Shown: piece after piece, positions 1-64,000 of the stretch
How positions within the stretch are numbered: position 1 is the stretch's first letter
Layout: every line of letters starts with the position of its first letter
Assembly: GCF_014189535.1 (NCBI RefSeq)
Contig: NZ_CP050308.1
Span: 3,833,001 to 3,897,000, forward strand
Reading direction: 5' to 3'
DNA from: Rhizobium lusitanum
Lineage (GTDB): Bacteria > Pseudomonadota > Alphaproteobacteria > Rhizobiales > Rhizobiaceae
Length of the DNA stretch: 64,000 nt
The notes under the pieces: model-generated
Database searches by the model: none
Seen by the model: only the letters and a program-made list of their open reading frames with translations
Told to the model about the DNA's origin: nothing
Program-made: the position numbers and the translations under genes

Positions 1-105
1 ACGCATAGCGATGATAGAAGCGAGACGACCAACGACAAGCCCTTCGGCGTCGATGAGAATCCACTTCTTCTCCACCTCTGCAGGCTTCTGGGAGAAGGTT
101 GCCAT
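1..105 (-). CDS. rplM: 50S ribosomal protein L13 (N-terminal part)
   Basis: This is the first 35 codons of ribosomal protein L13, a primary assembly protein of the large ribosomal subunit. The peptide begins [15 protein letters not shown] and continues [20 protein letters not shown], which matches the conserved alphaproteobacterial L13 N-terminus. The ATG is at 105-103, with a weak GAGAG ribosome site upstream. The gene runs off the left edge of the window; rpsI would be expected beyond it. A strong promoter and a hairpin leader lie upstream (229-257 and 171-215). Confidence 0.95.
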
Positions 106-170
106 GTTGTATACTCTCTTTTAGGACCCCGGAACCCGAAGGCATCAGGGCGTTTCTTGTTGCTTGGTTT

Positions 171-215
171 GGCGAGCGAAACGCACGCCAAAAAGAAAAC
201 AGCCCGGAAAGGCTG
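171..215 (-). promoter_or_regulatory. rplM leader: terminator-like hairpin followed by a second hairpin
   Basis: On the rplM strand, CAGCC-TTTCCG-GGCTG (215-200) is followed by TTTTCTTTTT, which resembles an intrinsic terminator. A second stem, GGCG-T-GCG-TTT-CGC-T-CGCC (189-171), comes next. The first hairpin lies about 7-22 nt after the predicted start site, so it sits inside the rplM transcript and not at the end of another gene. It could be an attenuator or a 5' stabilising structure. I do not recognise a described L13 leader family in it. Confidence 0.4.
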
Positions 216-228
216 TAATCTGGGGCGG

Positions 229-257
229 CTTATAGAGGGAATGTGCGGGAAGGTCAA
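229..257 (-). promoter_or_regulatory. sigma-70-type promoter of rplM
   Basis: Read on the minus strand, TTGACC (257-252) and TATAAG (234-229) are separated by exactly 17 nt. Transcription would start near 222 and run into rplM. The match to the housekeeping consensus is good for a ribosomal-protein promoter. This is a sequence prediction only. Confidence 0.6.
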
Positions 258-344
258 TATGACGGATTTTGACGGCTATAAAAATTAACGAGTAGAATCA
301 GTATGTTGATTGCGTGGTATCTATATACCACATAGTTTCTGACC

Positions 345-1181
345 TCAAACCAGCTTTAGGATCAATACGCCCGCGGCAATGATCGCGCCGGCAATATAGC
401 GCCAGATGCTTGAGCGTTCCTTTAGAATGACCACGGAAATCACCAGCGCGAACAGGATCGAGGTTTCGCGCAATGCCGCGACGGTGGCGACGGGCGCCTT
501 TGTCATGGCCCATAGCGCCAGGCCGTAGGATGCGATGGAGCCGGCGCCGCCGATCAGGCCGCGCCACCAGTTGTAGTGGACATGGGCGGCCACGGCGTTC
601 ACGCCGCGCTGCGAGATCGCCCAGGTGAACAGCAGCACCGGTGGCAGCAGCGACATCCACAGCGTATAGGATATGGAGTTGCCCGATAGCCGCGCGCCGA
701 TGCCGTCGACATAGGTATAGGTAGCGATCACCACGGAATTGGAAAGCGCGAGCTTAATGGCTGTCCGGCCGCCCTTCCGCGCTTCGAAGGCCAGCGTCAT
801 GATGCCCGCGCAGATGGTCATGATGCCAAGCACAGCCCCGCCCGACAGGCTCTCCTTGAGGATGAAGCCGCTGGTCGCCGCGATGATCATCGGTGCAACA
901 CCACGCATCAGGGGGTAGACGAGGCCGATATCACCGGCGCGATAGGCTGCGGCCACCAACTGGAAATAGGCGAACTGCAGGATCGCCGACGCGCCGATGA
1001 AGGGCCACGCGGCCGAGGCTGGCAGCGGCAGAAATGCCAGAAAGGGCAGGGCGGTGACCGCGCCGCCTGCCGAAACCAAAGCCGCATCCAGCGACTTGTC
1101 CGTACCGGCCTTGATGATCGCGTTCCAGGTCGCGTGCAGCAGAGCCCCGAAAAGGACAAGGGCGATGACGTCAAGAGACAC
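345..1181 (-). CDS. EamA/DMT-family membrane transporter
   Basis: A 278-residue integral membrane protein with two EamA repeats of about five hydrophobic helices each, the usual architecture and length of drug/metabolite exporters. Conserved-looking pieces include LLHATWNAIIKAG near the N-terminus, PLMRGVAPMI in repeat 1, and ALRETSILFALVISVVILKE in repeat 2. The substrate cannot be read from the sequence; relatives export amino acids, metabolites or drugs. The start is GTG at 1181, chosen because GAGG lies 5 nt upstream. It appears monocistronic, with rplM downstream on the same strand but under its own promoter. Confidence 0.85.
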   Translation of the reverse strand: MSLDVIALVLFGALLHATWNAIIKAGTDKSLDAALVSAGGAVTALPFLAFLPLPASAAWPFIGASAILQFAYFQLVAAAYRAGDIGLVYPLMRGVAPMIIAATSGFILKESLSGGAVLGIMTICAGIMTLAFEARKGGRTAIKLALSNSVVIATYTYVDGIGARLSGNSISYTLWMSLLPPVLLFTWAISQRGVNAVAAHVHYNWWRGLIGGAGSIASYGLALWAMTKAPVATVAALRETSILFALVISVVILKERSSIWRYIAGAIIAAGVLILKLV

Positions 1182-1884
1182 GGAAACCTCGGGAAAATAG
1201 GCGATGGCCGGAAAAATTTTGATAATTTGTGGTTATCTCGCCGCCATTTGATCCTCAATGCGTCAAAAAGCAACAGACCAAGCGTTTGTGGAACAGCATG
1301 GCGTACCACCGTGTCCCTGCTTCTCAGGAAAAGCATCGCTCATCTTGTTTCCCATTTGTTCTATTTCCGATATGCAACTATAAGACGTTTCTAATGCATG
1401 TGGGTATGAAGCAAGAACAAAAATTGGATGTGGAGTGAACGCATTATGACGGCTCTTGTCGATAAATTCCCAAAGCGCTTTGAATCTCTCTCAGAGAAAT
1501 AGGGTTAACCAATTTGAAGAATCGGCCGGTTCGATCGTCGGTTGAACGGGCGCGGCGAGTATGCGTCGGCATAAAAGACGACAAATGGATCAGGATATCG
1601 GAAAACTGCAGGAGCAATAACCTATCCGTGCGACTCTGGCTTTTTCTGGTGAAATCGACTATCATTCCGGCATGAAACAATAATAAGTAATATTTATTGT
1701 GGAATGAAGGGTTTTTTAACCGCATCCTTTTCTCACATAAATCTATGTTTTGGCATATATCTCCGTTCACATTCTGTTCTTATTCGATAACTTATTATAA
1801 GGCTTCGCTAATTAGCCTCTGAATAGAAAGTGAACAAAAATCGCATTTCATGAGAACACAACCCGCCGGTCGAGGAGGGTGTGA
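1182..1884. other. intergenic stretch, partly AT-rich
   Basis: About 700 bases with no convincing gene. The part from 1,640 to 1,860 is clearly AT-rich compared with its neighbours. It holds one LexA-type direct repeat (1765-1779). Open frames on both strands here have no good ribosome site and no recognisable protein features. Confidence 0.5.
1765..1779 (+). promoter_or_regulatory. candidate LexA (SOS) box
   Basis: GTTC-ACATTCT-GTTC matches the alphaproteobacterial LexA operator GTTC-N7-GTTC exactly and lies in an AT-rich intergenic region. The possible target is the small frame at 1885-2052, about 105 bp downstream. The motif specifies only eight bases, so one or two chance matches are expected in 64 kb. 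The intergenic position is the main support. Confidence 0.3.
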
Positions 1885-2052
1885 TTGAAAGCGCTTTGGC
1901 GATATCCGCGAAATCCTATGCACCAGAAACTATTTTGCGTTGCAATAGCGATAGTTGAGGGCGCGTCGATGGCGGCCGATCTGATTCAGAATCGGCGCGC
2001 AGAATCAGAAATAGAGAAGGTCCGGAGCGCTCAGATGCTTCTCGGACCTTGA
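1885..2052 (+). CDS. possible 55-residue small protein, function unknown
   Basis: A TTG-initiated frame of 55 codons preceded by a strong ribosome site, GAGGAGGG (1872-1879), 5 nt before the start. The peptide begins MKALWRYPRNPMHQKL, has a moderately hydrophobic middle (LFCVAIAIVEGASMAA) and a charged C-terminal helix. I recognise no family. Against it, the 3' end overlaps an inverted repeat at 2018-2050 that may instead be the terminator of the convergent gene. A LexA-type box lies upstream. Confidence 0.3.
   Translation: MKALWRYPRNPMHQKLFCVAIAIVEGASMAADLIQNRRAESEIEKVRSAQMLLGP
2018..2050 (-). terminator. inverted repeat, possible terminator of the 2079-2405 gene
   Basis: AAGGTCCG (2018-2025) pairs with CGGACCTT (2043-2050), with further AGC/GCT pairing inside the loop. 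On the minus strand it lies 29 bp past the stop of the secreted-protein gene and is followed by CTCTATTTCTG, a weak U tract. Confidence 0.35.
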
Positions 2053-2078
2053 CCAATCCGGTGACGACGAAAACCTTA

Positions 2079-2405
2079 TCAGCGCCGAAAGAGAATATCG
2101 TCGTCGTCGAGGTCGCTTGTCGGCTTGCAGGTATAGACGGGGCAATTGGCCCGGTCCTTGGTCGGCAGATAATCCTGAGCGGCATAGTGGCCGACATCGC
2201 AGGCGTTGCTGTCGGATACGTAGCGATCGTAAAGCGTCATGTTGCGCTGTCTCGTGGACGGATAGCGCATGATGACGGCCCGTTCGCGGCTGATGATTGC
2301 CCTGGCCTCGGCGCAAGTGAAAGACATTGCATTGTAGCGCGATATCGCCAATGCCGGGGTGGCGGCCGAGGCGATCAGCAGGCCCAGCAGGATGATTTTT
2401 TTCAT
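2079..2405 (-). CDS. small secreted protein, function unknown
   Basis: A 108-residue protein with a clear signal peptide: KK, a hydrophobic core (IILLGLLIASAA) and cleavage near TPALA. The mature part contains four cysteines, in FTCAEARA, NACDVGHY and ANCPVYTCKP, which could form two disulfides in the periplasm. It ends in an acidic stretch (DLDDDD) and FRR. The start at 2405 is set by GGAGGG about 8 nt upstream and by the signal peptide; a longer in-frame extension to 2597 lacks both. Small cysteine-containing proteins of this sort are common in rhizobia, but I know no function. Confidence 0.75.
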   Translation of the reverse strand: MKKIILLGLLIASAATPALAISRYNAMSFTCAEARAIISRERAVIMRYPSTRQRNMTLYDRYVSDSNACDVGHYAAQDYLPTKDRANCPVYTCKPTSDLDDDDILFRR

Positions 2406-2518
2406 CGAGGCAACCCTCCCTGAAACTGTTATAATTCTTATATATACATCCAAAACCGAAGCTTTGGCTTCTGGATTTGTGACAAAACACAAGTGTGATC
2501 GAATTGGGAGGCTTCGTG

Positions 2519-2947
2519 ATGAACCACGACCGTTATGACGATTCCTATATCGCCGATATTCTTCTATCCGTACGGACCATTGCGCTCGTCGGCGCATCGC
2601 CTAATCCCGAGCGCCCGAGCAACGGCGTCATGGCCTATCTGATGGCGCGGGGCTATCGCGTCATTCCCGTCAATCCCGGACAGGCGGGCAAGGAGATCCT
2701 CGGCCAGTGGGTCTTTGGCCATCTGTCCGATATCCCGGAGCCGGTGGACATGGTCGATGTCTTTCGCGCGCCGGAATATCTGCGAACGGTGGTCGAGGAG
2801 ACGATCATGATCGAGCCGCGCCCGCCCGTTATCTGGGGCCAGCTCGGCGTGCGTGACGACGCAGCTGCGGCGAGGGCGGAAGCGGCCGGCGTCAAGGTCA
2901 TCATGGACCGCTGCCCGGCCATCGAATATCCGCGACTGGTCGCCTGA
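2519..2947 (+). CDS. CoA-binding (Rossmann) domain protein, YccU type
   Basis: A 142-residue single-domain protein of the CoA_binding_2 family. A Rossmann-type beta-alpha unit (TIALVGASPNPERPSNGV) is followed by VIPVNPG, DMVDVFRAPE and a C-terminal MDRCPAIEYPRL segment. The domain is related to the nucleotide-binding half of succinyl-CoA ligase alpha chains. The physiological role is not established. The start at ATG 2519 is chosen over GTG 2495 because GGGAGG (2506-2511) lies 7 nt before it. It stands upstream of metY with its own 170-bp gap. Confidence 0.85.
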   Translation: MNHDRYDDSYIADILLSVRTIALVGASPNPERPSNGVMAYLMARGYRVIPVNPGQAGKEILGQWVFGHLSDIPEPVDMVDVFRAPEYLRTVVEETIMIEPRPPVIWGQLGVRDDAAAARAEAAGVKVIMDRCPAIEYPRLVA

Positions 2948-3118
2948 CGCGGGCATAGCGCTCATCCGCGAGCGCCGGCCGTTTGTCGCGCAGTATCGCT
3001 GAAAGAGAGCAAGTTTTTCCTGTAAGAGGAAGAGCTTGGAAATCTTCGCGGTTACCTTTCAGATCCAAGGCGCTATGATCCTGTCATCACGATAATAATG
3101 TTGACGGGAGGAAAAAGT

Positions 3119-4402
3119 ATGGCAACGAACAATCCGGGTTTCGACACACTGGCGATCCATGCGGGCGCGCAGCCGGACCCGACGACGGGTGCCCGCACGA
3201 CGCCGATCTACCAGACGACCTCCTTCGTCTTTCAGGATGCGGATCACGCCGCAGCACTCTTCGGACTGCAGCAGTTTGGCAATATCTATACCCGTATCAT
3301 GAACCCGACCCAGGCGGTGCTGGAGGAGAGGGTGGCGGCTCTCGAAGGCGGCACGGCCGCCCTGGCGGTTGCCTCCGGCCATGCCGCTCAGTTGCTCATC
3401 TTCCACACCATCCTGAAGCCGGGCGATAATTTCGTCGCGGCGAAGCGCCTTTATGGCGGCTCGATCAATCAGTTTGGCAACTCTTTCCAGAATTTCGACT
3501 GGCATGTGCGCTGGGCCGATTCCGATGATCCCGCCACGTTCGAGGCGCAGATCGACGGACGCACCCGCGCCATCTTTATCGAAAGCCTCGCCAATCCCGG
3601 CGGCACCTTTGTCGATATCGCGGCGATCGCCGCCGTCGCCCGCAAGCATGGCCTGCCGCTGATCGTCGACAACACTTTGGCCAGCCCCTATCTCATTCGG
3701 CCGCTGGAGCATGGCGCCGACATCGTCGTGCATTCCCTGACCAAATTCATCGGCGGCCATGGCAATTCCATGGGCGGCATCATCATCGACGGCGGAACCT
3801 TCGATTGGTCGGCCTCGGGCAACTATCCGACGCTGTCGACGCCGCGGCCGGAATATAACGGTATCGTGCTGCATGCGGCCTTCGGCAATTTCGCCTTCGC
3901 AATCGCCTGCCGCGTCCTTGGCCTTCGCGATCTCGGCCCCGCCATTTCACCCTTCAACGCCTTCCTGATTCTGACCGGCATTGAGACGCTGCCACTGCGC
4001 ATGCAGCGACATTCCGACAATGCGATCGCGGTCGCGCGGTGGCTGAAGGGGCAGGACAAGGTGGCTTGGGTGCACTATGCCGGCCTCGAGGATCACCCGA
4101 ACCACGCGCTGCAACAGCGCTATTCCCCGAAGGGGGCAGGCTCCGTCTTCACCTTCGGCCTGAAGGGCGGTTATGAGGCGGGCAAGGGCTTGGTAGAGGG
4201 TCTCGAGCTGTTCTCTCATCTCGCCAATATCGGCGACACGCGCTCGCTGGTTATCCACCCCGCTTCGACGACGCATAAGCAGCTCACCGATGAGCAGAGG
4301 ACCGACGCCGGCGCCGGTTCCGATGTCGTGCGCCTATCGATCGGCATCGAGGATGTGAAGGACATCATTGCCGATCTGGAGCAAGCCCTGGCGAAGGTTT
4401 GA
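3119..4402 (+). CDS. metY: O-acetylhomoserine aminocarboxypropyltransferase (sulfhydrylase)
   Basis: A 427-residue PLP enzyme of the Cys/Met-metabolism family. It would make homocysteine (or methionine with methanethiol) from O-acetylhomoserine and sulfide in the cytosol. Diagnostic segments are the N-terminal [40 protein letters not shown], the SGHAAQ cofactor loop, and [11 protein letters not shown] with the PLP lysine at K209. Length fits the MetY/MetZ group rather than the shorter MetB/MetC group. GGGAGG (3106-3111) fixes the start. No SAM-II riboswitch is visible upstream. Its last 187 bp are overlapped antisense by the HEPN gene. Confidence 0.9.
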
Positions 4403-5727
4403 TGCAAGAAATCGGGTAGGTCTCGCCCTACGGCCACTCCTGCATGATTGAGCAGCCGTCCTTCTCGGAGGGGGAGCAAACCTTCCGCTTGAGCGAACTG
4501 CATAATCTCAGCGTCAGGGTTATCTTGAGGGCGAAACTGATCGCCAAAAATATGCTTTCGGAGACATTTTGCGACAAGAAGCTGGATGTCGGTGGAGGGA
4601 TCGGTCGAGTAGTTCTGGGCGTACTCTAAGTAGTTGGACGAAGCGAATAGGTCAGGAGCACCGCCGTGCAGCATTGTGTTGCGAATTCCAAGGAGGGCAT
4701 CGAGGCGTTTCTCCGGGAGGTCTTCTGACAGCGTTTCCTTGACCCCTGTCTTCATGCCTACGGCAAAACCGCCTTTGCCTTGCCCGAAGATTGCGTTGAG
4801 GGCCATGAACAGGAGAAAGCAGCGGTCAGACTCATCCATGAACCATGCCCTGTAGTAATACTCGAGCGCTTTCCCATGACGTTTGGTGAGCGATGAGGAT
4901 CTGGAGAGGATAGCAGGTAGCATGTTCAGCCACTGATGATCGGACTCTATTATCGTGAGAGGACTGCCGATAGGCGGTGTGTGGCCCCCGCTTGAGGACA
5001 CGCTGATTGTCCGGGGACCTGGAAACCGCAAAAAACCTGTGGCAACCTTTCGGAGGGTAAAGCCGTGGCGATGCTGTTGATCGAGGGATAGAGCCAGAGC
5101 GCCGAGAATCAAGCGTCGGTTCTTCTTGGCCACTTCAACAGACTCGGCTTTCACAACCAACCATCCGCCGACTTCTTCACCCCGGAGATATTTCTCGCGA
5201 ATCCAGTCAGCGTTTCCGGTGGTGATGGAATTGACATCAATCAACGAAAAGTCACTGCAATCGAAATCCGCCTTTACGACAATGGGGGTGATTGGAAACG
5301 CGTTACAGTCTATGCGGGGGCGGAAAATCGAGGATTTTTCCAACGCCTTCACGAGTGTCGATCTGCAACCTGCCGAAACCAGATCGAACAGTGGTCCATC
5401 AAAGTCTTCCTTTTTCGTTTCACGCCAGATTATCGGATAGCTGCGATAGACGAATTTTCGCAGCATCTCAGCAATGTTATTGACTGAGTGTGCGGAAAGA
5501 TAATCTGGGCCCTTCGCCTTCAGCATGAGCGCGGGAAGCGTCAGAGCGGAAGGCTTTAGAAATAGCCTGACAGTGTAGTTGCGCTCTGAAGCGCCTGAGG
5601 GAACGACATCGTACAAGACGTCGTCGATCATTCGGTCTGAAGCCGCTTTTCCGAAATACGCGTGTAGCAGGGATACTACTATGTCATCTGCAAGACTCAG
5701 TCCGAGGTGATCTTTTTTCGAAGCCAT
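4216..5727 (-). CDS. orphan HEPN-domain protein, candidate RNase/defence gene
   Basis: A 503-residue protein with no overall match that I recognise. Residues about 300-400 look like an Apea-type HEPN domain: a helix with LLFMALNAIFGQ, then LDALLGIRNTMLHGG, containing the R-x4-H motif (R349-N-T-M-L-H354) that forms the RNase site in many HEPN proteins. The first 290 residues form an unassigned domain. The start is good (AGGAAG 5 nt before ATG 5727). Base composition is lower in GC than the flanks and the gene interrupts a housekeeping stretch, suggesting transfer. The last about 62 codons are read antisense to metY, so the natural C-terminus was probably lost or replaced on insertion. It could be an abortive-infection effector; this is inference. 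Confidence 0.6.
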   Translation of the reverse strand: MASKKDHLGLSLADDIVVSLLHAYFGKAASDRMIDDVLYDVVPSGASERNYTVRLFLKPSALTLPALMLKAKGPDYLSAHSVNNIAEMLRKFVYRSYPIIWRETKKEDFDGPLFDLVSAGCRSTLVKALEKSSIFRPRIDCNAFPITPIVVKADFDCSDFSLIDVNSITTGNADWIREKYLRGEEVGGWLVVKAESVEVAKKNRRLILGALALSLDQQHRHGFTLRKVATGFLRFPGPRTISVSSSGGHTPPIGSPLTIIESDHQWLNMLPAILSRSSSLTKRHGKALEYYYRAWFMDESDRCFLLFMALNAIFGQGKGGFAVGMKTGVKETLSEDLPEKRLDALLGIRNTMLHGGAPDLFASSNYLEYAQNYSTDPSTDIQLLVAKCLRKHIFGDQFRPQDNPDAEIMQFAQAEGLLPLREGRLLNHAGVAVGRDLPDFLHQTFARACSRSAMMSFTSSMPIDRRTTSEPAPASVLCSSVSCLCVVEAGWITSERVSPILAR

Positions 5728-5972
5728 CAGAACTTCCTGGGCCGCTGGAGGTCTATGGTAGCGATACGTATGCGACGAATGTGAAATAGGTATCCGATTC
5801 TGATCAACAAGAAATGCAATGATTTCCGAGGTGCAGATTATGGATGTATGTGATGAACCACATTGACGGCTGCACTACTTTCTCGGTTTACGGCTCGTGG
5901 AAATCTCAATTTCGTTACAATTGGTCCGCTACAACTTTAGCGACGAATTGAAACGGTGAGCTCCAGAAAACC
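5728..5972. other. intergenic, AT-richer flank of the HEPN gene
   Basis: A 245-bp divergent gap between the HEPN gene and the ligase gene. It must hold both promoters, but no consensus pair stands out. No attachment-site repeat or tRNA remnant that would mark an insertion is visible. Confidence 0.4.
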
Positions 5973-7040
5973 ATGATCTCAAGATTGCGCGTAGCGGTCC
6001 TCTTTGGCGGACAGTCCTCTGAACACGATGTTTCCCTCCTGTCCGCCCGCAACGTCATAAAAGCAATCGATATCGAAAAATATGAGATCGCGCCGATCGT
6101 CATAAGCCGCGACGGACGGTGGTTGTTGATCGATCTGGAGGAGGGGGCTCTGCCTGACCCGGTCCCTTATGCCGGTCAGGAAGTCTGCCTGTTGCCGGGC
6201 GGCAAGGGCCGGCTTCTCGTTGTCGGCGATCCCGCTGGATCTGGCGAGTTACCGGCAATAGATATCCTGTTTCCGGTCCTGCACGGTCTCTATGGCGAGG
6301 ACGGTTCCATCCAGGGTCTCGCTCGAATGGTCGGGGTTCCTCTGGTCGGCTGCGGCATCCTGGGGTCGGCAACCGCCATCGACAAGGACATCGCTAAGCG
6401 TCTGCTGCGCGACGCCGGCCTGCCGGTCGCTCGTTCGATCACGGTGAGATCTGGCGATACTCTGTCGTTCGAAGAGGCGGCGAGCGCCTTGGGGGCGCCG
6501 GTCTTCGTCAAGCCGGTGCGACAGGGCTCTTCCGTTGGTGTCAGCAAGGCGGCCAACGCCGAGGAATTTCGCGCAGCACTCATCGAGGCGTTCAAGCATG
6601 ACGACAAGGTTCTGATCGAGGAGTTTGTTAAGGCACGCGAAATTGAATGCGCTGTCCTCGAGCAGACCGACGGGACGCTGTTCGTTTCCCTGCCGGGCGA
6701 GATCGTCACCGGCCAGGCTCACAGCTTCTATAGCTATGAAGCGAAATATCTCGATGAGGATGGTGCAGTAGTCAGCGTTCCGGCGCAATTGCCCGCCGAT
6801 CTCACCCAGCGTCTGCGCGAGCTCTCGCTGGATGCGTTTCGTGCATTGGGCTGCGAAAGTCTCGCGCGCGTCGATTTCTTCGTGAGGCCGGACATGAGCA
6901 TGGTGGTCAACGAGGTCAACACGATGCCGGGATTCACCAATATCAGCATGTATCCGAAGGCCATGGAGGCGACCGGGATCTCCTATCCGGCGCTCGTCGA
7001 CCGGCTGATTGAACACGGGCTTGCAAGAGGCGGGCGATAA
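5973..7040 (+). CDS. ddlA: D-alanine--D-alanine ligase
   Basis: A 355-residue ATP-grasp ligase that joins two D-alanines for peptidoglycan precursors in the cytosol. It shows the Ddl signature near the N-terminus (FGGQSSEHDVSLLSA), the HGLYGEDGSIQGL loop, DKDIAKRLL, FVKPVRQGSSVGV in the ATP-grasp core, and the metal- and substrate-binding NEVNTMPGFTNISMYPK. It has no cell-wall neighbours. Rhizobia normally also have ddlB in the dcw cluster, so this is probably a second copy. The ribosome site is weak (GGTGAG about 12 nt upstream of ATG 5973). Confidence 0.92.
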   Translation: MISRLRVAVLFGGQSSEHDVSLLSARNVIKAIDIEKYEIAPIVISRDGRWLLIDLEEGALPDPVPYAGQEVCLLPGGKGRLLVVGDPAGSGELPAIDILFPVLHGLYGEDGSIQGLARMVGVPLVGCGILGSATAIDKDIAKRLLRDAGLPVARSITVRSGDTLSFEEAASALGAPVFVKPVRQGSSVGVSKAANAEEFRAALIEAFKHDDKVLIEEFVKAREIECAVLEQTDGTLFVSLPGEIVTGQAHSFYSYEAKYLDEDGAVVSVPAQLPADLTQRLRELSLDAFRALGCESLARVDFFVRPDMSMVVNEVNTMPGFTNISMYPKAMEATGISYPALVDRLIEHGLARGGR

Positions 7041-7135
7041 CCGGATATTCAGGTCCTGGTGTTCTTGAATGTCGCGAAGCCGACCAAAATGCGGTGCACT
7101 GCGATCGAGTGTTTCCAGATCGTCATGAGGGGTTT

Positions 7136-7480
7136 ATGACAACATATTTACGATTGGACACCGACGGCATCGAGCCGGAAACGGGTGCCCCGGCCGAGGA
7201 TCGCCTCATTTCCGGAACACCGGAATTCCGCAACTGGAATGCCGAGGAAGCCGATGGCGGGCTCTATGCGGGCATCTGGGAGGCGACGCCGGGCAAATGG
7301 AAGATCGTCTATGACGAGTGGGAATATTTCCACATCCTCTCCGGTCATTCGGTGGTAACTGCCGAGAATGGCGAGACTTTTCACCTGCGCGCCGGCGACC
7401 GGATGATCCTAAGGCCTGGCTTCAAGGGGACCTGGGAAGTCATTGAAACGACTCGCAAGGACTATGTGATCCGCCTCTGA
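7136..7480 (+). CDS. cupin-domain protein (DUF861/Cupin_3 type)
   Basis: A 114-residue single cupin. The core EWEYFHILSGHSVVTAENGE and FHLRAGDRMILRPGFKGTWEV fits the Cupin_3 group that includes ureidoglycine aminohydrolase-like proteins; only some metal-site residues are recognisable. The substrate is unknown. ATG 7136 is preferred over the upstream frame start at 7094 because GAGGGG (7127-7132) lies directly before it. Confidence 0.8.
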   Translation: MTTYLRLDTDGIEPETGAPAEDRLISGTPEFRNWNAEEADGGLYAGIWEATPGKWKIVYDEWEYFHILSGHSVVTAENGETFHLRAGDRMILRPGFKGTWEVIETTRKDYVIRL

Positions 7481-7600
7481 CGGCGCCTTGGATTCCGTCG
7501 CAAAGCCAGTTGAATCAAAACATGAAGACCGCTGCCGCTTCGATGCGCGCCGGTCTTTGTCGTGCCGTCCGCGCGATGGCCGTTTCCATTGCCAGAGGTT

Positions 7601-7640
7601 GTGTCACCGGGCTTTCACCAAACTGTCATCAAACTGAAAC
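7601..7640 (+). promoter_or_regulatory. PHO box (PhoB operator) of the pst operon
   Basis: Four tandem 11-bp units are visible: GTGTCACCGGG, CTTTCACCAAA, CTGTCATCAAA and CTGAAAC followed by ACTG. The central CTGTCATCAAACTGAAAC (7623-7640) fits the PHO-box consensus of two CTGTCAT half-sites with a 4-bp spacer. A -10-like TTTAGA lies about 10 bp downstream. Expression under phosphate starvation through PhoB follows from this. Confidence 0.75.
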
Positions 7641-7761
7641 ACTGCGCCTTTAGACGCATCACTGTCGCCAGGAGATAGAGGTGGGGGTTACCAACCGATG
7701 GGACACCCCGCGCCAGACTCCTGCTCGCCATCCTTTCATCACTTGAGGAAGTGAGTCTAAT

Positions 7762-8787
7762 ATGCTGAACCAGAAATTTCGTTCGCTTTGCCTGACCGCA
7801 GGCTTCATCGCGGCTATGTCCGTTTCGGCCTCGGCTGCCGACATCACGGGCGCCGGCTCGAGCTTCATCGCTCCGGTTCTGTCGAAGTGGGCTGAAGGCT
7901 ACAAGGCCGCGACGAACAATGTCGTCAACTACCAGTCGGTCGGTTCGGGCGCCGGCATCAAGCAGCTCCTCGACAAGACCATCGTATTCGGCGCTTCGGA
8001 CAAGCCAATGAGCGACGCTGACCTCGAGAAGAACGGCATTGCCCAGTTCCCGATGATCTCCGGCGGCATCGTCGTTTCCTATAACGTTGAAGGCGTAAAG
8101 CCGGGCGAACTCGTTCTCGACGGCAAGACGCTGGCTGACATCTTCCTCGGCAAGATTGCCAAGTGGGACGATGCGGCCATCAAGACCCTCAACCCCGACG
8201 TAAAGCTGCCTTCCACGCCGATCTCCGTCGTTTATCGCGCCGACAGCTCGGGCACGACCTTCAACTTCACCGACTACCTGGCGAAGGTTTCGCCGGAGTG
8301 GAAGGAAAAGGTTGGTTCGAACACGGCGGTTGAATGGCCGGTCGGCTTCGGCGCCAAGGGTTCGGAAGGCGTTTCCACCACGGTCAACCAGACGGCTGGT
8401 TCGATCTCCTACGTTGAATATTCCTACGTCATCGCCAACCACATCGGTTTCGCGAAGATGAAGAATGCTGCCGGCAAGGTTATCGAGCCGAGCCTCGACA
8501 CATTCAAGGCTGCTGCCTCCAACGCCGATTGGGCCAATGCCAAGAACTTCAACCTGATCATCACCAACCAGCCGGGCGATCAGAGCTGGCCGATTGCAGC
8601 TTCGACCTGGGTTCTGCTCTACAAGAAGCCGGCCGATCCTGCTCTCAACGAAGAGGCGCTGAAGTTCTTCAAGTGGTCCTATGAGCATGGCCAGAAGGAC
8701 GCGACCGCCCTGTCTTACCTTGCGATCCCGGAGAGTGTTGCTGCGGTTGTCGAGAAGTCCTGGACGAAGGACTTTGGCGCGAAGTAA
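7762..8787 (+). CDS. pstS: phosphate ABC transporter, periplasmic phosphate-binding protein
   Basis: A 341-residue secreted binding protein. A signal peptide ends near SVSASAAD, followed by [16 protein letters not shown], in which the serines contact phosphate. Other conserved parts are [22 protein letters not shown] and [18 protein letters not shown]. It delivers inorganic phosphate to PstC/PstA. It is the first gene of pstSCAB, downstream of the PHO box. A hairpin after its stop probably raises its level over the membrane genes. Confidence 0.96.
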
Positions 8788-8809
8788 TTTGTGCTAGCTG
8801 AGAAGTTAC

Positions 8810-8836
8810 GGCGGACAGGGCATGGCCCTGTCCGCC
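8810..8836 (+). promoter_or_regulatory. intraoperonic stem-loop between pstS and pstC
   Basis: GGCGGACAGGGC (8810-8821), ATG loop, GCCCTGTCCGCC (8825-8836) forms a perfect 12-bp stem with only a short T tract after it. It could act as a partial terminator or protect the 3' end of pstS mRNA. Either would give more PstS than PstCAB. Confidence 0.65.
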
Positions 8837-8862
8837 TTTCGTGACAGGACAAGGGGAAATCG

Positions 8863-9834
8863 ATGGCTGATGCGACTCAGACGGCTGGCTTCCAGGCACT
8901 GGATACCAGCGCCGTCACCAGAAAATTCCGGATACAGGATCGAATTTTCTATTTAATGACGCTTGGCTCGGCTACTCTTGTCGTGCTTCTGCTGCTGGCA
9001 ATCATCGTGGTTCTTATCATCGATGCCTTGCCAACCTTCCAGGCCTTTGGGTTTTCGTTCCTCTGGGGCACGAAGTGGAGCGCTCCTGCTGATATCTATG
9101 GCGCTGTGCCTGCCGTGGTCGGTACGCTGGTGAGTTCGTTCATCGCCATGCTGATCGCCGTTCCCCTGGGCATCGGCATCGCCATTTTCCTCACGGAACT
9201 TTGCCCCGGTAGCCTGCGACGTCCGATCAGTACGGCCATCGAGCTTCTGGCTGGTATTCCCTCCATTATCTACGGCATCGTCGGCCTGTTCATTCTCGTG
9301 CCGCTGATGCAGACCTATATCCTGCCCTTCCTTATGATGACGATCGGCCAGGTGCCGTTGATCGGCCTGCTGTTCCAAGCGCCGGCGCCTGGTGTCGGCC
9401 TGTTGACGGCAAGCCTCGTGCTGGCCATCATGATCCTGCCTTTTATCACCGCGATCTCCCGCGACGTGTTCAGCACCGTGCCGCCGATGCTGCGTGAATC
9501 CGCTTACGGCACGGGCATGACCACATGGGAAGTGGCTCGCCACATCTTGATCCCCTATACACGTCGCGGCCTCGTCGGCGGCATCATGCTCGGCCTCGGC
9601 CGCGCGCTTGGCGAAACCATGGCCGTCACGTTCGTCATAGGCTCGGTGAGCCGTCTGCAATCGTCGATCATCTCGCCGTCCACCACCATTTCCGCCCAGA
9701 TCGCGAACAATTTCGGCGATGCCGACGGTCTGCAATTGTCGAGCCTGATTGCGCTCGGCCTGCTGCTGTTCGTCCTTTCCTTCTGCGTGCTCGCGCTGGC
9801 GAGATGGATGATCGGCCGCGGCAACGCGCTTTGA
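8863..9834 (+). CDS. pstC: phosphate ABC transporter permease PstC
   Basis: A 323-residue inner-membrane permease with about six transmembrane helices, the usual length for PstC. The EAA-type loop for contact with the ATPase is near residues 210-250 (RESAYGTGMTTWEVARHILI followed by a GRALGETMAVTFVIG segment). It pairs with PstA to form the phosphate channel. AGGGGAAATCG precedes ATG 8863. Confidence 0.95.
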   Translation: MADATQTAGFQALDTSAVTRKFRIQDRIFYLMTLGSATLVVLLLLAIIVVLIIDALPTFQAFGFSFLWGTKWSAPADIYGAVPAVVGTLVSSFIAMLIAVPLGIGIAIFLTELCPGSLRRPISTAIELLAGIPSIIYGIVGLFILVPLMQTYILPFLMMTIGQVPLIGLLFQAPAPGVGLLTASLVLAIMILPFITAISRDVFSTVPPMLRESAYGTGMTTWEVARHILIPYTRRGLVGGIMLGLGRALGETMAVTFVIGSVSRLQSSIISPSTTISAQIANNFGDADGLQLSSLIALGLLLFVLSFCVLALARWMIGRGNAL

Positions 9835-9845
9835 GGAAAAAACCC

Positions 9846-10697
9846 ATGGACAATGCAATTCGTCAGAACCTCGTGTCGAGGCGTTATGGGAAGAACCGGG
9901 TGATGATGGTCTTGTGCCTCATCGCGGCCATTCTCGGCATATTCTTTCTCAGCGTGATCCTTGGAACCCTGCTTTATCGCGGTGTATCGGCGCTCAATCT
10001 TGACGTGTTCACCATGTCGATCCCGGCTCAAGGGTCGCGCGGTGGCCTGATCAACGCAATGTACGGCACAGCACTGGTCACGGGGTGCGCCATCCTGATC
10101 GCCGCGCCGATAGGCATTCTCGCCGCCACCTATCTGGTGGAATATGCCAACGGCACCAAACTTACCGAGGCCGCCAAGTTCCTTAACGACATCTTGCTGT
10201 CCGCACCCTCGATCATCATCGGCGTGTTCGTTTACGGCGCCGTGGTCGTGCCCATGCACGGCAACTCTGCCTTCGCTGGCATCCTCGCGCTGGCGCTGAT
10301 CGCCCTTCCGGTCGTCAACCGCACGACGCAGGACATGCTGTTGCTGGTGCCAAACGAGCTTCGTGAGGCGACCGCAGCACTCGGCGCGCCGCGCTGGAAG
10401 TCCATGACGATGGTGATCTACCGTTCTGCCTGGACGGGTATCCTCACCGGTATCCTGTTGGCCGTCGCCCGTATCAGCGGTGAAACCGCGCCGCTTCTCT
10501 TCACGGCCGGCTACAGCAAATTCATGAATGCAAGCCTGACCGGTCCAATCGCCACGCTGCCGGTTGCCATCAATACGCTCGCCGCTGACGCAGGCGAGGA
10601 TCTCAAACAACTGGCCTGGGCCGGCGCACTGATCATCACCGTTGCCATCCTTGCCCTCAATATCCTTGCCCGTGTCTTGAGTGGGCGTCGCCAATGA
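9846..10697 (+). CDS. pstA: phosphate ABC transporter permease PstA
   Basis: A 283-residue permease partner of PstC with six predicted helices. The EAA loop [16 protein letters not shown] is followed by [14 protein letters not shown], typical of PstA. ATG 9846 is 11 bp after the pstC stop and begins [17 protein letters not shown]. An open extension upstream overlaps pstC in another frame and is not used. The gene overlaps pstB by 4 bp (ATGA). Confidence 0.94.
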
Positions 10698-11563
10698 CGC
10701 AGCCGCCGAACGATAGGAATCAAACCATGAACATGAGCGACAACAGTTTCCAGAGCGTCAACGCACAGCCGGGAAAGGACGCCGTTTCTCAGTCGGATCT
10801 CGGCATGCTCGCGAAAATTGAGGTGAAGAATCTCGATTTCACCTATCAGAACGGCCATCGCGTTCTGAAGGGTGTGAATATGAACATCCGCAAAAATGCG
10901 GTTACCGCCTTCATCGGCCCTTCGGGTTGCGGTAAGTCCACGCTGCTGCGCACCTTCAACCGAATGTATGATCTCTATCCGGGTCAGACGGTTGGGGGCG
11001 AGATCCTGCTGGACGGCCGCAATATTCTCGCCAAGGACGTCGATCTGAACGATTTGCGCGCCAAGGTCGGCATGGTGTTTCAGAAGCCCACGCCGTTCCC
11101 GATGTCGATCTATGAAAACGTCGCTTTCGGCATCCGGCTTTATGAGAAGATTTCCAAGGCGGAAATGGACGTCCGCGTCGAAGCGGCGCTGACGGAAACA
11201 GCGCTTTGGAGCGAGGTGAAGGAAAAGCTGCACCAGAGCGGACTTGGCCTTTCCGGTGGCCAGCAGCAGCGCCTCTGCATCGCCCGCGCCATCGCCTTGC
11301 GTCCTGAAGTCCTGCTTCTCGACGAGCCGACCTCGGCTCTCGACCCGATCTCGACCGCCAAGATCGAGGAGCTGGTATCGCAGCTGAAGGGCGAGTTCAC
11401 CATCGTCATCGTGACGCACAATATGCAGCAGGCAAGCCGTATCTCCGACAGCACCGCCTTCATGTATCTGGGCGACCTGATCGAATACGGTCCGACCGAA
11501 GAGATCTTCCAGGCGCCGAAGGTTAAGCGCACGGAAGACTACATCACCGGCCGGTACGGCTGA
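10694..11563 (+). CDS. pstB: phosphate ABC transporter ATP-binding protein
   Basis: A 289-residue ABC ATPase that energises phosphate import. It shows Walker A (GPSGCGKS), the Q loop in [17 protein letters not shown], the signature LSGGQQQR, Walker B ([12 protein letters not shown]) and the His switch (VTHNMQQA). The coordinates use the ATGA overlap with pstA. ATG 10727 (MNMSDNSF), with AGGAAT 7 nt before it, is an equally good start and would remove 11 residues. It is the last gene of the operon; phoU is not present after it. Confidence 0.95.
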
Positions 11564-11604
11564 TTTGGCAAAAGCGGGCGGCGCCCGCAGCCGAGAATCT
11601 TACG

Positions 11605-11638
11605 ATGGCGCGCCCGCTTGGCGCGCCATTTTGCGTTT
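11605..11638 (+). terminator. terminator of the pst operon
   Basis: ATGGCGCGCC (11605-11614), CGCTT, GGCGCGCCAT (11620-11629) is a perfect 10-bp inverted repeat followed by TTTGCGTTTT. It separates pstB from the convergent P450 gene. Confidence 0.8.
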
Positions 11639-11678
11639 TGGGTGGATGATGGAGCGGCTCGGTCTGCTGTCCCTCAGC

Positions 11679-12923
11679 TCACCAGCTCAGCTCGAGCTTG
11701 TCGAGACCGTGGAAGTGATAGACATCCTTGACCTCGGGCGTCTTGGTGAGCTTCAGGCCGGGCAGGCGTTCGAACAGGATCGGCAGCACCACGTTCAGCT
11801 CCAGTCGCGCCAGCGGCGCGCCGATGCAGAAATGGATGCCGGCGCCGAAGGAGAGGTTCGGCGCTTCATTGCGGTCAGGCTTGAAGGTGAGGGGATCGGA
11901 GAATTTGGCAGGGTCCAGATTGGCGGCGGCGAGAATCATCGCCACCTTGTCGCCGCGCTGGAAGGCGATCCCGTCGATCTCCGCGGGCTCCAGGCACCAG
12001 CGCTGGAAGATATGCACCGGCGCGCAGATGCGCAGTGTCTCCTCCACCGTGCGCTCCGTGGTCGCCTCGTCCTTGAAAATGGCAGCAGGTGCATGGCCGC
12101 TTTCCAGGATGACGCGGACGGAGTTGCCGATCTGATGCACCGTCGCCTCGTGCCCGGCATTGAGCAGCACGATCGTCGTCGACACTAGCTCGTCTTCGGT
12201 CAGATACTGGCCCTTTTGCTCGGTGGTGATCATATGCGTGAGGAGATCCTCGCGCGGATTGGCGCGGCGCTCGTGGATGACGGATTTCACGTAGTCGGCG
12301 AATTCTTTGGCCGCCTGATCCGCTGCATCTTCGTCGGCACGCGTGCGGCCGAACATGTACATGCGCACGTAGTCATGCGACCATTTCAACAGTTGCGGCC
12401 CCATCTCCTCCGGGATGCCGATCATCCCGGCGATCATGGTGACGGGAATGATATCGGCAAAGGCCGACAGCAGTTCCACTTCGCCCTTCTTCTCGAACTT
12501 GTCGATCAGCCGGTTGGCGAGTTCAGCCAGCTCCGGCTTCATCTTCTCGACATGGCGGGAGACGAAGGCGCGGTTGACGAGGGTTCTAAGCCGCGTGTGT
12601 TCCGGCGGCTCGATTTCGAGCAGCGAATGCTGCTCGGCCAGGTCGAAGTTTTTCAGATGCGACAGCGGCGCGGGCATGCCGAGCTCTTCGCGGCTGGCGA
12701 TATGCAGGATCTGCCGGCCGAATCGGCGGTCGCGCAGCAGGCCGTTCACGTGGTCGTAGCCGGTGAAATACCATTGCTTCTGCTCTTCCCAATAGAAAGT
12801 GGGACATTCGGCATGCAAGGCGGCGTAGACCGCATTCGGGTTGCTGTAGAAGGCGGCATCGCGGCCGTTGAGGGAGAGGCGGCGCGCGACGGGATCGATG
12901 GAGAAAACGGATGATTTGGTCAT
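11679..12923 (-). CDS. cytochrome P450
   Basis: A 414-residue soluble bacterial P450, a heme monooxygenase. The I-helix oxygen-activation motif is LLNAGHEATVHQIGNS, the ExxR motif is EETLRICAP, and the heme loop is FGAGIHFCIGAPLARLEL with the thiolate cysteine at C366. The substrate is unknown. No ferredoxin or reductase gene lies beside it, so it must borrow redox partners. The start at 12923 (MTKSSVFSIDP) fits the family length; the frame remains open upstream but that part is not P450-like and overlaps the GGDEF gene. No strong ribosome site is visible. Confidence 0.9.
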   Translation of the reverse strand: MTKSSVFSIDPVARRLSLNGRDAAFYSNPNAVYAALHAECPTFYWEEQKQWYFTGYDHVNGLLRDRRFGRQILHIASREELGMPAPLSHLKNFDLAEQHSLLEIEPPEHTRLRTLVNRAFVSRHVEKMKPELAELANRLIDKFEKKGEVELLSAFADIIPVTMIAGMIGIPEEMGPQLLKWSHDYVRMYMFGRTRADEDAADQAAKEFADYVKSVIHERRANPREDLLTHMITTEQKGQYLTEDELVSTTIVLLNAGHEATVHQIGNSVRVILESGHAPAAIFKDEATTERTVEETLRICAPVHIFQRWCLEPAEIDGIAFQRGDKVAMILAAANLDPAKFSDPLTFKPDRNEAPNLSFGAGIHFCIGAPLARLELNVVLPILFERLPGLKLTKTPEVKDVYHFHGLDKLELSW

Positions 12924-12964
12924 GACGAGAGGACTATCGGAATAAATCGAATGGGAAAAGACCG

Positions 12965-14218
12965 TTACATCTGCGCCAGCGTGCCGAGGCGTCGCAAGGC
13001 GTGTATTTGATCGTCGAGTGTCGGCACAAGCTCGCCACCGTTCGGATCGGGCGGCGCGTCGGTCGTCAAGGCTGCTTCCGCCTCGTTGAAGACGATGGTG
13101 CAGTTGCGGCCGGCGCGTTTGGCTGCATAAAGCGCCCGATCGGCGGCGGAAACGAGCCGGTCCCAATTGGCGATATCGCAAGGCATGATCGCCAGGCCGA
13201 CACTGACCGTCGCCGATACCAGCGATTGGCCGGCAAGCAGCGGCACACGACAGAAATCCGCCCGGACCGTTTCGGCGATCGCCTCGGCTTCGGCCTGATC
13301 GACAACGGGGATGAAGGCGATGAATTCCTCGCCGCCCATGCGTCCGAACGCGGCGCTGCCCGGCACGAATTGCCGACCGATACGGGCAAATTCGGCAAGC
13401 ACGGTATCGCCGCTCTGATGGCCATAACGATCGTTGATCGCCTTGAAGTGATCGAGATCGAACAGCAGCGCTGCAATCTTGGCTGAGCCTCTGGTGGCTT
13501 TTTCGGCGACAAGTGGAAAGTAGTCCTGCAGGCCGCGCCGGTTCAGGACGCCCGTCAGGATGTCCGTGATCGAAATCGCCCGCCAGCGCCGCTCCGCGCG
13601 TTCCATCAGCAGTCGGCCGCTGAGCGCAATGGCCGTGGTGATCAGCAGCGCACAGCCGAGGGCGGAATAGCCGCGATAGGTCAACGCTTCTTCGAGGCTC
13701 GGCCTCAGAACGATCATCGACACGGAAGACGCAAGGCAGACGCCGGCGAGCGCCATGAACACGAAGGCGAGCTGGGAGCGCGTTGTTTCACGCCGGCCCT
13801 CCGCCGGGCGCACCGCGGAAGCGAGCAGGTTGGCGCCGACAGCGCCCGCGAGATCATACAGGAAGACGCGGTTGGCATAGCTCTCGTGGATCCATGGCAG
13901 CTTGATGCCAACGATCCAGATCGCCGGCGGCAGTAGCGCCGACCATTGGAGCCTGCGTTTGTCTATCCGATGGAAACCAGCAATCCAGGCGCTTTCGCCG
14001 AGGAGAGCCATGCCATTGCCGAACTCCATCGATAGAGTATCCGGAATGAGGCCACGCGCTGCCACGAGGCCAAGACCGACGGCGCTGAAGGCGAAGCCCA
14101 GCGCCCACATCAGATAGGCCGGCGACCGGCGATCGTGCCGCCAGGCAAGAAAAAGCACGGCGGCGAGTGTGGTCGCTTCAGAGCACCAGATGATCAGTCC
14201 CGTGGTGATATTGAGCAC
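12965..14218 (-). CDS. membrane-bound diguanylate cyclase (GGDEF)
   Basis: A 417-residue protein with six or seven N-terminal membrane helices (residues about 1-215) and a C-terminal GGDEF domain that would make cyclic di-GMP from GTP. The active-site loop is GRMGGEEF, the functional GGEEF variant. DLDHFKAINDRYGHQSGD and the late SVGLA and ADRALYAAKRAGRN motifs are present. The RxxD inhibitory I-site that usually precedes the loop is absent, so product inhibition is probably weak. GTG 14218 is preferred to ATG 14281 because GGGAGAAA lies about 10 nt upstream. Confidence 0.88.
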   Translation of the reverse strand: MLNITTGLIIWCSEATTLAAVLFLAWRHDRRSPAYLMWALGFAFSAVGLGLVAARGLIPDTLSMEFGNGMALLGESAWIAGFHRIDKRRLQWSALLPPAIWIVGIKLPWIHESYANRVFLYDLAGAVGANLLASAVRPAEGRRETTRSQLAFVFMALAGVCLASSVSMIVLRPSLEEALTYRGYSALGCALLITTAIALSGRLLMERAERRWRAISITDILTGVLNRRGLQDYFPLVAEKATRGSAKIAALLFDLDHFKAINDRYGHQSGDTVLAEFARIGRQFVPGSAAFGRMGGEEFIAFIPVVDQAEAEAIAETVRADFCRVPLLAGQSLVSATVSVGLAIMPCDIANWDRLVSAADRALYAAKRAGRNCTIVFNEAEAALTTDAPPDPNGGELVPTLDDQIHALRRLGTLAQM

Positions 14219-14620
14219 GGTCGGCGTTTCTCCCTTTCCGCGGCGCGGAACGCGTCGGTGTAAGGGGACACGGCAACGCATGCAATCGACGCATCGTCGC
14301 TGAATAAGATGGTGAGTTTCTTAAGCCGTTTGGTAAATTTTAGCTGCGCATGCGGCGCGCGCTGTGCCAACATCGATTGGATTTCACCCTTCCTTCACCT
14401 TTTGGTTGGGAAATGCGGTGGAGTACTCGTACCACGTCATTGGTTCTATTGGCATCGGCGGTTGGAAACGCTTGTTCAACATCTAATGAGCACCAGGCCT
14501 TTTTGACGTTATCCCTTCGGGCGTCTTGAAGTGCAGGGCGGTGACACTCTATGTAGGGATAAAGAATTTATTCGATTCCCGGCGTTTTCGCCGCCGGGGC
14601 AAGCTTGGTAAAGGACGCAC
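14219..14620. other. intergenic region upstream of clpP
   Basis: A 402-bp divergent gap. It contains a candidate heat-shock promoter (14525-14557) and a GC-rich hairpin CCCGGCG-TTTT-CGCC (14578-14592) in the clpP leader. A 65-codon open frame at 14309-14506 has no ribosome site and no protein character. Confidence 0.5.
14525..14557 (+). promoter_or_regulatory. candidate RpoH (sigma-32) promoter of clpP
   Basis: CTTGAA (14525-14530), a 17-nt spacer and TCTATGTAGG (14548-14557) match the alphaproteobacterial heat-shock consensus CTTGAA-N16/17-CYTATNTNNG at all but one position. This fits the known heat-shock control of clpP. Confidence 0.6.
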
Positions 14621-15271
14621 ATGAGAAATCCAGTCGATACAGCTATGGCTCTGGTGCCGATGGTTGTTGAGCAGACCAACCGCGGGGAACGGTCTTACGA
14701 TATCTATTCCCGCCTGCTGAAGGAACGCATCATCTTCCTGACCGGCCCGGTCGAAGATCATATGGCGACGCTGGTCTGCGCCCAGCTTCTCTTCCTCGAG
14801 GCCGAAAACCCGAAGAAGGAAATCGCGCTCTATATCAATTCGCCCGGTGGCGTCGTAACCGCCGGCATGGCGATCTATGATACGATGCAGTTCATCAAGC
14901 CGGCCATTTCGACGCTTTGCATCGGCCAGGCGGCTTCGATGGGCTCGCTGCTGCTTGCTGCTGGCGACAAGGGCATGCGTTTCGCAACGCCGAATTCCCG
15001 CATCATGGTTCATCAGCCGTCAGGCGGTTTCCAGGGGCAGGCTTCGGACATCGAACGCCATGCGCGCGACATCATCAAGATGAAGCGTCGTTTGAACGAA
15101 ATTTACGTCAAGCATTGCGGTCGGGCCTATGAAGAGGTCGAGCAGACGCTCGATCGTGACCATTTCATGTCCTCCGACGAGGCCAAGGATTGGGGTCTGA
15201 TCGACAAGGTGCTGACGTCGCGTACCGAAATGGAAGGCGAAGCCGCTAGTGAGTTATCCACGCAGCGGTGA
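14621..15271 (+). CDS. clpP: ATP-dependent Clp protease proteolytic subunit
   Basis: A 216-residue serine protease that forms the two-ring barrel of ClpXP and ClpAP. The catalytic triad is visible: S106 in [11 protein letters not shown]131 in [10 protein letters not shown] and D180 in LDRDHFMS. The loop [18 protein letters not shown] is conserved. Length fits the main housekeeping ClpP. The AAAGGA ribosome site lies 6 nt before the ATG. The gene heads the clpP-clpX-lon-hupB block. Confidence 0.97.
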
Positions 15272-15461
15272 CTTCTACGCCACAGTTCTATCCCATTTGT
15301 GATCGAATAGGGGTTTAATGTGGAGCGGAACACGGTAATAGTAAGCATTCATGCTATGTAGCGTTTTTATGACATGGCATTCGGCATTCGAAGGGGGATT
15401 CGTTGCCAGCGTGGCCCGGCTATAGTTGCCTGGTAGCGTTCAGTACCCCGAAGAGCGCCGC

Positions 15462-15489
15462 GACCTGCTGATGAAACGAGGAGCAGGTC
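15462..15489 (+). promoter_or_regulatory. stem-loop in the clpX leader
   Basis: GACCTGCT (15462-15469) pairs perfectly with AGCAGGTC (15482-15489) around a 12-nt loop, 67 bp before clpX. There is no T tract, so it is not an intrinsic terminator. Its role is unknown. The rest of the 285-bp clpP-clpX gap holds nothing I can assign. Confidence 0.35.
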
Positions 15490-15556
15490 CGGCGGGCGCA
15501 TTGAGTGGACCGCGATTTCGATTTGGAAATCTGCGGCGTGCTGGAAGGAAAAGGAT

Positions 15557-16834
15557 ATGAGCAAAGTCAGCGGCAGCAACGGCGGCGACTCCAAGAATAC
15601 TCTGTATTGTTCATTCTGCGGCAAGAGCCAGCATGAAGTCCGGAAGCTGATTGCCGGGCCGACCGTCTTCATCTGCGATGAATGCGTCGAATTGTGCATG
15701 GACATCATCCGCGAGGAAAACAAATCCTCGATGGTCAAGTCCCGTGACGGCGTGCCGACGCCGCAGGACATCATCAAGGTTCTCGACGAATACGTGATTG
15801 GTCAGAGACAGGCGAAGAAGATCCTGTCGGTAGCGGTTCATAACCACTACAAGCGTCTCGCTCACGCGTCCAAGAACGGCGATGTCGAACTGGCGAAGTC
15901 GAACATCATGCTCGTCGGCCCGACCGGCTGCGGCAAGACCTATCTTGCGCAGACGCTGGCCCGCATCATCGATGTGCCCTTCACCATGGCTGATGCCACG
16001 ACGCTGACCGAAGCCGGTTACGTCGGTGAAGACGTCGAAAACATCATTCTGAAGCTGCTGCAAGCTGCCGACTACAACGTCGAGCGCGCCCAGCGCGGCA
16101 TCGTCTACATCGACGAAGTCGACAAGATTTCCCGCAAGTCGGACAATCCGTCGATCACCCGCGATGTCTCGGGCGAAGGCGTGCAGCAGGCGCTTCTGAA
16201 GATCATGGAAGGCACGGTCGCTTCCGTTCCTCCCCAGGGTGGACGCAAGCATCCGCAGCAGGAATTCCTGCAGGTCGACACGACGAACATCCTGTTCATC
16301 TGCGGCGGCGCTTTTGCCGGTCTCGACAAGATCATCTCCGCCCGTGGCGAGAAGACCTCGATCGGCTTCGGTGCGGCCGTCAAGGGCCCGGATGACCGCC
16401 GCGTTGGCGAAGTGCTGCGCGAACTGGAGCCGGAAGACCTGATCAAGTTCGGCCTGATCCCGGAATTCATCGGTCGTCTGCCGGTCTTGGCGACGCTGGA
16501 AGACCTGGACGAGGACGCACTGATCCAGATCCTGTCCGAGCCGAAGAACGCGCTCGTCAAGCAGTATCAGCGCCTGTTCGAGATGGAAGATGTCGAACTG
16601 AACTTCCACGAGGACGCATTGCGCGAAATCGCCAAGAGGGCGATCGTGCGCAAGACCGGTGCTCGCGGCCTGCGCTCGATCATGGAAAAGATCCTGCTCG
16701 ACACGATGTTCGATCTGCCGGCGCTGGAAGGCGTTCGCGAAGTGGTCATTTCCGAGGAAGTGGTTCGCGGCTCTGCCCGCCCGCTCTACATCTATGCCGA
16801 TCGGCAGGAAGAAAAGGCCAACGCCACCGCCTGA
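15557..16834 (+). CDS. clpX: ATP-dependent Clp protease ATP-binding subunit ClpX
   Basis: A 425-residue AAA+ unfoldase that feeds tagged proteins to ClpP. The N-terminal zinc-binding domain has C18, C21, C40 and C43 (YCSFCGK and FICDEC). Walker A is GPTGCGKT (about residue 121), followed by the pore loop GYVGEDVEN, Walker B ([10 protein letters not shown]), the LGF-type ClpP contact region, and the sensor-2 arginine in [22 protein letters not shown] precedes the ATG. Confidence 0.97.
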
Positions 16835-16859
16835 TCGACAGATCTGCGGCTTAAATCCA

Positions 16860-16885
16860 GGGGCTCGTCGTTGACGGGCCCCTTT
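16860..16885 (+). terminator. terminator of clpX
   Basis: GGGGCTCGTC (16860-16869), GTT, GACGGGCCCC (16873-16882) forms a stable stem with one T-G pair, followed by TTTCTATTTG. Confidence 0.75.
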
Positions 16886-17254
16886 CTATTTGAAAAATCG
16901 TACAGTTTCCTGATAAAGTCCGGGATAAGCTTATGGGAACGCCGTCCAAACCGGTTGTGAAGCGCGCCCGCCGCAGCCATGATGGCATGATTCCGGAATC
17001 GTCGGTGGATTGGGTTCACGCCCAACTTTGGTCCTCCGAGGGCCGCGTTGCCGGCAGTGTTCTAGTCGCCGGGGTCCGGTGTTTGTTGTTGCGTTCCTCT
17101 TCGTGAAGACGTGTTTCGCTGCCCCACGGCGCGCGCGTCCTGCACGACTTGAAATAGATAATGTGAAGCTCCACTTCTAACCCAAGTGAGAGAGCCGGCT
17201 AATCCCCTAAAGCCGGTAGAGAGCCCGGGAACGGGACGACGGAAAGGAAATGAC
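16886..17254. other. lon upstream region
   Basis: A 369-bp stretch. A 57-codon frame at 16933-17106 is open and begins ATG after GGGATAAGCTT, but I see no protein features and do not call it. A candidate heat-shock promoter lies at 17148-17180. Confidence 0.4.
17148..17180 (+). promoter_or_regulatory. possible RpoH promoter of lon
   Basis: CTTGAAAT (17148-17155) is a perfect -35 element of the heat-shock type. The -10 region, 17 nt further on (CCACTTCTAA), is only a partial match. Lon is a heat-shock protein, which supports the assignment. Confidence 0.4.
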
Positions 17255-19675
17255 ATGAGTAAGAAAACGTCTGCGGCAAATGAGAGCATTGCCTATCCGG
17301 TATTGCCGTTGCGCGACATCGTGGTTTTCCCCCACATGATCGTGCCGCTGTTCGTCGGACGGGAAAAGTCCATCCGCGCGCTGGAAGAGGTCATGGGGTC
17401 CGACAAGCAGATCATGCTGCTGACCCAGATCAATGCCAGCGATGACGATCCTGCCCCGGATGCGATCCATAAGGTCGGCACCGTGGCGAATGTGCTGCAG
17501 CTCCTGAAGCTTCCAGACGGCACCGTCAAGGTGTTGGTCGAAGGCAAGGCACGCGCGGAGGTCGACACCTATACGGCGCGCGAGGATTTCTACGAGGCCC
17601 TCGGCCACGTCTTGCATGAGGCGAAGGAAGATCCGGTCGAACTGGAGGCGTTGAGCCGCTCGGTCGTTTCGGAATTCGAGAGCTATGTGAAGCTCAACAA
17701 GAAGATTTCGCCGGAAGTGGTCGGCGCTGCCAGCCAGATTGAGGACTATTCGAAGCTCGCCGATACGGTTGCTTCGCACCTGTCGATCAAGATCACCGAG
17801 AAGCAGGAGATGCTGGAAACCACCAGCGTCAAGGGCCGCCTCGAAAAGGCGCTCGGCTTCATGGAAGGCGAGATTTCGGTCCTGCAGGTAGAAAAGCGTA
17901 TCCGCTCGCGCGTCAAGCGCCAGATGGAGAAGACCCAGCGCGAATACTACCTGAATGAGCAGATGAAGGCGATCCAGAAGGAGCTTGGCGACGGCGAGGA
18001 AGGCCGCGACGAGATGGCCGAACTGGAAGAGCGCATCTCCAAGACCAAGCTGTCCAAGGAAGCCAAGGAAAAGGCCGATGCGGAGCTGAAGAAGCTGCGC
18101 CAGATGAGCCCGATGTCGGCGGAAGCCACCGTCGTGCGCAACTATCTCGACTGGCTGCTGGGTATCCCCTGGAACAAGAAGTCGAAGATCAAGACCGATT
18201 TGAACAATGCCGAGAAGGTCCTTGAGCTGGATCATTTCGGTCTGGACAAGGTCAAGGAGCGTATCGTCGAATATCTGGCCGTCCAGGCGCGTGCCACCAA
18301 GATCAAAGGCCCGATCCTGTGCCTCGTCGGCCCTCCGGGTGTCGGCAAGACCTCGCTCGCCCAGTCGATCGCCAAGGCGACCGGCCGTGAGTATGTCCGC
18401 ATGGCGCTTGGCGGCGTTCGTGACGAAGCCGAAATTCGTGGTCACCGCCGCACCTATATCGGCTCGATGCCCGGCAAGGTCATCCAGTCGATGAAGAAGG
18501 CCAAGAAGTCGAACCCGCTCTTCCTGCTCGACGAAATCGACAAGCTCGGCATGGACTATCGCGGCGATCCGTCTTCGGCTCTTTTGGAAGTGCTGGACCC
18601 GGCGCAGAACTCGACCTTCATGGATCACTACCTGGAAGTCGAATACGATCTGTCGGACGTGATGTTCATCACGACGGCGAACACGCTGAACATCCCTGCG
18701 CCGCTGATGGACCGCATGGAAGTCATCCGTATCGCCGGCTACACCGAAGATGAAAAGCGCGAGATCGCCAAGCGGCACCTGCTGCCGAAGGCCATCAAGG
18801 AACATGCGTTGCAGCCGCAGGAATTCTCGGTCAGCGACGATGCCCTGATGGCAATCAGCCAGCAGTATACCCGCGAAGCCGGTGTGCGTAACTTCGAGCG
18901 CGAATTGATGAAGCTCGCCCGCAAGGCGGTCACCGAGATCATCAAGGGCAAGACCAAGTCCGTTGCGGTCACCGCTACGAACATCGACCAGTATCTTGGC
19001 GTTCCGCGCTACCGCCACGGCGAAGCCGAGGGCGAGGATCAGGTCGGTGTCGTCACCGGTCTCGCCTGGACGGAAGTCGGTGGTGAGTTGCTGACGATCG
19101 AAGGCGTGTTGATGCCGGGCAAGGGTCGCATGACCGTTACCGGCAATCTGAAGGAAGTGATGAAGGAATCGATTTCCGCAGCGGCCTCCTACGTCCGCTC
19201 GCGCGCCGTCGACTTCGGCATCGAGCCGCCGCGCTTCGACAAGAGCGACATCCACGTCCACGTACCGGAAGGTGCTACGCCGAAGGATGGTCCGTCAGCT
19301 GGCGTTGCCATGGCAACCGCCATCGTCTCGATCATGACCGGCATCCCGGTTTCGAAGGATGTTGCCATGACCGGTGAAATCACGCTGCGTGGCCGTGTCC
19401 TGCCGATCGGCGGCTTGAAGGAAAAGCTGCTGGCAGCGCTTCGCGGCGGCATCAAGAAGGTGCTGATTCCGGAGGAAAACGCCAAGGACCTGGCGGAGAT
19501 TCCGGACAACGTGAAGAACAACATGGAGATCATCCCCGTATCCCGCATGGGCGAGGTGATCAAGCATGCACTGGTACGCCGGCCCGAGCCAATCGAATGG
19601 GACGGAACCGTCGAGACGCCCGTGATCGCAACGGTAGAGGGTGTGGACGATGTCGGAGCGACAATCGCGCATTAA
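17255..19675 (+). CDS. lon: ATP-dependent protease Lon
   Basis: An 806-residue Lon protease. The N-terminal substrate-binding domain ([20 protein letters not shown] region) is followed by a coiled-coil section, an AAA+ module with Walker A GPPGVGKT (about residue 360) and Walker [11 protein letters not shown], and a C-terminal peptidase domain with the Ser-Lys dyad S681 (DGPSAGVA) and K724 ([10 protein letters not shown]). It degrades misfolded and regulatory proteins. ATG 17255 with AAGGAAA just upstream is preferred to the upstream in-frame start at 17186. Confidence 0.97.
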
Positions 19676-19719
19676 GTGCGGTTGCGCCTGATTTCTGCCA
19701 AATTGTCACAAAAGGTGAA

Positions 19720-19747
19720 AAGACCGGCGATTCTGCCGGTCTTTTTT
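19720..19747 (+). terminator. terminator of lon
   Basis: GACCGGC (19722-19728), GATTCT, GCCGGTC (19735-19741), followed by six T residues and preceded by an A tract. Confidence 0.85.
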
Positions 19748-19880
19748 GGTGAAAAGCTTTTGGCAACGCTTGCTTTTCCTTGATTTGCAGGGCTTTTGGG
19801 GTTGCGGCGGGCCGGAGCATACGTATTCTGCGCCCCGCTAACAGACTAGTCGTTTCATACCAGTAGAAAGGGGTGGAAAC

Positions 19881-20156
19881 ATGAATAAGAATGAGCTCGT
19901 GTCCGCAGTGGCCGAGAAGGCCGGTATTACGAAGGCCGACGCTGCTTCCGCTGTTGACGCTGTTTTCGATGCTGTGCAGGCTGAACTGAAGAAGGGCGGC
20001 GACATTCGTCTCGCAGGTTTCGGTAGCTTCACCGTTTCTCACCGTGCAGCGTCCAAGGGTCGTAACCCGTCGACCGGCGCTGAAGTTGATATCGCGGCCC
20101 GTAACGTGCCGAAGTTCACGCCCGGCAAGGGCCTGAAGGACGCTGTTAACAGCTGA
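19881..20156 (+). CDS. hupB: DNA-binding protein HU
   Basis: A 91-residue histone-like HU protein that bends and compacts DNA as a dimer. It shows the N-terminal dimerisation helices (MNKNELVSAVAEKAGITKAD), the conserved GFGSFTV, the DNA-binding arm with GRNPSTGAEVDI, and the C-terminal helix KFTPGKGLKDAVN. The position directly after lon is conserved across proteobacteria. AAAGGGG precedes the ATG. Confidence 0.97.
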   Translation: MNKNELVSAVAEKAGITKADAASAVDAVFDAVQAELKKGGDIRLAGFGSFTVSHRAASKGRNPSTGAEVDIAARNVPKFTPGKGLKDAVNS

Positions 20157-20204
20157 TCCGTTTTCACCCGCCGTCGGAGCGGTTGCTCCATGGTGGACGA
20201 TATG

Positions 20205-20235
20205 AGGGGTTCGAAGTATTTCGGACCCCTTTTTT
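20205..20235 (+). terminator. terminator of hupB
   Basis: AGGGGT-T-CGAA-GTAT-TTCG-G-ACCCCT (20205-20230) followed by TTTTT. It also separates hupB from the convergent SDR gene. Confidence 0.8.
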
Positions 20236-20284
20236 GTTGGCATGCGGCGATACCCGGCAGCCACGAAGTTTTGTCGTGCGGCGA

Positions 20285-21022
20285 TCAGAGAAGCGTCCGT
20301 CCGCCGTTGACCGCAAATTTCTGACCCGTCAGGAAGTCTGCTTTGTTCGAGGCGAGGAATACCACCATGTTGGCGATGTCCTCCGGCGTTCCGAAGTGTC
20401 CAAGCGGGGTTTGGGTGAGATAGTCATCGATCGACTGCTGAGACGATCCGACATGGCGTTCGACGGGAATCCAGCCGGGAGCGACAAGATTGACCGTGAT
20501 CCCTTCGGGCGCCAGTTCCCGGGCCCAGGAGCGTGTCATGGAAAGCATGGCGCCTTTTGCTGACGCATAGTTTCCGACATTGGGGTTGCCGAGCTCCGCT
20601 ATTTCCGAGCCGATATTGATAATGCGTCCCGACTTGCGCGCGCGCCAATCCGGCAATACCGCCTGAAGCAGTTCGAGGGGCGCTTTGACGAAGAACTCAA
20701 GCTGATCGAGATAGGTTTGCCAGGATTGCTCCATCAATGGCATGCTCGGTTGTGAGCCCGTTGCGTTGTTGATGATCAGGTCGACGGGGCCGAGCGCGTC
20801 CCTGATTGCATCCAGTCCCTCAGTCAGCTGAGTCTTGTCGATCACGCTGAATTTTGCCGCATAGGCGTGGCCGCCCCGTTGCCGGATCGCGTCAACCACC
20901 GCTTCTGCTCCAGGCGTATCGTTCGCATAATTGACTGCGACTGCCCAACCGTCCTCCGCCAATCCACGCGCGATGACCGCGCCAAGTCCGCGGGATGCGC
21001 CGGTTACCAACGCCACTTTCAT
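20285..21022 (-). CDS. short-chain dehydrogenase/reductase, FabG-like
   Basis: A 245-residue classical SDR. The cofactor motif is VTGASRGLGAVIA (TGxxxGxG), the structural motif is INNATG, the catalytic serine is in INIGSE, and the YxxxK pair is in NYASAKGAML. It ends NGGRTLL, as FabG relatives do. The arginine in the early strand region cannot be placed well enough to tell NADPH from NADH. The substrate is unknown. GGAGGATTCA lies just before ATG 21022. It is transcribed in the same direction as the aldo/keto reductase 75 bp away. Confidence 0.85.
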   Translation of the reverse strand: MKVALVTGASRGLGAVIARGLAEDGWAVAVNYANDTPGAEAVVDAIRQRGGHAYAAKFSVIDKTQLTEGLDAIRDALGPVDLIINNATGSQPSMPLMEQSWQTYLDQLEFFVKAPLELLQAVLPDWRARKSGRIINIGSEIAELGNPNVGNYASAKGAMLSMTRSWARELAPEGITVNLVAPGWIPVERHVGSSQQSIDDYLTQTPLGHFGTPEDIANMVVFLASNKADFLTGQKFAVNGGRTLL

Positions 21023-21096
21023 TGAATCCTCCTCCTGCGTCTCCGTTCGTGGCCGGATCTACACCCGGCCACCTGTTGCCTCAAAGGTTATTGCTT

Positions 21097-22083
21097 TTAC
21101 CAACGATGATGGACGTGCGGGGCGATCAGGCGCTCGTAGATTTCGCGCGTTGCCGCCATGACGTCAGCCGATAGTGGCGCGAGGTCGGCGGCGGCCGCAT
21201 TGGCCTTGGCCTGCTCGGCATTGCGGGCGCCGGGGATGACGACGGTGACCGCATCGCTCATCAGTATCCAGCGCAATGCGAACGCCGCCATGCTGGCGCC
21301 GGCCGGGACCAGCTTGCGGACCTCTTCCACCGCCTGCAGGCCGACCTCGAAGGGTACACCGGCAAAGGTCTCGCCGACATCGAAGGCTTCACCGTTGCGA
21401 TTGAAATTGCGGTGATCGTCGCTGGCGAATTGGGTGTCGCGGGTGATCTTGCCGGAGAGCAGGCCGGAGGCCAGCGGCACGCGAGCGATGACCGCGACTT
21501 GCTTCCGCTTGGCTTCCTGGAAGAACAGGTGGTCAGGACGCTGGCGGAAGATATTGTAGATGATCTGGATGCTGACGACGCCAGGATACTCGATCGCTTT
21601 CAGCGCTTCCTCGACCTTCTCGACGCTGGCGCCGTATCCCTTGATCTTGCCGGTCTTCTGCAGGTCGTCGAGACCTGCGAAGACTTCGGGGCGATAGAGG
21701 ACTTCCGTCGGCGGGCAATGCAGCTGTACCAGGTCGAGGCTGTCGACGCCGAGGTTCTTCAGGCTGCGGTCGATGAAGCCTTCGAGATTGGCCTTGGTGT
21801 AGCCGTCAGCCACATGCGGGTTCAGCCGGCGGCCGGCCTTGCTCGCGACCATGGGATGTTCGCCGCCACGGGCCTTCAGCACGTCGGCGATGATCTTTTC
21901 GGAGCGGCCGTCGCCATAGACGTCGGCAGTGTCGATAAAGGTCATGCCGGCGTCGAGTGCTGCGTTCAGTGCCGCGCGGCCATCGGCCTCGCTGACATCG
22001 CCCCAGGCGCCGCCGATTTGCCAGGCGCCGAAGCCGACATTCGTGACGGTGAAGGGTGTGCGGCCGAAAGCATGGTGTCTCAT
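21097..22083 (-). CDS. aldo/keto reductase
   Basis: A 328-residue NADPH-dependent TIM-barrel oxidoreductase. The catalytic tetrad can be placed: Asp in FIDTADVYGDG, the Tyr in the same motif, Lys in VASKAGR and His in DLVQLHCPP. The C-terminal cofactor section VTVVIPGARNAEQAKANAAA is conserved. The physiological carbonyl substrate is not evident. GGAGA lies 8 nt before ATG 22083. The gene may be cotranscribed with the downstream SDR. Confidence 0.88.
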   Translation of the reverse strand: MRHHAFGRTPFTVTNVGFGAWQIGGAWGDVSEADGRAALNAALDAGMTFIDTADVYGDGRSEKIIADVLKARGGEHPMVASKAGRRLNPHVADGYTKANLEGFIDRSLKNLGVDSLDLVQLHCPPTEVLYRPEVFAGLDDLQKTGKIKGYGASVEKVEEALKAIEYPGVVSIQIIYNIFRQRPDHLFFQEAKRKQVAVIARVPLASGLLSGKITRDTQFASDDHRNFNRNGEAFDVGETFAGVPFEVGLQAVEEVRKLVPAGASMAAFALRWILMSDAVTVVIPGARNAEQAKANAAAADLAPLSADVMAATREIYERLIAPHVHHRW

Positions 22084-22300
22084 GAAAATCTCTCCGTTCG
22101 TACTGAAAGTCTAGCGCAGTAGCAGCCGTCTGAAGCAGCGGCAAGCGCGTGAGGGTGGTGCAGCATCGCAATCCCGTGACATAGGAATATGACAGCGTTC
22201 GGCAATCCACGAAAGCATGGGATGAGCGCTATCGGCAGGTATTCATTGCCCCTGTATTTGCCTAAAAGGAATGCCAGATATCTGACATCGACCGGAGCCT

Positions 22301-23536
22301 ATGGCCTCTTTCAGTTTCATCCACGCCGCCGACCTGCATCTCGGCAGTCCTTTCCAGGGACTTGCCCTGAAGGATGCCGCTGTCGCCGCAATTTTCGTGG
22401 AGGCCAGCCGCAAGGCCTTTTCGACGCTGGTGGGATTGGCGATCGAGAAACAGGTCGATTTCTTCCTTATCGCCGGCGATGTCTATGACGGCGATTGGAA
22501 GGACAACAAGATCGGCCTGTTCTTCAATCGCGAAATGGCGCGGCTGGAGCGAGCCGGCATCCCGGTCTATCTGCTGCGCGGCAATCACGATGCGGCGAGC
22601 GTCATCACCAAGACCATCACGCTGCCTGAGAACGTCCATGAATTCCCGACCGGCAAGCCCGGTTCCGTCCGACTGGAGGCCTTGCAGGTGGCGCTGCATG
22701 GGCAGGGCTTCGCCGAGCGCTCGGCCAACGACAACCTGGCGATAAACTATCCGGCACCCGTATCCGGCTGGTTCAATATCGGTGTTCTCCACACGTCGCT
22801 CACCGGCCGCGAGCCGCATGCGCCCTATGCACCGTGCTCGGTGGATGATCTGCGGTCGCGCGGTTACGACTATTGGGCGCTCGGCCATGTCCATGACTAT
22901 GAAGTGGTGGCAACTGATCCACTGGTGATCTTTCCCGGCAATCTACAGGGGCGCAGCATTCGCGAGCGTGGCGCCAAGGGAGCCGTGCTCGTCACCGTCG
23001 AGGATGGCCGTATCAGCCACGAACGACTGATCGTCGACGAAGCGCGGTTTGCTCAGGTCGATATAACGGTCGACCCCGAGGACGATCAGGCCGCGATCCT
23101 ACGCCGTGTGGAGCAGGCTGTACAGCAGCTCACCGATGACATGGCGGGGCGGATGACAGCGCTGCGCGTCCGGCTCTCGGGTATCACACCGCTACAGGGC
23201 GCCATTGCAGCCAATCGCCAGCAATGGCGTGACGAAGTCGAGGCAGCGTGTCATCGCGTCCATGAGGATATCTGGCTGGAAAAGCTGGAACTGCGGCTGG
23301 AAGCACCCACAGCGGCGGCTGTCGAGGCCAATGGCACGCTCGATCTCGGGCAATTGCTCTCCGAGCATGCCGGCGATGCGGACATCGTGGCTGAAGCGGG
23401 CCGGCTCGTCGGCGAGATTGCGGTTCGTCTGCCAGGAGGACTGGGCGCGGCAGAGCTGCCGCTGGACGATACGGTCGAGGCCTTGATCGAGGAGGCGCGG
23501 CAATTGCTGCTGGCGCGCGGGCAGGGGGCAGGCTGA
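22301..23536 (+). CDS. yhaO: DNA repair exonuclease, SbcD/Mre11-like (YhaO type)
   Basis: A 411-residue metallophosphoesterase with the Mre11/SbcD-type metal motifs: D11 and H13 in HAADLHLGSP, D60 in AGDVYDGD, LLRGNHDA, and the later GHVHDYE. The first 270 residues are the nuclease, followed by an accessory domain. It lies 3 bp upstream of the large ATPase gene; such pairs form SbcCD/Rad50-Mre11-like complexes that process DNA ends. GGAG lies 5 nt before ATG 22301. Confidence 0.87.
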   Translation: MASFSFIHAADLHLGSPFQGLALKDAAVAAIFVEASRKAFSTLVGLAIEKQVDFFLIAGDVYDGDWKDNKIGLFFNREMARLERAGIPVYLLRGNHDAASVITKTITLPENVHEFPTGKPGSVRLEALQVALHGQGFAERSANDNLAINYPAPVSGWFNIGVLHTSLTGREPHAPYAPCSVDDLRSRGYDYWALGHVHDYEVVATDPLVIFPGNLQGRSIRERGAKGAVLVTVEDGRISHERLIVDEARFAQVDITVDPEDDQAAILRRVEQAVQQLTDDMAGRMTALRVRLSGITPLQGAIAANRQQWRDEVEAACHRVHEDIWLEKLELRLEAPTAAAVEANGTLDLGQLLSEHAGDADIVAEAGRLVGEIAVRLPGGLGAAELPLDDTVEALIEEARQLLLARGQGAG

Positions 23537-23539
23537 CCC

Positions 23540-26500
23540 ATGCGCTTTAACCGGCTCGACATTCTCCGCTACGGCGCGCTGACCGACCGCACGCTCGACT
23601 TTCGTGCAGGCGCCAGGCTGCATGTCATTTACGGGCCGAACGAAGCGGGCAAGTCCTCGGCGCTGAGCGCGATTTCCGACCTGTTGTTCGGCTTTCCGAC
23701 TGCTGCCGAGCAGAGCTTTCTGCACGAGCCGACGACCCTGCGCGTCGGCGCATCGATCGCCACGCGCGATGGCGCAACGCTCGCCTTTCGCCGCCGTCGC
23801 GGGCGCAAGAACACGTTGCTTGCGCCCGACGATAAGGAAACACCGCTTGCCGAAGACGCCTTGGCGCCATTTCTCGGCAATCTGAGCCGTGACGTCTTCG
23901 AGCGCGCCTTCGGCTTGGATTCGCTGCGTCTGCGTCAAGGGGCGACGGCGATGTTGCGGAGCGGCGGCGAGATCGGCAGCCTGCTGTTTTCTGCTGCCTC
24001 CGGTCTCACCGGCCTCTCTCGCCTGCGCCAGTCGCTGGACGGCGAAGCCGAGGCCATCTATGCGCAGCGCCGCTCCAAGGATCGCAGTTTCTATCAGGCG
24101 CTGGACCGCCATGACGAGGCCCGCAAGGCTGAACGCGACAACGAGCTCAAATCCGGTGATTGGAAAAAGCTGCTGGCCGAAGCTGCGGAGCTGGAAGCCG
24201 AGCTGGAGCGCCTGCAAGACCAGCGCCGCCAGACGCGCCAAGCGCTCGATCGACTGCAGAAGCTGAAGATGCTGCAGCCGCTGCTGGCTGAAATCGACGG
24301 CGAGAGAGCCGCCCTTGACGACCTTGCTGATCTCACGGCGATACCGGACAGTTTCGCCAATCGGCTGGAACAGGGCCTGAACGACAAGCGAGCCGCCGAA
24401 GACGAACTGCGCCGCGCTCAGCAGCTGGCCGCGCGCGCCGGCGAAGAACTGTCGATGATCCGCATCGACGAAACCGTGCTGCAAATATCGGACGATATCA
24501 CCCTGCTCTTTGCCGATACCGGCAATTATCGCAGCCAGCGCCAGGATCTGCCCCGCGTCGATCAGGAACTGGCCGGCTATGACGCGACGCTTGCCCAACT
24601 GAGCCGCCGTCTTGGCTTTGCCGATGCATCACAGTTGGAAAAGCAGCAGCCAAGTGATGCCGATCGCGTCCGCCTCTCAGAATTAGTTGAGGAGGGCAGA
24701 CGCCTGTTGCTGCAGGCGCAGGGAAATGCCGAGCAATTGGACAGCGAGCGCAGACAGCTCGCGTCGCTGGAGAAGGATGGTCGCGAGGGCCGCCTGATCG
24801 ATCCTCGACCCTATACTGATCAGCTGGAAGCCTTGGGTGATGATCTCGCCAGCCTTGCCCGACTCGATGGGTTGGAGACGCAGATCAGCCGCATCGAGGC
24901 GGATCTTCGCGAAGCCGCTGGCCGCCTGCGCCCGCCGGTCGCCGACATCGATGCGCTCTTTGCTGCGCCGCTGCCGGACGCTGCCGAGATTGCCGCGCAT
25001 CGCGGAACCGTCGATACGGCCCGCGCTAGCGTACGCGAAGCATCCGACAAGCTGCGTGGCTATGATGAACAACTGGCCGAGATCGAGCAGGCGCTGGAAG
25101 ATGCGCAGCGCACCGGCCTGATCGTCACCCGTGAACAGATCGCCGACGCGCGTGAGGCTCGCGATGCTCAATGGCGATCGATCCGCGACGGGTTGACGGA
25201 TGCGGGCTCAGCTCCAGATGGCAAAACGATCGCCATTTTTGCGACTACCGTCGCTGAGGCCGATCGACTGGCCGATGCGGCGCTGAGCGACGCGGATCGC
25301 GTCTCGCGCCATGCTGATAATCGCTTGCGTCAGGCTCGACTGTTGCAGGAGCGCGAGGCGGCCGCAAAGCGATTGCAACAGCGCGAAGAGGCCTTGGCAA
25401 AAGTGCTGGCTGGTTTCTCCACGCTCTTTGATGCATCCGGTGTTTCAGCCCTCGATCCGGCAGCCATGCTGGAATGGCGGCGTGGGGTCGAAGCCCTGTT
25501 CCGCGAGCGCCGGGCTCTCCGCGATCTACTGGATCAGCGAAACGAAGCCAGTCTGGCAGAGACGCGTGTCTCGCCGGCGCTGAAGGATATTGCCGAGGCC
25601 ACCGGTTACAAGAGCGGCCGCCTGCCGCCAGGTGCTATGGCGGAAGGCTTGCGAAAACATCTTCGCCTGCTTTCGGAGCGTTGGAGCGAGAGCCGCACGC
25701 GCGAGGGCGAGGTCGTCGCTGCTCGGGGTCGGTTGACGCGGCTTGGTGAGCAGCAGCAGGATATCGAGCGACGTCAGACTGGTTGGCGCGATGCGTTCGG
25801 CAAGGCTGTGCTGTCACTCGGCCTTTCCGCCGATGCAACGCTGGAGATGGCCTCCATCGCCTTGAAGGCATGGACAGAGCTGCCGGACGCTCTGGCGGAG
25901 CATGACAATCGCCAACGCCGCGTCAGCGGCATGCGCCGCGACATGGCCGATTTCGAGCGGCGGCTCGCGAGTCTTACCGCAACCGTCGGCTTAGAGCTCG
26001 ATCATCTGCCATCGGACACCGCAGCGGAGGCATTGCACGCCCGCGTCAGCGCCGTGCGCGGCGAACAGAAGAAGTACGACCGGCTCGAGGAGGAGCGCCA
26101 ACGTGCGGAGGCGCAGGCCACCCGTTGTGGCGAGGCGCTTGCGACGGTCGAGGCCGCCCTTGGCGTGTTAACCGCAGATTTGCCGCAGGACACCGATCTG
26201 CCGGCTCTGCTCTCGCGCCTGCGCGATCGTGCCCGCTTGCATGCCCGGCTGGCGGAAAGCCGCGACCGCTTGCGCCAGCAATCGGAAGGCGATGGCGAGG
26301 AGACGATCCGCGCCGAGCTCGCCGGCTTCGAACGCGTTGCCGCCGGGCTGGAGATTGAGCGGCTATCCGCAGAGGATCAAAGGCAATTCACCGCGAACGG
26401 TGCACTCGCAGCCCGCCTGGCGGAAAACCAGCGCCAGCGGAGCGCCCTCGAAACCGGCGTCAGCGCCGAATACGCCGTCTTCGAAAAGCTCTCCGCCGAG

Positions 26501-27001
26501 CAGGAAGCCAAGGATCTGGCGCGGCAATGGGTGGTGCTGAAGCTTGCCGCACAGATGCTGGCAAGCTCGATGGAAGCCTATCGCGAACAGCAGGCCGATC
26601 CGGTGATCACGCGGGCAGGAGAACTCTTCTCACTGCTGACCGGCCATGGCTTCACGCGGCTGGTCGAAGAACACGACGATGCCGACGCGCTGCAATTGCT
26701 GGCCGAACGCTCCGGCGGCGAACGGGTGCCGCTCGCAGGCTTGAGCGAGGGCACCGGCGATCAGCTTTATCTTGCCCTTCGGCTTGCCTTCCTCGAAGAC
26801 TATTCCGCCCGCAATGAGCCGGCGCCGCTGATCGTCGACGATATCTTCCAGACCTTCGACGACGAGCGCGCCAGCGCCGGACTGAAGGCGCTTGCCGGCA
26901 CGGCGGAGCGCTTCCAGACCATTCTTTTCACCCATGAGATGAGCGTCGTCGAGATTGCCAAACGGGAGATCGGTGCAGATCTGGATCTGATCCAGCTTTG
27001 A
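23540..27001 (+). CDS. yhaN: SbcC/Rad50-like ATPase (YhaN type)
   Basis: A 1,153-residue SMC-like ATPase, partner of the preceding nuclease. The N-terminal half of the ATPase has Walker A GPNEAGKS (residues 32-39), as in the YhaN subgroup. Long coiled-coil segments rich in Glu, Arg, Leu and Ala fill residues about 170-1000. The C-terminal half carries the signature LSEGTGDQLYLALRLA and Walker B LIVDDIFQTFDDER (about 1096-1109). No zinc-hook CxxC is visible in the coiled coil, which is usual for YhaN rather than SbcC. The complex probably acts on DNA ends. Confidence 0.87.
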   Translation: MRFNRLDILRYGALTDRTLDFRAGARLHVIYGPNEAGKSSALSAISDLLFGFPTAAEQSFLHEPTTLRVGASIATRDGATLAFRRRRGRKNTLLAPDDKETPLAEDALAPFLGNLSRDVFERAFGLDSLRLRQGATAMLRSGGEIGSLLFSAASGLTGLSRLRQSLDGEAEAIYAQRRSKDRSFYQALDRHDEARKAERDNELKSGDWKKLLAEAAELEAELERLQDQRRQTRQALDRLQKLKMLQPLLAEIDGERAALDDLADLTAIPDSFANRLEQGLNDKRAAEDELRRAQQLAARAGEELSMIRIDETVLQISDDITLLFADTGNYRSQRQDLPRVDQELAGYDATLAQLSRRLGFADASQLEKQQPSDADRVRLSELVEEGRRLLLQAQGNAEQLDSERRQLASLEKDGREGRLIDPRPYTDQLEALGDDLASLARLDGLETQISRIEADLREAAGRLRPPVADIDALFAAPLPDAAEIAAHRGTVDTARASVREASDKLRGYDEQLAEIEQALEDAQRTGLIVTREQIADAREARDAQWRSIRDGLTDAGSAPDGKTIAIFATTVAEADRLADAALSDADRVSRHADNRLRQARLLQEREAAAKRLQQREEALAKVLAGFSTLFDASGVSALDPAAMLEWRRGVEALFRERRALRDLLDQRNEASLAETRVSPALKDIAEATGYKSGRLPPGAMAEGLRKHLRLLSERWSESRTREGEVVAARGRLTRLGEQQQDIERRQTGWRDAFGKAVLSLGLSADATLEMASIALKAWTELPDALAEHDNRQRRVSGMRRDMADFERRLASLTATVGLELDHLPSDTAAEALHARVSAVRGEQKKYDRLEEERQRAEAQATRCGEALATVEAALGVLTADLPQDTDLPALLSRLRDRARLHARLAESRDRLRQQSEGDGEETIRAELAGFERVAAGLEIERLSAEDQRQFTANGALAARLAENQRQRSALETGVSAEYAVFEKLSAEQEAKDLARQWVVLKLAAQMLASSMEAYREQQADPVITRAGELFSLLTGHGFTRLVEEHDDADALQLLAERSGGERVPLAGLSEGTGDQLYLALRLAFLEDYSARNEPAPLIVDDIFQTFDDERASAGLKALAGTAERFQTILFTHEMSVVEIAKREIGADLDLIQL

Positions 27002-27108
27002 GTGCCCGGTGGAATGCCGACCTTCTCGCTTGGATGGCGTCATCGAATGGCATAGGTTGGCTGTAGGAACGAGGCGCGGCGAGCGCCGTTCGTAGCAGGA
27101 GATAAGCC

Positions 27109-27504
27109 TTGGAAATCAAGCCCAATGGATCACGCCCGGTGCTGAAGGCGCCGGCCGAGTATTTTACTGGCGAGGTGCGTCAGGAGCCATTGATGCAGGC
27201 TCCGGCGCCAGCTCGCGCCCAGGTCTTCAGTGTCAGTTTCGAACCGGGAGCCCGCACCGCCTGGCACACGCATCCTTTCGGCCAGACCTTGGTGGTGACC
27301 GCTGGCAAGGGACTTGCGCAAAGCTGGGGCGGCGACATCCGGGAGATCAATGCCGGCGATGTCCTTTGGTTCGAGCCCGGCGAAAAGCACTGGCACGGCG
27401 CCGGACCGGAGACCGCGCTCACCCATATCGCCATTCAGGAGACGCAGGACGGCAAGGCCGCGGACTGGATGGAATATGTGACCGAGGAGCAGTATCGCGC
27501 ATAA
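27109..27504 (+). CDS. cupin-domain protein, mandelonitrile lyase-like
   Basis: A 131-residue single cupin. Motif 1, [21 protein letters not shown], keeps the metal-binding HxH and Gln, and motif 2, [19 protein letters not shown], keeps the His. This pattern is shared with small cupins annotated as carboxymuconolactone- or mandelonitrile-lyase-like. The reaction is not established. The start is TTG 27109, set by AGGAG about 8 nt upstream. Confidence 0.8.
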
Positions 27505-27538
27505 TGATAAGCGGCGATCCGGCTGGATCGCCACAAAC

Positions 27539-29722
27539 TCACTGTGGCGTATGCAATTTCGTCGGGATCAGGATTTTGGGGTCCGATTTGTCCCGGCTAT
27601 AGGCAGGATTGAGGGCGCGGTCCGCAAAGGTCAGCGTCCCATGCAGCCTGCGCAAGTTATTCTTCTCCTGTTCGAAGCGTTTCCTTCGCTCACCGGATTT
27701 ATCCGATCCCCGCGACAGGGATTCATGGTGATAGAGGCAGGCAAAGGGTGTCCATATGATGCGGAACCCGGCCTTGTGGGCGCGCAGGCAATAGTCGACG
27801 TCGTTATAGGCGACCGCGAAATTCTCTTCGTCGAACAAGCCGATGGCGCGGGCGCAGTCGCCGGAAATCAACATGACCGCACCGGTCACGCAGGTCATCG
27901 AATTGCGGACATGCAGCCTGTTCATCGGGCCGCCGAATTCCCTGGGCTTGCTCATATACCAATGACCCGCGAGCCCACCGAAGCCGACGACGACGCCGGC
28001 ATGCTGTAGCTTGTTGTTACCGTAGAGCAGCTTGGCGCCGACAATGCCGGTTCCCTCATAGGCGAGGCAGGTCACCATCTCTTTCAGCCAGCCCGGCTCG
28101 ATGATTTCGACGTCGTTGTTGAGGATCAGACGGTGCTCGCCCGTGGCGGTGCTGAGGCCACGATTGACCGAGCGGGAGAAATTGAACTGTTCCGGCATGA
28201 TCGAGGCGGAGAACTGCGGGTAGGTCTGGCGGTAATGATCGTAGAGATCGAGGACGGCCTGGTCCGAGGAGCCGTTGTCGACGACCAACACTTCGAAATT
28301 CGCATAGTCCGTGCGTTCGAAGATATCCTTCAACACGCGGGAAATCAGATCGAGGCTATCCTTGCTGGGAATGATGATCGAAATCTTGGGCCAGGAAGCC
28401 TCCGGCCGGTCGAACATGACGCGATGCAGGGTGTCTGTCAGCGCCTCTTCCACGCGAATGGGCTGCTGGCGGAGCGCGAACCGTTCGGAGAGCGCCTTGC
28501 GGGCATTGGCAGTTGCCGCGTCCATGAACTTGCGCGAATAGGTGCGGCCGTTGCGCCGCCACCAATAGGCCGGGTAGGGCAGGTGTAGGACGGTATCGTC
28601 CGGCAATCCTTCCAGATAACGCAGCAACAGGTCATAATCCTGTGAGCCATCATAGCCTATGCGCAGATAACCGATCTCCTGGAGCCGGCTCCGGCGATAG
28701 ATGGAGAAATGATTGATGTAGTTGACACCCGTCAGGAGCACGGGATCGTAAGCCGGCTTCAGCATCAGTCCTGTGGGCCTCAGCGTGTCGTCGACCACCA
28801 GTTCGTCGGTGTAGAGAAAATTGGTATTCGGGTTTTGCTCGAAGACATGCCGCATAACCTTGAACGCATGCGGCGCGATCATGTCGTCGTGGTCCAGAAA
28901 GGCGACCCATAGGCCACGGGCCTGAGACAACCCGGCATTGGTGGCAGCCGCTATGCCGCCATTGCTGCCGTTCACAACGAACCGGATATTGTCCTTCGAT
29001 TTCTGCGTCTCATACCATTGCTTTGTTTCCGGCGAGGTCGATCCGTCGTCGCTGAGAATGAGTTCCGTGCCCTGTTCGTTTTGCGATTCGAACGATCGGA
29101 CGAGATCGTCGAGGTAGCGGGGCGGGGCATTATAAACCGGCACGACGACGCTGAGCCAGATTCCGGACGTTGCGGAAACGGGCGAAGGGGCGAGGTCTGC
29201 GGCCAGCCGATAGCTCGCTTCCGCATATTGTATCGTCCTGCTTGGCGAACGTTTTCCGAATGCCATCTTCGGCATTTTCGTCCAGTATTGCGGCAGTTTT
29301 CCGAGATCCACGCGCTCGGCCGGCCCATGGGCGCCAAGCAAGGCGGCGATGTGCTTCTCGGCTGATTTCGCTGAGGAAAACGCCTTGACCTCGAAGCCGA
29401 GCGTTGTGGGAAACGTCGCCGGGTCGGCGCGCAGGGCGCAGATGGTGCCTATAGTCCCAACGTCAGCCGTGACAACGAAGCGGCTCCCGGCCGGCAGCGT
29501 GACCGTATCCTTCTCGCGGAAACCACGACCACGATTGATATAGAATTTCGGATCTACGGCCTCATCGGTGGCGGCGATATGAATGACGACATGCTTTTTT
29601 CTGACGGGCGCAAATCTGATCTCGAAGGCAGGATCGTCCCCAAGCGACTTCCATAAATTGGAATTCGCTTCCGGCGAAATCTCGCGTTCAAGGTCGGCGT
29701 TCGGTAAAATCTTGAGTGTCAT
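27539..29722 (-). CDS. two-domain family-2 glycosyltransferase
   Basis: A 727-residue cytosolic glycosyltransferase with two GT-A domains. Residues about 1-185 are unassigned. Domain 1 starts at LSVVVPVYNAPPRYLDDL and has LSDDGSTSPET and the DxD-like FLDHDDMI. Domain 2 starts at KISIIIPSKDSLDLI and has VVDNGSSDQ, ILNNDVEI and a YNDVDYCLRA acceptor-region motif. It probably adds one or two sugars to a surface polysaccharide. It is the last gene of the minus-strand capsule cluster. ATG 29722 is used instead of an upstream in-frame ATG that lacks a ribosome site. Confidence 0.85.
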   Translation of the reverse strand: MTLKILPNADLEREISPEANSNLWKSLGDDPAFEIRFAPVRKKHVVIHIAATDEAVDPKFYINRGRGFREKDTVTLPAGSRFVVTADVGTIGTICALRADPATFPTTLGFEVKAFSSAKSAEKHIAALLGAHGPAERVDLGKLPQYWTKMPKMAFGKRSPSRTIQYAEASYRLAADLAPSPVSATSGIWLSVVVPVYNAPPRYLDDLVRSFESQNEQGTELILSDDGSTSPETKQWYETQKSKDNIRFVVNGSNGGIAAATNAGLSQARGLWVAFLDHDDMIAPHAFKVMRHVFEQNPNTNFLYTDELVVDDTLRPTGLMLKPAYDPVLLTGVNYINHFSIYRRSRLQEIGYLRIGYDGSQDYDLLLRYLEGLPDDTVLHLPYPAYWWRRNGRTYSRKFMDAATANARKALSERFALRQQPIRVEEALTDTLHRVMFDRPEASWPKISIIIPSKDSLDLISRVLKDIFERTDYANFEVLVVDNGSSDQAVLDLYDHYRQTYPQFSASIMPEQFNFSRSVNRGLSTATGEHRLILNNDVEIIEPGWLKEMVTCLAYEGTGIVGAKLLYGNNKLQHAGVVVGFGGLAGHWYMSKPREFGGPMNRLHVRNSMTCVTGAVMLISGDCARAIGLFDEENFAVAYNDVDYCLRAHKAGFRIIWTPFACLYHHESLSRGSDKSGERRKRFEQEKNNLRRLHGTLTFADRALNPAYSRDKSDPKILIPTKLHTPQ

Positions 29723-29774
29723 TGATCCCTGGGTATCCAAACAGCCGGCAGTAAAGAGCGCTTGCATGGTCGAT

Positions 29775-30881
29775 TCATGCTATGCTGCCAAGCGCATCGA
29801 AACGTATGCCGGGAAACGCCGTCGTCGCGCTTTGCCGCATTTTTTCTATGGATTTCATCGTGGCATTGCGCGCGATCAACCGTCGATCGCGATCGCTCAC
29901 GAGCTGGTCGATCGCCGCCAGCCATTCCTCCGCTGTGTTGCCGATGTGGATTTCTCCAGCGACGGCGCAGCGGGCGAATGTCGGGCATCGGGAAAATATT
30001 GCGGCGGCACCCATGCGGCTGATATCGATCCGCTTGGTGTCCGACCGACTATCATTGGTCTTGCCGACCAGGAGCGGCGCCAGGGCGATATCCGCGCCTT
30101 GATCAGTGGTTTTTGCGAGATAGGACGCCCAGGGCAATGGAAGGCTTATGGTCGTTCGCGCCGGGTCGATGTCCTGGCGGCTCCATTGGCGCGCAAGGCT
30201 GCCCTCGGCGAAAACCTCGAAATGCAAATTCCTGTGCTTGTCCATTGCCATCTTGACGATGGGCATCAGGAACTCGTGCTCTCGGCGATGAACACCCGTC
30301 CCATGATAGATCATCTTCAGCGGCGCGGAGGCTTCACCGGCGATTTCGGACGATCTCCGGCCCGGATCCGCTGGCATCGGCGCAAGAATCTCGATCTTTT
30401 TATGTTTATTTGCCAGCGTGTCCGCCAGGGTCTCCGTCGATGTCCACAGATGCGTGAGCAAGCGGTTGACGCGCGGAAGCGGCCGGACGGCGAGATTGAG
30501 CAGGGTGAATTTGTAAGGCCAGGTCGCCTCGTCTCCCGCAACGACCGCAGGGATATCATCGTCAATGAAATAGGCTACCCCCGCCAAGCTACGACGCCTG
30601 TCTTCCAGCCAGCGCAGTTGCGGTTCCTTGATATAGCGGCAGATAATGACGAAGAGCCCTTCGCTATCAAGGTCTTCCAATCCTTCGTCGAGCCCCTTCA
30701 TGATGATGGGGATATCGGTGAGGGCCTTGGTTCGTTCGTCCAGATAATAGCTGACGCTTGGATTAGGGTATCGCGACAATACGAGAAGCCGCTTGGCAGC
30801 GGTAGGCGCAACATCAGCCGGTGCCGGGGAAAGCCGTGGCCGTGGAAGCAATCCGTAGATGATGTTACGCAGGATTTGCAT
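29775..30881 (-). CDS. glycosyltransferase-like protein (GT-B, family 1/4 type)
   Basis: A 368-residue protein that looks like a GT-B glycosyltransferase with a partial match. It has KRLLVLSRYPNPSVSYYLDE near the N-terminus, a predicted domain junction around IEILAPMPADPG, and a C-terminal half with LKMIYHGTGVHRREHEFLM and a late GADIALAPL region similar to the donor-sugar side of family-4 enzymes. Substrate unknown. ATG 30881 is used. GTG 30905 overlaps the stop of the upstream gene (GTGA) and is a plausible coupled start adding 8 residues. Confidence 0.65.
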   Translation of the reverse strand: MQILRNIIYGLLPRPRLSPAPADVAPTAAKRLLVLSRYPNPSVSYYLDERTKALTDIPIIMKGLDEGLEDLDSEGLFVIICRYIKEPQLRWLEDRRRSLAGVAYFIDDDIPAVVAGDEATWPYKFTLLNLAVRPLPRVNRLLTHLWTSTETLADTLANKHKKIEILAPMPADPGRRSSEIAGEASAPLKMIYHGTGVHRREHEFLMPIVKMAMDKHRNLHFEVFAEGSLARQWSRQDIDPARTTISLPLPWASYLAKTTDQGADIALAPLLVGKTNDSRSDTKRIDISRMGAAAIFSRCPTFARCAVAGEIHIGNTAEEWLAAIDQLVSDRDRRLIARNATMKSIEKMRQSATTAFPGIRFDALGSIA

Positions 30882-30901
30882 GGAGGACCGACCGGGAGAA
30901 A

Positions 30902-32167
30902 TCACGAGAGACGATTTCGCAGGGCCGTCAGCAGGCCGACGACAATGCCCCAGATGGCAATGGTTGCAGCCAGAACAGCGCCGATCCACAGCGCGCGCTT
31001 GGGATATTTAGCCTCGTCGGGCAGGTTCGGAGCCAGGAACGTATCGAGATAAAGCAGTTGCTGCTTACTGACGAACTGCACTTGCTCCAGTGTTTTCATA
31101 CTGGCCGCAAACTGTTGTTCGGCCAGGGTCTGCTCCAGCTCTCGCTGAGACATGTCGACCGACACGTCGGCCAGGTTTTGCTCGGATTTTCCCTGTCCGG
31201 CCACCTGCCTGTTCAGATCGTCCAATTGCTTTTGCTTGCTTTCGATCTCGCGCTTCAGCACCCGCATCTGTGGTGCCGTGGGCGATACGTTGCCTAGCAG
31301 CGCATCGTATCGCTGCTGGAGATTGATCCTGTCCGTCTGCACGGTTGTGATCAGGCTCGTAAAGATCGCCGATGATCCCGCAACGCTGAGGACGCCGGTT
31401 TGATTGCGAGCGAGTTGAAGCTGTTCCCGGGTTTTCTGCAATTGGTTTTTTGCATTGTCCAGATTGGCCTGAGCGGTGGTGATGACATCGCGCCAGATAC
31501 GGTTGTTGACATCGTTGACCACGATTTCGGACGCGGCGACCACCTCCTGCAATACCTTCTGCGCGTCGGTGGCCGAAAAGGCACGAACCTTGACCGTCAC
31601 GATACCACTGGTCGCGTCGGTCTTGATGGCGACCATGTCCTCCCAATAATCGAGCAGCTTTTCCGTCGAGGCATCGCGTCTGAGCCTCGCCAGCGGATCG
31701 ATGTCCGAGTTTCCATAGAGCTTCTGGAAATCGACCTTGGACTGGAGGGCGGCCACCATGTCCTTGCTGGCAATGAAATTCGTGACGATCTGCGTATCCT
31801 GGGCGATTTGCGCTGACGGCAGGCCCGTGACCTTGGCGAGTTGATCCTTACCAAGCGCCGGCGTCGAGGAACGGACGGTAAAACGCGTTTCGGATTGATA
31901 TTGATCCACGGCGATGCACATGAAGTAGTAGACCGAAACGATATTCGGAATGACAATAATCAGCACCGCGGCAGCCAGTATCAGCCGTCCGATGATTTGC
32001 TCCAACGGACGGGGACGCAGTCCGACTGCTTTGAAAAGCTGGCTTCGCTTCGATGTCGAGAAACGCAACTTGCGCGCGGTCACGGACAGCTTCGCGGCAA
32101 CATCGCGGCTGTGCTGAATCGCGCTGAGCTGAACAGAGTCAGACGTCTTTCCGCTATCGTGAGCCAT
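30902..32167 (-). CDS. KpsE/BexC-like capsule export inner-membrane protein (second copy)
   Basis: A 421-residue polysaccharide co-polymerase of the KpsE/BexC/CtrB type. It has one transmembrane helix near residue 60-85 (LILAAAVLIIVIPNIVSVYY), a long periplasmic part beginning DQYQSETRFTVRSS with a coiled coil around 220-360, and a second helix near the C-terminus. Such proteins bridge the inner-membrane ABC transporter and the outer-membrane Wza/KpsD channel. ATG 32167 with AAGG 6 nt upstream is preferred to GTG 32185. It is paralogous to the product of 32864-34159. Confidence 0.82.
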   Translation of the reverse strand: MAHDSGKTSDSVQLSAIQHSRDVAAKLSVTARKLRFSTSKRSQLFKAVGLRPRPLEQIIGRLILAAAVLIIVIPNIVSVYYFMCIAVDQYQSETRFTVRSSTPALGKDQLAKVTGLPSAQIAQDTQIVTNFIASKDMVAALQSKVDFQKLYGNSDIDPLARLRRDASTEKLLDYWEDMVAIKTDATSGIVTVKVRAFSATDAQKVLQEVVAASEIVVNDVNNRIWRDVITTAQANLDNAKNQLQKTREQLQLARNQTGVLSVAGSSAIFTSLITTVQTDRINLQQRYDALLGNVSPTAPQMRVLKREIESKQKQLDDLNRQVAGQGKSEQNLADVSVDMSQRELEQTLAEQQFAASMKTLEQVQFVSKQQLLYLDTFLAPNLPDEAKYPKRALWIGAVLAATIAIWGIVVGLLTALRNRLS

Positions 32168-32196
32168 ATGGGACCTTGTTGCCACTCTGCCGCATC

Positions 32197-32850
32197 TTAC
32201 CTGTTCAATCTATAATAGGCTTCAATCGCCTGCTCGACCTTGTCGAAAACCATAAGTCTGCCGTCGACGAGCACCATACCCTTATCGCAGTGCTTTTTGA
32301 TCATGCCCATACTATGCGAGATCATGATGATATCCGAATATTTTCGGCGGCTCTCGAAGGCAGCGCGGCAGCGTTCCTGAAAGCGGGCATCGCCTACGGA
32401 GAGAACTTCGTCGACCAGATAGCACTCGAATTCGATGGCCATGGAAAGCCCGAAGGCTAATCGCGCGCTCATGCCGGAGGAATAGGTGCGCACCGGCGCA
32501 TTGATATAGTCACCCAACTCCGCGAATTCTTCGACGAAACGCGAGACCCGCCTGACGTCCTCTCCATAGGCGCGGGCGACAAAGTGGAGATTTGCCTTGC
32601 CCGTCATGAAGGGGTTGAAGCCGCTGGCGAAACCCAGGGGCCAGGACACCCGTACGTCCTTGGTTATCTTGCCTGAATTTGCCAGCATCGTGCCGGCGAT
32701 CATCCGCATAGTCGTCGACTTTCCCGCGCCGTTGACGCCGAGAAGGCCATAGGAATAGCCCGACATGAATTCGCAGCTCACGCGATCCAGGATTACTTTC
32801 TTGCCATTTTGTGTCTTGAAGTGTTTCGACACGTTCTTGAAGCGGATCAT
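32197..32850 (-). CDS. kpsT: capsular polysaccharide ABC transporter ATP-binding protein
   Basis: A 217-residue ABC ATPase of the KpsT/BexA/CtrD group, the small ATPases of capsule exporters. Walker A is GVNGAGKSTT, the signature is YSSGMSARLAFG, Walker B is CYLVDEVLSVGD and the switch is MISHSM. It would power export of a lipid-linked polysaccharide through an ABC-2 permease. The cognate permease (kpsM) is not next to it and is not in the window. It lies between two KpsE-like genes. Confidence 0.9.
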   Translation of the reverse strand: MIRFKNVSKHFKTQNGKKVILDRVSCEFMSGYSYGLLGVNGAGKSTTMRMIAGTMLANSGKITKDVRVSWPLGFASGFNPFMTGKANLHFVARAYGEDVRRVSRFVEEFAELGDYINAPVRTYSSGMSARLAFGLSMAIEFECYLVDEVLSVGDARFQERCRAAFESRRKYSDIIMISHSMGMIKKHCDKGMVLVDGRLMVFDKVEQAIEAYYRLNR

Positions 32851-32863
32851 CGGTCGTCTCTCA

Positions 32864-34159
32864 CTATATCCGGTGATCCTCCACGGACGCCCAAATCAGC
32901 GAAAGGGTCATCCAGATAACGGAAAGGGCAAGCAGTATCATCAACGGGGTAGTGAACCGATGTGGAAAGATGGCCTCATCCGGAAGCGTCGGATTGACGA
33001 AAACGGCGAGATAAAGCGTCTTTCGAAGCGCCTCGGCAAGCACCGTGTCGTAATTCCTTTGAGAAGCCTCATAGAGCTTCTCCGCGATCATCCGGTTCGT
33101 GTCCAGCTGGGAGTATTCCAGCAATGCCTTGGAAAGGCTTGCATTTTCCGGGCCCGTCAACTCCAGTTTCATCTTGTCGATCTGATCCTGGAGACTTTGC
33201 TGAGCAAGGGTCAGTTGCTGATAGGCCGGCGAACTATCCGCATTTGACTGCCGCATCACGAACAGGCGCGTTTCGAATTCGAGCTTCTGCGTAAGCAGTC
33301 CCGTCAGAAGCGTGCTGCTGCTGGTGGCCTGCGTCTCCGGACTGAGAAGTCCGGATTGATGCTGAAACAGGTTGAGCGCGGTCAAGGTGTCGCTATAGGC
33401 TTTTCCGTTTTTCTCGACGTCGCCCCGCATGCTCTGCACGATGTCGTCGCGCGCGCGCTGCGAAAGCTGGTTGATCAGCAACTCGCTCTCCTGGATGATG
33501 GCCAGGGAGAGCTTGACGGAATCATCGGGCGTGAATGCGCGCACCTTCAGGGTAATGATGCCTGAGGAGACGTCGATGTAGGCGCTGACGTGATTTGCCC
33601 AATAGTCCAGAAATTCCTCGTCGGATTGCGAAGCGCGAAATCGAGAGAGAAAATCCGCATCATGCCGCACAAACATGGATCGGTAGTCGAGCTTCTCGCC
33701 AATCCGCTTGAGGATTTCCGTCGAGTGAATAAAGCTCGTAACGACGTAGGCGTCTTGCGAGGCGGAGCGCATGTTGAGAAGGCCAGAGGGCCCGGAGCTA
33801 TTGTCGGATGATGTACCATCGCCCTTGTCGCTCGAACCGGTGCTGGAAAGCGAGCGAACGGCGAAGCGAGCTTCGGCGACATACTGATCCGAAGCAATGA
33901 AGATGTAATAGACCGAGCACACCAGAAACGGCAGGATCGCGAACAGTAAGAAGGTGATGAGCCTGATCGGTGGTTTTCCACCGGTCTGAAGCTCCGGGTC
34001 CTGCATGCCAGGCGCCGGTACATACTCGATCTCTTCCAGATCGGTACGTTCGCGACGCTCCGGGACCCATCGCCGAAACAATGACGGCAGAACATGACGA
34101 GCCGGCTTTACTTGCGGATACTGCTGATCGACCGTCTCTTCAATGACTGTTTTGGGCAT
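32864..34159 (-). CDS. kpsE: KpsE/BexC-like capsule export inner-membrane protein
   Basis: A 431-residue relative of KpsE with an N-terminal cytosolic stretch of about 65 residues, a transmembrane helix (ITFLLFAILPFLVCSVYYIF), a periplasmic domain starting ASDQYVAEARFAVRS, a coiled coil, and a C-terminal helix before VEDHRI. The NPTLPDEAIFPHR stretch near the end is typical of the family. The start is ATG 34159 (MPKTVIEE); GTG 34171 is possible. Its 5' end overlaps the upstream gene, implying translational coupling. Confidence 0.85.
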   Translation of the reverse strand: MPKTVIEETVDQQYPQVKPARHVLPSLFRRWVPERRERTDLEEIEYVPAPGMQDPELQTGGKPPIRLITFLLFAILPFLVCSVYYIFIASDQYVAEARFAVRSLSSTGSSDKGDGTSSDNSSGPSGLLNMRSASQDAYVVTSFIHSTEILKRIGEKLDYRSMFVRHDADFLSRFRASQSDEEFLDYWANHVSAYIDVSSGIITLKVRAFTPDDSVKLSLAIIQESELLINQLSQRARDDIVQSMRGDVEKNGKAYSDTLTALNLFQHQSGLLSPETQATSSSTLLTGLLTQKLEFETRLFVMRQSNADSSPAYQQLTLAQQSLQDQIDKMKLELTGPENASLSKALLEYSQLDTNRMIAEKLYEASQRNYDTVLAEALRKTLYLAVFVNPTLPDEAIFPHRFTTPLMILLALSVIWMTLSLIWASVEDHRI

Positions 34160-35225
34160 GTCGGCTTGCACTCGTGTTCAGCAATTTCGGCGCGGTTGGT
34201 TTCATCGCCTCACGCACATAATGATCAAAGATCAAATCTTCTTCGAGCATTAGTTCGGCAATATGCAACGAACGCAATCTCGTAGCAACGTCTTCAAGAG
34301 CGGTATGCCTTGACAGTAACGGAAGGTCGCCGATCGAAATGCCAAATAGTTCACCTATCGCGTCTTGAAAATGAATGCTGTTGGTATCGTGTCCGACCAC
34401 GGTGAAGCGGGAAAGCAGGTCGATCGCGGCTGCGACATCGCCGCGGGTTGCCAGTTGCTCCGGCGTGGTTGTGACGAGTTGGCGGGTGACGGGCGAGACC
34501 AGAACATTCGTGACGTTCTGCGGCGCTTTCTTCAGTGCGGTTTTAAGCGACGCATCGCTTTCGAGATCGACTTCCGCGAAGTGTTCCGCCGCGGGCGCCA
34601 GGATGATCTTGTCGCGGTCGCCGAAGAAGGAGATCTGGGTTTTCGCCATGCGCTTCAGGAGAAAGATACGCAGGGCCAGCTCGTAATAGGGATCGGTCAG
34701 CAGGACGATTGCCTTGAAGCCCTTGTCGAGGAACTCCTCATAGTTCCGCAACAGCAAGCGTCCGCTGATGTAAATCGACTTGATGGCATTGAGATGAAAG
34801 GCCTGAAGAGCCGTCTCATGGCCGAAGCGTTCCACCGACGACAGCTCATACTGAAAATGACGACCGCAGTGATAATCGAATTTGACCATCGGCAGGAGTT
34901 GCGTTTCCAGCCGCAAGATCTTCTGGGGGACCAGTTGTGATACTTGCGGTCGCCGATAGATCAGCAATCCCGACTTGGCGTCGTGAATCATGAGTGTACT
35001 GCGCTCGGCGAGATCAGGAATGATCTTCGTATCGAGTTTGAAGCCAACCCGGCCGTTCTCGTGGCGGCCCGAATCAATGACGGCCTGCTTGAGCTGATCG
35101 CAGGGCAGAACCATCAGGTCGCCGTTCGCATCCGACACCCTGATGTGCGGCATATCGGAGAACCCGTCCGGGATAAGATAACCCTCGAGAACCGTGCCGC
35201 GATCATATTCGAGATTAAACAGCAC
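34140..35225 (-). CDS. capsule-cluster protein of unknown function
   Basis: A 361-residue soluble protein that I do not recognise. It has no signal peptide, membrane segment or clear nucleotide-binding motif. Pieces such as AIVLLTDPYYELALRIFLLK and FTVVGHDTNSIHFQDAIGEL hint at an alpha/beta fold like that of sulfotransferases, but the phosphosulfate loop is not evident. GTG 35225 is chosen because GGAGG (35235-35231) lies 5 nt upstream; the frame extends to a TTG at 35279 without a ribosome site. It overlaps the kpsE gene, so a role in making or modifying the exported polysaccharide is likely. Confidence 0.65.
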   Translation of the reverse strand: MLFNLEYDRGTVLEGYLIPDGFSDMPHIRVSDANGDLMVLPCDQLKQAVIDSGRHENGRVGFKLDTKIIPDLAERSTLMIHDAKSGLLIYRRPQVSQLVPQKILRLETQLLPMVKFDYHCGRHFQYELSSVERFGHETALQAFHLNAIKSIYISGRLLLRNYEEFLDKGFKAIVLLTDPYYELALRIFLLKRMAKTQISFFGDRDKIILAPAAEHFAEVDLESDASLKTALKKAPQNVTNVLVSPVTRQLVTTTPEQLATRGDVAAAIDLLSRFTVVGHDTNSIHFQDAIGELFGISIGDLPLLSRHTALEDVATRLRSLHIAELMLEEDLIFDHYVREAMKPTAPKLLNTSASRHAQNSH

Positions 35226-35367
35226 GAATGCCTCCAGGCGTCCTGGCCCGTTCGGCGGGGAGGGCGCGTTGGCCTTCAAGAACCATCAAATTGTCGTCTG
35301 TGTCTTCAAACACGTTAAGATCGTCCCAAATGCCCTGGCGCTCGATGCCGGCATGCGTGTTCTCTTG

Positions 35368-36228
35368 TCACGAAGCAGCAGACGCCTTGCGCGCCAGGAG
35401 AGAGAAAGATGGACCGCCGGGATGGTCCAAATTCTCATCCCTGATCACGATATCGTTGTATCCAAGCTTTTCCAACAGCATCAATATGTCGTCGCGATGC
35501 ATCCAGAAATGCCGATCCTTCATGCCGCCGCAAAAGGATGCATTGGAGTTGGCGAGCTGGTAGCTGCGCTCATAATAGCGCACGGGAACACCCGCGATCG
35601 TCTTCGTTTCGATTTTGCCGCTGAAAGGACGTCGCCGCACGTCGCTTTCGGGCATGGCCTCATCGAGGAAAAAATGCGTCCAGATGAAGACGGCGTTGGT
35701 GCGGCTCGCCAGTCGTCGCAAGAATTCCCCAGGGTCGGCCATATGGTAGAGCACGCCGGAGGCGAGGGCGAAATCATAGACTTCGTCGTGCTCGGCAAGC
35801 CATGCCTGTATGTCGCCCAATAAGAATGAAGCACTATTGATATTGAGAATTTGCCTCGTTAGCAGGCATCTCAGAAAACAGAGCCGATTTGCTTCGATGG
35901 CGTCGATTCGAGCCGGCTGCTGGCGATCCAGCATATAGGTGTGCATACCTTCCAGCGGCCCGACCTCGAGAATCTTCTTTCCCTTGATGGAACCGAAGGT
36001 TTTCAAGGCCCAGTTGATGCGGTCATCCGCATAAAGAGGGAGATTTCCAGCTTTTAGCTTGAGGGCGGCAGGAAAGGCGCAACTCCAGCCCGGAAGAGCA
36101 TCGATTGCATTCTGATGATCGGGTTTACCTTGTTCGTATTGATCGAATATCGCTCCGAGAGAGTTCTCCTGGGTCTTATTCTTGGATCGCTTTGGAAAGC
36201 CGAACATTGGCAAAACCTTCATTCTCAT
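35368..36228 (-). CDS. class I SAM-dependent methyltransferase
   Basis: A 286-residue methyltransferase with the Rossmann SAM site KKILEVGPLEGMHTYML (motif I, about residues 85-100), an acidic residue after IDAIEANRLC, and a motif IV-like region FALASGVLYHMADPGEFLRR. It could methylate a sugar or a lipid in the polysaccharide pathway. It is the first gene of the minus-strand cluster, facing the AT-rich gap. Several starts are possible (GTG 36255, ATG 36228, ATG 36222); none has a strong ribosome site. Confidence 0.8.
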   Translation of the reverse strand: MRMKVLPMFGFPKRSKNKTQENSLGAIFDQYEQGKPDHQNAIDALPGWSCAFPAALKLKAGNLPLYADDRINWALKTFGSIKGKKILEVGPLEGMHTYMLDRQQPARIDAIEANRLCFLRCLLTRQILNINSASFLLGDIQAWLAEHDEVYDFALASGVLYHMADPGEFLRRLASRTNAVFIWTHFFLDEAMPESDVRRRPFSGKIETKTIAGVPVRYYERSYQLANSNASFCGGMKDRHFWMHRDDILMLLEKLGYNDIVIRDENLDHPGGPSFSLLARKASAAS

Positions 36229-36815
36229 TAGCACTTCATCCCGGTTTCGAGGCACCTCCAGACCGGATCGAGCCGCTACATCGCGCAGTATGTGTTGCGC
36301 CCCGTAACCACTCTAATGATTCCATTTCGTTCGATCGCTTTTGCCGTGGCAAATCCTGCGAAGAACGATGCCGAAGTTTTACTCGTTCCTGATTGTCATG
36401 GTCGGCACCCATGTATCCGTCACGGTTTAGAGTTCGCAACTACGATAGGCAAGAGCTTGCTTATGAAAAGGAGGCGGTAAGGTAACGTCATTCAATTCGA
36501 CTACAGTTGGGCTTTGCCTGCGGTCATTTCTTAACGGATACTTTTATCATTCAGTAAATATTAATTTAAATTTATACAAAACTACTGAGATAAATTGCGT
36601 TAGTGATGTTTTCAGCCTATGGGGCATAGGGTTGTGCGGCCGTTCGCGATTAAAGTGTGTTCACGAGATAGCGCACATTTTTTGGGGGCGTGTGTCTTGG
36701 ATGGGCTTGTTGAGGAGCGTTCATTATGCTTTTCAAGGTGTCAACGGATTTGTGAATAATGCGCTGCTCTGACCGAGTCGGTTGTGACGGCTGATGTTAA
36801 TTTGAGGTTATTCAA
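36229..36815. other. AT-rich divergent intergenic region of the capsule locus
   Basis: 587 bases between the two divergent polysaccharide transcription units. The part 36,530-36,610 is very AT-rich, including TAAATATTAATTTAAATTTA, with many TpA steps. No gene is supported. It must contain the promoters of both units and could bind a MucR/Ros-type regulator; that is inference. Confidence 0.5.
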
Positions 36816-37994
36816 TTGAATCGCGTAGCCGCGTTGTTAGTTTGCGTAGTTCTGGCGGGATGTAATTCCGTATCGAGCGAAGGGCCTTTGGCCGGTGCTA
36901 TTGATGGCGACGCGGGGCGGTCCAGTGCTGAGCTCGGGCGCAAGAATGCGGCTGTTTTCGATCTCGTCGATATTGATAGCCGCTCGGCGCGTCTCGTTTC
37001 CGACTATGTCTCCACCGCGCTCAACCGCCGGTTCGGCATCGGCGGCGGTGTCGGACGTGTGGTCATCGGTGTCGGCGATGCACTGCGGGTGACCATTTTC
37101 GAGGCAGGCTCCGACGGGTTGTTTTCGACGGCTCAATCGAAGCAGGTGTCTTTGGACATCGTCGTCCAGCCGGATGGAACGGCGGCTATTCCCTATGCTG
37201 GCTCTGTGAGGTTCGCGGGCAAGACGCTGGAGCAGGCGCGCAAGGCGGTTCTGGCCGCGTTGGCGACCAAGGCGGTCGAGCCTGATGTGATTGTCACGAG
37301 CACTGGTACGGCATCGCGCACAGTGACCGTTTCCGGGGCTGTCGGTCGTCCCTCGCTGGTTCCCCTAGACCTGACCAGCGAAAAGATCACGCAGGTGATC
37401 GCCAAGGCGGGCGGACCGGTCACTCAGCCTTATGAAACGTCTGTCACGCTGGTTCGCGGCAACAAGATCGGCACTGCACTTCTGAAGTCGATCGTCGAGC
37501 ACCCGTCCGAGGACATCTATGTCCAGCCCGGTGATCAGGTTTTCCTCGTCCGCGACCCGCGAACCTTTACCCTTATGGGCTCCGTCAAGGGTGACGGCCG
37601 TTTGGAATTCGGCGCCAATGACCTCAATCTTCTCGAAGCTGTCGCTTTGGGTCACGGCGCGACCGATGAATCGAGCAATGCCCAGGGGTTCTTCCTGTTC
37701 CGCTATGAAGAGCCGGATATCGTCAGGAGCCTGCTCGGCCCCGCCCGTTTCCAGGCGCTTCTGCAAAAGGGAATGGCGCCGGATTCCAAGGGCCGTTATC
37801 CGATCGTCTATCGATTTGACATGTCGCATCCCGACAGTCTCATCGTTGGGCAAACATTCCCGGTCAAGAGCCGTGACGTCATCTATGTATCGCGTCATCC
37901 CTCGGTCGACATCCGGAAGTTCCTGACGCTCGTCGGCTCCCCTCTTGGGATCGCCTCCCAGGGTGCCTCGACGGCAGCTAACCTAGGGCAGTAA
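36816..37994 (+). CDS. rkpU: outer-membrane polysaccharide export lipoprotein (Wza/KpsD type)
   Basis: A 392-residue OPX protein that would form the outer-membrane channel for capsule export. A lipoprotein signal peptide ends in VVLAGC, with lipidated C16. The Poly_export domain starts near GRVVIGVGDALRVTIFEAG, followed by soluble ligand-binding beta-grasp repeats (VTVSGAVGRPSLVPL and FTLMGSVKGDGRLEF). Length is close to Wza. The start is TTG 36816, set by GAGG 8 nt upstream. The symbol rests on its position directly upstream of rkpA, where Sinorhizobium has the export gene rkpU; the family call is firmer than the symbol. Confidence 0.75.
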   Translation: MNRVAALLVCVVLAGCNSVSSEGPLAGAIDGDAGRSSAELGRKNAAVFDLVDIDSRSARLVSDYVSTALNRRFGIGGGVGRVVIGVGDALRVTIFEAGSDGLFSTAQSKQVSLDIVVQPDGTAAIPYAGSVRFAGKTLEQARKAVLAALATKAVEPDVIVTSTGTASRTVTVSGAVGRPSLVPLDLTSEKITQVIAKAGGPVTQPYETSVTLVRGNKIGTALLKSIVEHPSEDIYVQPGDQVFLVRDPRTFTLMGSVKGDGRLEFGANDLNLLEAVALGHGATDESSNAQGFFLFRYEEPDIVRSLLGPARFQALLQKGMAPDSKGRYPIVYRFDMSHPDSLIVGQTFPVKSRDVIYVSRHPSVDIRKFLTLVGSPLGIASQGASTAANLGQ

Positions 37995-38367
37995 ATCCTG
38001 TGGGTGGGGGACGCCTGACTCCGCATGCTTCGCGCGTTGATCACCGTTCGGACACCGGCATCCGCATGATTTCGGCAGGTTGTTGTGTTGTCGAAGGATC
38101 AGAATTCATAAGAGATCGCGAAGATTTACAGGAGCCGGCAAGGCGCTGCCTGCATTTTTCCAAGTGTTGCTCCTCGATGATTTGAAAGCGAATGCGCGCC
38201 GACACTTTTTGTCGAAAGCGTCATCTTTGTTATCTGTTACTCAACGCGGCGTTCCGCACTTGATCTTTTTACGGGTGACAACTGGAGATAATTATGATGA
38301 GAACGTTTATTAGATGATGTTGGCTACTTTCATCCTGGGGCAGTTTAAAAAATAACGCCGAGAGATC
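37995..38367. other. intergenic gap before rkpA
   Basis: 373 bases without a supported gene. AT content rises towards rkpA. A GAGAG ribosome site lies 4 nt before the rkpA ATG. No clear terminator for the upstream lipoprotein gene and no consensus promoter are visible. Confidence 0.4.
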
Positions 38368-41300
38368 ATGACGATTGAAATTATCGGACGGGCGAGTATC
38401 GCCCCGGGGGCGGGTTCGATTGAAGAGCTGCAGCTCGTTCTCAAGGAAGGGCGTTGCACGGTTGGCCGCATTCCCGATGAACGCTGGGATCTAGCCCGTT
38501 TCTGGCATCCGGTCGTCGGCACTCAAGGAAAAACCTATAGCTACGCCGCCGGAATCATGGCGGACATCTACTCTTTCGACCCGACAGTCTTCGGCCTTTC
38601 GCAGCGCGAGGCGATGCAGATGGATCCGCAGCAGCGTATCCTTCTCAACCTCGTCTGGCGGGCTTTGGAAGATGCGAACCTGCCTGTCGATGGCTTTGAG
38701 GGTGAACGGGTCGGTGTCTATGTCGGCGCATCGTCGCTCGACCATGGCAATTTGACGGCCGAAGATCCGGCGTCTGGCAGCCCTTATTTCATGACCGGTA
38801 ACACGCTTTCGATCGTTGCCAACCGCATTTCACATATTTTCGGCCTGCAGGGGCCGAGCATGACGATCGACACGGCTTGTTCGTCGTCGCTTGTGGCGCT
38901 CGATCAGGCGGTGAGGGCTTTGGAGAGCGGTGACATCGACACTGCGATCGTCGGCGGCATCAACCTTCTGCTCCACCCGCTTTCCTTCGTCGGCTTTGCC
39001 CAAGCGCGTATGCTATCGCCGGAAGGCCTTTGTCGGGCCTACGACGATAATGGCCGTGGCTACGTCCGTGCGGAAGGCGGCGCGGCCATCATTCTGCGCA
39101 GGACCGATCGCGCCCTACGCGAAAAGGATCGCAGTTACGCCCGCATTCACGCGGTCGGGGTCAACTCCTCCGGCCGCACGAATGGTATCTCGCTGCCGTC
39201 GCGGGAGGCGCAAGCCGCTCTGCTGCGCTCGATCTACGAAGGCAAGAATATCGACGTCAACCGTATCGCCTTCATCGAAGGTCATGGCACAGGGACCAAG
39301 GTCGGTGATCCCGCCGAAGTCTGGGCGATCGGCGAAGTCATTGGCCGAAACCGACGGGCGCCCGTGCCGGTCGGCTCGATCAAATCCAATATCGGCCACA
39401 CCGAACCTGCCTCCGGCCTTTTCGGCCTGCTGAAGGCAATGATCGCGCTGGAGAACAATTTTCTGCCGGCGTCGCTGCATTTCGACCAGCCGAATGAGAC
39501 GATCGATTTCGAAGGATTGAACGTTCGGGTCAACACATCGGCCATCGAGCTTCTTCCGGCGAAACGCCCGCGCTTTGCGGGCATCAATTCTTTCGGCTTC
39601 GGCGGCACCAATGCCCATGTCGTCATCAGCGATCCCGACCCGATTGCTCCACCCGAGCCGCAGATGCGGGGCGACGGCACCATTTTCGTCGCGAGCGCAC
39701 ACACGGCCTCGGCACTTTCGAGGCTGCTTGAGGACTATAAGACCAGCCTGACCTATGCGGAGCCCAAGGAGGCCCGGCAGATCGTCGCGTCCGCCGCGGC
39801 CAATCGCGAGCCCTTGCGCCACCGTTTTGCGGCCAAAGCGAAGGATAGTGCGGCGGTACTAACGGCGATCGATGCGCATTTGTCCGGCGAGGCTTCCATC
39901 GGTGAAACCGGGGAAGTACCGGGCCAGACCGTCAAGATCGCCTTCGTCTTTTCCGGAAACGGCTCGCAATGGGCGGGAATGGGCGTCGAAGCCTATCAGG
40001 AAAACCGCCATTTCCGGCAATGTTTCCAATCATTCAGCGCGCTCTTCGAGTATTATATTGGCGAGAAGCTGACGGACATTCTGGTTTCGGACGGCCTGAG
40101 CTTGCGGCTTGCCGATACCAAGATCGCGCAGCCCCTGCTGTTTGCCGTTCAGGCTTCGCTGTCGGATTGCCTGGCGGCGCTTGGCGTGAAGCCCGATGTT
40201 GTCTTCGGCCACTCGGTCGGCGAAATCGCCGCCGCTTATGCGGCCAAGGCACTGACGGCTGCCGAAGCGGTCGCGATCGTCGCCAAGCGCTCGTTGCATC
40301 AGGATCTCCTTGCCGGCGCGGGCAAAATGGCTGCTGTCGTTCTCAACGAGGACGCCGCACTCGCTTTCGCTAAGTCGAATGGTCTCGACGAAATCTGCAT
40401 CGCAGCGATCAATGCGCCGAATTCGGTCACGATTTCCGGTCCTGTCCACGAGATCGAGGCGTTCAAGGATGCCGCCCGCAAAGCGCATATCGTCGCGCAT
40501 ATACTCGATATCAATTACCCCTTTCATCATCCGATCATCGACCGGGCGAAGGACGCATTCCTGGCGGATCTGCCGGATGTCGCGCCGGACGCTGGTGCGG
40601 GTTCGTTCATTTCAACGGTGACCGGTGAGCTCCATGACGGTCGTCTGCTGGATACCCAATATTGGTGGCGCAACGTTCGTGATCCCGTGCTTTTCAAGGT
40701 TGCCTGTCAGGCGGCGATGGCCATGGGATGCAACCTGTTCATTGAGATCGCACCGCGTCCAATCCTCTCGAACTATGTGATGGAGATCGCCAAGCAGGCG
40801 TCCGTCCAGGTGGTTGCGATACCGACACTGCTGCGCGAGGCGCCGGTCCCTGGCCGAGATCCCGTTTCGCAGTCCTTCGCGCGCGCTGTCGCCCATGGTG
40901 CGCCGGCACTGCGTTCGCGCGGAAGTGCGACGCGCAATGCCTTCGTCAAGCTGCCGCCCTTGCCGTTCGAACCGGTCGAGCTGCGTTCGCAGCCGACAAC
41001 TGATGAGATCGACATTTTCGGTCGCGACGGCAAGAGCCCCTACACCTTGCTCGGCTGGCGCACGGACCCCAACGGCTCCAGCTGGAAGAACCATCTGGAC
41101 GCGCATCTGTTCGCCGATCTTGCCGAGCATGTCGTTGATGGCAAGGCGATCCTGCCGGGCAGTGGCTTCATCGAGATCGCCGTTACCGCCATTCAGCAAT
41201 ATTACGAGGCCGATGAGGTCGAGATCGGCAACCTCGAGATCCTGAGGCCCCTGGAACTGCGCCAGGACCGCATGGTGGAGCTGTCGACCATCCTGTCGCC

Positions 41301-44300
41301 TGAGACCGGCAACATCGAGATCCGCTCGCGCGAGCGGCTGAGCAATGACGACTGGACCGTCCATGCCGTCGCACGCGGCCGCAAGCCGATCGACCTCGGC
41401 GTGATCGAGGAGCGAGCCCAGCGTCGGTCCGAGGGTCGGAAGTCCATCCTGACCTCCGAGAAGACTTACGACACAGCGGAGCGTTTCGGTCTGCAATACG
41501 GCCCACATTTCCAGCTTCTGTCGAAGGCTGTCGCTTTCGGCCATGACGTCATCGAAGTAGACCTAAAGCGGGCCGCTGCTCCCAGTCACCCTTTCGCGAG
41601 CTACAATCTCAATCCGATGTCGGTCGATGCGGCGTTCCATGGTCTCGTCGCGCTGTTCGAACAACTGTCCGGCGATGAGGCCGGCGCTCCCTATATTCCG
41701 GTTCGCTTCGGCACCGTGCGTGTTTCGGGCAAGGGAAGGCGGATCGCCAAAGCTGTCATAGAGATCGATCGGTTCAGCCGTAATTCGATCAAGGCCCGTT
41801 TCCGCATGCTGGATGCCGAAGGCGGTCAGATCGCCGTTTTTGACGACTGCCGCTTCCGCCGCACCTATCTGCGCCGTCATACAACGCTTGCCTCTGTCGC
41901 GTTCCACTATGAGACCGTGCCATCGGCAATCTTCGGACGTCGGCCTGGTTCGGACATGGCGCTGCCGGATGCCTCGGTGCTGCAAAACTCTTCGGGGACG
42001 CATCCGCTCAACAATGCGACACTGCTTCTCGATGCGGCCATCTATCGGGCATGCCATGAGATCGCGCTGGCGGTTGCGGGCAAAGGGGGCGTAGTCTCGC
42101 TTTCCGACCTTTCTGACGAAGCTGAGTTCCGGTCGTTCCTGGTCAACTGCCTCTATATTCTGGAGGATGCCGGTATTGCCTCGGCAGGGGACGACGAGTG
42201 GCGCGTGCCGCTCGATTTTACCTTTCCGCCAGTAAGCGAAGTCCTGCGGGAGCTTTACCATGAGGATGCAGGGCGGGTTGCCGAAGCCGTTCTCGTCAAC
42301 AATGCCTATCGTGAGGCGTTGGAGCGTCTCGCCACAATCCATAAACATGTCCTTGGCCAGTCACCAACCAAGACAGCCGTTCATGCGGTGGGCGGGGCGA
42401 CTCTGGAGCATGTGCTCATTCACGCTCCTCTGAGCGGCAAGCGACTTTTGATCATCGAAGAAGCGCTGACAGCATCCATGGAGGCCAATCCTGGTATCAT
42501 CGGCCATATTCTGGAGGCAGGTTCGACATCCGCGGCTTTCAGCCAACGGCTGGCCGCGATTGCCGCCAAGGCCGGTGCCGGTCTGATCATTGCCGAGCCA
42601 CGGGAGCAGGTGCGCCGCGCGCTTGAAATCGCCTTCGAGCGGGATGCGCATGTCATCGTCACGGAGCCTGCTAAGCTTGCAGATCAGCCGCTTGCGGATA
42701 TCATTGTCGCTTCCGGCGATCAGAGCCAGTATCTGCTGTCTCGCGATGAAGGGTTGAAAGCCGCCATCCGTGCCGCTGCGTTGCGCAATGCGCAGTTCCT
42801 GTTCGCCGATCGCGCTCCAAGCGCCTTTAATGATTTTGCCTTCGGTCTGTCGGACGGATGGTTTGCCGGCAGTCAGTCGCCGGAATTTCCCGTTGACCAG
42901 CTCGGCACGCCGCAACAGGTCGAGGATATCTTCGCAGCGCTTGGTTTCGGCAAGGCGGAAATCGAAGAGAAGGTCTTTCCGGAAGGCGTGCTGATCACGG
43001 CAAGGGCCGTGTCTGAACATCAAGCGGTCGACGCTGCCACCTTGCCAGATGTGGATGCACCGCTCCTCGTTCTGTCCGAGTGTGGGGCTCCTTCTATTGG
43101 GATCTCCAATACGCAGACCACCGTAATCGACGTCGGAACCACGCTTCTGGATCTCGGCGATGTCGTAACGTCGCTCGAACATCATCCGGTTCGCGTTCTC
43201 TACGCGGCGGAACGGGAGGGCGATCGTGACGCGTCCGACCTGACGCTGATACGGCTGCGGACGTTTGCGAAACTGGCGGATGCCTTGGCGCGTCGCGCTG
43301 ATGGCGACAGGCCACGACTGGTGATTATCGCTCCGGGCGGCTCGCCGCTGGCCAAGGAGCGGATTGATAGTGCCAATGCCGGCCTTTGGGCCTTCGCGCG
43401 CGTGCTGCAGAACGAATACGACGTCTTTGATGTGCATCTCCTGGATGCCGAAACGGATGACAAGCGGGCGATCGCGGCCGTGGAGACCATCCTTGTCGCC
43501 AAGACCGACAACAGGGAATGGGTGCTGGATCGGGCGACCGGCGAAGTCCGCGAGATTCGCGCTGCGGCCGGTCCTTTTGCCTCGACCGATATGAGCCGTC
43601 GTGATGTCTCGGCAGCCACCATCCGGCAGCATACGAGCGGCCGCGTCGATAGCGTTGCTTGGGAGGAGACGAACCCACCGTTGCCGTCTGATGGTGAGTT
43701 GATTGTCGCGGTCGAAGCCACCGGCCTCAATTTTCGCGATGTCATGTGGGCAATGGGCCTGCTTCCGGAAGAGGCGCTGGAGGACGGGTTTGCCGGCGCC
43801 ACGATCGGCATGGAATTCGCCGGCCGGGTTCTCGCGACTGGATCCGCCGTCGATGATATCCAGCCGGGCGACAAGGTTATGGGGATCGGCCCTGCTGCGT
43901 TTTCAACCCATGTGCGGGTGCGCCGCGATGGCGTGACCAAGCTGCCGGAAAAGATGGAGACCGTTGCCGCGGCTACGGTGCCTGTCGCCTTCCTGACTGC
44001 TTATTATGCAATGGTCGAGCTCGGGCGTATTCAACCTGGCGAGACGATCCTGATCCATGGCGCGGCCGGCGGTGTCGGCCTCGCTGCGCTTCAGATTGCC
44101 AAGCTCAAGGGCGCCAAGGTGATCGCCACCGCGGGCACGGTCGAGAAGCGCCGTTTCCTGGATATGCTGGGAGCTGACCATGTGCTTGATTCCCGCTCAT
44201 TGGATTTTGTTGCGGGCGTGCGCCATCTCACGCGCGGCGAAGGTGTCGATCTCGTACTGAATTCTCTGTTTTCCGAAGCGATGGAGCGCAGCATCGAGCT

Positions 44301-45837
44301 GGTCAAGCCGTTCGGACGCTTCCTGGAATTGGGCAAGCGCGACTATTACTCCGACCGCAAGATCGGCCTACGTCCCTTCCGCCGCAACATCAGCTATTTC
44401 GGCATCGACGCCGACCAGTTGCTGGTCAGCGCTCCGGCCCTCACGAAGCGGATTTTTGCCGAGATTGGTGAACTCTTTGCCGCCGGCAAGCTGACGCCGC
44501 TGCCCTATCGTGCCTTTGGCTACGACGAGATCGGCAGTGCTTTCCGGCTGATGCAGAACGCCGGTCATATCGGCAAGATTGTCGTCCGCCCGCCTGTTCT
44601 GGGTATCGACCGTGTCTTGCCGGCTCCCGCCAAATCGCTGCGGCTCGACTCTGATGGTATTTTCCTCGTAGCAGGCGGCATTGGCGGCTTCGGTCTCGCC
44701 GCCGCCGATTGGCTGGTCTCCAAGGGTGCGCGCCGCATCGCGCTGTGCTCGCGCCGGGGCGTAGCCGATGAGGAGACGCTGAAAGCTGTTGGTGAATGGG
44801 AAAAGAAAGGCGCGGTGACAACGCTGCATGCCTGCGACATCACCAATGAGGCGGCCGTCGAATCCCTGCTTGGCCTGCTTCGCTCCGAAGGTGCGCTGAG
44901 GGGTGTTGTTCATGCCGCGATGGTTCTGGACGATGCGCTGCTCGCCAACCTGACGCCGGAGCGCAACAGGCCTGTCATCGATGTGAAGGTTCGCGGCGCT
45001 GGTGTTCTCGATCGTTTGACCAGATACGACCGTCTCGATCTGTTCCTGCTGTTTTCCTCGGCGACGACCATGCTCGGTAATCCGGGGCAGGCGAATTATG
45101 TTGCCGCGAACGGCTATCTCGAAGGCTTGGCGCGCGCGCGCCGCGCTGCCGGGCTACCGGCGCTCGCTGTCGGCTTCGGCGCTATTGCCGACAAGGGATT
45201 CCTGGCCCGCAACGGCGAGGTCAATGAACTCCTGTCCAAGCGTATCGGCAAGGCCGCCTTGAAGGCACGCACTGCACTGGAGCAGGTCGAGCGCTACATG
45301 CTTGCCGATACCGGCAAGGTCGAGGCCGCCGCCGTCATGATCGCTGAAATCGATTGGAGCGCCGCCCGTATGCTGCCGATCGCCGGTCGGTCACTATTTG
45401 AGCCGCTGATGCGCCATGCGGGCAGCCATCAAACCCTGAACGACGGCGATACGATCGATCTCAGGGAACTGATCAAAGGCAAGTCCGAGGACGAGGCGCA
45501 GGCCGCTCTCCACACGCTCGTCGCCTCTGAAATCGCCGCGATCCTGCGGGTGACGGAAGATACGATCACGCCTGACAAGGTGTTGAAGGACATCGGCCTC
45601 GACAGTTTGATGGCGATGGAGCTTGGAATGAGCTTCCAGCAGAAGACCGGCTTCGACATTCCCTTGAGCGGTGTCGGGGAGGGGACAACGGTGAGTGATG
45701 TCGTCAGCCGCTTGTGCGATCGCGTCATGAACCGTAGCGGCGAGGAGGCGACAAATTCAGCGGTGGGTGAGGATCAGGTGGTCAGCCGTCTGGTGCAGAG
45801 CCATTCTCCGCAACAGAAGAAGGCCGCGCAGTCATGA
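38368..45837 (+). CDS. rkpA: multidomain reducing polyketide/fatty acid synthase RkpA
   Basis: A 2,489-residue type I megasynthase that builds a long reduced acyl chain for the K-polysaccharide pathway. Domain order is KS (about 1-430; C171 in DTACSSSL, H306 in HGTGT, H344 in GHTEPASG), AT (about 520-830; S616 in GHSVGE), DH (about 900-1180; H921 in HVVDGKAILPGSG), a long degenerate region (about 1200-1650), ER (about 1770-2080; HGAAGGVGLAALQIAK), KR (about 2090-2300; GGIGGFGLAAADW and Y2244 in GQANYVAANGY) and ACP (S2413 in GLDSLMAMEL). There is no thioesterase, so release needs another enzyme. This is the architecture of highly reducing iterative PKSs. It overlaps rkpG by 4 bp. Confidence 0.93.
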   Translation: MTIEIIGRASIAPGAGSIEELQLVLKEGRCTVGRIPDERWDLARFWHPVVGTQGKTYSYAAGIMADIYSFDPTVFGLSQREAMQMDPQQRILLNLVWRALEDANLPVDGFEGERVGVYVGASSLDHGNLTAEDPASGSPYFMTGNTLSIVANRISHIFGLQGPSMTIDTACSSSLVALDQAVRALESGDIDTAIVGGINLLLHPLSFVGFAQARMLSPEGLCRAYDDNGRGYVRAEGGAAIILRRTDRALREKDRSYARIHAVGVNSSGRTNGISLPSREAQAALLRSIYEGKNIDVNRIAFIEGHGTGTKVGDPAEVWAIGEVIGRNRRAPVPVGSIKSNIGHTEPASGLFGLLKAMIALENNFLPASLHFDQPNETIDFEGLNVRVNTSAIELLPAKRPRFAGINSFGFGGTNAHVVISDPDPIAPPEPQMRGDGTIFVASAHTASALSRLLEDYKTSLTYAEPKEARQIVASAAANREPLRHRFAAKAKDSAAVLTAIDAHLSGEASIGETGEVPGQTVKIAFVFSGNGSQWAGMGVEAYQENRHFRQCFQSFSALFEYYIGEKLTDILVSDGLSLRLADTKIAQPLLFAVQASLSDCLAALGVKPDVVFGHSVGEIAAAYAAKALTAAEAVAIVAKRSLHQDLLAGAGKMAAVVLNEDAALAFAKSNGLDEICIAAINAPNSVTISGPVHEIEAFKDAARKAHIVAHILDINYPFHHPIIDRAKDAFLADLPDVAPDAGAGSFISTVTGELHDGRLLDTQYWWRNVRDPVLFKVACQAAMAMGCNLFIEIAPRPILSNYVMEIAKQASVQVVAIPTLLREAPVPGRDPVSQSFARAVAHGAPALRSRGSATRNAFVKLPPLPFEPVELRSQPTTDEIDIFGRDGKSPYTLLGWRTDPNGSSWKNHLDAHLFADLAEHVVDGKAILPGSGFIEIAVTAIQQYYEADEVEIGNLEILRPLELRQDRMVELSTILSPETGNIEIRSRERLSNDDWTVHAVARGRKPIDLGVIEERAQRRSEGRKSILTSEKTYDTAERFGLQYGPHFQLLSKAVAFGHDVIEVDLKRAAAPSHPFASYNLNPMSVDAAFHGLVALFEQLSGDEAGAPYIPVRFGTVRVSGKGRRIAKAVIEIDRFSRNSIKARFRMLDAEGGQIAVFDDCRFRRTYLRRHTTLASVAFHYETVPSAIFGRRPGSDMALPDASVLQNSSGTHPLNNATLLLDAAIYRACHEIALAVAGKGGVVSLSDLSDEAEFRSFLVNCLYILEDAGIASAGDDEWRVPLDFTFPPVSEVLRELYHEDAGRVAEAVLVNNAYREALERLATIHKHVLGQSPTKTAVHAVGGATLEHVLIHAPLSGKRLLIIEEALTASMEANPGIIGHILEAGSTSAAFSQRLAAIAAKAGAGLIIAEPREQVRRALEIAFERDAHVIVTEPAKLADQPLADIIVASGDQSQYLLSRDEGLKAAIRAAALRNAQFLFADRAPSAFNDFAFGLSDGWFAGSQSPEFPVDQLGTPQQVEDIFAALGFGKAEIEEKVFPEGVLITARAVSEHQAVDAATLPDVDAPLLVLSECGAPSIGISNTQTTVIDVGTTLLDLGDVVTSLEHHPVRVLYAAEREGDRDASDLTLIRLRTFAKLADALARRADGDRPRLVIIAPGGSPLAKERIDSANAGLWAFARVLQNEYDVFDVHLLDAETDDKRAIAAVETILVAKTDNREWVLDRATGEVREIRAAAGPFASTDMSRRDVSAATIRQHTSGRVDSVAWEETNPPLPSDGELIVAVEATGLNFRDVMWAMGLLPEEALEDGFAGATIGMEFAGRVLATGSAVDDIQPGDKVMGIGPAAFSTHVRVRRDGVTKLPEKMETVAAATVPVAFLTAYYAMVELGRIQPGETILIHGAAGGVGLAALQIAKLKGAKVIATAGTVEKRRFLDMLGADHVLDSRSLDFVAGVRHLTRGEGVDLVLNSLFSEAMERSIELVKPFGRFLELGKRDYYSDRKIGLRPFRRNISYFGIDADQLLVSAPALTKRIFAEIGELFAAGKLTPLPYRAFGYDEIGSAFRLMQNAGHIGKIVVRPPVLGIDRVLPAPAKSLRLDSDGIFLVAGGIGGFGLAAADWLVSKGARRIALCSRRGVADEETLKAVGEWEKKGAVTTLHACDITNEAAVESLLGLLRSEGALRGVVHAAMVLDDALLANLTPERNRPVIDVKVRGAGVLDRLTRYDRLDLFLLFSSATTMLGNPGQANYVAANGYLEGLARARRAAGLPALAVGFGAIADKGFLARNGEVNELLSKRIGKAALKARTALEQVERYMLADTGKVEAAAVMIAEIDWSAARMLPIAGRSLFEPLMRHAGSHQTLNDGDTIDLRELIKGKSEDEAQAALHTLVASEIAAILRVTEDTITPDKVLKDIGLDSLMAMELGMSFQQKTGFDIPLSGVGEGTTVSDVVSRLCDRVMNRSGEEATNSAVGEDQVVSRLVQSHSPQQKKAAQS

Positions 45838-47255
45838 CGCAGGATGCCAACGACGATACTCCCGCGGGCGACCGGAAGAGCAGCCTGCTGGAGCAAATGC
45901 GTCGCGTCGGCGAATCCTCGGGACGCAATCGGGCCGAACGATTGAACAAGCAGACGCAGCAGCCGGTGCGCCAAGCCACGCGCTTTGAAGATTTACCGGA
46001 ATACAAGCGTGTGATGACGCAGAAGATTGCCGGCGAAATGGCGGGTATCGCCAATCCCTTCTATCGCTCGCATGATGTTGCCGCTGGTGCTACGACCCGC
46101 ATGGGCGGACGCGAGTTCATCAACTTCGCCTCCTACGACTATCTGGGCACCAACACCGACCCGCTGGTGACGGCCGGCGCCAAGGAGGCCATCGACCGCT
46201 TCGGCATCTCGGCTTCCGCGAGCCGTCTCGTCGCTGGAGAGCGGCCGGTGCATATCGAGTTGGAGCAGCGGCTTGCCAAGCTCTATGGCGTCGATGCCGC
46301 CGTCTGTTTTGTCAGCGGCTACCTGACCAATGTCGCGACGATCGGCTGCCTGATGGGCCCGCAGGACCTCGTCATTCACGACGAGTTCATCCACAACAGC
46401 GTGCTTGCCGGCGTCAAGCTTTCCGGCGCGGCGCGGCGTCTGTTCAAGCACAATGATGCCGAAAATCTCGAAAGCATCCTGAAGACGCTGTCTTCCGATT
46501 TTCGTCGTATCCTGGTGGTCGTCGAAGGTGTCTACTCCATGGACGGCGATGTCGCCGACCTGCCGGCATTGCTGGAGCTGAAGGCGCGTTATGGCTTCTG
46601 GCTGATGGTGGACGAAGCGCATGCGCTCGGCATCCTGGGCGCGAACGGCCGTGGCACTTTCGAACATTTCGGGCTCGATCCACGCGATGTCGACATTTGG
46701 ATGGGAACGCTCTCCAAGACGACGTCGAGCTGTGGCGGCTATATCGCCGGCAGCAGCGCACTCGCTGATGTCCTGAAAGCAGAAGCGGGCGGCTTCGTCT
46801 ACAGCGTCGGCTTGGCACCGGTTCTGGCAGCAGCGGCTATCGCCGGTCTGCAAATACTGGAATCGGAGCCAGAGAGGGCCGCGCGGCTCCGGCACAACGG
46901 TAATCTGTTCCTGGAATGCGCCAGGCAGGCGGGTCTCGATACTGGCCTGAGCCTCGGCTTCTCGGTCGTTCCCGTTCTCGTCGGCGATTCGTTGCGCGCC
47001 GTACAGCTTTCCAACGATCTGCTGAGTGAGGGCATCAATGTTCTGCCCATCATTCATCCGGCCGTGCCCGAGGGCATGGCGCGCCTGCGCTTCTTTATCA
47101 CCTGCGATCACACCGAAGAGCAAATTCGTCATTCCGTCGCCGTAACTACCGGAAAACTCAAAGATTTACAGGATCGGAATTTCGGCCTAGGGTCCATCGA
47201 CATGGACAAGGTGATGCAATTGTTGCCGACGCGCCAAACCTCCGGCGCATCATAA
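45834..47255 (+). CDS. rkpG: alpha-oxoamine synthase RkpG (AONS/SPT family)
   Basis: A 473-residue PLP enzyme of the family of 8-amino-7-oxononanoate synthase and serine palmitoyltransferase. These enzymes condense an acyl thioester with an amino acid, with loss of CO2, to give an alpha-amino ketone. It has FASYDYLGTNTDP, the glycine-rich SASASRLVAGER, DEFIHNSVLAG, VDEAHALGILG and GTLSKTTSSCGGY with the PLP lysine K295. An about 70-residue extension precedes the catalytic core. The ATGA overlap couples it to rkpA, so RkpA-bound acyl chains are the likely substrate. Confidence 0.92.
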   Translation: MTQDANDDTPAGDRKSSLLEQMRRVGESSGRNRAERLNKQTQQPVRQATRFEDLPEYKRVMTQKIAGEMAGIANPFYRSHDVAAGATTRMGGREFINFASYDYLGTNTDPLVTAGAKEAIDRFGISASASRLVAGERPVHIELEQRLAKLYGVDAAVCFVSGYLTNVATIGCLMGPQDLVIHDEFIHNSVLAGVKLSGAARRLFKHNDAENLESILKTLSSDFRRILVVVEGVYSMDGDVADLPALLELKARYGFWLMVDEAHALGILGANGRGTFEHFGLDPRDVDIWMGTLSKTTSSCGGYIAGSSALADVLKAEAGGFVYSVGLAPVLAAAAIAGLQILESEPERAARLRHNGNLFLECARQAGLDTGLSLGFSVVPVLVGDSLRAVQLSNDLLSEGINVLPIIHPAVPEGMARLRFFITCDHTEEQIRHSVAVTTGKLKDLQDRNFGLGSIDMDKVMQLLPTRQTSGAS

Positions 47256-47273
47256 CGTCAAGGCGATCATTTC

Positions 47274-48128
47274 ATGCATGTTATCGTCACCGGAGGCTCA
47301 AGCGGGATCGGTCTGGCGATAGCCAAGCTCTATGCTGCCAGGGGGACACGCGTTTCCCTGCTCGCCCGTCACTCCGGGCGTCTTGACCAGGCACGCGGCG
47401 AGCTGACCGCCATCTCCAGCGTCGACCCTTCCCACATCCAGATTGCCTCCGTCGATGTCGCATCCGCCAGTCAGACCTTGGAAGCCGTCGGACTCTGCGA
47501 ACGCACCTTCGGCCCTTGCGACATCCTTATCGCCTCGGCCGGGATTGTCGAACCCTCTGCTTTCGACGCGATGCCGGCGGCGGCCTTCGACGAACAGATC
47601 ACGACCAATCTCCTCGGCACCGCGAACGTGGTGCGCGCGGTCTACAAGGGCATGAAGGCGCGTCGCGGCGGCAAGATCATGATGATCTCCTCGGGTGCCG
47701 CGCTGATCGGCATTTACGGCTACACCGCCTATTGCGCCTCCAAGTCGGCGCTGGCCGGCTTTGCCGAAGCCTTGAGCGCTGAGGCGGGTGTCTCAGGTGT
47801 TCGCGTCACCATCTGTTTTCCGCCGGATACGCTTACGCCGCAATATCGCCGTGAGATGTCGATGCGGCCCGCCGAAGCGGAGCTTATGATGGGCGCTGTC
47901 AAACCCTGGAGCGCCGACGCGGTGGCGGCGAGGATCGTTCGAGGCCTCGATCGTGGCAAGGCTCGAATCCATTTCGGATTGTCACTGACGGCGCTCGCCT
48001 ATTTCGGCCCGTTGATAAAACCGCCGCTGATGTGGTGGTTTTCCCGCAAAATGAGAAAAATAACTGGGCAAGGACAAGAAGTAAGTCTTGTAGACGCGGT
48101 CGATGGAGGCTTTGATCGCGGGAAGTGA
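47274..48128 (+). CDS. rkpH: short-chain reductase RkpH, 3-ketosphinganine reductase-like
   Basis: A 284-residue SDR. The NADP site is VTGGSSGIGLAIAKLYAARG, the serine is in MMISSGAAL, and the active-site pair is Y153-C-A-S-K157. After it, VTICFPPDTLTPQYRRE closely resembles the PPDT-TP region of eukaryotic 3-ketodihydrosphingosine reductases. A hydrophobic C-terminal segment (FGPLIKPPLMWWF) may bind the membrane. Its neighbours make an alpha-amino ketone, so reduction of that ketone to an amino alcohol is the likely reaction. It starts 18 bp after rkpG. Confidence 0.9.
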   Translation: MHVIVTGGSSGIGLAIAKLYAARGTRVSLLARHSGRLDQARGELTAISSVDPSHIQIASVDVASASQTLEAVGLCERTFGPCDILIASAGIVEPSAFDAMPAAAFDEQITTNLLGTANVVRAVYKGMKARRGGKIMMISSGAALIGIYGYTAYCASKSALAGFAEALSAEAGVSGVRVTICFPPDTLTPQYRREMSMRPAEAELMMGAVKPWSADAVAARIVRGLDRGKARIHFGLSLTALAYFGPLIKPPLMWWFSRKMRKITGQGQEVSLVDAVDGGFDRGK

Positions 48129-48198
48129 GCACGGAGTTTGCTCAACCCATACGACAATGCGGTGCGCCCGGCGTGAGGCGCACAAGAGATGATGAAAT

Positions 48199-49851
48199 TT
48201 GGATTGGGGCCTTTGTTCGTTCCGATGTTCGGAAGAAACGGGGGCAGATGGCAGGTATTTGGACGATATAGTTTTGAAACTTCATGATTTTCCAGCTCTT
48301 CTGACGGTTGCCTGCTTCGCATTCTCCTGCGTCGTCATATTCCTGACCGATCCCTTTGCGATGCCCGCCGCCATCAACAGGCAAAATCGTACCGAGAGAA
48401 GCTTGAGGCGGCGAGCCTTTGAATGGGCTGCAAAAATTCCGGTCATCGCTCTGGTCTATGCTGGTTTCTTCGCTATTTCCTGGCGCCCGCTTTATGGCGC
48501 GCAGGGTGCGATTAGCTTTTTCGTCATCTTCACCGGCATTTCGCGCGCAAAATTCCAGTTCATCCGCGAGCCCCTGGTCTTTTCCGATATCGCCCTGGTG
48601 GTCGACGTTTTCAAATACAAGGAAATTTTCTACGCGAGTTCCCTGAACGTCGTCTTCTGGATCATCGCGCTTTCGTATGTGTTCGGTGTCAGCGGTCTTT
48701 ACATGTATTTCGAGCCGTCGATCCTGCCCGACAGCAACGGCTTCCTGTGGGTTCTCGTGATGCTGGCCGTCGCCTTCGGTCCCTGGCTTGCCTTGTTCAG
48801 CCGCATCGTCAGCGATCCGGTCTGTCGTTTCACACAGAAGGTTCTGGGCAAGGTCGACGTCAAGAAGGATACGGTCAGGTTCGGCACGTTCGAATCTGTC
48901 GTCTTTCATTTCGTCATCTGGGTCGGCGTCAAGCGTGAGGCGATTGTGACGCAGCTGTCGGAGCGCCTCATCTCCGTCCTTCACGAGCTTTGGGAGCATG
49001 GCGACGACGAGCCGCTGATCGTCGTCTGGCAATCCGAATCCTTCATCGACCTTCGACATTTCGGCGTGGAGAGCGTCAAGCTGCCCAATCTCGACCGGTT
49101 GCGGGAACAGGCGGCGCAATGGGGGCGGATGACCAGCGTCTTCGAGGGCGGCTATACGCTGCGCACAGAATTCGCCGTATTGAGCGGCCTGTTGCCCGAA
49201 AACGTCCATATCGACGCGAGCTATCCCTATCTGCGCGCCAGCCACTACAAGGATGTCGTCTGGCCGGCGCGGCTGAAGAAAGTCGGCTGGAAGACGCAGT
49301 TCATCCACCCCTACGACAGAACCTTCTTCCTGCGCCACAAAGCCATGCCGCAGCTCGGCTTCGACCGGATGATAATGCTGGACGAATTCGATCACAGGCC
49401 TGATCGCGATGGACCCTATGTCAGCGATCTGGCGCTGACGAAGAGCGTGATTCGCGCGATCGACGAAGAGGGCACGGCAAAGAATTTCGTCTTCGTCGCC
49501 TCCATGGCGAATCATGGCCCCTGGGAGCCCGGTCGCTGCGGCGATCTGACGGATCCGGTGGAGATTTATAGCGAATTGCTGATGCGCGCCGACCACGCGC
49601 TCGGTAATCTCGCTCATCATCTCGACAGGCTCGATCGTCCTGTCTGGCTGCTGTTCTATGGCGATCACGCGCCGCTGCTGAAGGCTTTCGCCGATCCCTT
49701 CCCGGATCCGCGCACGGATTACATCGTCGTTCCGCTCGGCCGGGCGCGGGCGCATTCGCAAAAGCCGATGCCGGCGCAGGAAGAGGCGCCCTGGAACCTC
49801 ATCGGCACCTTGCTGCGCTATGCCGGTCTCAGCACGGAGGTCCCGGAGTGA
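48199..49851 (+). CDS. rkpI: LTA-synthase/sulfatase-superfamily membrane protein RkpI
   Basis: A 550-residue protein with about four N-terminal membrane helices and a C-terminal alkaline-phosphatase-superfamily domain. It has VVWQSESFIDLRHFGV, EGGYTLRTEFAVLSGLLP (T320 aligns with the catalytic threonine of lipoteichoic-acid synthases), FVASMANHGPWEP and FYGDHAPLL for metal binding. Relatives transfer phosphoglycerol or phosphoethanolamine at the outer face of the inner membrane, so head-group transfer to the lipid or polysaccharide is possible. The start is uncertain: TTG 48199 has a weak AGAG site and TTG 48259 is an alternative. It overlaps rkpJ by 4 bp. Confidence 0.82.
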   Translation: MDWGLCSFRCSEETGADGRYLDDIVLKLHDFPALLTVACFAFSCVVIFLTDPFAMPAAINRQNRTERSLRRRAFEWAAKIPVIALVYAGFFAISWRPLYGAQGAISFFVIFTGISRAKFQFIREPLVFSDIALVVDVFKYKEIFYASSLNVVFWIIALSYVFGVSGLYMYFEPSILPDSNGFLWVLVMLAVAFGPWLALFSRIVSDPVCRFTQKVLGKVDVKKDTVRFGTFESVVFHFVIWVGVKREAIVTQLSERLISVLHELWEHGDDEPLIVVWQSESFIDLRHFGVESVKLPNLDRLREQAAQWGRMTSVFEGGYTLRTEFAVLSGLLPENVHIDASYPYLRASHYKDVVWPARLKKVGWKTQFIHPYDRTFFLRHKAMPQLGFDRMIMLDEFDHRPDRDGPYVSDLALTKSVIRAIDEEGTAKNFVFVASMANHGPWEPGRCGDLTDPVEIYSELLMRADHALGNLAHHLDRLDRPVWLLFYGDHAPLLKAFADPFPDPRTDYIVVPLGRARAHSQKPMPAQEEAPWNLIGTLLRYAGLSTEVPE

Positions 49852-51158
49852 TGGCTTCCGGGCAGGGGACTGATGACGGGCCGGAGACTACGGCGCGCGT
49901 CTTTCTCTTCTTGCAGGGGCCGTCATCGCCGCTTTTTGTCGAAATCGCGAGGGGGCTGGAGGCCGCAGGCTGCCGCTGCATCCGAATCAACCTCAATCCC
50001 GGCGACTGGATGTTCTGGCATCGCCGCGGCACGTTCAACTATCGCGGCGGTTTCCCCGGCTGGCGTGATTATGTTTGCCGCCGAATCGAGGAGGACAAGA
50101 TCACCGACGTGATTCTTCTCGGCGAGGAGCGCCCCTATCATCAGGTGGCGATCGAAGAGGCGCGCAGGCGGGGTGCCAAGATCAATATCGTCGAGATGGG
50201 ATATTTGCGGCCGGATTGGGTGACGCTTGAGCGGGACGGAATGTCGTCCAATTCGCGCTTTCCCGTTGATCCACAACATATTCTGCAAGCGGCAGTGGGG
50301 CTGCCCGAGCCGGATTGGGCACGCCGGTTCAGCCACAGCTTCCTTGCCGAGGCGGCCTATGATCTTCTCTACAATCTCCCGAATGCCTTCCTCTGGTTCC
50401 TTTATCCCGGCTACCAGCGCCATGCGCTCTATCATCCGCTGGTGGAATATGCGGGTTGGCTCCGCCGCCTGCCGTCGGGCGGCAGGCGCGCGAGGGAGGC
50501 CGACCGGACGATTGAGAGCCTGATCGCCGATGGGACATGCTTCTTCGTCTACCCCTTGCAGCTTCAGACGGATTATCAGTTGCGCTCGCATTCTCTCTTC
50601 CAGCAGCAGCAGGATGCCATAAGGCAGATCATACGATCCTTCGCCACTCATGCGGCTCCCGACACGCATCTGGTGGTCAAGCTTCATCCACTTGATAATG
50701 GGCTAGTCGATTGGAAGCACTATATCGACGGCGTCTGCGCTTCCCATGCCGTTTCGTTGCGCGTCCATTTCATTGACGGCGGCGATCTCGAAAAATTGAT
50801 CGCGGCGAGCCGTGGCATGGTGACGGTCAATTCCACGGCAGCACTTTCGGCGCTGCAAGCCGACAGGCCGGTGAAGGTTCTCGGAGCGGCCATCTACGAT
50901 ATCGAAGGTTTGACCGACCAGAAGCCGCTGGACCTCTTCTGGGTGCATCCCGCAGCGCCATCGGCCGATATTCGCGGTGCATTTCTGAAATTGCTGGCCG
51001 CCTCCATCCAGGTTCGTGGGAATTTCTACTCCCGTGCCGGTGCGCGCGCGGCAGCGGCGGCGATTGTGGACCGGCTCCTGGCACGAACCGTCAACTTGCC
51101 GGAGGCTTATATGGACCCACCACCACGGCAAAAGCCGGTGAAGATCGATATTCCCTAG
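49848..51158 (+). CDS. rkpJ: capsule polysaccharide biosynthesis/export protein RkpJ (KpsS/KpsC-like)
   Basis: A 436-residue cytosolic protein of the Capsule_synth family. KpsC and KpsS build the poly-Kdo linker on the lipid anchor in E. coli group 2 capsules. Typical sections are VFLFLQGPSSPLFVEIARGL near the start, RINLNPGDWMFW, FFVYPLQLQTDYQLRSHS, HLVVKLHPLDNG and GMVTVNSTAALSAL near the nucleotide-sugar site. It is the last gene of the rkpAGHIJ unit, coupled to rkpI by a 4-bp overlap. A Kdo-type transferase or linker role is inferred from the family. Confidence 0.85.
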   Translation: MMASGQGTDDGPETTARVFLFLQGPSSPLFVEIARGLEAAGCRCIRINLNPGDWMFWHRRGTFNYRGGFPGWRDYVCRRIEEDKITDVILLGEERPYHQVAIEEARRRGAKINIVEMGYLRPDWVTLERDGMSSNSRFPVDPQHILQAAVGLPEPDWARRFSHSFLAEAAYDLLYNLPNAFLWFLYPGYQRHALYHPLVEYAGWLRRLPSGGRRAREADRTIESLIADGTCFFVYPLQLQTDYQLRSHSLFQQQQDAIRQIIRSFATHAAPDTHLVVKLHPLDNGLVDWKHYIDGVCASHAVSLRVHFIDGGDLEKLIAASRGMVTVNSTAALSALQADRPVKVLGAAIYDIEGLTDQKPLDLFWVHPAAPSADIRGAFLKLLAASIQVRGNFYSRAGARAAAAAIVDRLLARTVNLPEAYMDPPPRQKPVKIDIP

Positions 51159-51353
51159 GTGTCTTTCGAGCAGAAGGTCCGATCAGCTTCGGAAAAGCAG
51201 CACGGCTCACTCTTGCTTATGTGAGTCGCCGATGAGGCTGCCGACCCTGAAATTGACATAACGGCACCTTACATAAGGAATCGTAGTAAACTTAACGCGT
51301 CGATTCGGCGTTAAGACAAAGATCGAATACGCGGTTTGCCGGGAGCAAACATC

Positions 51354-51467
51354 ATGGATGGCAGTAAGATGGAACGGTTTATGCTGAAGGAGCTGCTCGC
51401 GATCATCGCAGCTCTCGTACTTGTTTCAGCGGTACTTTTGACGATCGTCATCACGGGCAACTACTGA
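51354..51467 (+). CDS. 37-residue single-helix membrane peptide
   Basis: A short frame encoding MDGSKMERFMLKELL followed by one hydrophobic helix (AIIAALVLVSAVLLTIVIT) and GNY. A strong GGGAG ribosome site (51341-51345) lies 8 nt before the ATG. The charge pattern places the N-terminus in the cytosol. It resembles the many one-helix bacterial small proteins that bind membrane complexes. It stands alone between the rkp unit and the tRNA genes. I recognise no family. Confidence 0.6.
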   Translation: MDGSKMERFMLKELLAIIAALVLVSAVLLTIVITGNY

Positions 51468-51597
51468 GCGGCACGCCTCGGCGTGCCCGGTTCCATTCGT
51501 GCGCAAGACATAGAGGCGTTCCCTTCCCGAAGTGAGAACGGGTGTCGAACAATTGGCAAGCCAGTCGCTTTGCCTATTCATCTTCTTTTTGGAAAAA

Positions 51598-51673
51598 TGG
51601 TGGGCGATGACGGACTCGAACCGCCGACATCCTCGGTGTAAACGAGGCGCTCTACCAACTGAGCTAATCGCCC
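51598..51673 (-). tRNA. tRNA-Val (anticodon TAC)
   Basis: A 76-nt cloverleaf on the minus strand, starting GGGCGATTAGCTCAGTTGG and ending ATCGCCCACCA. The 7-bp acceptor stem pairs fully, the anticodon loop reads TTTACAC, and GGTTCGAGTCC is the T arm. CCA is encoded. Confidence 0.96.
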
Positions 51674-51716
51674 TTCAGCGAAGCGGTGCAATTGCCCGCC
51701 GCGTTTCGGTGGCCGT

Positions 51717-51745
51717 GATCTATGCGGAACGACGAAAAACCGCAA
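51717..51745 (-). promoter_or_regulatory. candidate promoter of tRNA-Val
   Basis: On the minus strand, TTGCGG (51745-51740), 17 nt and TAGATC (51722-51717) make a plausible pair about 44 bp before the tRNA. Confidence 0.4.
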
Positions 51746-51970
51746 GAGTGTTTGTGAAGATTTTTTGATTTTTTTGCTCGCGCGGTATCGGCGCAAGTTA
51801 TCAACAATATGTGTTTTCTCGAAAGCATGCCGGGAGAGGGCGGGGCATATGGGCTGTTTTTGAAATGCATGAGACGCGAACCTGCCATGCTAAATCGATG
51901 GAACGGAAACGTGCCGCCGCCGCTTCCGAAAACAATTCGTGCTCTGTCATGGATTTGTATTCAAACCTGC

Positions 51971-51999
51971 TTGACACCCAAACACGAACCCCGTAGTTA
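51971..51999 (+). promoter_or_regulatory. promoter of the tRNA-Asp genes
   Basis: A perfect -35 TTGACA (51971-51976), a 17-nt spacer and TAGTTA (51994-51999) lie about 68 bp before the first tRNA-Asp. Confidence 0.6.
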
Positions 52000-52067
52000 G
52001 CCGCTCATCGAACGGCCAAGGCCGCTTTGATGGGTGCGAAAGCATCCGGAACGCTTTGAAATGAAAT

Positions 52068-52144
52068 GCGGGTGTAGCTCAGTTGGTTAGAGTGCCGGCC
52101 TGTCACGCCGGAGGTCGCGGGTTCGAGCCCCGTCACTCGCGCCA
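52068..52144 (+). tRNA. tRNA-Asp (anticodon GTC), copy 1
   Basis: A 77-nt gene starting GCGGGTGTAGCTCAGTTGG with encoded CCA. The anticodon stem-loop CCGGCCTGTCACGCCGG contains GTC. The acceptor stem includes one G-T pair. It is almost identical to the copy 51 bp downstream. Confidence 0.96.
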
Positions 52145-52195
52145 TTTCAAAGAATGAATTCCGGGCTTTTGCCGGGCCGTAAGGTCAAACAATGC

Positions 52196-52272
52196 GCGGG
52201 TGTAGCTCAGTCGGTTAGAGTGCCGGCCTGTCACGCCGGAGGTCGCGGGTTCGAGCCCCGTCACTCGCGCCA
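52196..52272 (+). tRNA. tRNA-Asp (anticodon GTC), copy 2
   Basis: A 77-nt gene identical to copy 1 except for one D-loop base (CAGTCGG instead of CAGTTGG). Probably cotranscribed with copy 1. An inverted repeat GCGAAAGG/CTTTTCGC at 52316-52333 downstream may end the tRNA transcript. Confidence 0.96.
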
Positions 52273-52530
52273 TTCGTTTCAAGTGACTACAATCAATCAT
52301 CTATTTGTTGCGAGTGCGAAAGGCCCTTTTCGCCTTTGCGCCTATTTGTCGCGATATCGTTGCAACACATTGATAAGTCCCGTTCGGTAGTGCTTGAAGC
52401 GAGCTATTCAAAAGGCTTGCGCCCGCGCTCTGGCTGCGCTAACCACGGCTTTGTTGCAACGCTCTTTCGCTTGCTGGGCATTTGCTCAGAGGCGCCGCCC
52501 CGGCGCTCATGGCAAGCAGGGATGGACATG
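52273..52530. other. nuo operon leader region
   Basis: 258 bases between tRNA-Asp and nuoA. An inverted repeat at 52316-52333 is a weak terminator candidate for the tRNAs. The nuoA reading frame stays open back to 52336, but this part is not NuoA-like. The nuo promoter must be here, but no consensus is clear. Confidence 0.4.
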
Positions 52531-52896
52531 ATGACTGGACTACTCAGTTCCTATATTCCGATAGCGATTTTCATTGGTATTGCCATCGTCATTGGTGTGG
52601 CATTGCTGATCACGCCGTTTGCCGTCGCCTTCAAGGCGCCCGATTCGGAAAAGCTGTCGGCCTACGAATGCGGCTTCAACGCATTCGACGATGCCCGCAT
52701 GAAATTCGACATCCGCTTCTACCTGGTGTCGATCCTCTTCATCATCTTTGACCTGGAAGTCGCCTTCCTCTTCCCGTGGGCCGTATCCTTTAGTGCGATC
52801 GGCTGGTTCGGGTTCTGGTCGATGATGGTGTTCCTGGGTGTGCTGACCATCGGCTTTATTTATGAATGGAAAAAGGGAGCCCTGGAATGGGAGTAG
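52531..52896 (+). CDS. nuoA: NADH-quinone oxidoreductase subunit A
   Basis: A 121-residue membrane subunit of complex I with three helices. The conserved loop [20 protein letters not shown] is followed by [17 protein letters not shown], the family signature. ATG 52531 is used with AGGG 9 nt upstream; ATG 52528 is equally possible. It opens the nuo operon and overlaps nuoB by 10 bp. Confidence 0.95.
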
Positions 52897-53468
52897 CCCA
52901 AAGCAACACGCCGCTTGTCGCGCCGCAGCCGAAGGGGATCATTGATCCTGCGACCGGCAAGCCGGTTGGCAGCAACGATCCGTTCTTCGGCGAGATCAAC
53001 AATGAACTCGCCGACAAGGGTTTTCTGGTTACCTCGACCGATGAGTTGATCAACTGGGCCCGTACCGGCTCGTTGATGTGGATGACTTTCGGTCTTGCAT
53101 GCTGTGCCGTCGAAATGATGCAGGTTTCCATGCCGCGTTACGACGTCGAGCGTTTCGGTTTCGCGCCGCGCGCCTCGCCGCGCCAGTCGGACGTCATGAT
53201 CGTTGCCGGCACGCTGACCAACAAGATGGCTCCGGCGCTCCGCAAGGTCTATGACCAGATGCCGGAACCGCGTTACGTCATCTCGATGGGTTCCTGCGCC
53301 AATGGCGGCGGCTACTATCACTATTCCTATTCGGTTGTGCGCGGCTGCGACCGCATCGTGCCGATCGATATCTATATACCGGGCTGTCCTCCCACGGCAG
53401 AGGCGCTGCTTTACGGCGTGCTTCTGCTGCAGAAGAAAATCCGGCGCACCGGCACGATCGAACGGTAA
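52887..53468 (+). CDS. nuoB: NADH-quinone oxidoreductase subunit B
   Basis: A 193-residue subunit that holds the N2 [4Fe-4S] cluster, the last electron carrier before quinone. Ligands are the tandem cysteines in [11 protein letters not shown], then [11 protein letters not shown] and [12 protein letters not shown]. The ATG 52887 has GGGAG upstream. Confidence 0.96.
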
Positions 53469-53486
53469 GGCAGGGGACAAGGTATT

Positions 53487-54089
53487 ATGAGTGAAGCCCT
53501 GAATGAGCTCGCCAGCTATCTTACGGAAGTTCGTGGCGCCCTGATTTCGTCAAGCGAGATCAAGTATGGCGAACTGAACGTCACGACGACCGCTGCAAAC
53601 ATCATTGCGCTGCTGACCTTCCTGCGTGATGACGCCAAATGCGGCTTCGTCAACATGACGGATATTTGCGGCGTCGACTGGCCGCAGCGCCCTGATCGTT
53701 TCGATGTCGTCTATCATCTGCTGTCGCCGAAGAAGAACCTGCGCATCCGCATCAAGGTTCCGGTCGCCGAAGATCAGCCTGTTCCCTCGGCCTGCGGCGT
53801 CTATCCGGGTGCCGACTGGTTCGAGCGCGAAACCTGGGACATGTACGGCGTTCTCTTCACCGGCCATCCGGATCTGCGCCGCATCCTGACCGACTACGGT
53901 TTCGAAGGCCACCCGCTGCGCAAGGACTTCCCGACCACCGGCTTCGTTGAAGTTCGCTATGACGATGCTGCCAAGCGCGTCGTCTACGAGCCGGTCGAGC
54001 TGAAGCAGGAATTCCGCAACTTCGACTTTCTGTCTCCCTGGGAAGGCACGGACTACGTGCTGCCGGGCGACGAAAAGGCGAAGCAGTAA
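53487..54089 (+). CDS. nuoC: NADH-quinone oxidoreductase subunit C
   Basis: A 200-residue subunit of the peripheral arm of complex I. The 30-kDa-subunit signature is [20 protein letters not shown], followed by [11 protein letters not shown]. NuoC is separate from NuoD here, unlike the fused NuoCD of E. coli. Confidence 0.96.
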
Positions 54090-54155
54090 ATTGATGGTGT
54101 GTGGCGGGTTGAGCCTGCCATTCTCGAGAATACCTGAAAACGCGAGCCCGTCGCC

Positions 54156-55346
54156 ATGACAGAACATAACGTCCGCAACTTCAACATCAATTTCGGTCCG
54201 CAGCACCCGGCTGCGCACGGCGTTTTGCGTCTCGTCCTCGAATTGGACGGCGAAATTGTGGAACGCGTCGATCCACATATCGGCCTGCTGCATCGCGGCA
54301 CGGAAAAGCTGATCGAAACGAAGACCTATCTGCAGGCCGTTCCTTACTTCGATCGCCTCGACTACGTGGCGCCGATGAACCAGGAACACGCCTATGCGCT
54401 GTCCGTCGAAAAGCTGCTCGGCATCGATATCCCGATCCGTGGCCAGCTGATCCGCGTGCTCTATTCGGAAATCGGCCGTATCCTTTCGCATCTCCTGAAC
54501 GTCACGACGCAGGCCATGGACGTCGGCGCGCTGACGCCGCCGCTCTGGGGCTTCGAAGAGCGCGAAAAGCTGATGGTGTTCTATGAGCGCGCCTCGGGCT
54601 CGCGCATGCATGCCGCCTATATCCGCCCGGGCGGCGTTCACCAGGATCTGCCGGAAAAGCTGGTTCAGGATATCGGCGATTGGTGCGATCCCTTCCTGAA
54701 GGCGCTCGACGATATCGATTCGCTTCTGACCGGCAACCGCATCTTCAAGCAGCGTAACGTCGACATCGGCGTCGTCTCGCTGGAAGACTGTTGGGCCTGG
54801 GGTTTCTCCGGCGTCATGGTCCGCGGCTCTGGCGCCGCCTGGGACCTGCGTCGCTCGCAACCCTATGAATGCTATTCGGATCTGGAATTCGATATTCCGA
54901 TCGGCAAGAACGGCGATTGCTACGACCGGTATCTGATCCGCATGATCGAGATGCGCGAATCCGTCCGCATCATGAAGCAATGCGTCAACCGTCTGCTCGG
55001 CGATGCCAAGACCGGTCCGGTCTCTTCGCTCGACGGCAAGGTCGTGCCGCCGAAGCGGGGCGAGATGAAGCGCTCGATGGAAGCGCTGATCCACCATTTC
55101 AAGCTCTATACCGAAGGCTACCACGTACCGGCCGGCGAGGTTTATTGCGCCGTCGAAGCGCCGAAGGGCGAGTTCGGCGTCTATCTCGTCTCCGACGGTT
55201 CGAACAAGCCGTATCGCTGCAAGATCCGCGCCCCGGGCTATGCGCATCTGCAGGCCATGGATTTCATGTGCCGCGGCCATCAGCTCGCCGACGTCGCGGC
55301 CGTGCTCGGTTCGCTCGACATCGTGTTCGGTGAGGTGGATCGCTGA
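54156..55346 (+). CDS. nuoD: NADH-quinone oxidoreductase subunit D
   Basis: A 396-residue 49-kDa-type subunit that with NuoB forms the quinone site. [20 protein letters not shown] near the N-terminus and [14 protein letters not shown] are conserved, and the C-terminus ends [11 protein letters not shown] as in the family. The 66-bp nuoC-nuoD spacer has no gene. Its stop overlaps the next ATG by one base. Confidence 0.96.
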
Positions 55347-55663
55347 TGCAGCAATGGCTGGTCATCGTTGCTGTGCTTCTTTTCGCTTCCGGGGCTTCCG
55401 CCCAGCAAGCCGGCAAGACGCAGACGTTGCCCAGCATCTCTTTGCAAGGTTCGAATGCGAAAAGCGCGAATGGTGCAAAGGGTGACAATGCAGTCCCGCC
55501 GGGCAAGGAATCGACCATGGCCGATCTCGTGTCTCAGGGGTATGAAATCAAGGCCGCTGTGCCGAACGGCGGAAAGTTTGTTGTGTTTATGCAAAAAGAC
55601 CAGTCGGCCTATGCCTGCGAATTCTTGTCCCTGACGGATACGCGGTGTGGGTCCATAAACTGA
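55346..55663 (+). CDS. small secreted protein inside the nuo operon
   Basis: A 105-residue protein with a signal peptide ([20 protein letters not shown]) and a periplasmic part of about 85 residues. The centre is low-complexity and polar; the end contains GYEIKAAVPNGGKFVVFMQK and YACEFLSLTDTRCG with two cysteines. It is tightly coupled to nuoD (TGATG overlap). It is not a classical complex I subunit; an accessory or assembly role is possible. I recognise no named family. Confidence 0.7.
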   Translation: MQQWLVIVAVLLFASGASAQQAGKTQTLPSISLQGSNAKSANGAKGDNAVPPGKESTMADLVSQGYEIKAAVPNGGKFVVFMQKDQSAYACEFLSLTDTRCGSIN

Positions 55664-55678
55664 GATAAGGCGTGAAAG

Positions 55679-56815
55679 ATGTCCGTTCGTCGACTAGCCG
55701 AAGATCAATTCCAGCCAGCCGCATTCGCCTTCAACAAGGAAAATGCGACCTGGGCGGAAAAGACGATCAAGAAATATCCAGAGGGTCGCCAGCAATCCGC
55801 GATTATCCCGCTGATGATGCGTGCGCAGGAGCAGGAAGGCTGGGTCACCAGGGCGGCTATCGAGACGATCGCCGACATGCTGGATATGGCCCACATCCGT
55901 GCGCTTGAAGTTGCGACCTTCTACACGCAGTTCCAGCTCAATCCGGTTGGCACGAAGGCGCATATCCAGGTTTGCGGCACGACGCCCTGCATGTTGCGCG
56001 GCGCCGAAGGGCTGGTGAAGGTCTGCAAGAGCAAGATCAATGGCCATGCCTTTGAACGCAACGCCGACGGCACGCTCTCCTGGGAAGAGGTCGAATGTCA
56101 GGGCGCCTGCGTCAATGCACCGATGGTCGTGATCGGCAAGGATACCTATGAGGATCTGACGCCTGAACGTCTCGAAGAGATCATCGATGCATTCTCCGCA
56201 GGCGAGGGCAGCAAAGTCCCGACCGGTCCGCAGATCGACCGCGTCTTCTCCGCGCCGGAAGGTGGCCTGACGTCGCTGACGACGGAGGCCCCGAAAGCAA
56301 AGAGCGCAAGCGGCAAGGCTTCCGCCAAGGTCGATGCAGCTCCGGTTCCGCCATCCGAAGCGGCTCGCCCAAAGAGCACCGACGCTGAAACCAACGCAGC
56401 GCTGAAGACACCGGCAACAGCGCCGGCAGCCGCCGCCAAAAATGCCAAGGCAGCCGAAGCGCAGCCGCTTTCCGGAACTGCTGCGGCCAAGCCGGCTACC
56501 AGTAATGTCGAAAGCGGGCAGAAGCCGACATTGACCGACAAGAACCGTCCGGCCGGCATCGAGAAGCCCGCGACCCCGGACGATCTGAAGCTGATTTCTG
56601 GCGTCGGTCCCAAGATCGAAGCCATCCTGCACGAGTTGGGTATTTTTACCTTCGCGCAGGTCGCAAAGTGGAAGAAGGCCGAACGCGAATGGGTCGACGG
56701 CTATCTGAATTTCAAGGGCCGCATCGAGCGCGACGACTGGATCAATCAGGCCAAGGCACTCGCTAAGGGTGGCGAAGCGGAATATATCAAGGTCTTCGGC
56801 AAGAAGCCGCGGTAA
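55679..56815 (+). CDS. nuoE: NADH-quinone oxidoreductase subunit E with extra C-terminal domain
   Basis: A 378-residue protein. Residues about 1-185 are a normal NuoE with the thioredoxin-like [2Fe-2S] ligands in [11 protein letters not shown] and [13 protein letters not shown]. Residues about 190-295 are a long Ala/Pro/Lys-rich linker. Residues about 300-378 form an extra domain starting [20 protein letters not shown], a helix-hairpin-helix-type sequence. The same domain ends the protein at 58139-58840. The family's usual length is 160-240, so this is an extended form. It passes electrons with NuoF and NuoG. Confidence 0.93.
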
Positions 56816-56825
56816 GAGGTGAAGC

Positions 56826-58130
56826 ATGTTACAAGATCAAGATCGCATCTTTACCAATATCTACGGCCACAAGGACAAGTCCCTGAAGGGCGCGATGTCG
56901 CGCGGCCATTGGGACGGCACCAAGCAGATCCTCGAAAAGGGTCGTGACTGGATCATCAACGAGATGAAGGCTTCCGGCCTTCGCGGTCGCGGCGGCGCAG
57001 GCTTCCCGACCGGTCTCAAATGGTCCTTCATGCCGAAGGAAAATGACGGCCGTCCGCATTACCTCGTCGTCAATGCCGACGAGTCCGAGCCGGGCACCTG
57101 CAAGGACCGTGACATCATGCGTCACGATCCGCATACGCTGATCGAAGGCTGCGTCATTGCCGGTTTCGCCATGGGCGCCAACACCGCCTATATCTACGTT
57201 CGCGGCGAATACATGCGCGAGCGCGAAGCGCTGCAGGCGGCGATCGATGAATGTTATGATGCCGGACTTCTGGGCAAAAACAACAAGTTAGGCTGGGATT
57301 ATGATGTTTACGTTCATCATGGCGCCGGCGCTTATATCTGCGGTGAAGAAACCGCGCTGCTCGAAAGCCTGGAAGGCAAGAAGGGCCAGCCACGCCTGAA
57401 GCCGCCATTCCCGGCCAACATGGGCCTCTACGGCTGCCCGACCACCGTCAATAACGTCGAGTCGATCGCCGTTGCGCCGACGATCCTGCGCCGTGGCGCC
57501 GGTTGGTTCTCCTCCTTCGGCCGTCCGAACAATGTCGGCACGAAGCTGTTCATGCTGTCCGGTCACGTCAATCGTCCGTGCACGGTCGAGGAAACGATGG
57601 GCATCACCTTCCGCGAGCTGGTCGACAAGCATGGCGGCGGCATTCGCGGCGGCTGGGACAATCTGCTTGCAGTCATTCCCGGCGGCGCGTCGTGCCCGAT
57701 CGTTCCGGCAGCTGACATTATCGACTGCCCGATGGATTTTGACGGCCTGCGCGAAGTCAAGTCGTCCTTCGGGACGGCTGCTGCGATCGTCATGGACAAG
57801 TCGACCGACGTCATCAAGGCGATCGCCCGTATCTCGGCCTTCTTCAAGCATGAAAGCTGCGGCCAGTGCACGCCGTGCCGCGAAGGCACCGGCTGGATGT
57901 GGCGCGTGCTGGAACGCATGGCCAAGGGCAATGCGCAGAAGCGCGAGATCGACATGCTGTTCCAGGTGACGAAGCAGATCGAAGGCCATACCATCTGTGC
58001 GCTCGGCGATGCCGCCGCATGGCCGGTACAGGGTCTGATCCGCAATTTCCGTCCGGAAATCGAAAAGCGCATCGATCAGTACACAGCCAATGCGACCGGT
58101 CACGGCGCGGTGCTGGAAGCAGCCGAGTAG
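56826..58130 (+). CDS. nuoF: NADH-quinone oxidoreductase subunit F (NADH-binding)
   Basis: A 434-residue flavoprotein that oxidises NADH. It has the NADH/FMN glycine-rich sequence [33 protein letters not shown], and the [4Fe-4S] ligands in [12 protein letters not shown] with a fourth cysteine in [19 protein letters not shown] precedes the ATG. Confidence 0.97.
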
Positions 58131-58138
58131 GGATGACG

Positions 58139-58840
58139 ATGGCGAAGACCACAGATACCAGGCAGGACAGCGGAGCGGCCGATGCATCGGCTGATCTCGC
58201 TCGTATTGCCGCGGATATGCTGCGGAACGCGCCTGTCATGCCGATCCATCCGTTGATGGCGCATCCCGCGGCGGCATTCGCCGCGGCCGCCGCCATCGGC
58301 TTCGGTTTCACGTCGCAGATCGCCGGTGCGTTCTTCGGCGCGCTGCAGGGCGCGGTCGAAGCGACGAACAAGCGTGTTGTGGCGCCGACCGAAGAAAAGC
58401 CGGTAGCAAAGAAGGACGGGGCAGGGGAAGCGAAGCCGGTAAAGGCATCGCCTGCTGCCAAGCCTGCCGCTGCAAAGCCGGCTGTCGTGAAGAAGGTCGA
58501 GCCGAAGCCGGCGGCAGTGAAAGCTGCACCAGCAAAGGTTCCGGCCAAGGCCAAAGCCAAGATTGCTGTCGTAGCGCCGGTCGAGGCAAAGCCAGCGGCG
58601 GCTCCAGTGCGTCGCCGCAACGTTGCGGTGAAGACGGATGACCTGAAGCGGATTTCGGGCATCGGTCCGAAGCTGGAGCAAGTTCTGAACGGACGCGGCA
58701 TTCTGCGGGTTGCCGATATTGCCGCTTGGAGCGACGCCGATGTCGAGCGGATCGACGCGGAACTTGGTTTCGATGGCCGTATCCGCCGCGACGACTGGGT
58801 CGGCCAGGCAAAGGCGCTCCAGCCGAAAGGCCGGGCTTGA
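58139..58840 (+). CDS. HhH-domain protein between nuoF and nuoG
   Basis: A 233-residue protein. Residues about 30-80 contain an Ala/Gly-rich hydrophobic segment (AAAFAAAAAIGFGF and so on) that could bind the membrane. Residues about 85-160 are a Lys/Pro/Ala repeat-like linker. Residues about 165-233 repeat the extra domain of NuoE, starting DDLKRISGIGPKLEQVLNGR and ending DDWVGQAKALQPKGR. AGGG 6 nt before ATG 58139 sets the start. It is known as a hypothetical protein in rhizobial nuo operons; I cannot name a function. Confidence 0.75.
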   Translation: MAKTTDTRQDSGAADASADLARIAADMLRNAPVMPIHPLMAHPAAAFAAAAAIGFGFTSQIAGAFFGALQGAVEATNKRVVAPTEEKPVAKKDGAGEAKPVKASPAAKPAAAKPAVVKKVEPKPAAVKAAPAKVPAKAKAKIAVVAPVEAKPAAAPVRRRNVAVKTDDLKRISGIGPKLEQVLNGRGILRVADIAAWSDADVERIDAELGFDGRIRRDDWVGQAKALQPKGRA

Positions 58841-59082
58841 GAGTTTTCCACGGCTGATCCAGCCGTGGAGTGAGAATGAGCGGTGGACATGGCGCGGGCG
58901 CGGTCCGTGATAGTGTCGCCGGAATGCGGATCTTGGCAGGGGACAAGGTTCGGCAAAGGTGATTGTGAGCAAGACTGGTGCCACGCGGCTCAAATGCCGT
59001 GCCGGTGGCGAAACGGTGTTGCGGTCATGAAATTGTCTGCGGCCAGGCTCGGCGGCAGACGGGACATAGGACTGAGTGGACG
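58841..59082. other. gap between the HhH protein gene and nuoG
   Basis: 242 bases. The only inverted repeat I noticed is CCACGGCTGATCCAGCCGTGG (58850-58870) just after the stop, a 9-bp stem without a T tract. It may regulate readthrough or mRNA stability. No gene is supported. Confidence 0.4.
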
Positions 59083-61164
59083 ATGGTAAAACTGAAGATT
59101 GACGGTAACGAGATCGAAGTCCCGGATCACTACACGCTTATCCAGGCGTGCGAGGAAGCCGGCGCCGAAGTCCCGCGCTTCTGCTTCCATGAACGACTGT
59201 CGGTGGCCGGCAATTGCCGCATGTGCCTCGTCGAAGTGAAGGGTGGCCCGCCGAAGCCGCAGGCATCCTGCGCCATGGGCGTGCGCGATATCCGTGGCGG
59301 CCCGAACGGCGAACTTCCGGAAGTCTTCACCAATACGCCGATGGTCAAGAAGGCCCGCGAAGGCGTGATGGAATTCCTGCTGATCAACCATCCGCTGGAT
59401 TGCCCGATCTGCGACCAGGGTGGCGAATGCGACCTGCAGGACCAGGCCATGGCCTTCGGTATCGACAGCTCGCGCTATCAGGAAGACAAGCGCGCCGTCG
59501 AAGACAAGTATATCGGCCCGCTCGTCAGCACCGTGATGAACCGTTGCATCCACTGCACACGTTGCGTCCGCTTTACGACCGAAGTCGCCGGCATTTCCGA
59601 ACTCGGCCTGATCGGCCGTGGTGAAGACGCCGAGATCACCACCTATCTCGAGCAGGCGATGACCTCCGAGCTGCAGGGCAACGTCGTCGACCTTTGCCCG
59701 GTCGGCGCGCTGACCTCGAAGCCCTTCGCCTTCACGGCTCGTCCGTGGGAATTGAACAAGACCGAATCGGTCGACGTCATGGACGCACTCGGCTCGGCCA
59801 TCCGCGTCGATACACGTGGCCGCGAAGTCATGCGCGTTCTGCCGCGCGTCAACGAGCAGATCAATGAAGAATGGATCTCCGACAAGACCCGCTTCATCTG
59901 GGACGGCCTGAAGACGCAGCGTCTCGACAAGCCTTATGTCCGTAAGGACGGCCGTCTGCAGGTTTCGACCTGGGGCGACGCTTTCGCCGCCATCAAGTCC
60001 GCGGTTGCCACCACCAGCGGCGACAAGATCGGTGCGATTGCCGGCGATCTTGCTTCCGTCGAGGAAATGTATGCTCTCTCCGAACTGCTGAAATCGCTGG
60101 GATCGGAAAATCTCGACTGTCGCCAGGACGGGACGGCGCTTGATCCGTCGCTGGGCCGCGCAAGCTACATCTTCAACCCGAGCATCGAAGGCATCGAAGC
60201 CGCCGATGCGCTGCTGATCGTCGGCGCCAACCCGCGCTTCGAAGCGGCCGTGCTGAACTCGCGCATCCGCAAGCGCTGGCGTCGTGGCAAGTTCCCGATC
60301 GGTGTGATCGGCGAACATACAGACCTGCGTTACCCCTTCGAATATCTCGGCGCTGGCCCCGAAACGCTTGCCGATATTGTCAACGGTTCGCACAGCTTCG
60401 CCGAAGTTCTGAAGACCGCGCAAAAGCCGATGATCATCATCGGCCAGGGCGCGCTCATCCGCGAAGATGGTGCAGCTGTGCTGGCGAATGCCGCCAAGCT
60501 CGCCGCTGCCGTCGGCGTGGTCAAGGATGACTGGAACGGCTTCGCCGTGTTGCACACCGCAGCCTCCCGCGTCGGTGGCCTCGATCTCGGCTTTGTGCCG
60601 GGCGAAAAGGGCGTCAACGCAGCTCAGATGCTTGCCTCGATGGACGTACTCTTCCTGCTCGGCGCCGATGAACTCGATTTCAGCCGCAAGGGCTCGAAGT
60701 TCACCGTCTACATCGGCTCGCACGGCGACAACGGTGCGCATAATGCCGACGTCATCCTGCCGGCAGCCACCTACACCGAAAAGTCGGGCACCTGGGTCAA
60801 CACCGAAGGCCGTGTCCAGGTCGGCAACCGCGCCGGCTTCGCTCCAGGCGATGCCCGTGAGGACTGGGCCGTCATCCGTGCCCTTTCCGACGTACTCGGC
60901 AAGAAGCTTCCCTTTGATTCGCTGAGAGAATTGCGCGTCAAGCTCTATGCCGCTTTCCCGCATTTCGCTGGTATTGACGAGATCGCCGAAGGCGATAGCG
61001 CTCAAATTGTCGCACTTGCGAAAAAAGCCGGCGCGATGGGCAAATCCGCGTTTGCTTCGCCGATCAAAGACTTCTATTTGACGAACCCGATAGCGCGTGC
61101 CTCGGCTGTTATGGCCGAGTGCTCCGCATTGGCCCGCAACAATTTCCAGGCTGCGGCAGAGTAA
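59083..61164 (+). CDS. nuoG: NADH-quinone oxidoreductase subunit G
   Basis: A 693-residue iron-sulfur subunit of complex I. The N-terminal [2Fe-2S] domain has PRFCFHERLSVAGNCRMCLV. A His-Cys cluster region follows (NHPLDCPICDQGGECDLQD) and a [4Fe-4S] site is in NRCIHCTRCVRF. The C-terminal half is the molybdopterin-oxidoreductase-like fold without a cofactor. ATG 59083 (MVKLKIDGNEIEVPDHY) is preferred to an upstream in-frame ATG at 58978. Confidence 0.97.
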   Translation: MVKLKIDGNEIEVPDHYTLIQACEEAGAEVPRFCFHERLSVAGNCRMCLVEVKGGPPKPQASCAMGVRDIRGGPNGELPEVFTNTPMVKKAREGVMEFLLINHPLDCPICDQGGECDLQDQAMAFGIDSSRYQEDKRAVEDKYIGPLVSTVMNRCIHCTRCVRFTTEVAGISELGLIGRGEDAEITTYLEQAMTSELQGNVVDLCPVGALTSKPFAFTARPWELNKTESVDVMDALGSAIRVDTRGREVMRVLPRVNEQINEEWISDKTRFIWDGLKTQRLDKPYVRKDGRLQVSTWGDAFAAIKSAVATTSGDKIGAIAGDLASVEEMYALSELLKSLGSENLDCRQDGTALDPSLGRASYIFNPSIEGIEAADALLIVGANPRFEAAVLNSRIRKRWRRGKFPIGVIGEHTDLRYPFEYLGAGPETLADIVNGSHSFAEVLKTAQKPMIIIGQGALIREDGAAVLANAAKLAAAVGVVKDDWNGFAVLHTAASRVGGLDLGFVPGEKGVNAAQMLASMDVLFLLGADELDFSRKGSKFTVYIGSHGDNGAHNADVILPAATYTEKSGTWVNTEGRVQVGNRAGFAPGDAREDWAVIRALSDVLGKKLPFDSLRELRVKLYAAFPHFAGIDEIAEGDSAQIVALAKKAGAMGKSAFASPIKDFYLTNPIARASAVMAECSALARNNFQAAAE

Positions 61165-61176
61165 GGGCAGAGGACC

Positions 61177-62220
61177 ATGGATTCATTCGTTTCGACCTAT
61201 CTTTGGCCGGCGCTGATTATGATCGGTCAGTCCCTGCTGCTTATGGTCTGCCTGCTGGTTTTCATCGCCTATATCCTTCTTGCCGACCGCAAGATCTGGG
61301 CGGCCGTTCAGCTGCGTCGCGGTCCGAACGTCGTCGGTCCCTTCGGCCTGTTCCAGTCCTTCGCCGACCTTTTGAAGTTCATGGTCAAGGAGCCGATCAT
61401 CCCGGCCGGCGCCAACAAGGCCGTGTTCCTGCTGGCACCACTGGTTTCCGTGGTGCTGGCGCTCTCCACCTGGGCCGTCGTGCCGGTGGCGAACGGCTGG
61501 GTTATCGCCAACATCAATGTCGGCATTCTCTACATTCTGGCGATCTCGTCGCTCGAAGTGTACGGCATCATCATGGGCGGCTGGGCTTCGAACTCGAAGT
61601 ATCCGTTCCTCGGCGCGCTGCGTTCCGCCGCGCAGATGGTGTCCTACGAAGTTTCGATCGGCCTCGTCATCGTCACCGTACTGCTTTGCGTCGGTTCGCT
61701 CAACATGACGGATATCGTCATGTCGCAGCAGACCGGCCTCGGCACCAAGCTCGGCCTGCCGGCCTCGTTCCTCGACTGGCACTGGCTGTCGCTGTTCCCG
61801 ATGTTCATCGTGTTCTTCATTTCGGCGCTGGCTGAAACGAACCGTCCGCCTTTCGACCTTCCGGAAGCGGAGTCGGAACTGGTTGCCGGTTTCATGGTCG
61901 AATACGGTTCCGCGCCGTACATGATGTTCATGCTCGGCGAATATGCCGCCGTCGTTCTGATGTGCTCGCTGACCACGATCCTTTTCCTCGGCGGCTGGTT
62001 GCCTCCGGTCGATATCTGGATCCTGAGCTGGGTTCCGGGCATCATCTGGTTCATGCTGAAGTCGTGCCTCGTCTTCTTCATGTTCGCGATGGTCAAGGCT
62101 TTCGTGCCGCGCTACCGCTACGACCAGCTCATGCGCCTCGGCTGGAAGGTGTTCCTGCCGCTGTCGCTCGCCATGGTCGTTATCGTTGCATTCGTGCTGA
62201 AGCTGATGGGATGGGCATGA
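61177..62220 (+). CDS. nuoH: NADH-quinone oxidoreductase subunit H
   Basis: A 347-residue membrane subunit with about eight helices that links the peripheral arm to the proton pumps. Signatures are ERK-like [40 protein letters not shown] with the conserved acidic loop, and a C-terminal [16 protein letters not shown]. Confidence 0.97.
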
Positions 62221-62260
62221 TGATGTCGCTCCTCGCTTCAAGCAGATTTGGAGGTTGAAG

Positions 62261-62752
62261 ATGGCCGGATTTTCCAACGCCGTCAGCTCGGTGTTCCTCA
62301 AGGAATTCGTCGGCGCATTCTTTCTGTCGATGCGTTACTTCTTCAAACAGAAGGCGACGATCAATTATCCCTTCGAAAAGGGACCGGTCAGCCCGCGCTT
62401 CCGTGGCGAACATGCCTTGCGCCGTTATCCGAACGGCGAAGAGCGCTGCATCGCCTGCAAGCTCTGCGAAGCGATCTGTCCTGCCCAGGCCATCACCATC
62501 GAAGCCGGGCCGCGCCGCAATGACGGCACGCGCCGCACGGTGCGTTACGATATCGATATGGTGAAGTGCATCTATTGCGGCTTCTGCCAGGAAGCCTGCC
62601 CGGTCGACGCCATCGTCGAAGGGCCGAACTTCGAATTCGCCACCGAAACCCGCGAAGAGCTTTATTTCGATAAGGCGCGGCTTCTGGAGAATGGCGACCG
62701 TTGGGAACGCGAAATCGCACGCAATATCGCGATCGACTCGCCGTACCGCTAA
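62261..62752 (+). CDS. nuoI: NADH-quinone oxidoreductase subunit I
   Basis: A 163-residue ferredoxin-like subunit with two [4Fe-4S] clusters. The ligands are [16 protein letters not shown] and [21 protein letters not shown] (62250-62254) lies 6 nt before ATG 62261. It carries electrons from NuoG to NuoB. Confidence 0.97.
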
Positions 62753-62903
62753 GCGGACTTTTGAATATGCCGTGACGGACGGCTTAAATAGTCGCCGTCG
62801 TGGTTGAATAGAGACCGGGGCTTTGTGCCGGACATGTGTCCGGCCAGGTCCCATCGGGCAGAGACACTCCCGGCTGCCCGGGGAAGACGAAAAAGGCACC
62901 AAC

Positions 62904-63517
62904 ATGGGTCTGCAGGCTCTTTTTTCTATATCTTCGCCTTCATCGCGGTGGCGTCGGCGTTCATGGTTATCTCGGCGCGGAATCCGGTCCATTCGGTCCT
63001 GTTCCTCATCCTGGTTTTCTTTAATGCCGCTGGCCTCTTCCTCCTGTTGGGGGCAGAATTCCTGGCGATGATCTTGCTGGTCGTGTATGTCGGCGCCGTT
63101 GCGGTTCTCTTCCTCTTCGTCGTCATGATGCTCGACATCGACTTCTCGGAGCTCAGGGCCGGCATTCTGGAATATGCCCCGATCGGCGCGTTGATCGGCA
63201 TCATCCTGGCCGCAGAGCTGATCGTCGTCGTCGGTGGCAGCGTGATTTCGCCTGAGATCGCCAAGTCGGTCGCAATGCCCATCCCGGCTTTGACGGAACG
63301 GACGAACACCGCCGCACTCGGCGACGTACTCTATACTCACTACGTTTATTTCTTCGAGATCGCCGGCCTTGTGCTGCTGGTCGCGATGATCGGCGCCATC
63401 GTTCTGACGCTGAGGCATCGCACGCACATCAAGCGCCAGAATATTTCCCAACAGGTCGCCCGCACGCCCGCGACCGCCGTCGAGGTGGTCAAGGTCAAGC
63501 CGGGGCAGGGCGTCTGA
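62904..63517 (+). CDS. nuoJ: NADH-quinone oxidoreductase subunit J, with an apparent frameshift near the start
   Basis: A membrane subunit of complex I. The expected start is ATG 62904 (MGLQAL). The rest of the protein (FFYIFAFIAVASAFMVISAR to VVKVKPGQGV) is read in another frame that begins at the T run 62920-62925. Six Ts are present and seven are needed. As written, the ATG frame stops at 63071. All five membrane helices and the family sequence are otherwise intact, so this is either a sequencing/assembly error, a recent mutation or slippage. The 151-bp gap to nuoI has no gene. The region is listed as one gene on the assumption that the frame is restored. Confidence 0.8.
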
Positions 63518-63548
63518 GGCGAGGCACGAGGGTTAAAGGAACAAGAAC

Positions 63549-63857
63549 ATGGTCATCGGACTTTCCCACTACCTCACGGTCAGCGCCATTCTTTTCGTGC
63601 TCGGCGTCTTCGGTATCTTCCTGAACCGCAAGAACGTGATCATCATCCTGATGTCGGTCGAGCTCATTCTGCTCGCGGTCAACATCAACATGGTCGCCTT
63701 CTCGTCGTTCCTCAACGACATCGTCGGCCAGGTCTTCGCTCTGTTCATTCTGACCGTCGCTGCTGCTGAGGCTGCCATCGGTCTGGCAATTCTCGTCGTC
63801 TTCTACCGTAACCGCGGCTCCATCGCCGTCGAAGACGTCAACGTGATGAAGGGCTGA
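63549..63857 (+). CDS. nuoK: NADH-quinone oxidoreductase subunit K
   Basis: A 102-residue subunit with three helices, related to MrpC antiporter subunits. It has the membrane-embedded glutamates in [18 protein letters not shown] and [16 protein letters not shown], which take part in proton pumping. AAAGGAACAAGAAC precedes the ATG. Confidence 0.96.
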
Positions 63858-63864
63858 TACAGCT

Positions 63865-64000
63865 ATGTTGTTATATAAGGCTATCGTCTTTCTTCCCCTG
63901 ATTGGCGCTGTTATCGCCGGCCTGTTCGGCCGCGGCATCGGTGCCAAGGCGTCGGAATACGTCACTACCGGCTTGATGATCATCGCCGCGATCCTGTCCT
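63865..64000 (+). CDS. nuoL: NADH-quinone oxidoreductase subunit L (N-terminal part)
   Basis: The first 45 codons of a proton-pumping antiporter-like subunit: MLLYKAIVFLPLIGAVIAGL and so on, a first membrane helix typical of NuoL. ATG 63865 lies 7 bp after the nuoK stop. The gene continues beyond the window. Confidence 0.9.
   Translation, partial: MLLYKAIVFLPLIGAVIAGLFGRGIGAKASEYVTTGLMIIAAILS

Follow-up and report, generated by a model that had tools for sequence, protein, structure and literature searches.

In a 64,000-nucleotide stretch of Rhizobium DNA (the window), the capsule genes rkpA, rkpG, rkpH, rkpI and rkpJ were found in this order, and we consider it somewhat probable that they direct the synthesis of a lipid acceptor for a capsule exported by an ABC transporter, with every reaction and product predicted. 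The part of this model that the sequences carry consists of domains, catalytic residues, gene coupling, gene fusions and co-occurrence with capsule genes. The genes have long been known; what is added here is the reading of their putative product as most likely sphingoid-type, and its extension to RkpI and RkpJ.

Gene content of the rkp region

Open reading frames and Pfam matches identify the region as rkp-1, with an rkpU-like gene beside rkpA-G-H-I-J. The rkpU-like gene (36816..37994, +) encodes an outer-membrane polysaccharide export protein (Poly_export, SLBB; PF02563, E 1.6e-12), and 15 of 21 Rhizobiaceae-type loci have such a gene immediately before rkpA, on one strand or the other. The RkpA-RkpG-RkpH trio described in the earlier note was confirmed in coordinates and domain make-up: rkpA (38368..45837, +) encodes a single-module iterative type I PKS/FAS of 2489 aa, rkpG (45834..47255, +) an alpha-oxoamine synthase of 473 aa, and rkpH (47274..48128, +) a KDSR-like SDR of 284 aa (adh_short in Pfam). 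The next gene, rkpI (48199..49851, +), encodes a membrane protein whose Pfam match (PF00884) is to the alkaline-phosphatase superfamily and which resembles phosphoglycerol transferases by PDB sequence match and Foldseek. Its listed start is a TTG, and the true start is uncertain. The KpsS-like gene rkpJ (49848..51158, +; PF05159, E 5.5e-92, 309 bits) overlaps the end of rkpI by 4 bp. RkpI and RkpJ were omitted from the earlier note; they could furnish the product with phosphoglycerol as a head group and Kdo as a linker.

Further export genes lie on the reverse strand of the window. These are a KpsT-like ABC transporter ATPase (32197..32850, -; PF00005, E 8.6e-12) and two copies of a KpsE/BexC-like export protein (copy 1, 32864..34171, -; copy 2, 30902..32185, -), which score 229 and 213 bits against TIGR01010, below its cut-off of 437.5. 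Clustering of open reading frames, judged by eye and with few of them scanned, gave export proteins, antisense frames and flanking genes as the recurrent uncharacterised neighbours.

RkpA and its coupling to RkpG

The domains of RkpA, all on the forward strand, begin with a ketosynthase (38374..39486; PF00109/PF02801, residues 3-373, motif DTACSSS) and its extension (residues 375-480). They continue with an acyltransferase (39943..40839; PF00698, residues 526-824, motif GHSVGE) and a dehydratase (41068..41862; PF21089/PF14765, residues 901-1165, motif HVVDGKAILP). The interval of about 600 residues that follows (residues about 1180-1750; 41905..43617) had no Pfam match and is probably a degenerate region of the FAS/PKS type. 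It is succeeded by an enoylreductase (43690..44586; PF08240/PF00107/PF13602, residues 1775-2073, motif HGAAGGVG), a ketoreductase (44656..45189; PF08659, residues 2097-2274, motif GGIGGFG) and an acyl carrier domain (45520..45711; PF00550, residues 2385-2448, motif GLDSL). According to the accessible text of a later account, rkpABCDEF turned out to be a single rkpA, and the acyl carrier domain is presumably the former RkpF (PMC7902896). A Pfam scan of the whole protein gave no thioesterase. The simple active-site patterns for KS, AT, DH, ER, KR and ACP all match the RkpA of the window, and the order KS-AT-DH-(degenerate)-ER-KR-ACP without a thioesterase, as previously proposed, is thus borne out by Pfam order and motifs. 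Motif counts among RkpA relatives used one strict pattern per site, and misses (e.g., KS_H1, 45/67) were not counted as loss of a site.

The stop codon of rkpA and the start codon of rkpG share the bases ATGA (45834-45837), which agrees with the 4-bp overlap reported before. Of 80 loci, 74 have RkpA immediately 5' of RkpG. The set comprises the 80 best among 574 confirmed stretches, and close relatives are over-represented in it because only the best were kept. This adjacency is far beyond chance. In the three Planctomycetota loci of this set, RkpA is replaced by an AMP-binding ligase together with an ACP that is fused to the N-terminus of the synthase, and these synthases nest within the RkpG clade. 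In one of them (L118) the ligase end, ACP and synthase form one frame, while the other two (L093 and L107) carry ACP-synthase fusions behind a separate ligase gene. Among the matches listed for the L093 fusion (120 of 7930), PF00550 accompanies PF00155 in 119 of 120 proteins, and 51 of the 120, counted by eye, additionally bear PF00501. Two genomes, G226 and G205, have RkpG within an open frame some 2,990 aa long; these frames were considered as candidate RkpA-RkpG fusions, and on inspection neither was one.

The RkpA-RkpG pairing, together with the Planctomycetota fusions, argues strongly that RkpG would free the chain from its ACP in the form of an amino ketone. The earlier proposal that RkpG releases the RkpA chain is strengthened to this extent, with the reaction itself still a prediction.

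RkpG is an alpha-oxoamine synthase of its own clade

RkpG matches PF00155 (E 1.4e-48) and has its PLP lysine at K295 (46716-46718), as noted earlier. K295, H187, D260, H263 and R419 are each invariant in 81 of 81 aligned rows. We take these to be the catalytic His, Asp, His and Lys and the carboxylate-binding Arg of an alpha-oxoamine synthase, and decarboxylative condensation is the predicted activity. Residue S130 is likewise Ser in 81/81 rows, as it is in SPT (20/20) and BioF (12/12); ALAS has Thr at this position (12/12), and KBL has Val (4/4). It aligns with Val79 of ThAOS, a position that sets amino-acid scope in the part of that study available (PMC11906848), which suggests that S130 is the gate residue of a Ser or Ala user. 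Two further positions differ from the characterised groups. Position 101 is Tyr in RkpG and Asn in 46 of 48 rows of those groups, with Tyr in two SPT rows, and position 402 is Asn in 78 of 81 RkpG rows, where the characterised groups have Tyr or Trp (one Leu). Y101 and N402 imply that the substrates could therefore be unusual. W289 (81/81) and N402 mark the clade.

In the tree, the 81 RkpG rows form one group (support 98) and 20 SPT rows, two of which exceed the SPT cut-off, form another (support 100). The RkpG orthologues constitute a clade apart from SPT, BioF, ALAS and KBL, the branching order of the large groups being unsettled; the nearest row is from Rhizobium sp. SEMIA4064 (91%). RkpG falls below all three curated NCBI cut-offs for SPT (NF047600, 299.5 of 640 bits; NF047599, 270.2 of 500; NF047603, 221.1 of 670), and by these scores and by the tree it is not a serine palmitoyltransferase. 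No match to the alphaproteobacterial SPT model reached E 1e-80 in this genome. The best NCBIfam match of RkpG was TIGR00858, at 359.6 bits against a cut-off of 426.

RkpH resembles KDSR in the Rhizobiaceae

RkpH contains the sequence FPPDTLTP (at about 47817-47840). The FPPDT-x-TP stretch (residues 182-189) does not vary across the 15 rows of an alignment with close orthologues and fits (F/Y)PPDTxTP, which we take to be the substrate-side mark of KDSR. UniRef names several RkpH orthologues 3-dehydrosphinganine reductase; the nearest (91%) is named from Agrobacterium rhizogenes. A PDB search with the RkpH profile gave 39 matches; TSC10 (8jat, a solved KDSR) held rank 23 by E-value and had the longest aligned span (2-232). 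PDB rank thus does not support identity with KDSR, and RkpH is placed with it because of the motif and the database names. The resemblance proposed in the earlier note holds for the Rhizobiaceae-type loci, where alone the KDSR-like reductase was seen, but the motif is not general: SDRs near KpsS outside the Rhizobiaceae have a plain PG[YF][VI] at this position (13/13 rows).

RkpI resembles phosphoglycerol transferases

The best PDB sequence match of RkpI was GacH (E 2e-6). The top seven Foldseek rows were LtaP, GacH and LtaS, at modest TM-scores of 0.35-0.39 by query length, and phosphoethanolamine transferases appeared from rank 8 on. All 16 aligned rows share E280, T320, H370, R379, H439, D489 and H490, which also align with GacH; these presumably represent the catalytic Thr, the metal ligands and the glycerol-phosphate site of the LtaS/GacH family. 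The predicted topology has five core helices, with loop charges that are ambiguous on membrane side. Known relatives of RkpI act outside the inner membrane. KpsS acts at the cytoplasmic face of that membrane, as far as the available text states (PMC7694667). The difference in side counts against the pathway favoured below.

At a threshold of E 1e-50, RkpI was found in 20 of 297 genomes of the order, 19 times at full length (at least 321 bits) and once as a partial match (175 bits, in a genome without RkpG and without PF05159). All 19 genomes with a full-length RkpI have PF05159; 18 have RkpG and one a sister oxoamine synthase. In the 18, RkpI lies within 5 kb of RkpG in four, at 17-32 kb in three, at more than 600 kb in two and on another contig in nine. 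A phosphoglycerol step by RkpI cannot be general, since RkpI was absent at this threshold from 44 of the 62 genomes having RkpG and PF05159.

Association with capsule genes

RkpJ scored 214.5 bits against the NCBIfam KpsS model (NF050054), below the cut-off of 600, and carries the PF05159 domain. Among the 297 genomes, 73 have an RkpG orthologue, 92 have PF05159 and 62 have the two together (Fisher p 1.7e-29, without correction for kinship). PF05159 was thus present in 62/73 genomes with RkpG and 30/224 without. It was missing from 11 of the 73, and in 11 of 57 loci with full flanks no capsule gene was recognised by the profiles used. In a Stappiaceae locus (L067), rkpA and rkpG are followed on the opposite strand by genes for an SDR, one KpsC-like protein and two KpsS-like proteins. 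The KpsC-like label, given for two PF05159 stretches and length, applies here to a 580-aa open reading frame beside KpsS and also to a gene on contig C4 of the present genome. An open reading frame of similar size was seen in locus L092. The link between RkpG-type loci and capsule genes is strong, and the earlier claim of such a link is upheld by co-occurrence and by KpsS- and KpsC-like neighbours.

Proposed pathway and alternatives

In the model that we favour, RkpA would assemble an acyl chain, largely saturated, and keep it bound to its C-terminal ACP because there is no thioesterase. RkpG would condense the chain decarboxylatively with Ser or Ala, the most likely of the small amino acids, to a long-chain amino ketone, which RkpH would reduce to a sphingoid-like amino alcohol; in other families a different SDR encoded near kpsS may do this. 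Where present, RkpI might move a phosphoglycerol head from phosphatidylglycerol to the amino alcohol; this is the least certain step. Its product would be the sphingoid counterpart of lyso-phosphatidylglycerol, the E. coli KpsS acceptor. RkpJ and a KpsC would then add a beta-Kdo linker, on which the capsule would be built before export. For the sphingoid-type pathway first put forward, the enzymes, the RkpA-RkpG coupling and the capsule link speak in its favour; what changes is that RkpG lies outside the SPTs and that the KDSR-like motif is not a general trait.

The anchor could instead be (lyso)phosphatidylglycerol of the ordinary kind, bearing a special hydroxy-fatty acid from RkpA, with RkpG and RkpH only transferring or tailoring the chain. 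The anchor of S. meliloti 1021 is reportedly described in part as phosphoglycerol with a hydroxy-fatty acid, nitrogen not being mentioned, and the 44 genomes without RkpI point the same way. E. coli also uses (lyso)phosphatidylglycerol, according to the accessible text (PMC7694667). However, the PLP and carboxylate apparatus of RkpG is whole in 81/81 rows, which condensation requires and plain acyl transfer does not, and the ACP-fused synthases of its clade fit thioester condensation; we regard this explanation as improbable. It also seems rather unlikely that the RkpA-G-H product is a sphingoid-like membrane or signal lipid, not joined to polysaccharide, which capsule export needs indirectly. 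The 11 RkpG genomes without PF05159 and the 11 full-flank loci without a recognised capsule gene are in keeping with such a lipid, whereas the excess of PF05159 in genomes with RkpG and the KpsS-/KpsC-like neighbours in several arrangements are not.

In a further route the long-chain ketone would later lose or replace its amine, or RkpG would take an uncommon amino acid as CqsA or SxtA do, so that the end product is not sphingoid. The clade-marking W289 and N402 would suit this route, and no amino-alcohol product is known from the locus, but the Ser/Ala-type gate residue S130 and the adjacent or nearby SDR make it quite unlikely. That RkpG is the 8-amino-7-oxononanoate synthase of biotin synthesis, as its best NCBIfam match, many database names and a bioB (C5:1514856) with no oxoamine synthase near it might suggest, can practically be dismissed: the score is below cut-off and generic (the genome's own KBL reaches 366.8 bits on the same model), RkpG and BioF fall in separate tree groups, RkpG sits with PKS and capsule genes, and better BioF candidates (404-423 bits, just under the cut-off) occur in the same genomes as RkpG orthologues in four cases (G117, G174, G196 and G272).

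If the favoured pathway for a sphingoid-type acceptor is true, it names the lipid that anchors the rhizobial K antigen, adds another bacterial route to sphingoid bases beside SPT and gives type I PKSs a part in the anchoring of capsules in several groups of bacteria. The rkp-1 product has been a standing question since the first description of the cluster. We put forward only tentatively, as a possibility that we doubt, that there is a widespread unrecognised class of capsules in Proteobacteria and perhaps beyond, whose anchor would be a sphingoid-phosphoglycerol (made by an ACP-fed non-SPT oxoamine synthase, an LtaS-like RkpI and KpsS/KpsC Kdo transfer) and not lyso-phosphatidylglycerol.

Comparison with known systems

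A 1993 study is said, by its title, to treat rkp-1 as a fatty-acid-synthase-like capsule cluster. The rkp-1 region (rkpU, rkpAGHIJ) of Sinorhizobium meliloti and S. fredii, reported also in Rhizobium tropici CIAT 899 and PRF 81, has the same gene order as the window, and the hypothesis of a capsule lipid carrier or anchor, which the earlier note shared, is already in print there; the accessible portions of these accounts give no chemistry for RkpG, RkpH or RkpI (PMC3557214, PMC4881576, PMC7902896). No sphingoid-type product for the locus was found in the literature searched, in the portions accessible and with the main rkp papers outside its coverage. The wcb capsule cluster of Burkholderia (WcbR, WcbT) is treated as an rkp orthologue, with RkpA and WcbR in one KS group, in the available part of one study (PMC3908369). 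Two other Burkholderia loci (L104 and L116) have RkpI-RkpA-RkpG, with no RkpH-type SDR at threshold within the stretch examined.

The fungal fumonisin and sphingofungin pathways combine a PKS, an oxoamine synthase and a ketoreductase. The rkp cluster, with a reducing PKS without thioesterase, an oxoamine synthase and an SDR, has the same three kinds of enzyme and works like them by this definition, as the earlier note had held. Among PDB matches, RkpG is closer to bacterial oxoamine synthases (8s1y, E 4.8e-71) than to fungal SphA (E 3.2e-34); the two assemblies are likely convergent. Bacterial SPT with AcpR and an acyl-AcpR synthetase is likewise an oxoamine synthase fed by a dedicated ACP, judging from the accessible text (PMC9386255), but RkpG belongs to a separate clade and its ACP to a type I PKS. 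GacH, LtaP and LtaS, of lipoteichoic-acid type, are the best sequence and fold matches of RkpI, with catalytic residues aligned, whereas RkpI belongs to the capsule locus of a Gram-negative bacterium, next to a KpsS-like gene. With KpsS and KpsC of E. coli group 2 capsules, RkpJ shares PF05159, and KpsC-like genes occur in the Stappiaceae locus and on contig C4. The E. coli enzymes act on (lyso)phosphatidylglycerol in the available text (PMC7694667), whereas the rkp locus has what appears to be a dedicated lipid pathway attached.

The rkp-1 Region of the Window

The window (C5:3833001-3897000 of a 6.94-Mb genome in five contigs) carries rkpA, rkpG, and rkpH within 38368-48128, where the earlier note had placed them, and the overlap it claimed between rkpA and rkpG was confirmed in the sequence. 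Downstream follow rkpI (48199-49851), rkpJ (49848-51158), and nuo genes, the latter identified by eye. The five rkp genes are the rkp-1 region. According to PMC3557214, a lipophilic molecule seems to be synthesised by rkpA and to be modified and transported by rkpGHIJ, and it may serve the K polysaccharide as carrier or anchor; PMC4881576 takes a near-identical view. The closest RkpG in our tree was from Rhizobium sp. SEMIA4064 (91%), and the closest RkpH (91% identity) is named from Agrobacterium rhizogenes. These relatives place the window in Rhizobium rather than in Sinorhizobium.

Upstream of rkpU, two KpsE/BexC-like proteins (30902-32185 and 32864-34171, minus strand) flank a KpsT-like ATPase (32197-32850), a doubling that seems unusual for a capsule exporter. 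Beside these export genes lies a 379-aa protein without a Pfam match (34140-35279, minus strand), and near them one of 742 aa that contains two stretches of family-2 glycosyltransferase type (27539-29767, minus strand). A second capsule region on a different contig of the same genome (L123, G000:C4:868000-887900) encodes a 711-aa KpsC-like protein with two PF05159 stretches, a second KpsS-like protein of 483 aa that also carries PF05159, and an ABC ATPase.

RkpG and Its Relatives

RkpG is an alpha-oxoamine synthase. It scored below every curated NCBIfam cut-off listed: bioF (359.6/426 bits), SPT (299.5/640 and 270.2/500), KBL (240/493), and ALAS (244/339). The bioF score says little, since the KBL of the same genome, which scores 645 bits on its own model, reaches 366.8 bits on the bioF model. 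The bioB gene at G000:C5:1514856-1515767 (loci L120 and L122) has no oxoamine synthase nearby. In a tree of 142 rows the 81 RkpG rows formed a single clade (SH-aLRT 98), joined by 12 lower-scoring proteins from the same order (branch 100); 11 of these form a sister group, and that of locus L147 lies nearer RkpG. SPT (20 rows, from an NF047603 search, with only two exceeding the NF047603 cut-off), BioF (12), ALAS (12), and KBL (4) formed separate groups, whose mutual order the tree does not resolve.

Residues K295, H187, D260, H263, R417, and R419 were invariant in all 81 RkpG rows. Position 130 is Ser in 81/81 RkpG, 20/20 SPT, and 12/12 BioF rows, Thr in 12/12 ALAS rows, and Val in 4/4 KBL rows. 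Profile alignment places S130 opposite ThAOS Val79. PMC11906848 shows this position to be an important determinant of amino-acid selectivity, occupied by Ser in both AONS and SPT, by Thr in ALAS, and by Val in KBL. S130 points to Ser or Ala, without choice between them, as the predicted amino acid of RkpG rather than strictly Gly. Tyr101 (81/81 RkpG, 12/12 sister, and 2/20 SPT rows; Asn in the remaining 46 of 48 characterised-group rows), W289 (81/81), and N402 (78/81) set RkpG apart.

The Acyl Source

RkpA has the KS, AT, DH, ER, KR, and ACP domains and the absence of a thioesterase that the earlier note described (Pfam), and 10 of 10 simple active-site patterns were matched in the window's protein. 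Its DH-ER stretch of about 600 residues had no Pfam match and may be degenerate.

RkpA was found directly upstream of RkpG in 74 of 80 named loci, a non-random sample made up of the best 80 of at least 574 confirmed stretches. Two apparent RkpA-RkpG fusions proved false on inspection of the sequence. The six exceptions are three loci (L083, L101, and L109) with no acyl-making gene among the scanned upstream neighbours and three from Planctomycetota, which nest within the RkpG clade and have an AMP-binding ligase and an ACP in place of the PKS. At L118:2-2485 the ligase end, ACP, and synthase form one open frame running off the contig, while L093:7900-11359 and L107:3395-6744 each hold an ACP-synthase fusion with a separate ligase upstream. 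Searching proteins with the fusion of L093 as query gave PF00550 plus PF00155 in 119 of the best 120 of 7930 proteins, 51 of them also with PF00501 (counted by eye), in a list biased to fusions because it is ranked by likeness to one. Many more fusions of an ACP to an RkpG-type oxoamine synthase are among the matches listed. Just one of the 12 sister-group loci, L147, has a clear upstream PKS of RkpA type, and few of the other genes occur at most of these loci.

We consider it likely that RkpG releases an ACP-bound chain as an amino ketone, a step of the sphingoid-type chemistry proposed in the earlier note.

RkpH and a Second SDR

The likeness of RkpH to KDSR held in part. The FPPDT-x-TP motif was invariant in an alignment of 15 close orthologues, and UniRef calls several of these orthologues 3-dehydrosphinganine reductase, most of the set being named simply SDR. 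NCBI names one orthologue after follicular variant translocation protein 1, a name of KDSR. Against this, the solved KDSR, TSC10 (8jat), ranked only 23rd of 39 PDB matches to the RkpH profile, beneath general SDRs, with the longest aligned span. The reductase assignment is not new, as it is already in database names.

Loci outside Rhizobiaceae carry an SDR of another subfamily, with PG[YF][VI] at the FPPDT-x-TP position in 13/13 rows and 31% identity to RkpH by profile comparison. This second SDR adjoins a KpsS-like gene in five of six further RkpI loci, drawn from 19 RkpI-bearing genomes, and lies about 1.5 kb off in the sixth (L193). If it is the reductase of these loci, the step would be shared and the enzyme exchanged.

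RkpI as a Candidate Phosphoglycerol Transferase

The top PDB sequence matches of RkpI were GacH (E 2e-6) and lipoteichoic acid primase (E 5.5e-4). A Foldseek search with its AlphaFold model (mean pLDDT 78.6, 16-row alignment) returned LtaP, GacH, and LtaS in the seven top-ranked rows; the TM-scores of these were modest (0.35-0.39 relative to query length and 0.44-0.54 relative to target length). Behind them came phosphoethanolamine transferases, among them MCR-1, EptC, and BcsG. E280, T320, H370, R379, H439, D489, and H490 were invariant in the 16 rows and aligned with GacH; these are presumably the metal, nucleophile, and glycerol-phosphate residues of LtaS and GacH work. The sequence and the model thus make a phosphoglycerol transferase the likeliest assignment. 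RkpI may instead transfer phosphoethanolamine or another phospho-head.

Co-occurrence with Capsule Genes

The order was sampled with 297 genomes. An RkpG orthologue (408 bits or more) was present in 73 of them, and 92 contained PF05159 (E 1e-10 or better); 62 had both, 11 RkpG alone, 30 PF05159 alone, and 194 neither (Fisher p 1.7e-29, not kinship-corrected). The three other sampled genomes of the window's genus had neither.

RkpI was matched at E 1e-50 in 20 of the 297 genomes. One match (G069), partial at 175 bits and without RkpG or PF05159, was excluded as a general PF00884 match. All 19 others had PF05159; 18 had RkpG and one (G086) the sister oxoamine synthase. RkpI was absent from all 27 PF05159 genomes without either synthase, and within PF05159 genomes it occurred in 18/62 with RkpG vs. 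1/30 without (Fisher p 0.005). Genus g37 alone supplies ten of the 19 and genus g85 a further four, which leaves fewer than 19 independent events. Of the 18 genomes, four have RkpI within 5 kb of RkpG, three have it at 17-32 kb, two (G142 and G235) have it on the same contig but more than 600 kb distant, and nine have it on another contig; close linkage alone therefore fails to explain the association.

Across 57 named long-flank loci, recognised capsule genes were present in 46, KpsS-like genes in 38, RkpH-like SDRs in 35, and RkpI in 27. RkpH, RkpI, and RkpJ occurred together in 17/21 Rhizobiaceae-type loci vs. 6/36 elsewhere. Three gaps speak against a single obligatory module: 11/57 long-flank loci had no recognised capsule gene, 11/73 RkpG genomes no PF05159, and 44/62 genomes with RkpG and PF05159 no RkpI.

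The commonest core is an oxoamine synthase, an SDR, and KpsS/KpsC, with the acyl source (PKS, or ligase plus ACP) and RkpI varying. L149:5496-13957 (G086) encodes an SDR, the sister oxoamine synthase, a KpsC-like protein (two PF05159 stretches), an RkpI-profile PF00884 protein, a KpsS-like protein, and a further SDR, with no RkpA match within the 16 kb examined. In L067, the opposite strand beyond RkpA and RkpG carries an SDR, a KpsC-like gene, and a pair of genes resembling KpsS.

The Proposed Route and Known Systems

The lipid product of the RkpA-RkpG route probably serves as capsule anchor or carrier. That RkpI would add a phosphoglycerol head to it is possible but tentative, and this is the loosest step of an explanation that we favour slightly as a whole. 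The rkp genes, their capsule role, and the lipid hypothesis are already known. Searches of an open-licence paper collection brought up no sphingoid-type product of rkp-1, no argument from ACP fusions, and no phosphoglycerol step for RkpI.

The capsule of S. meliloti 1021 reportedly has a phospholipid anchor, said to be phosphoglycerol with a hydroxy-fatty acid, with an amine unmentioned; this agrees with the putative RkpI step. In E. coli, according to PMC7694667, (lyso)PG receives its first Kdo from KpsS, and KpsC extends it, which provides a precedent for a Kdo step on the rkp lipid.
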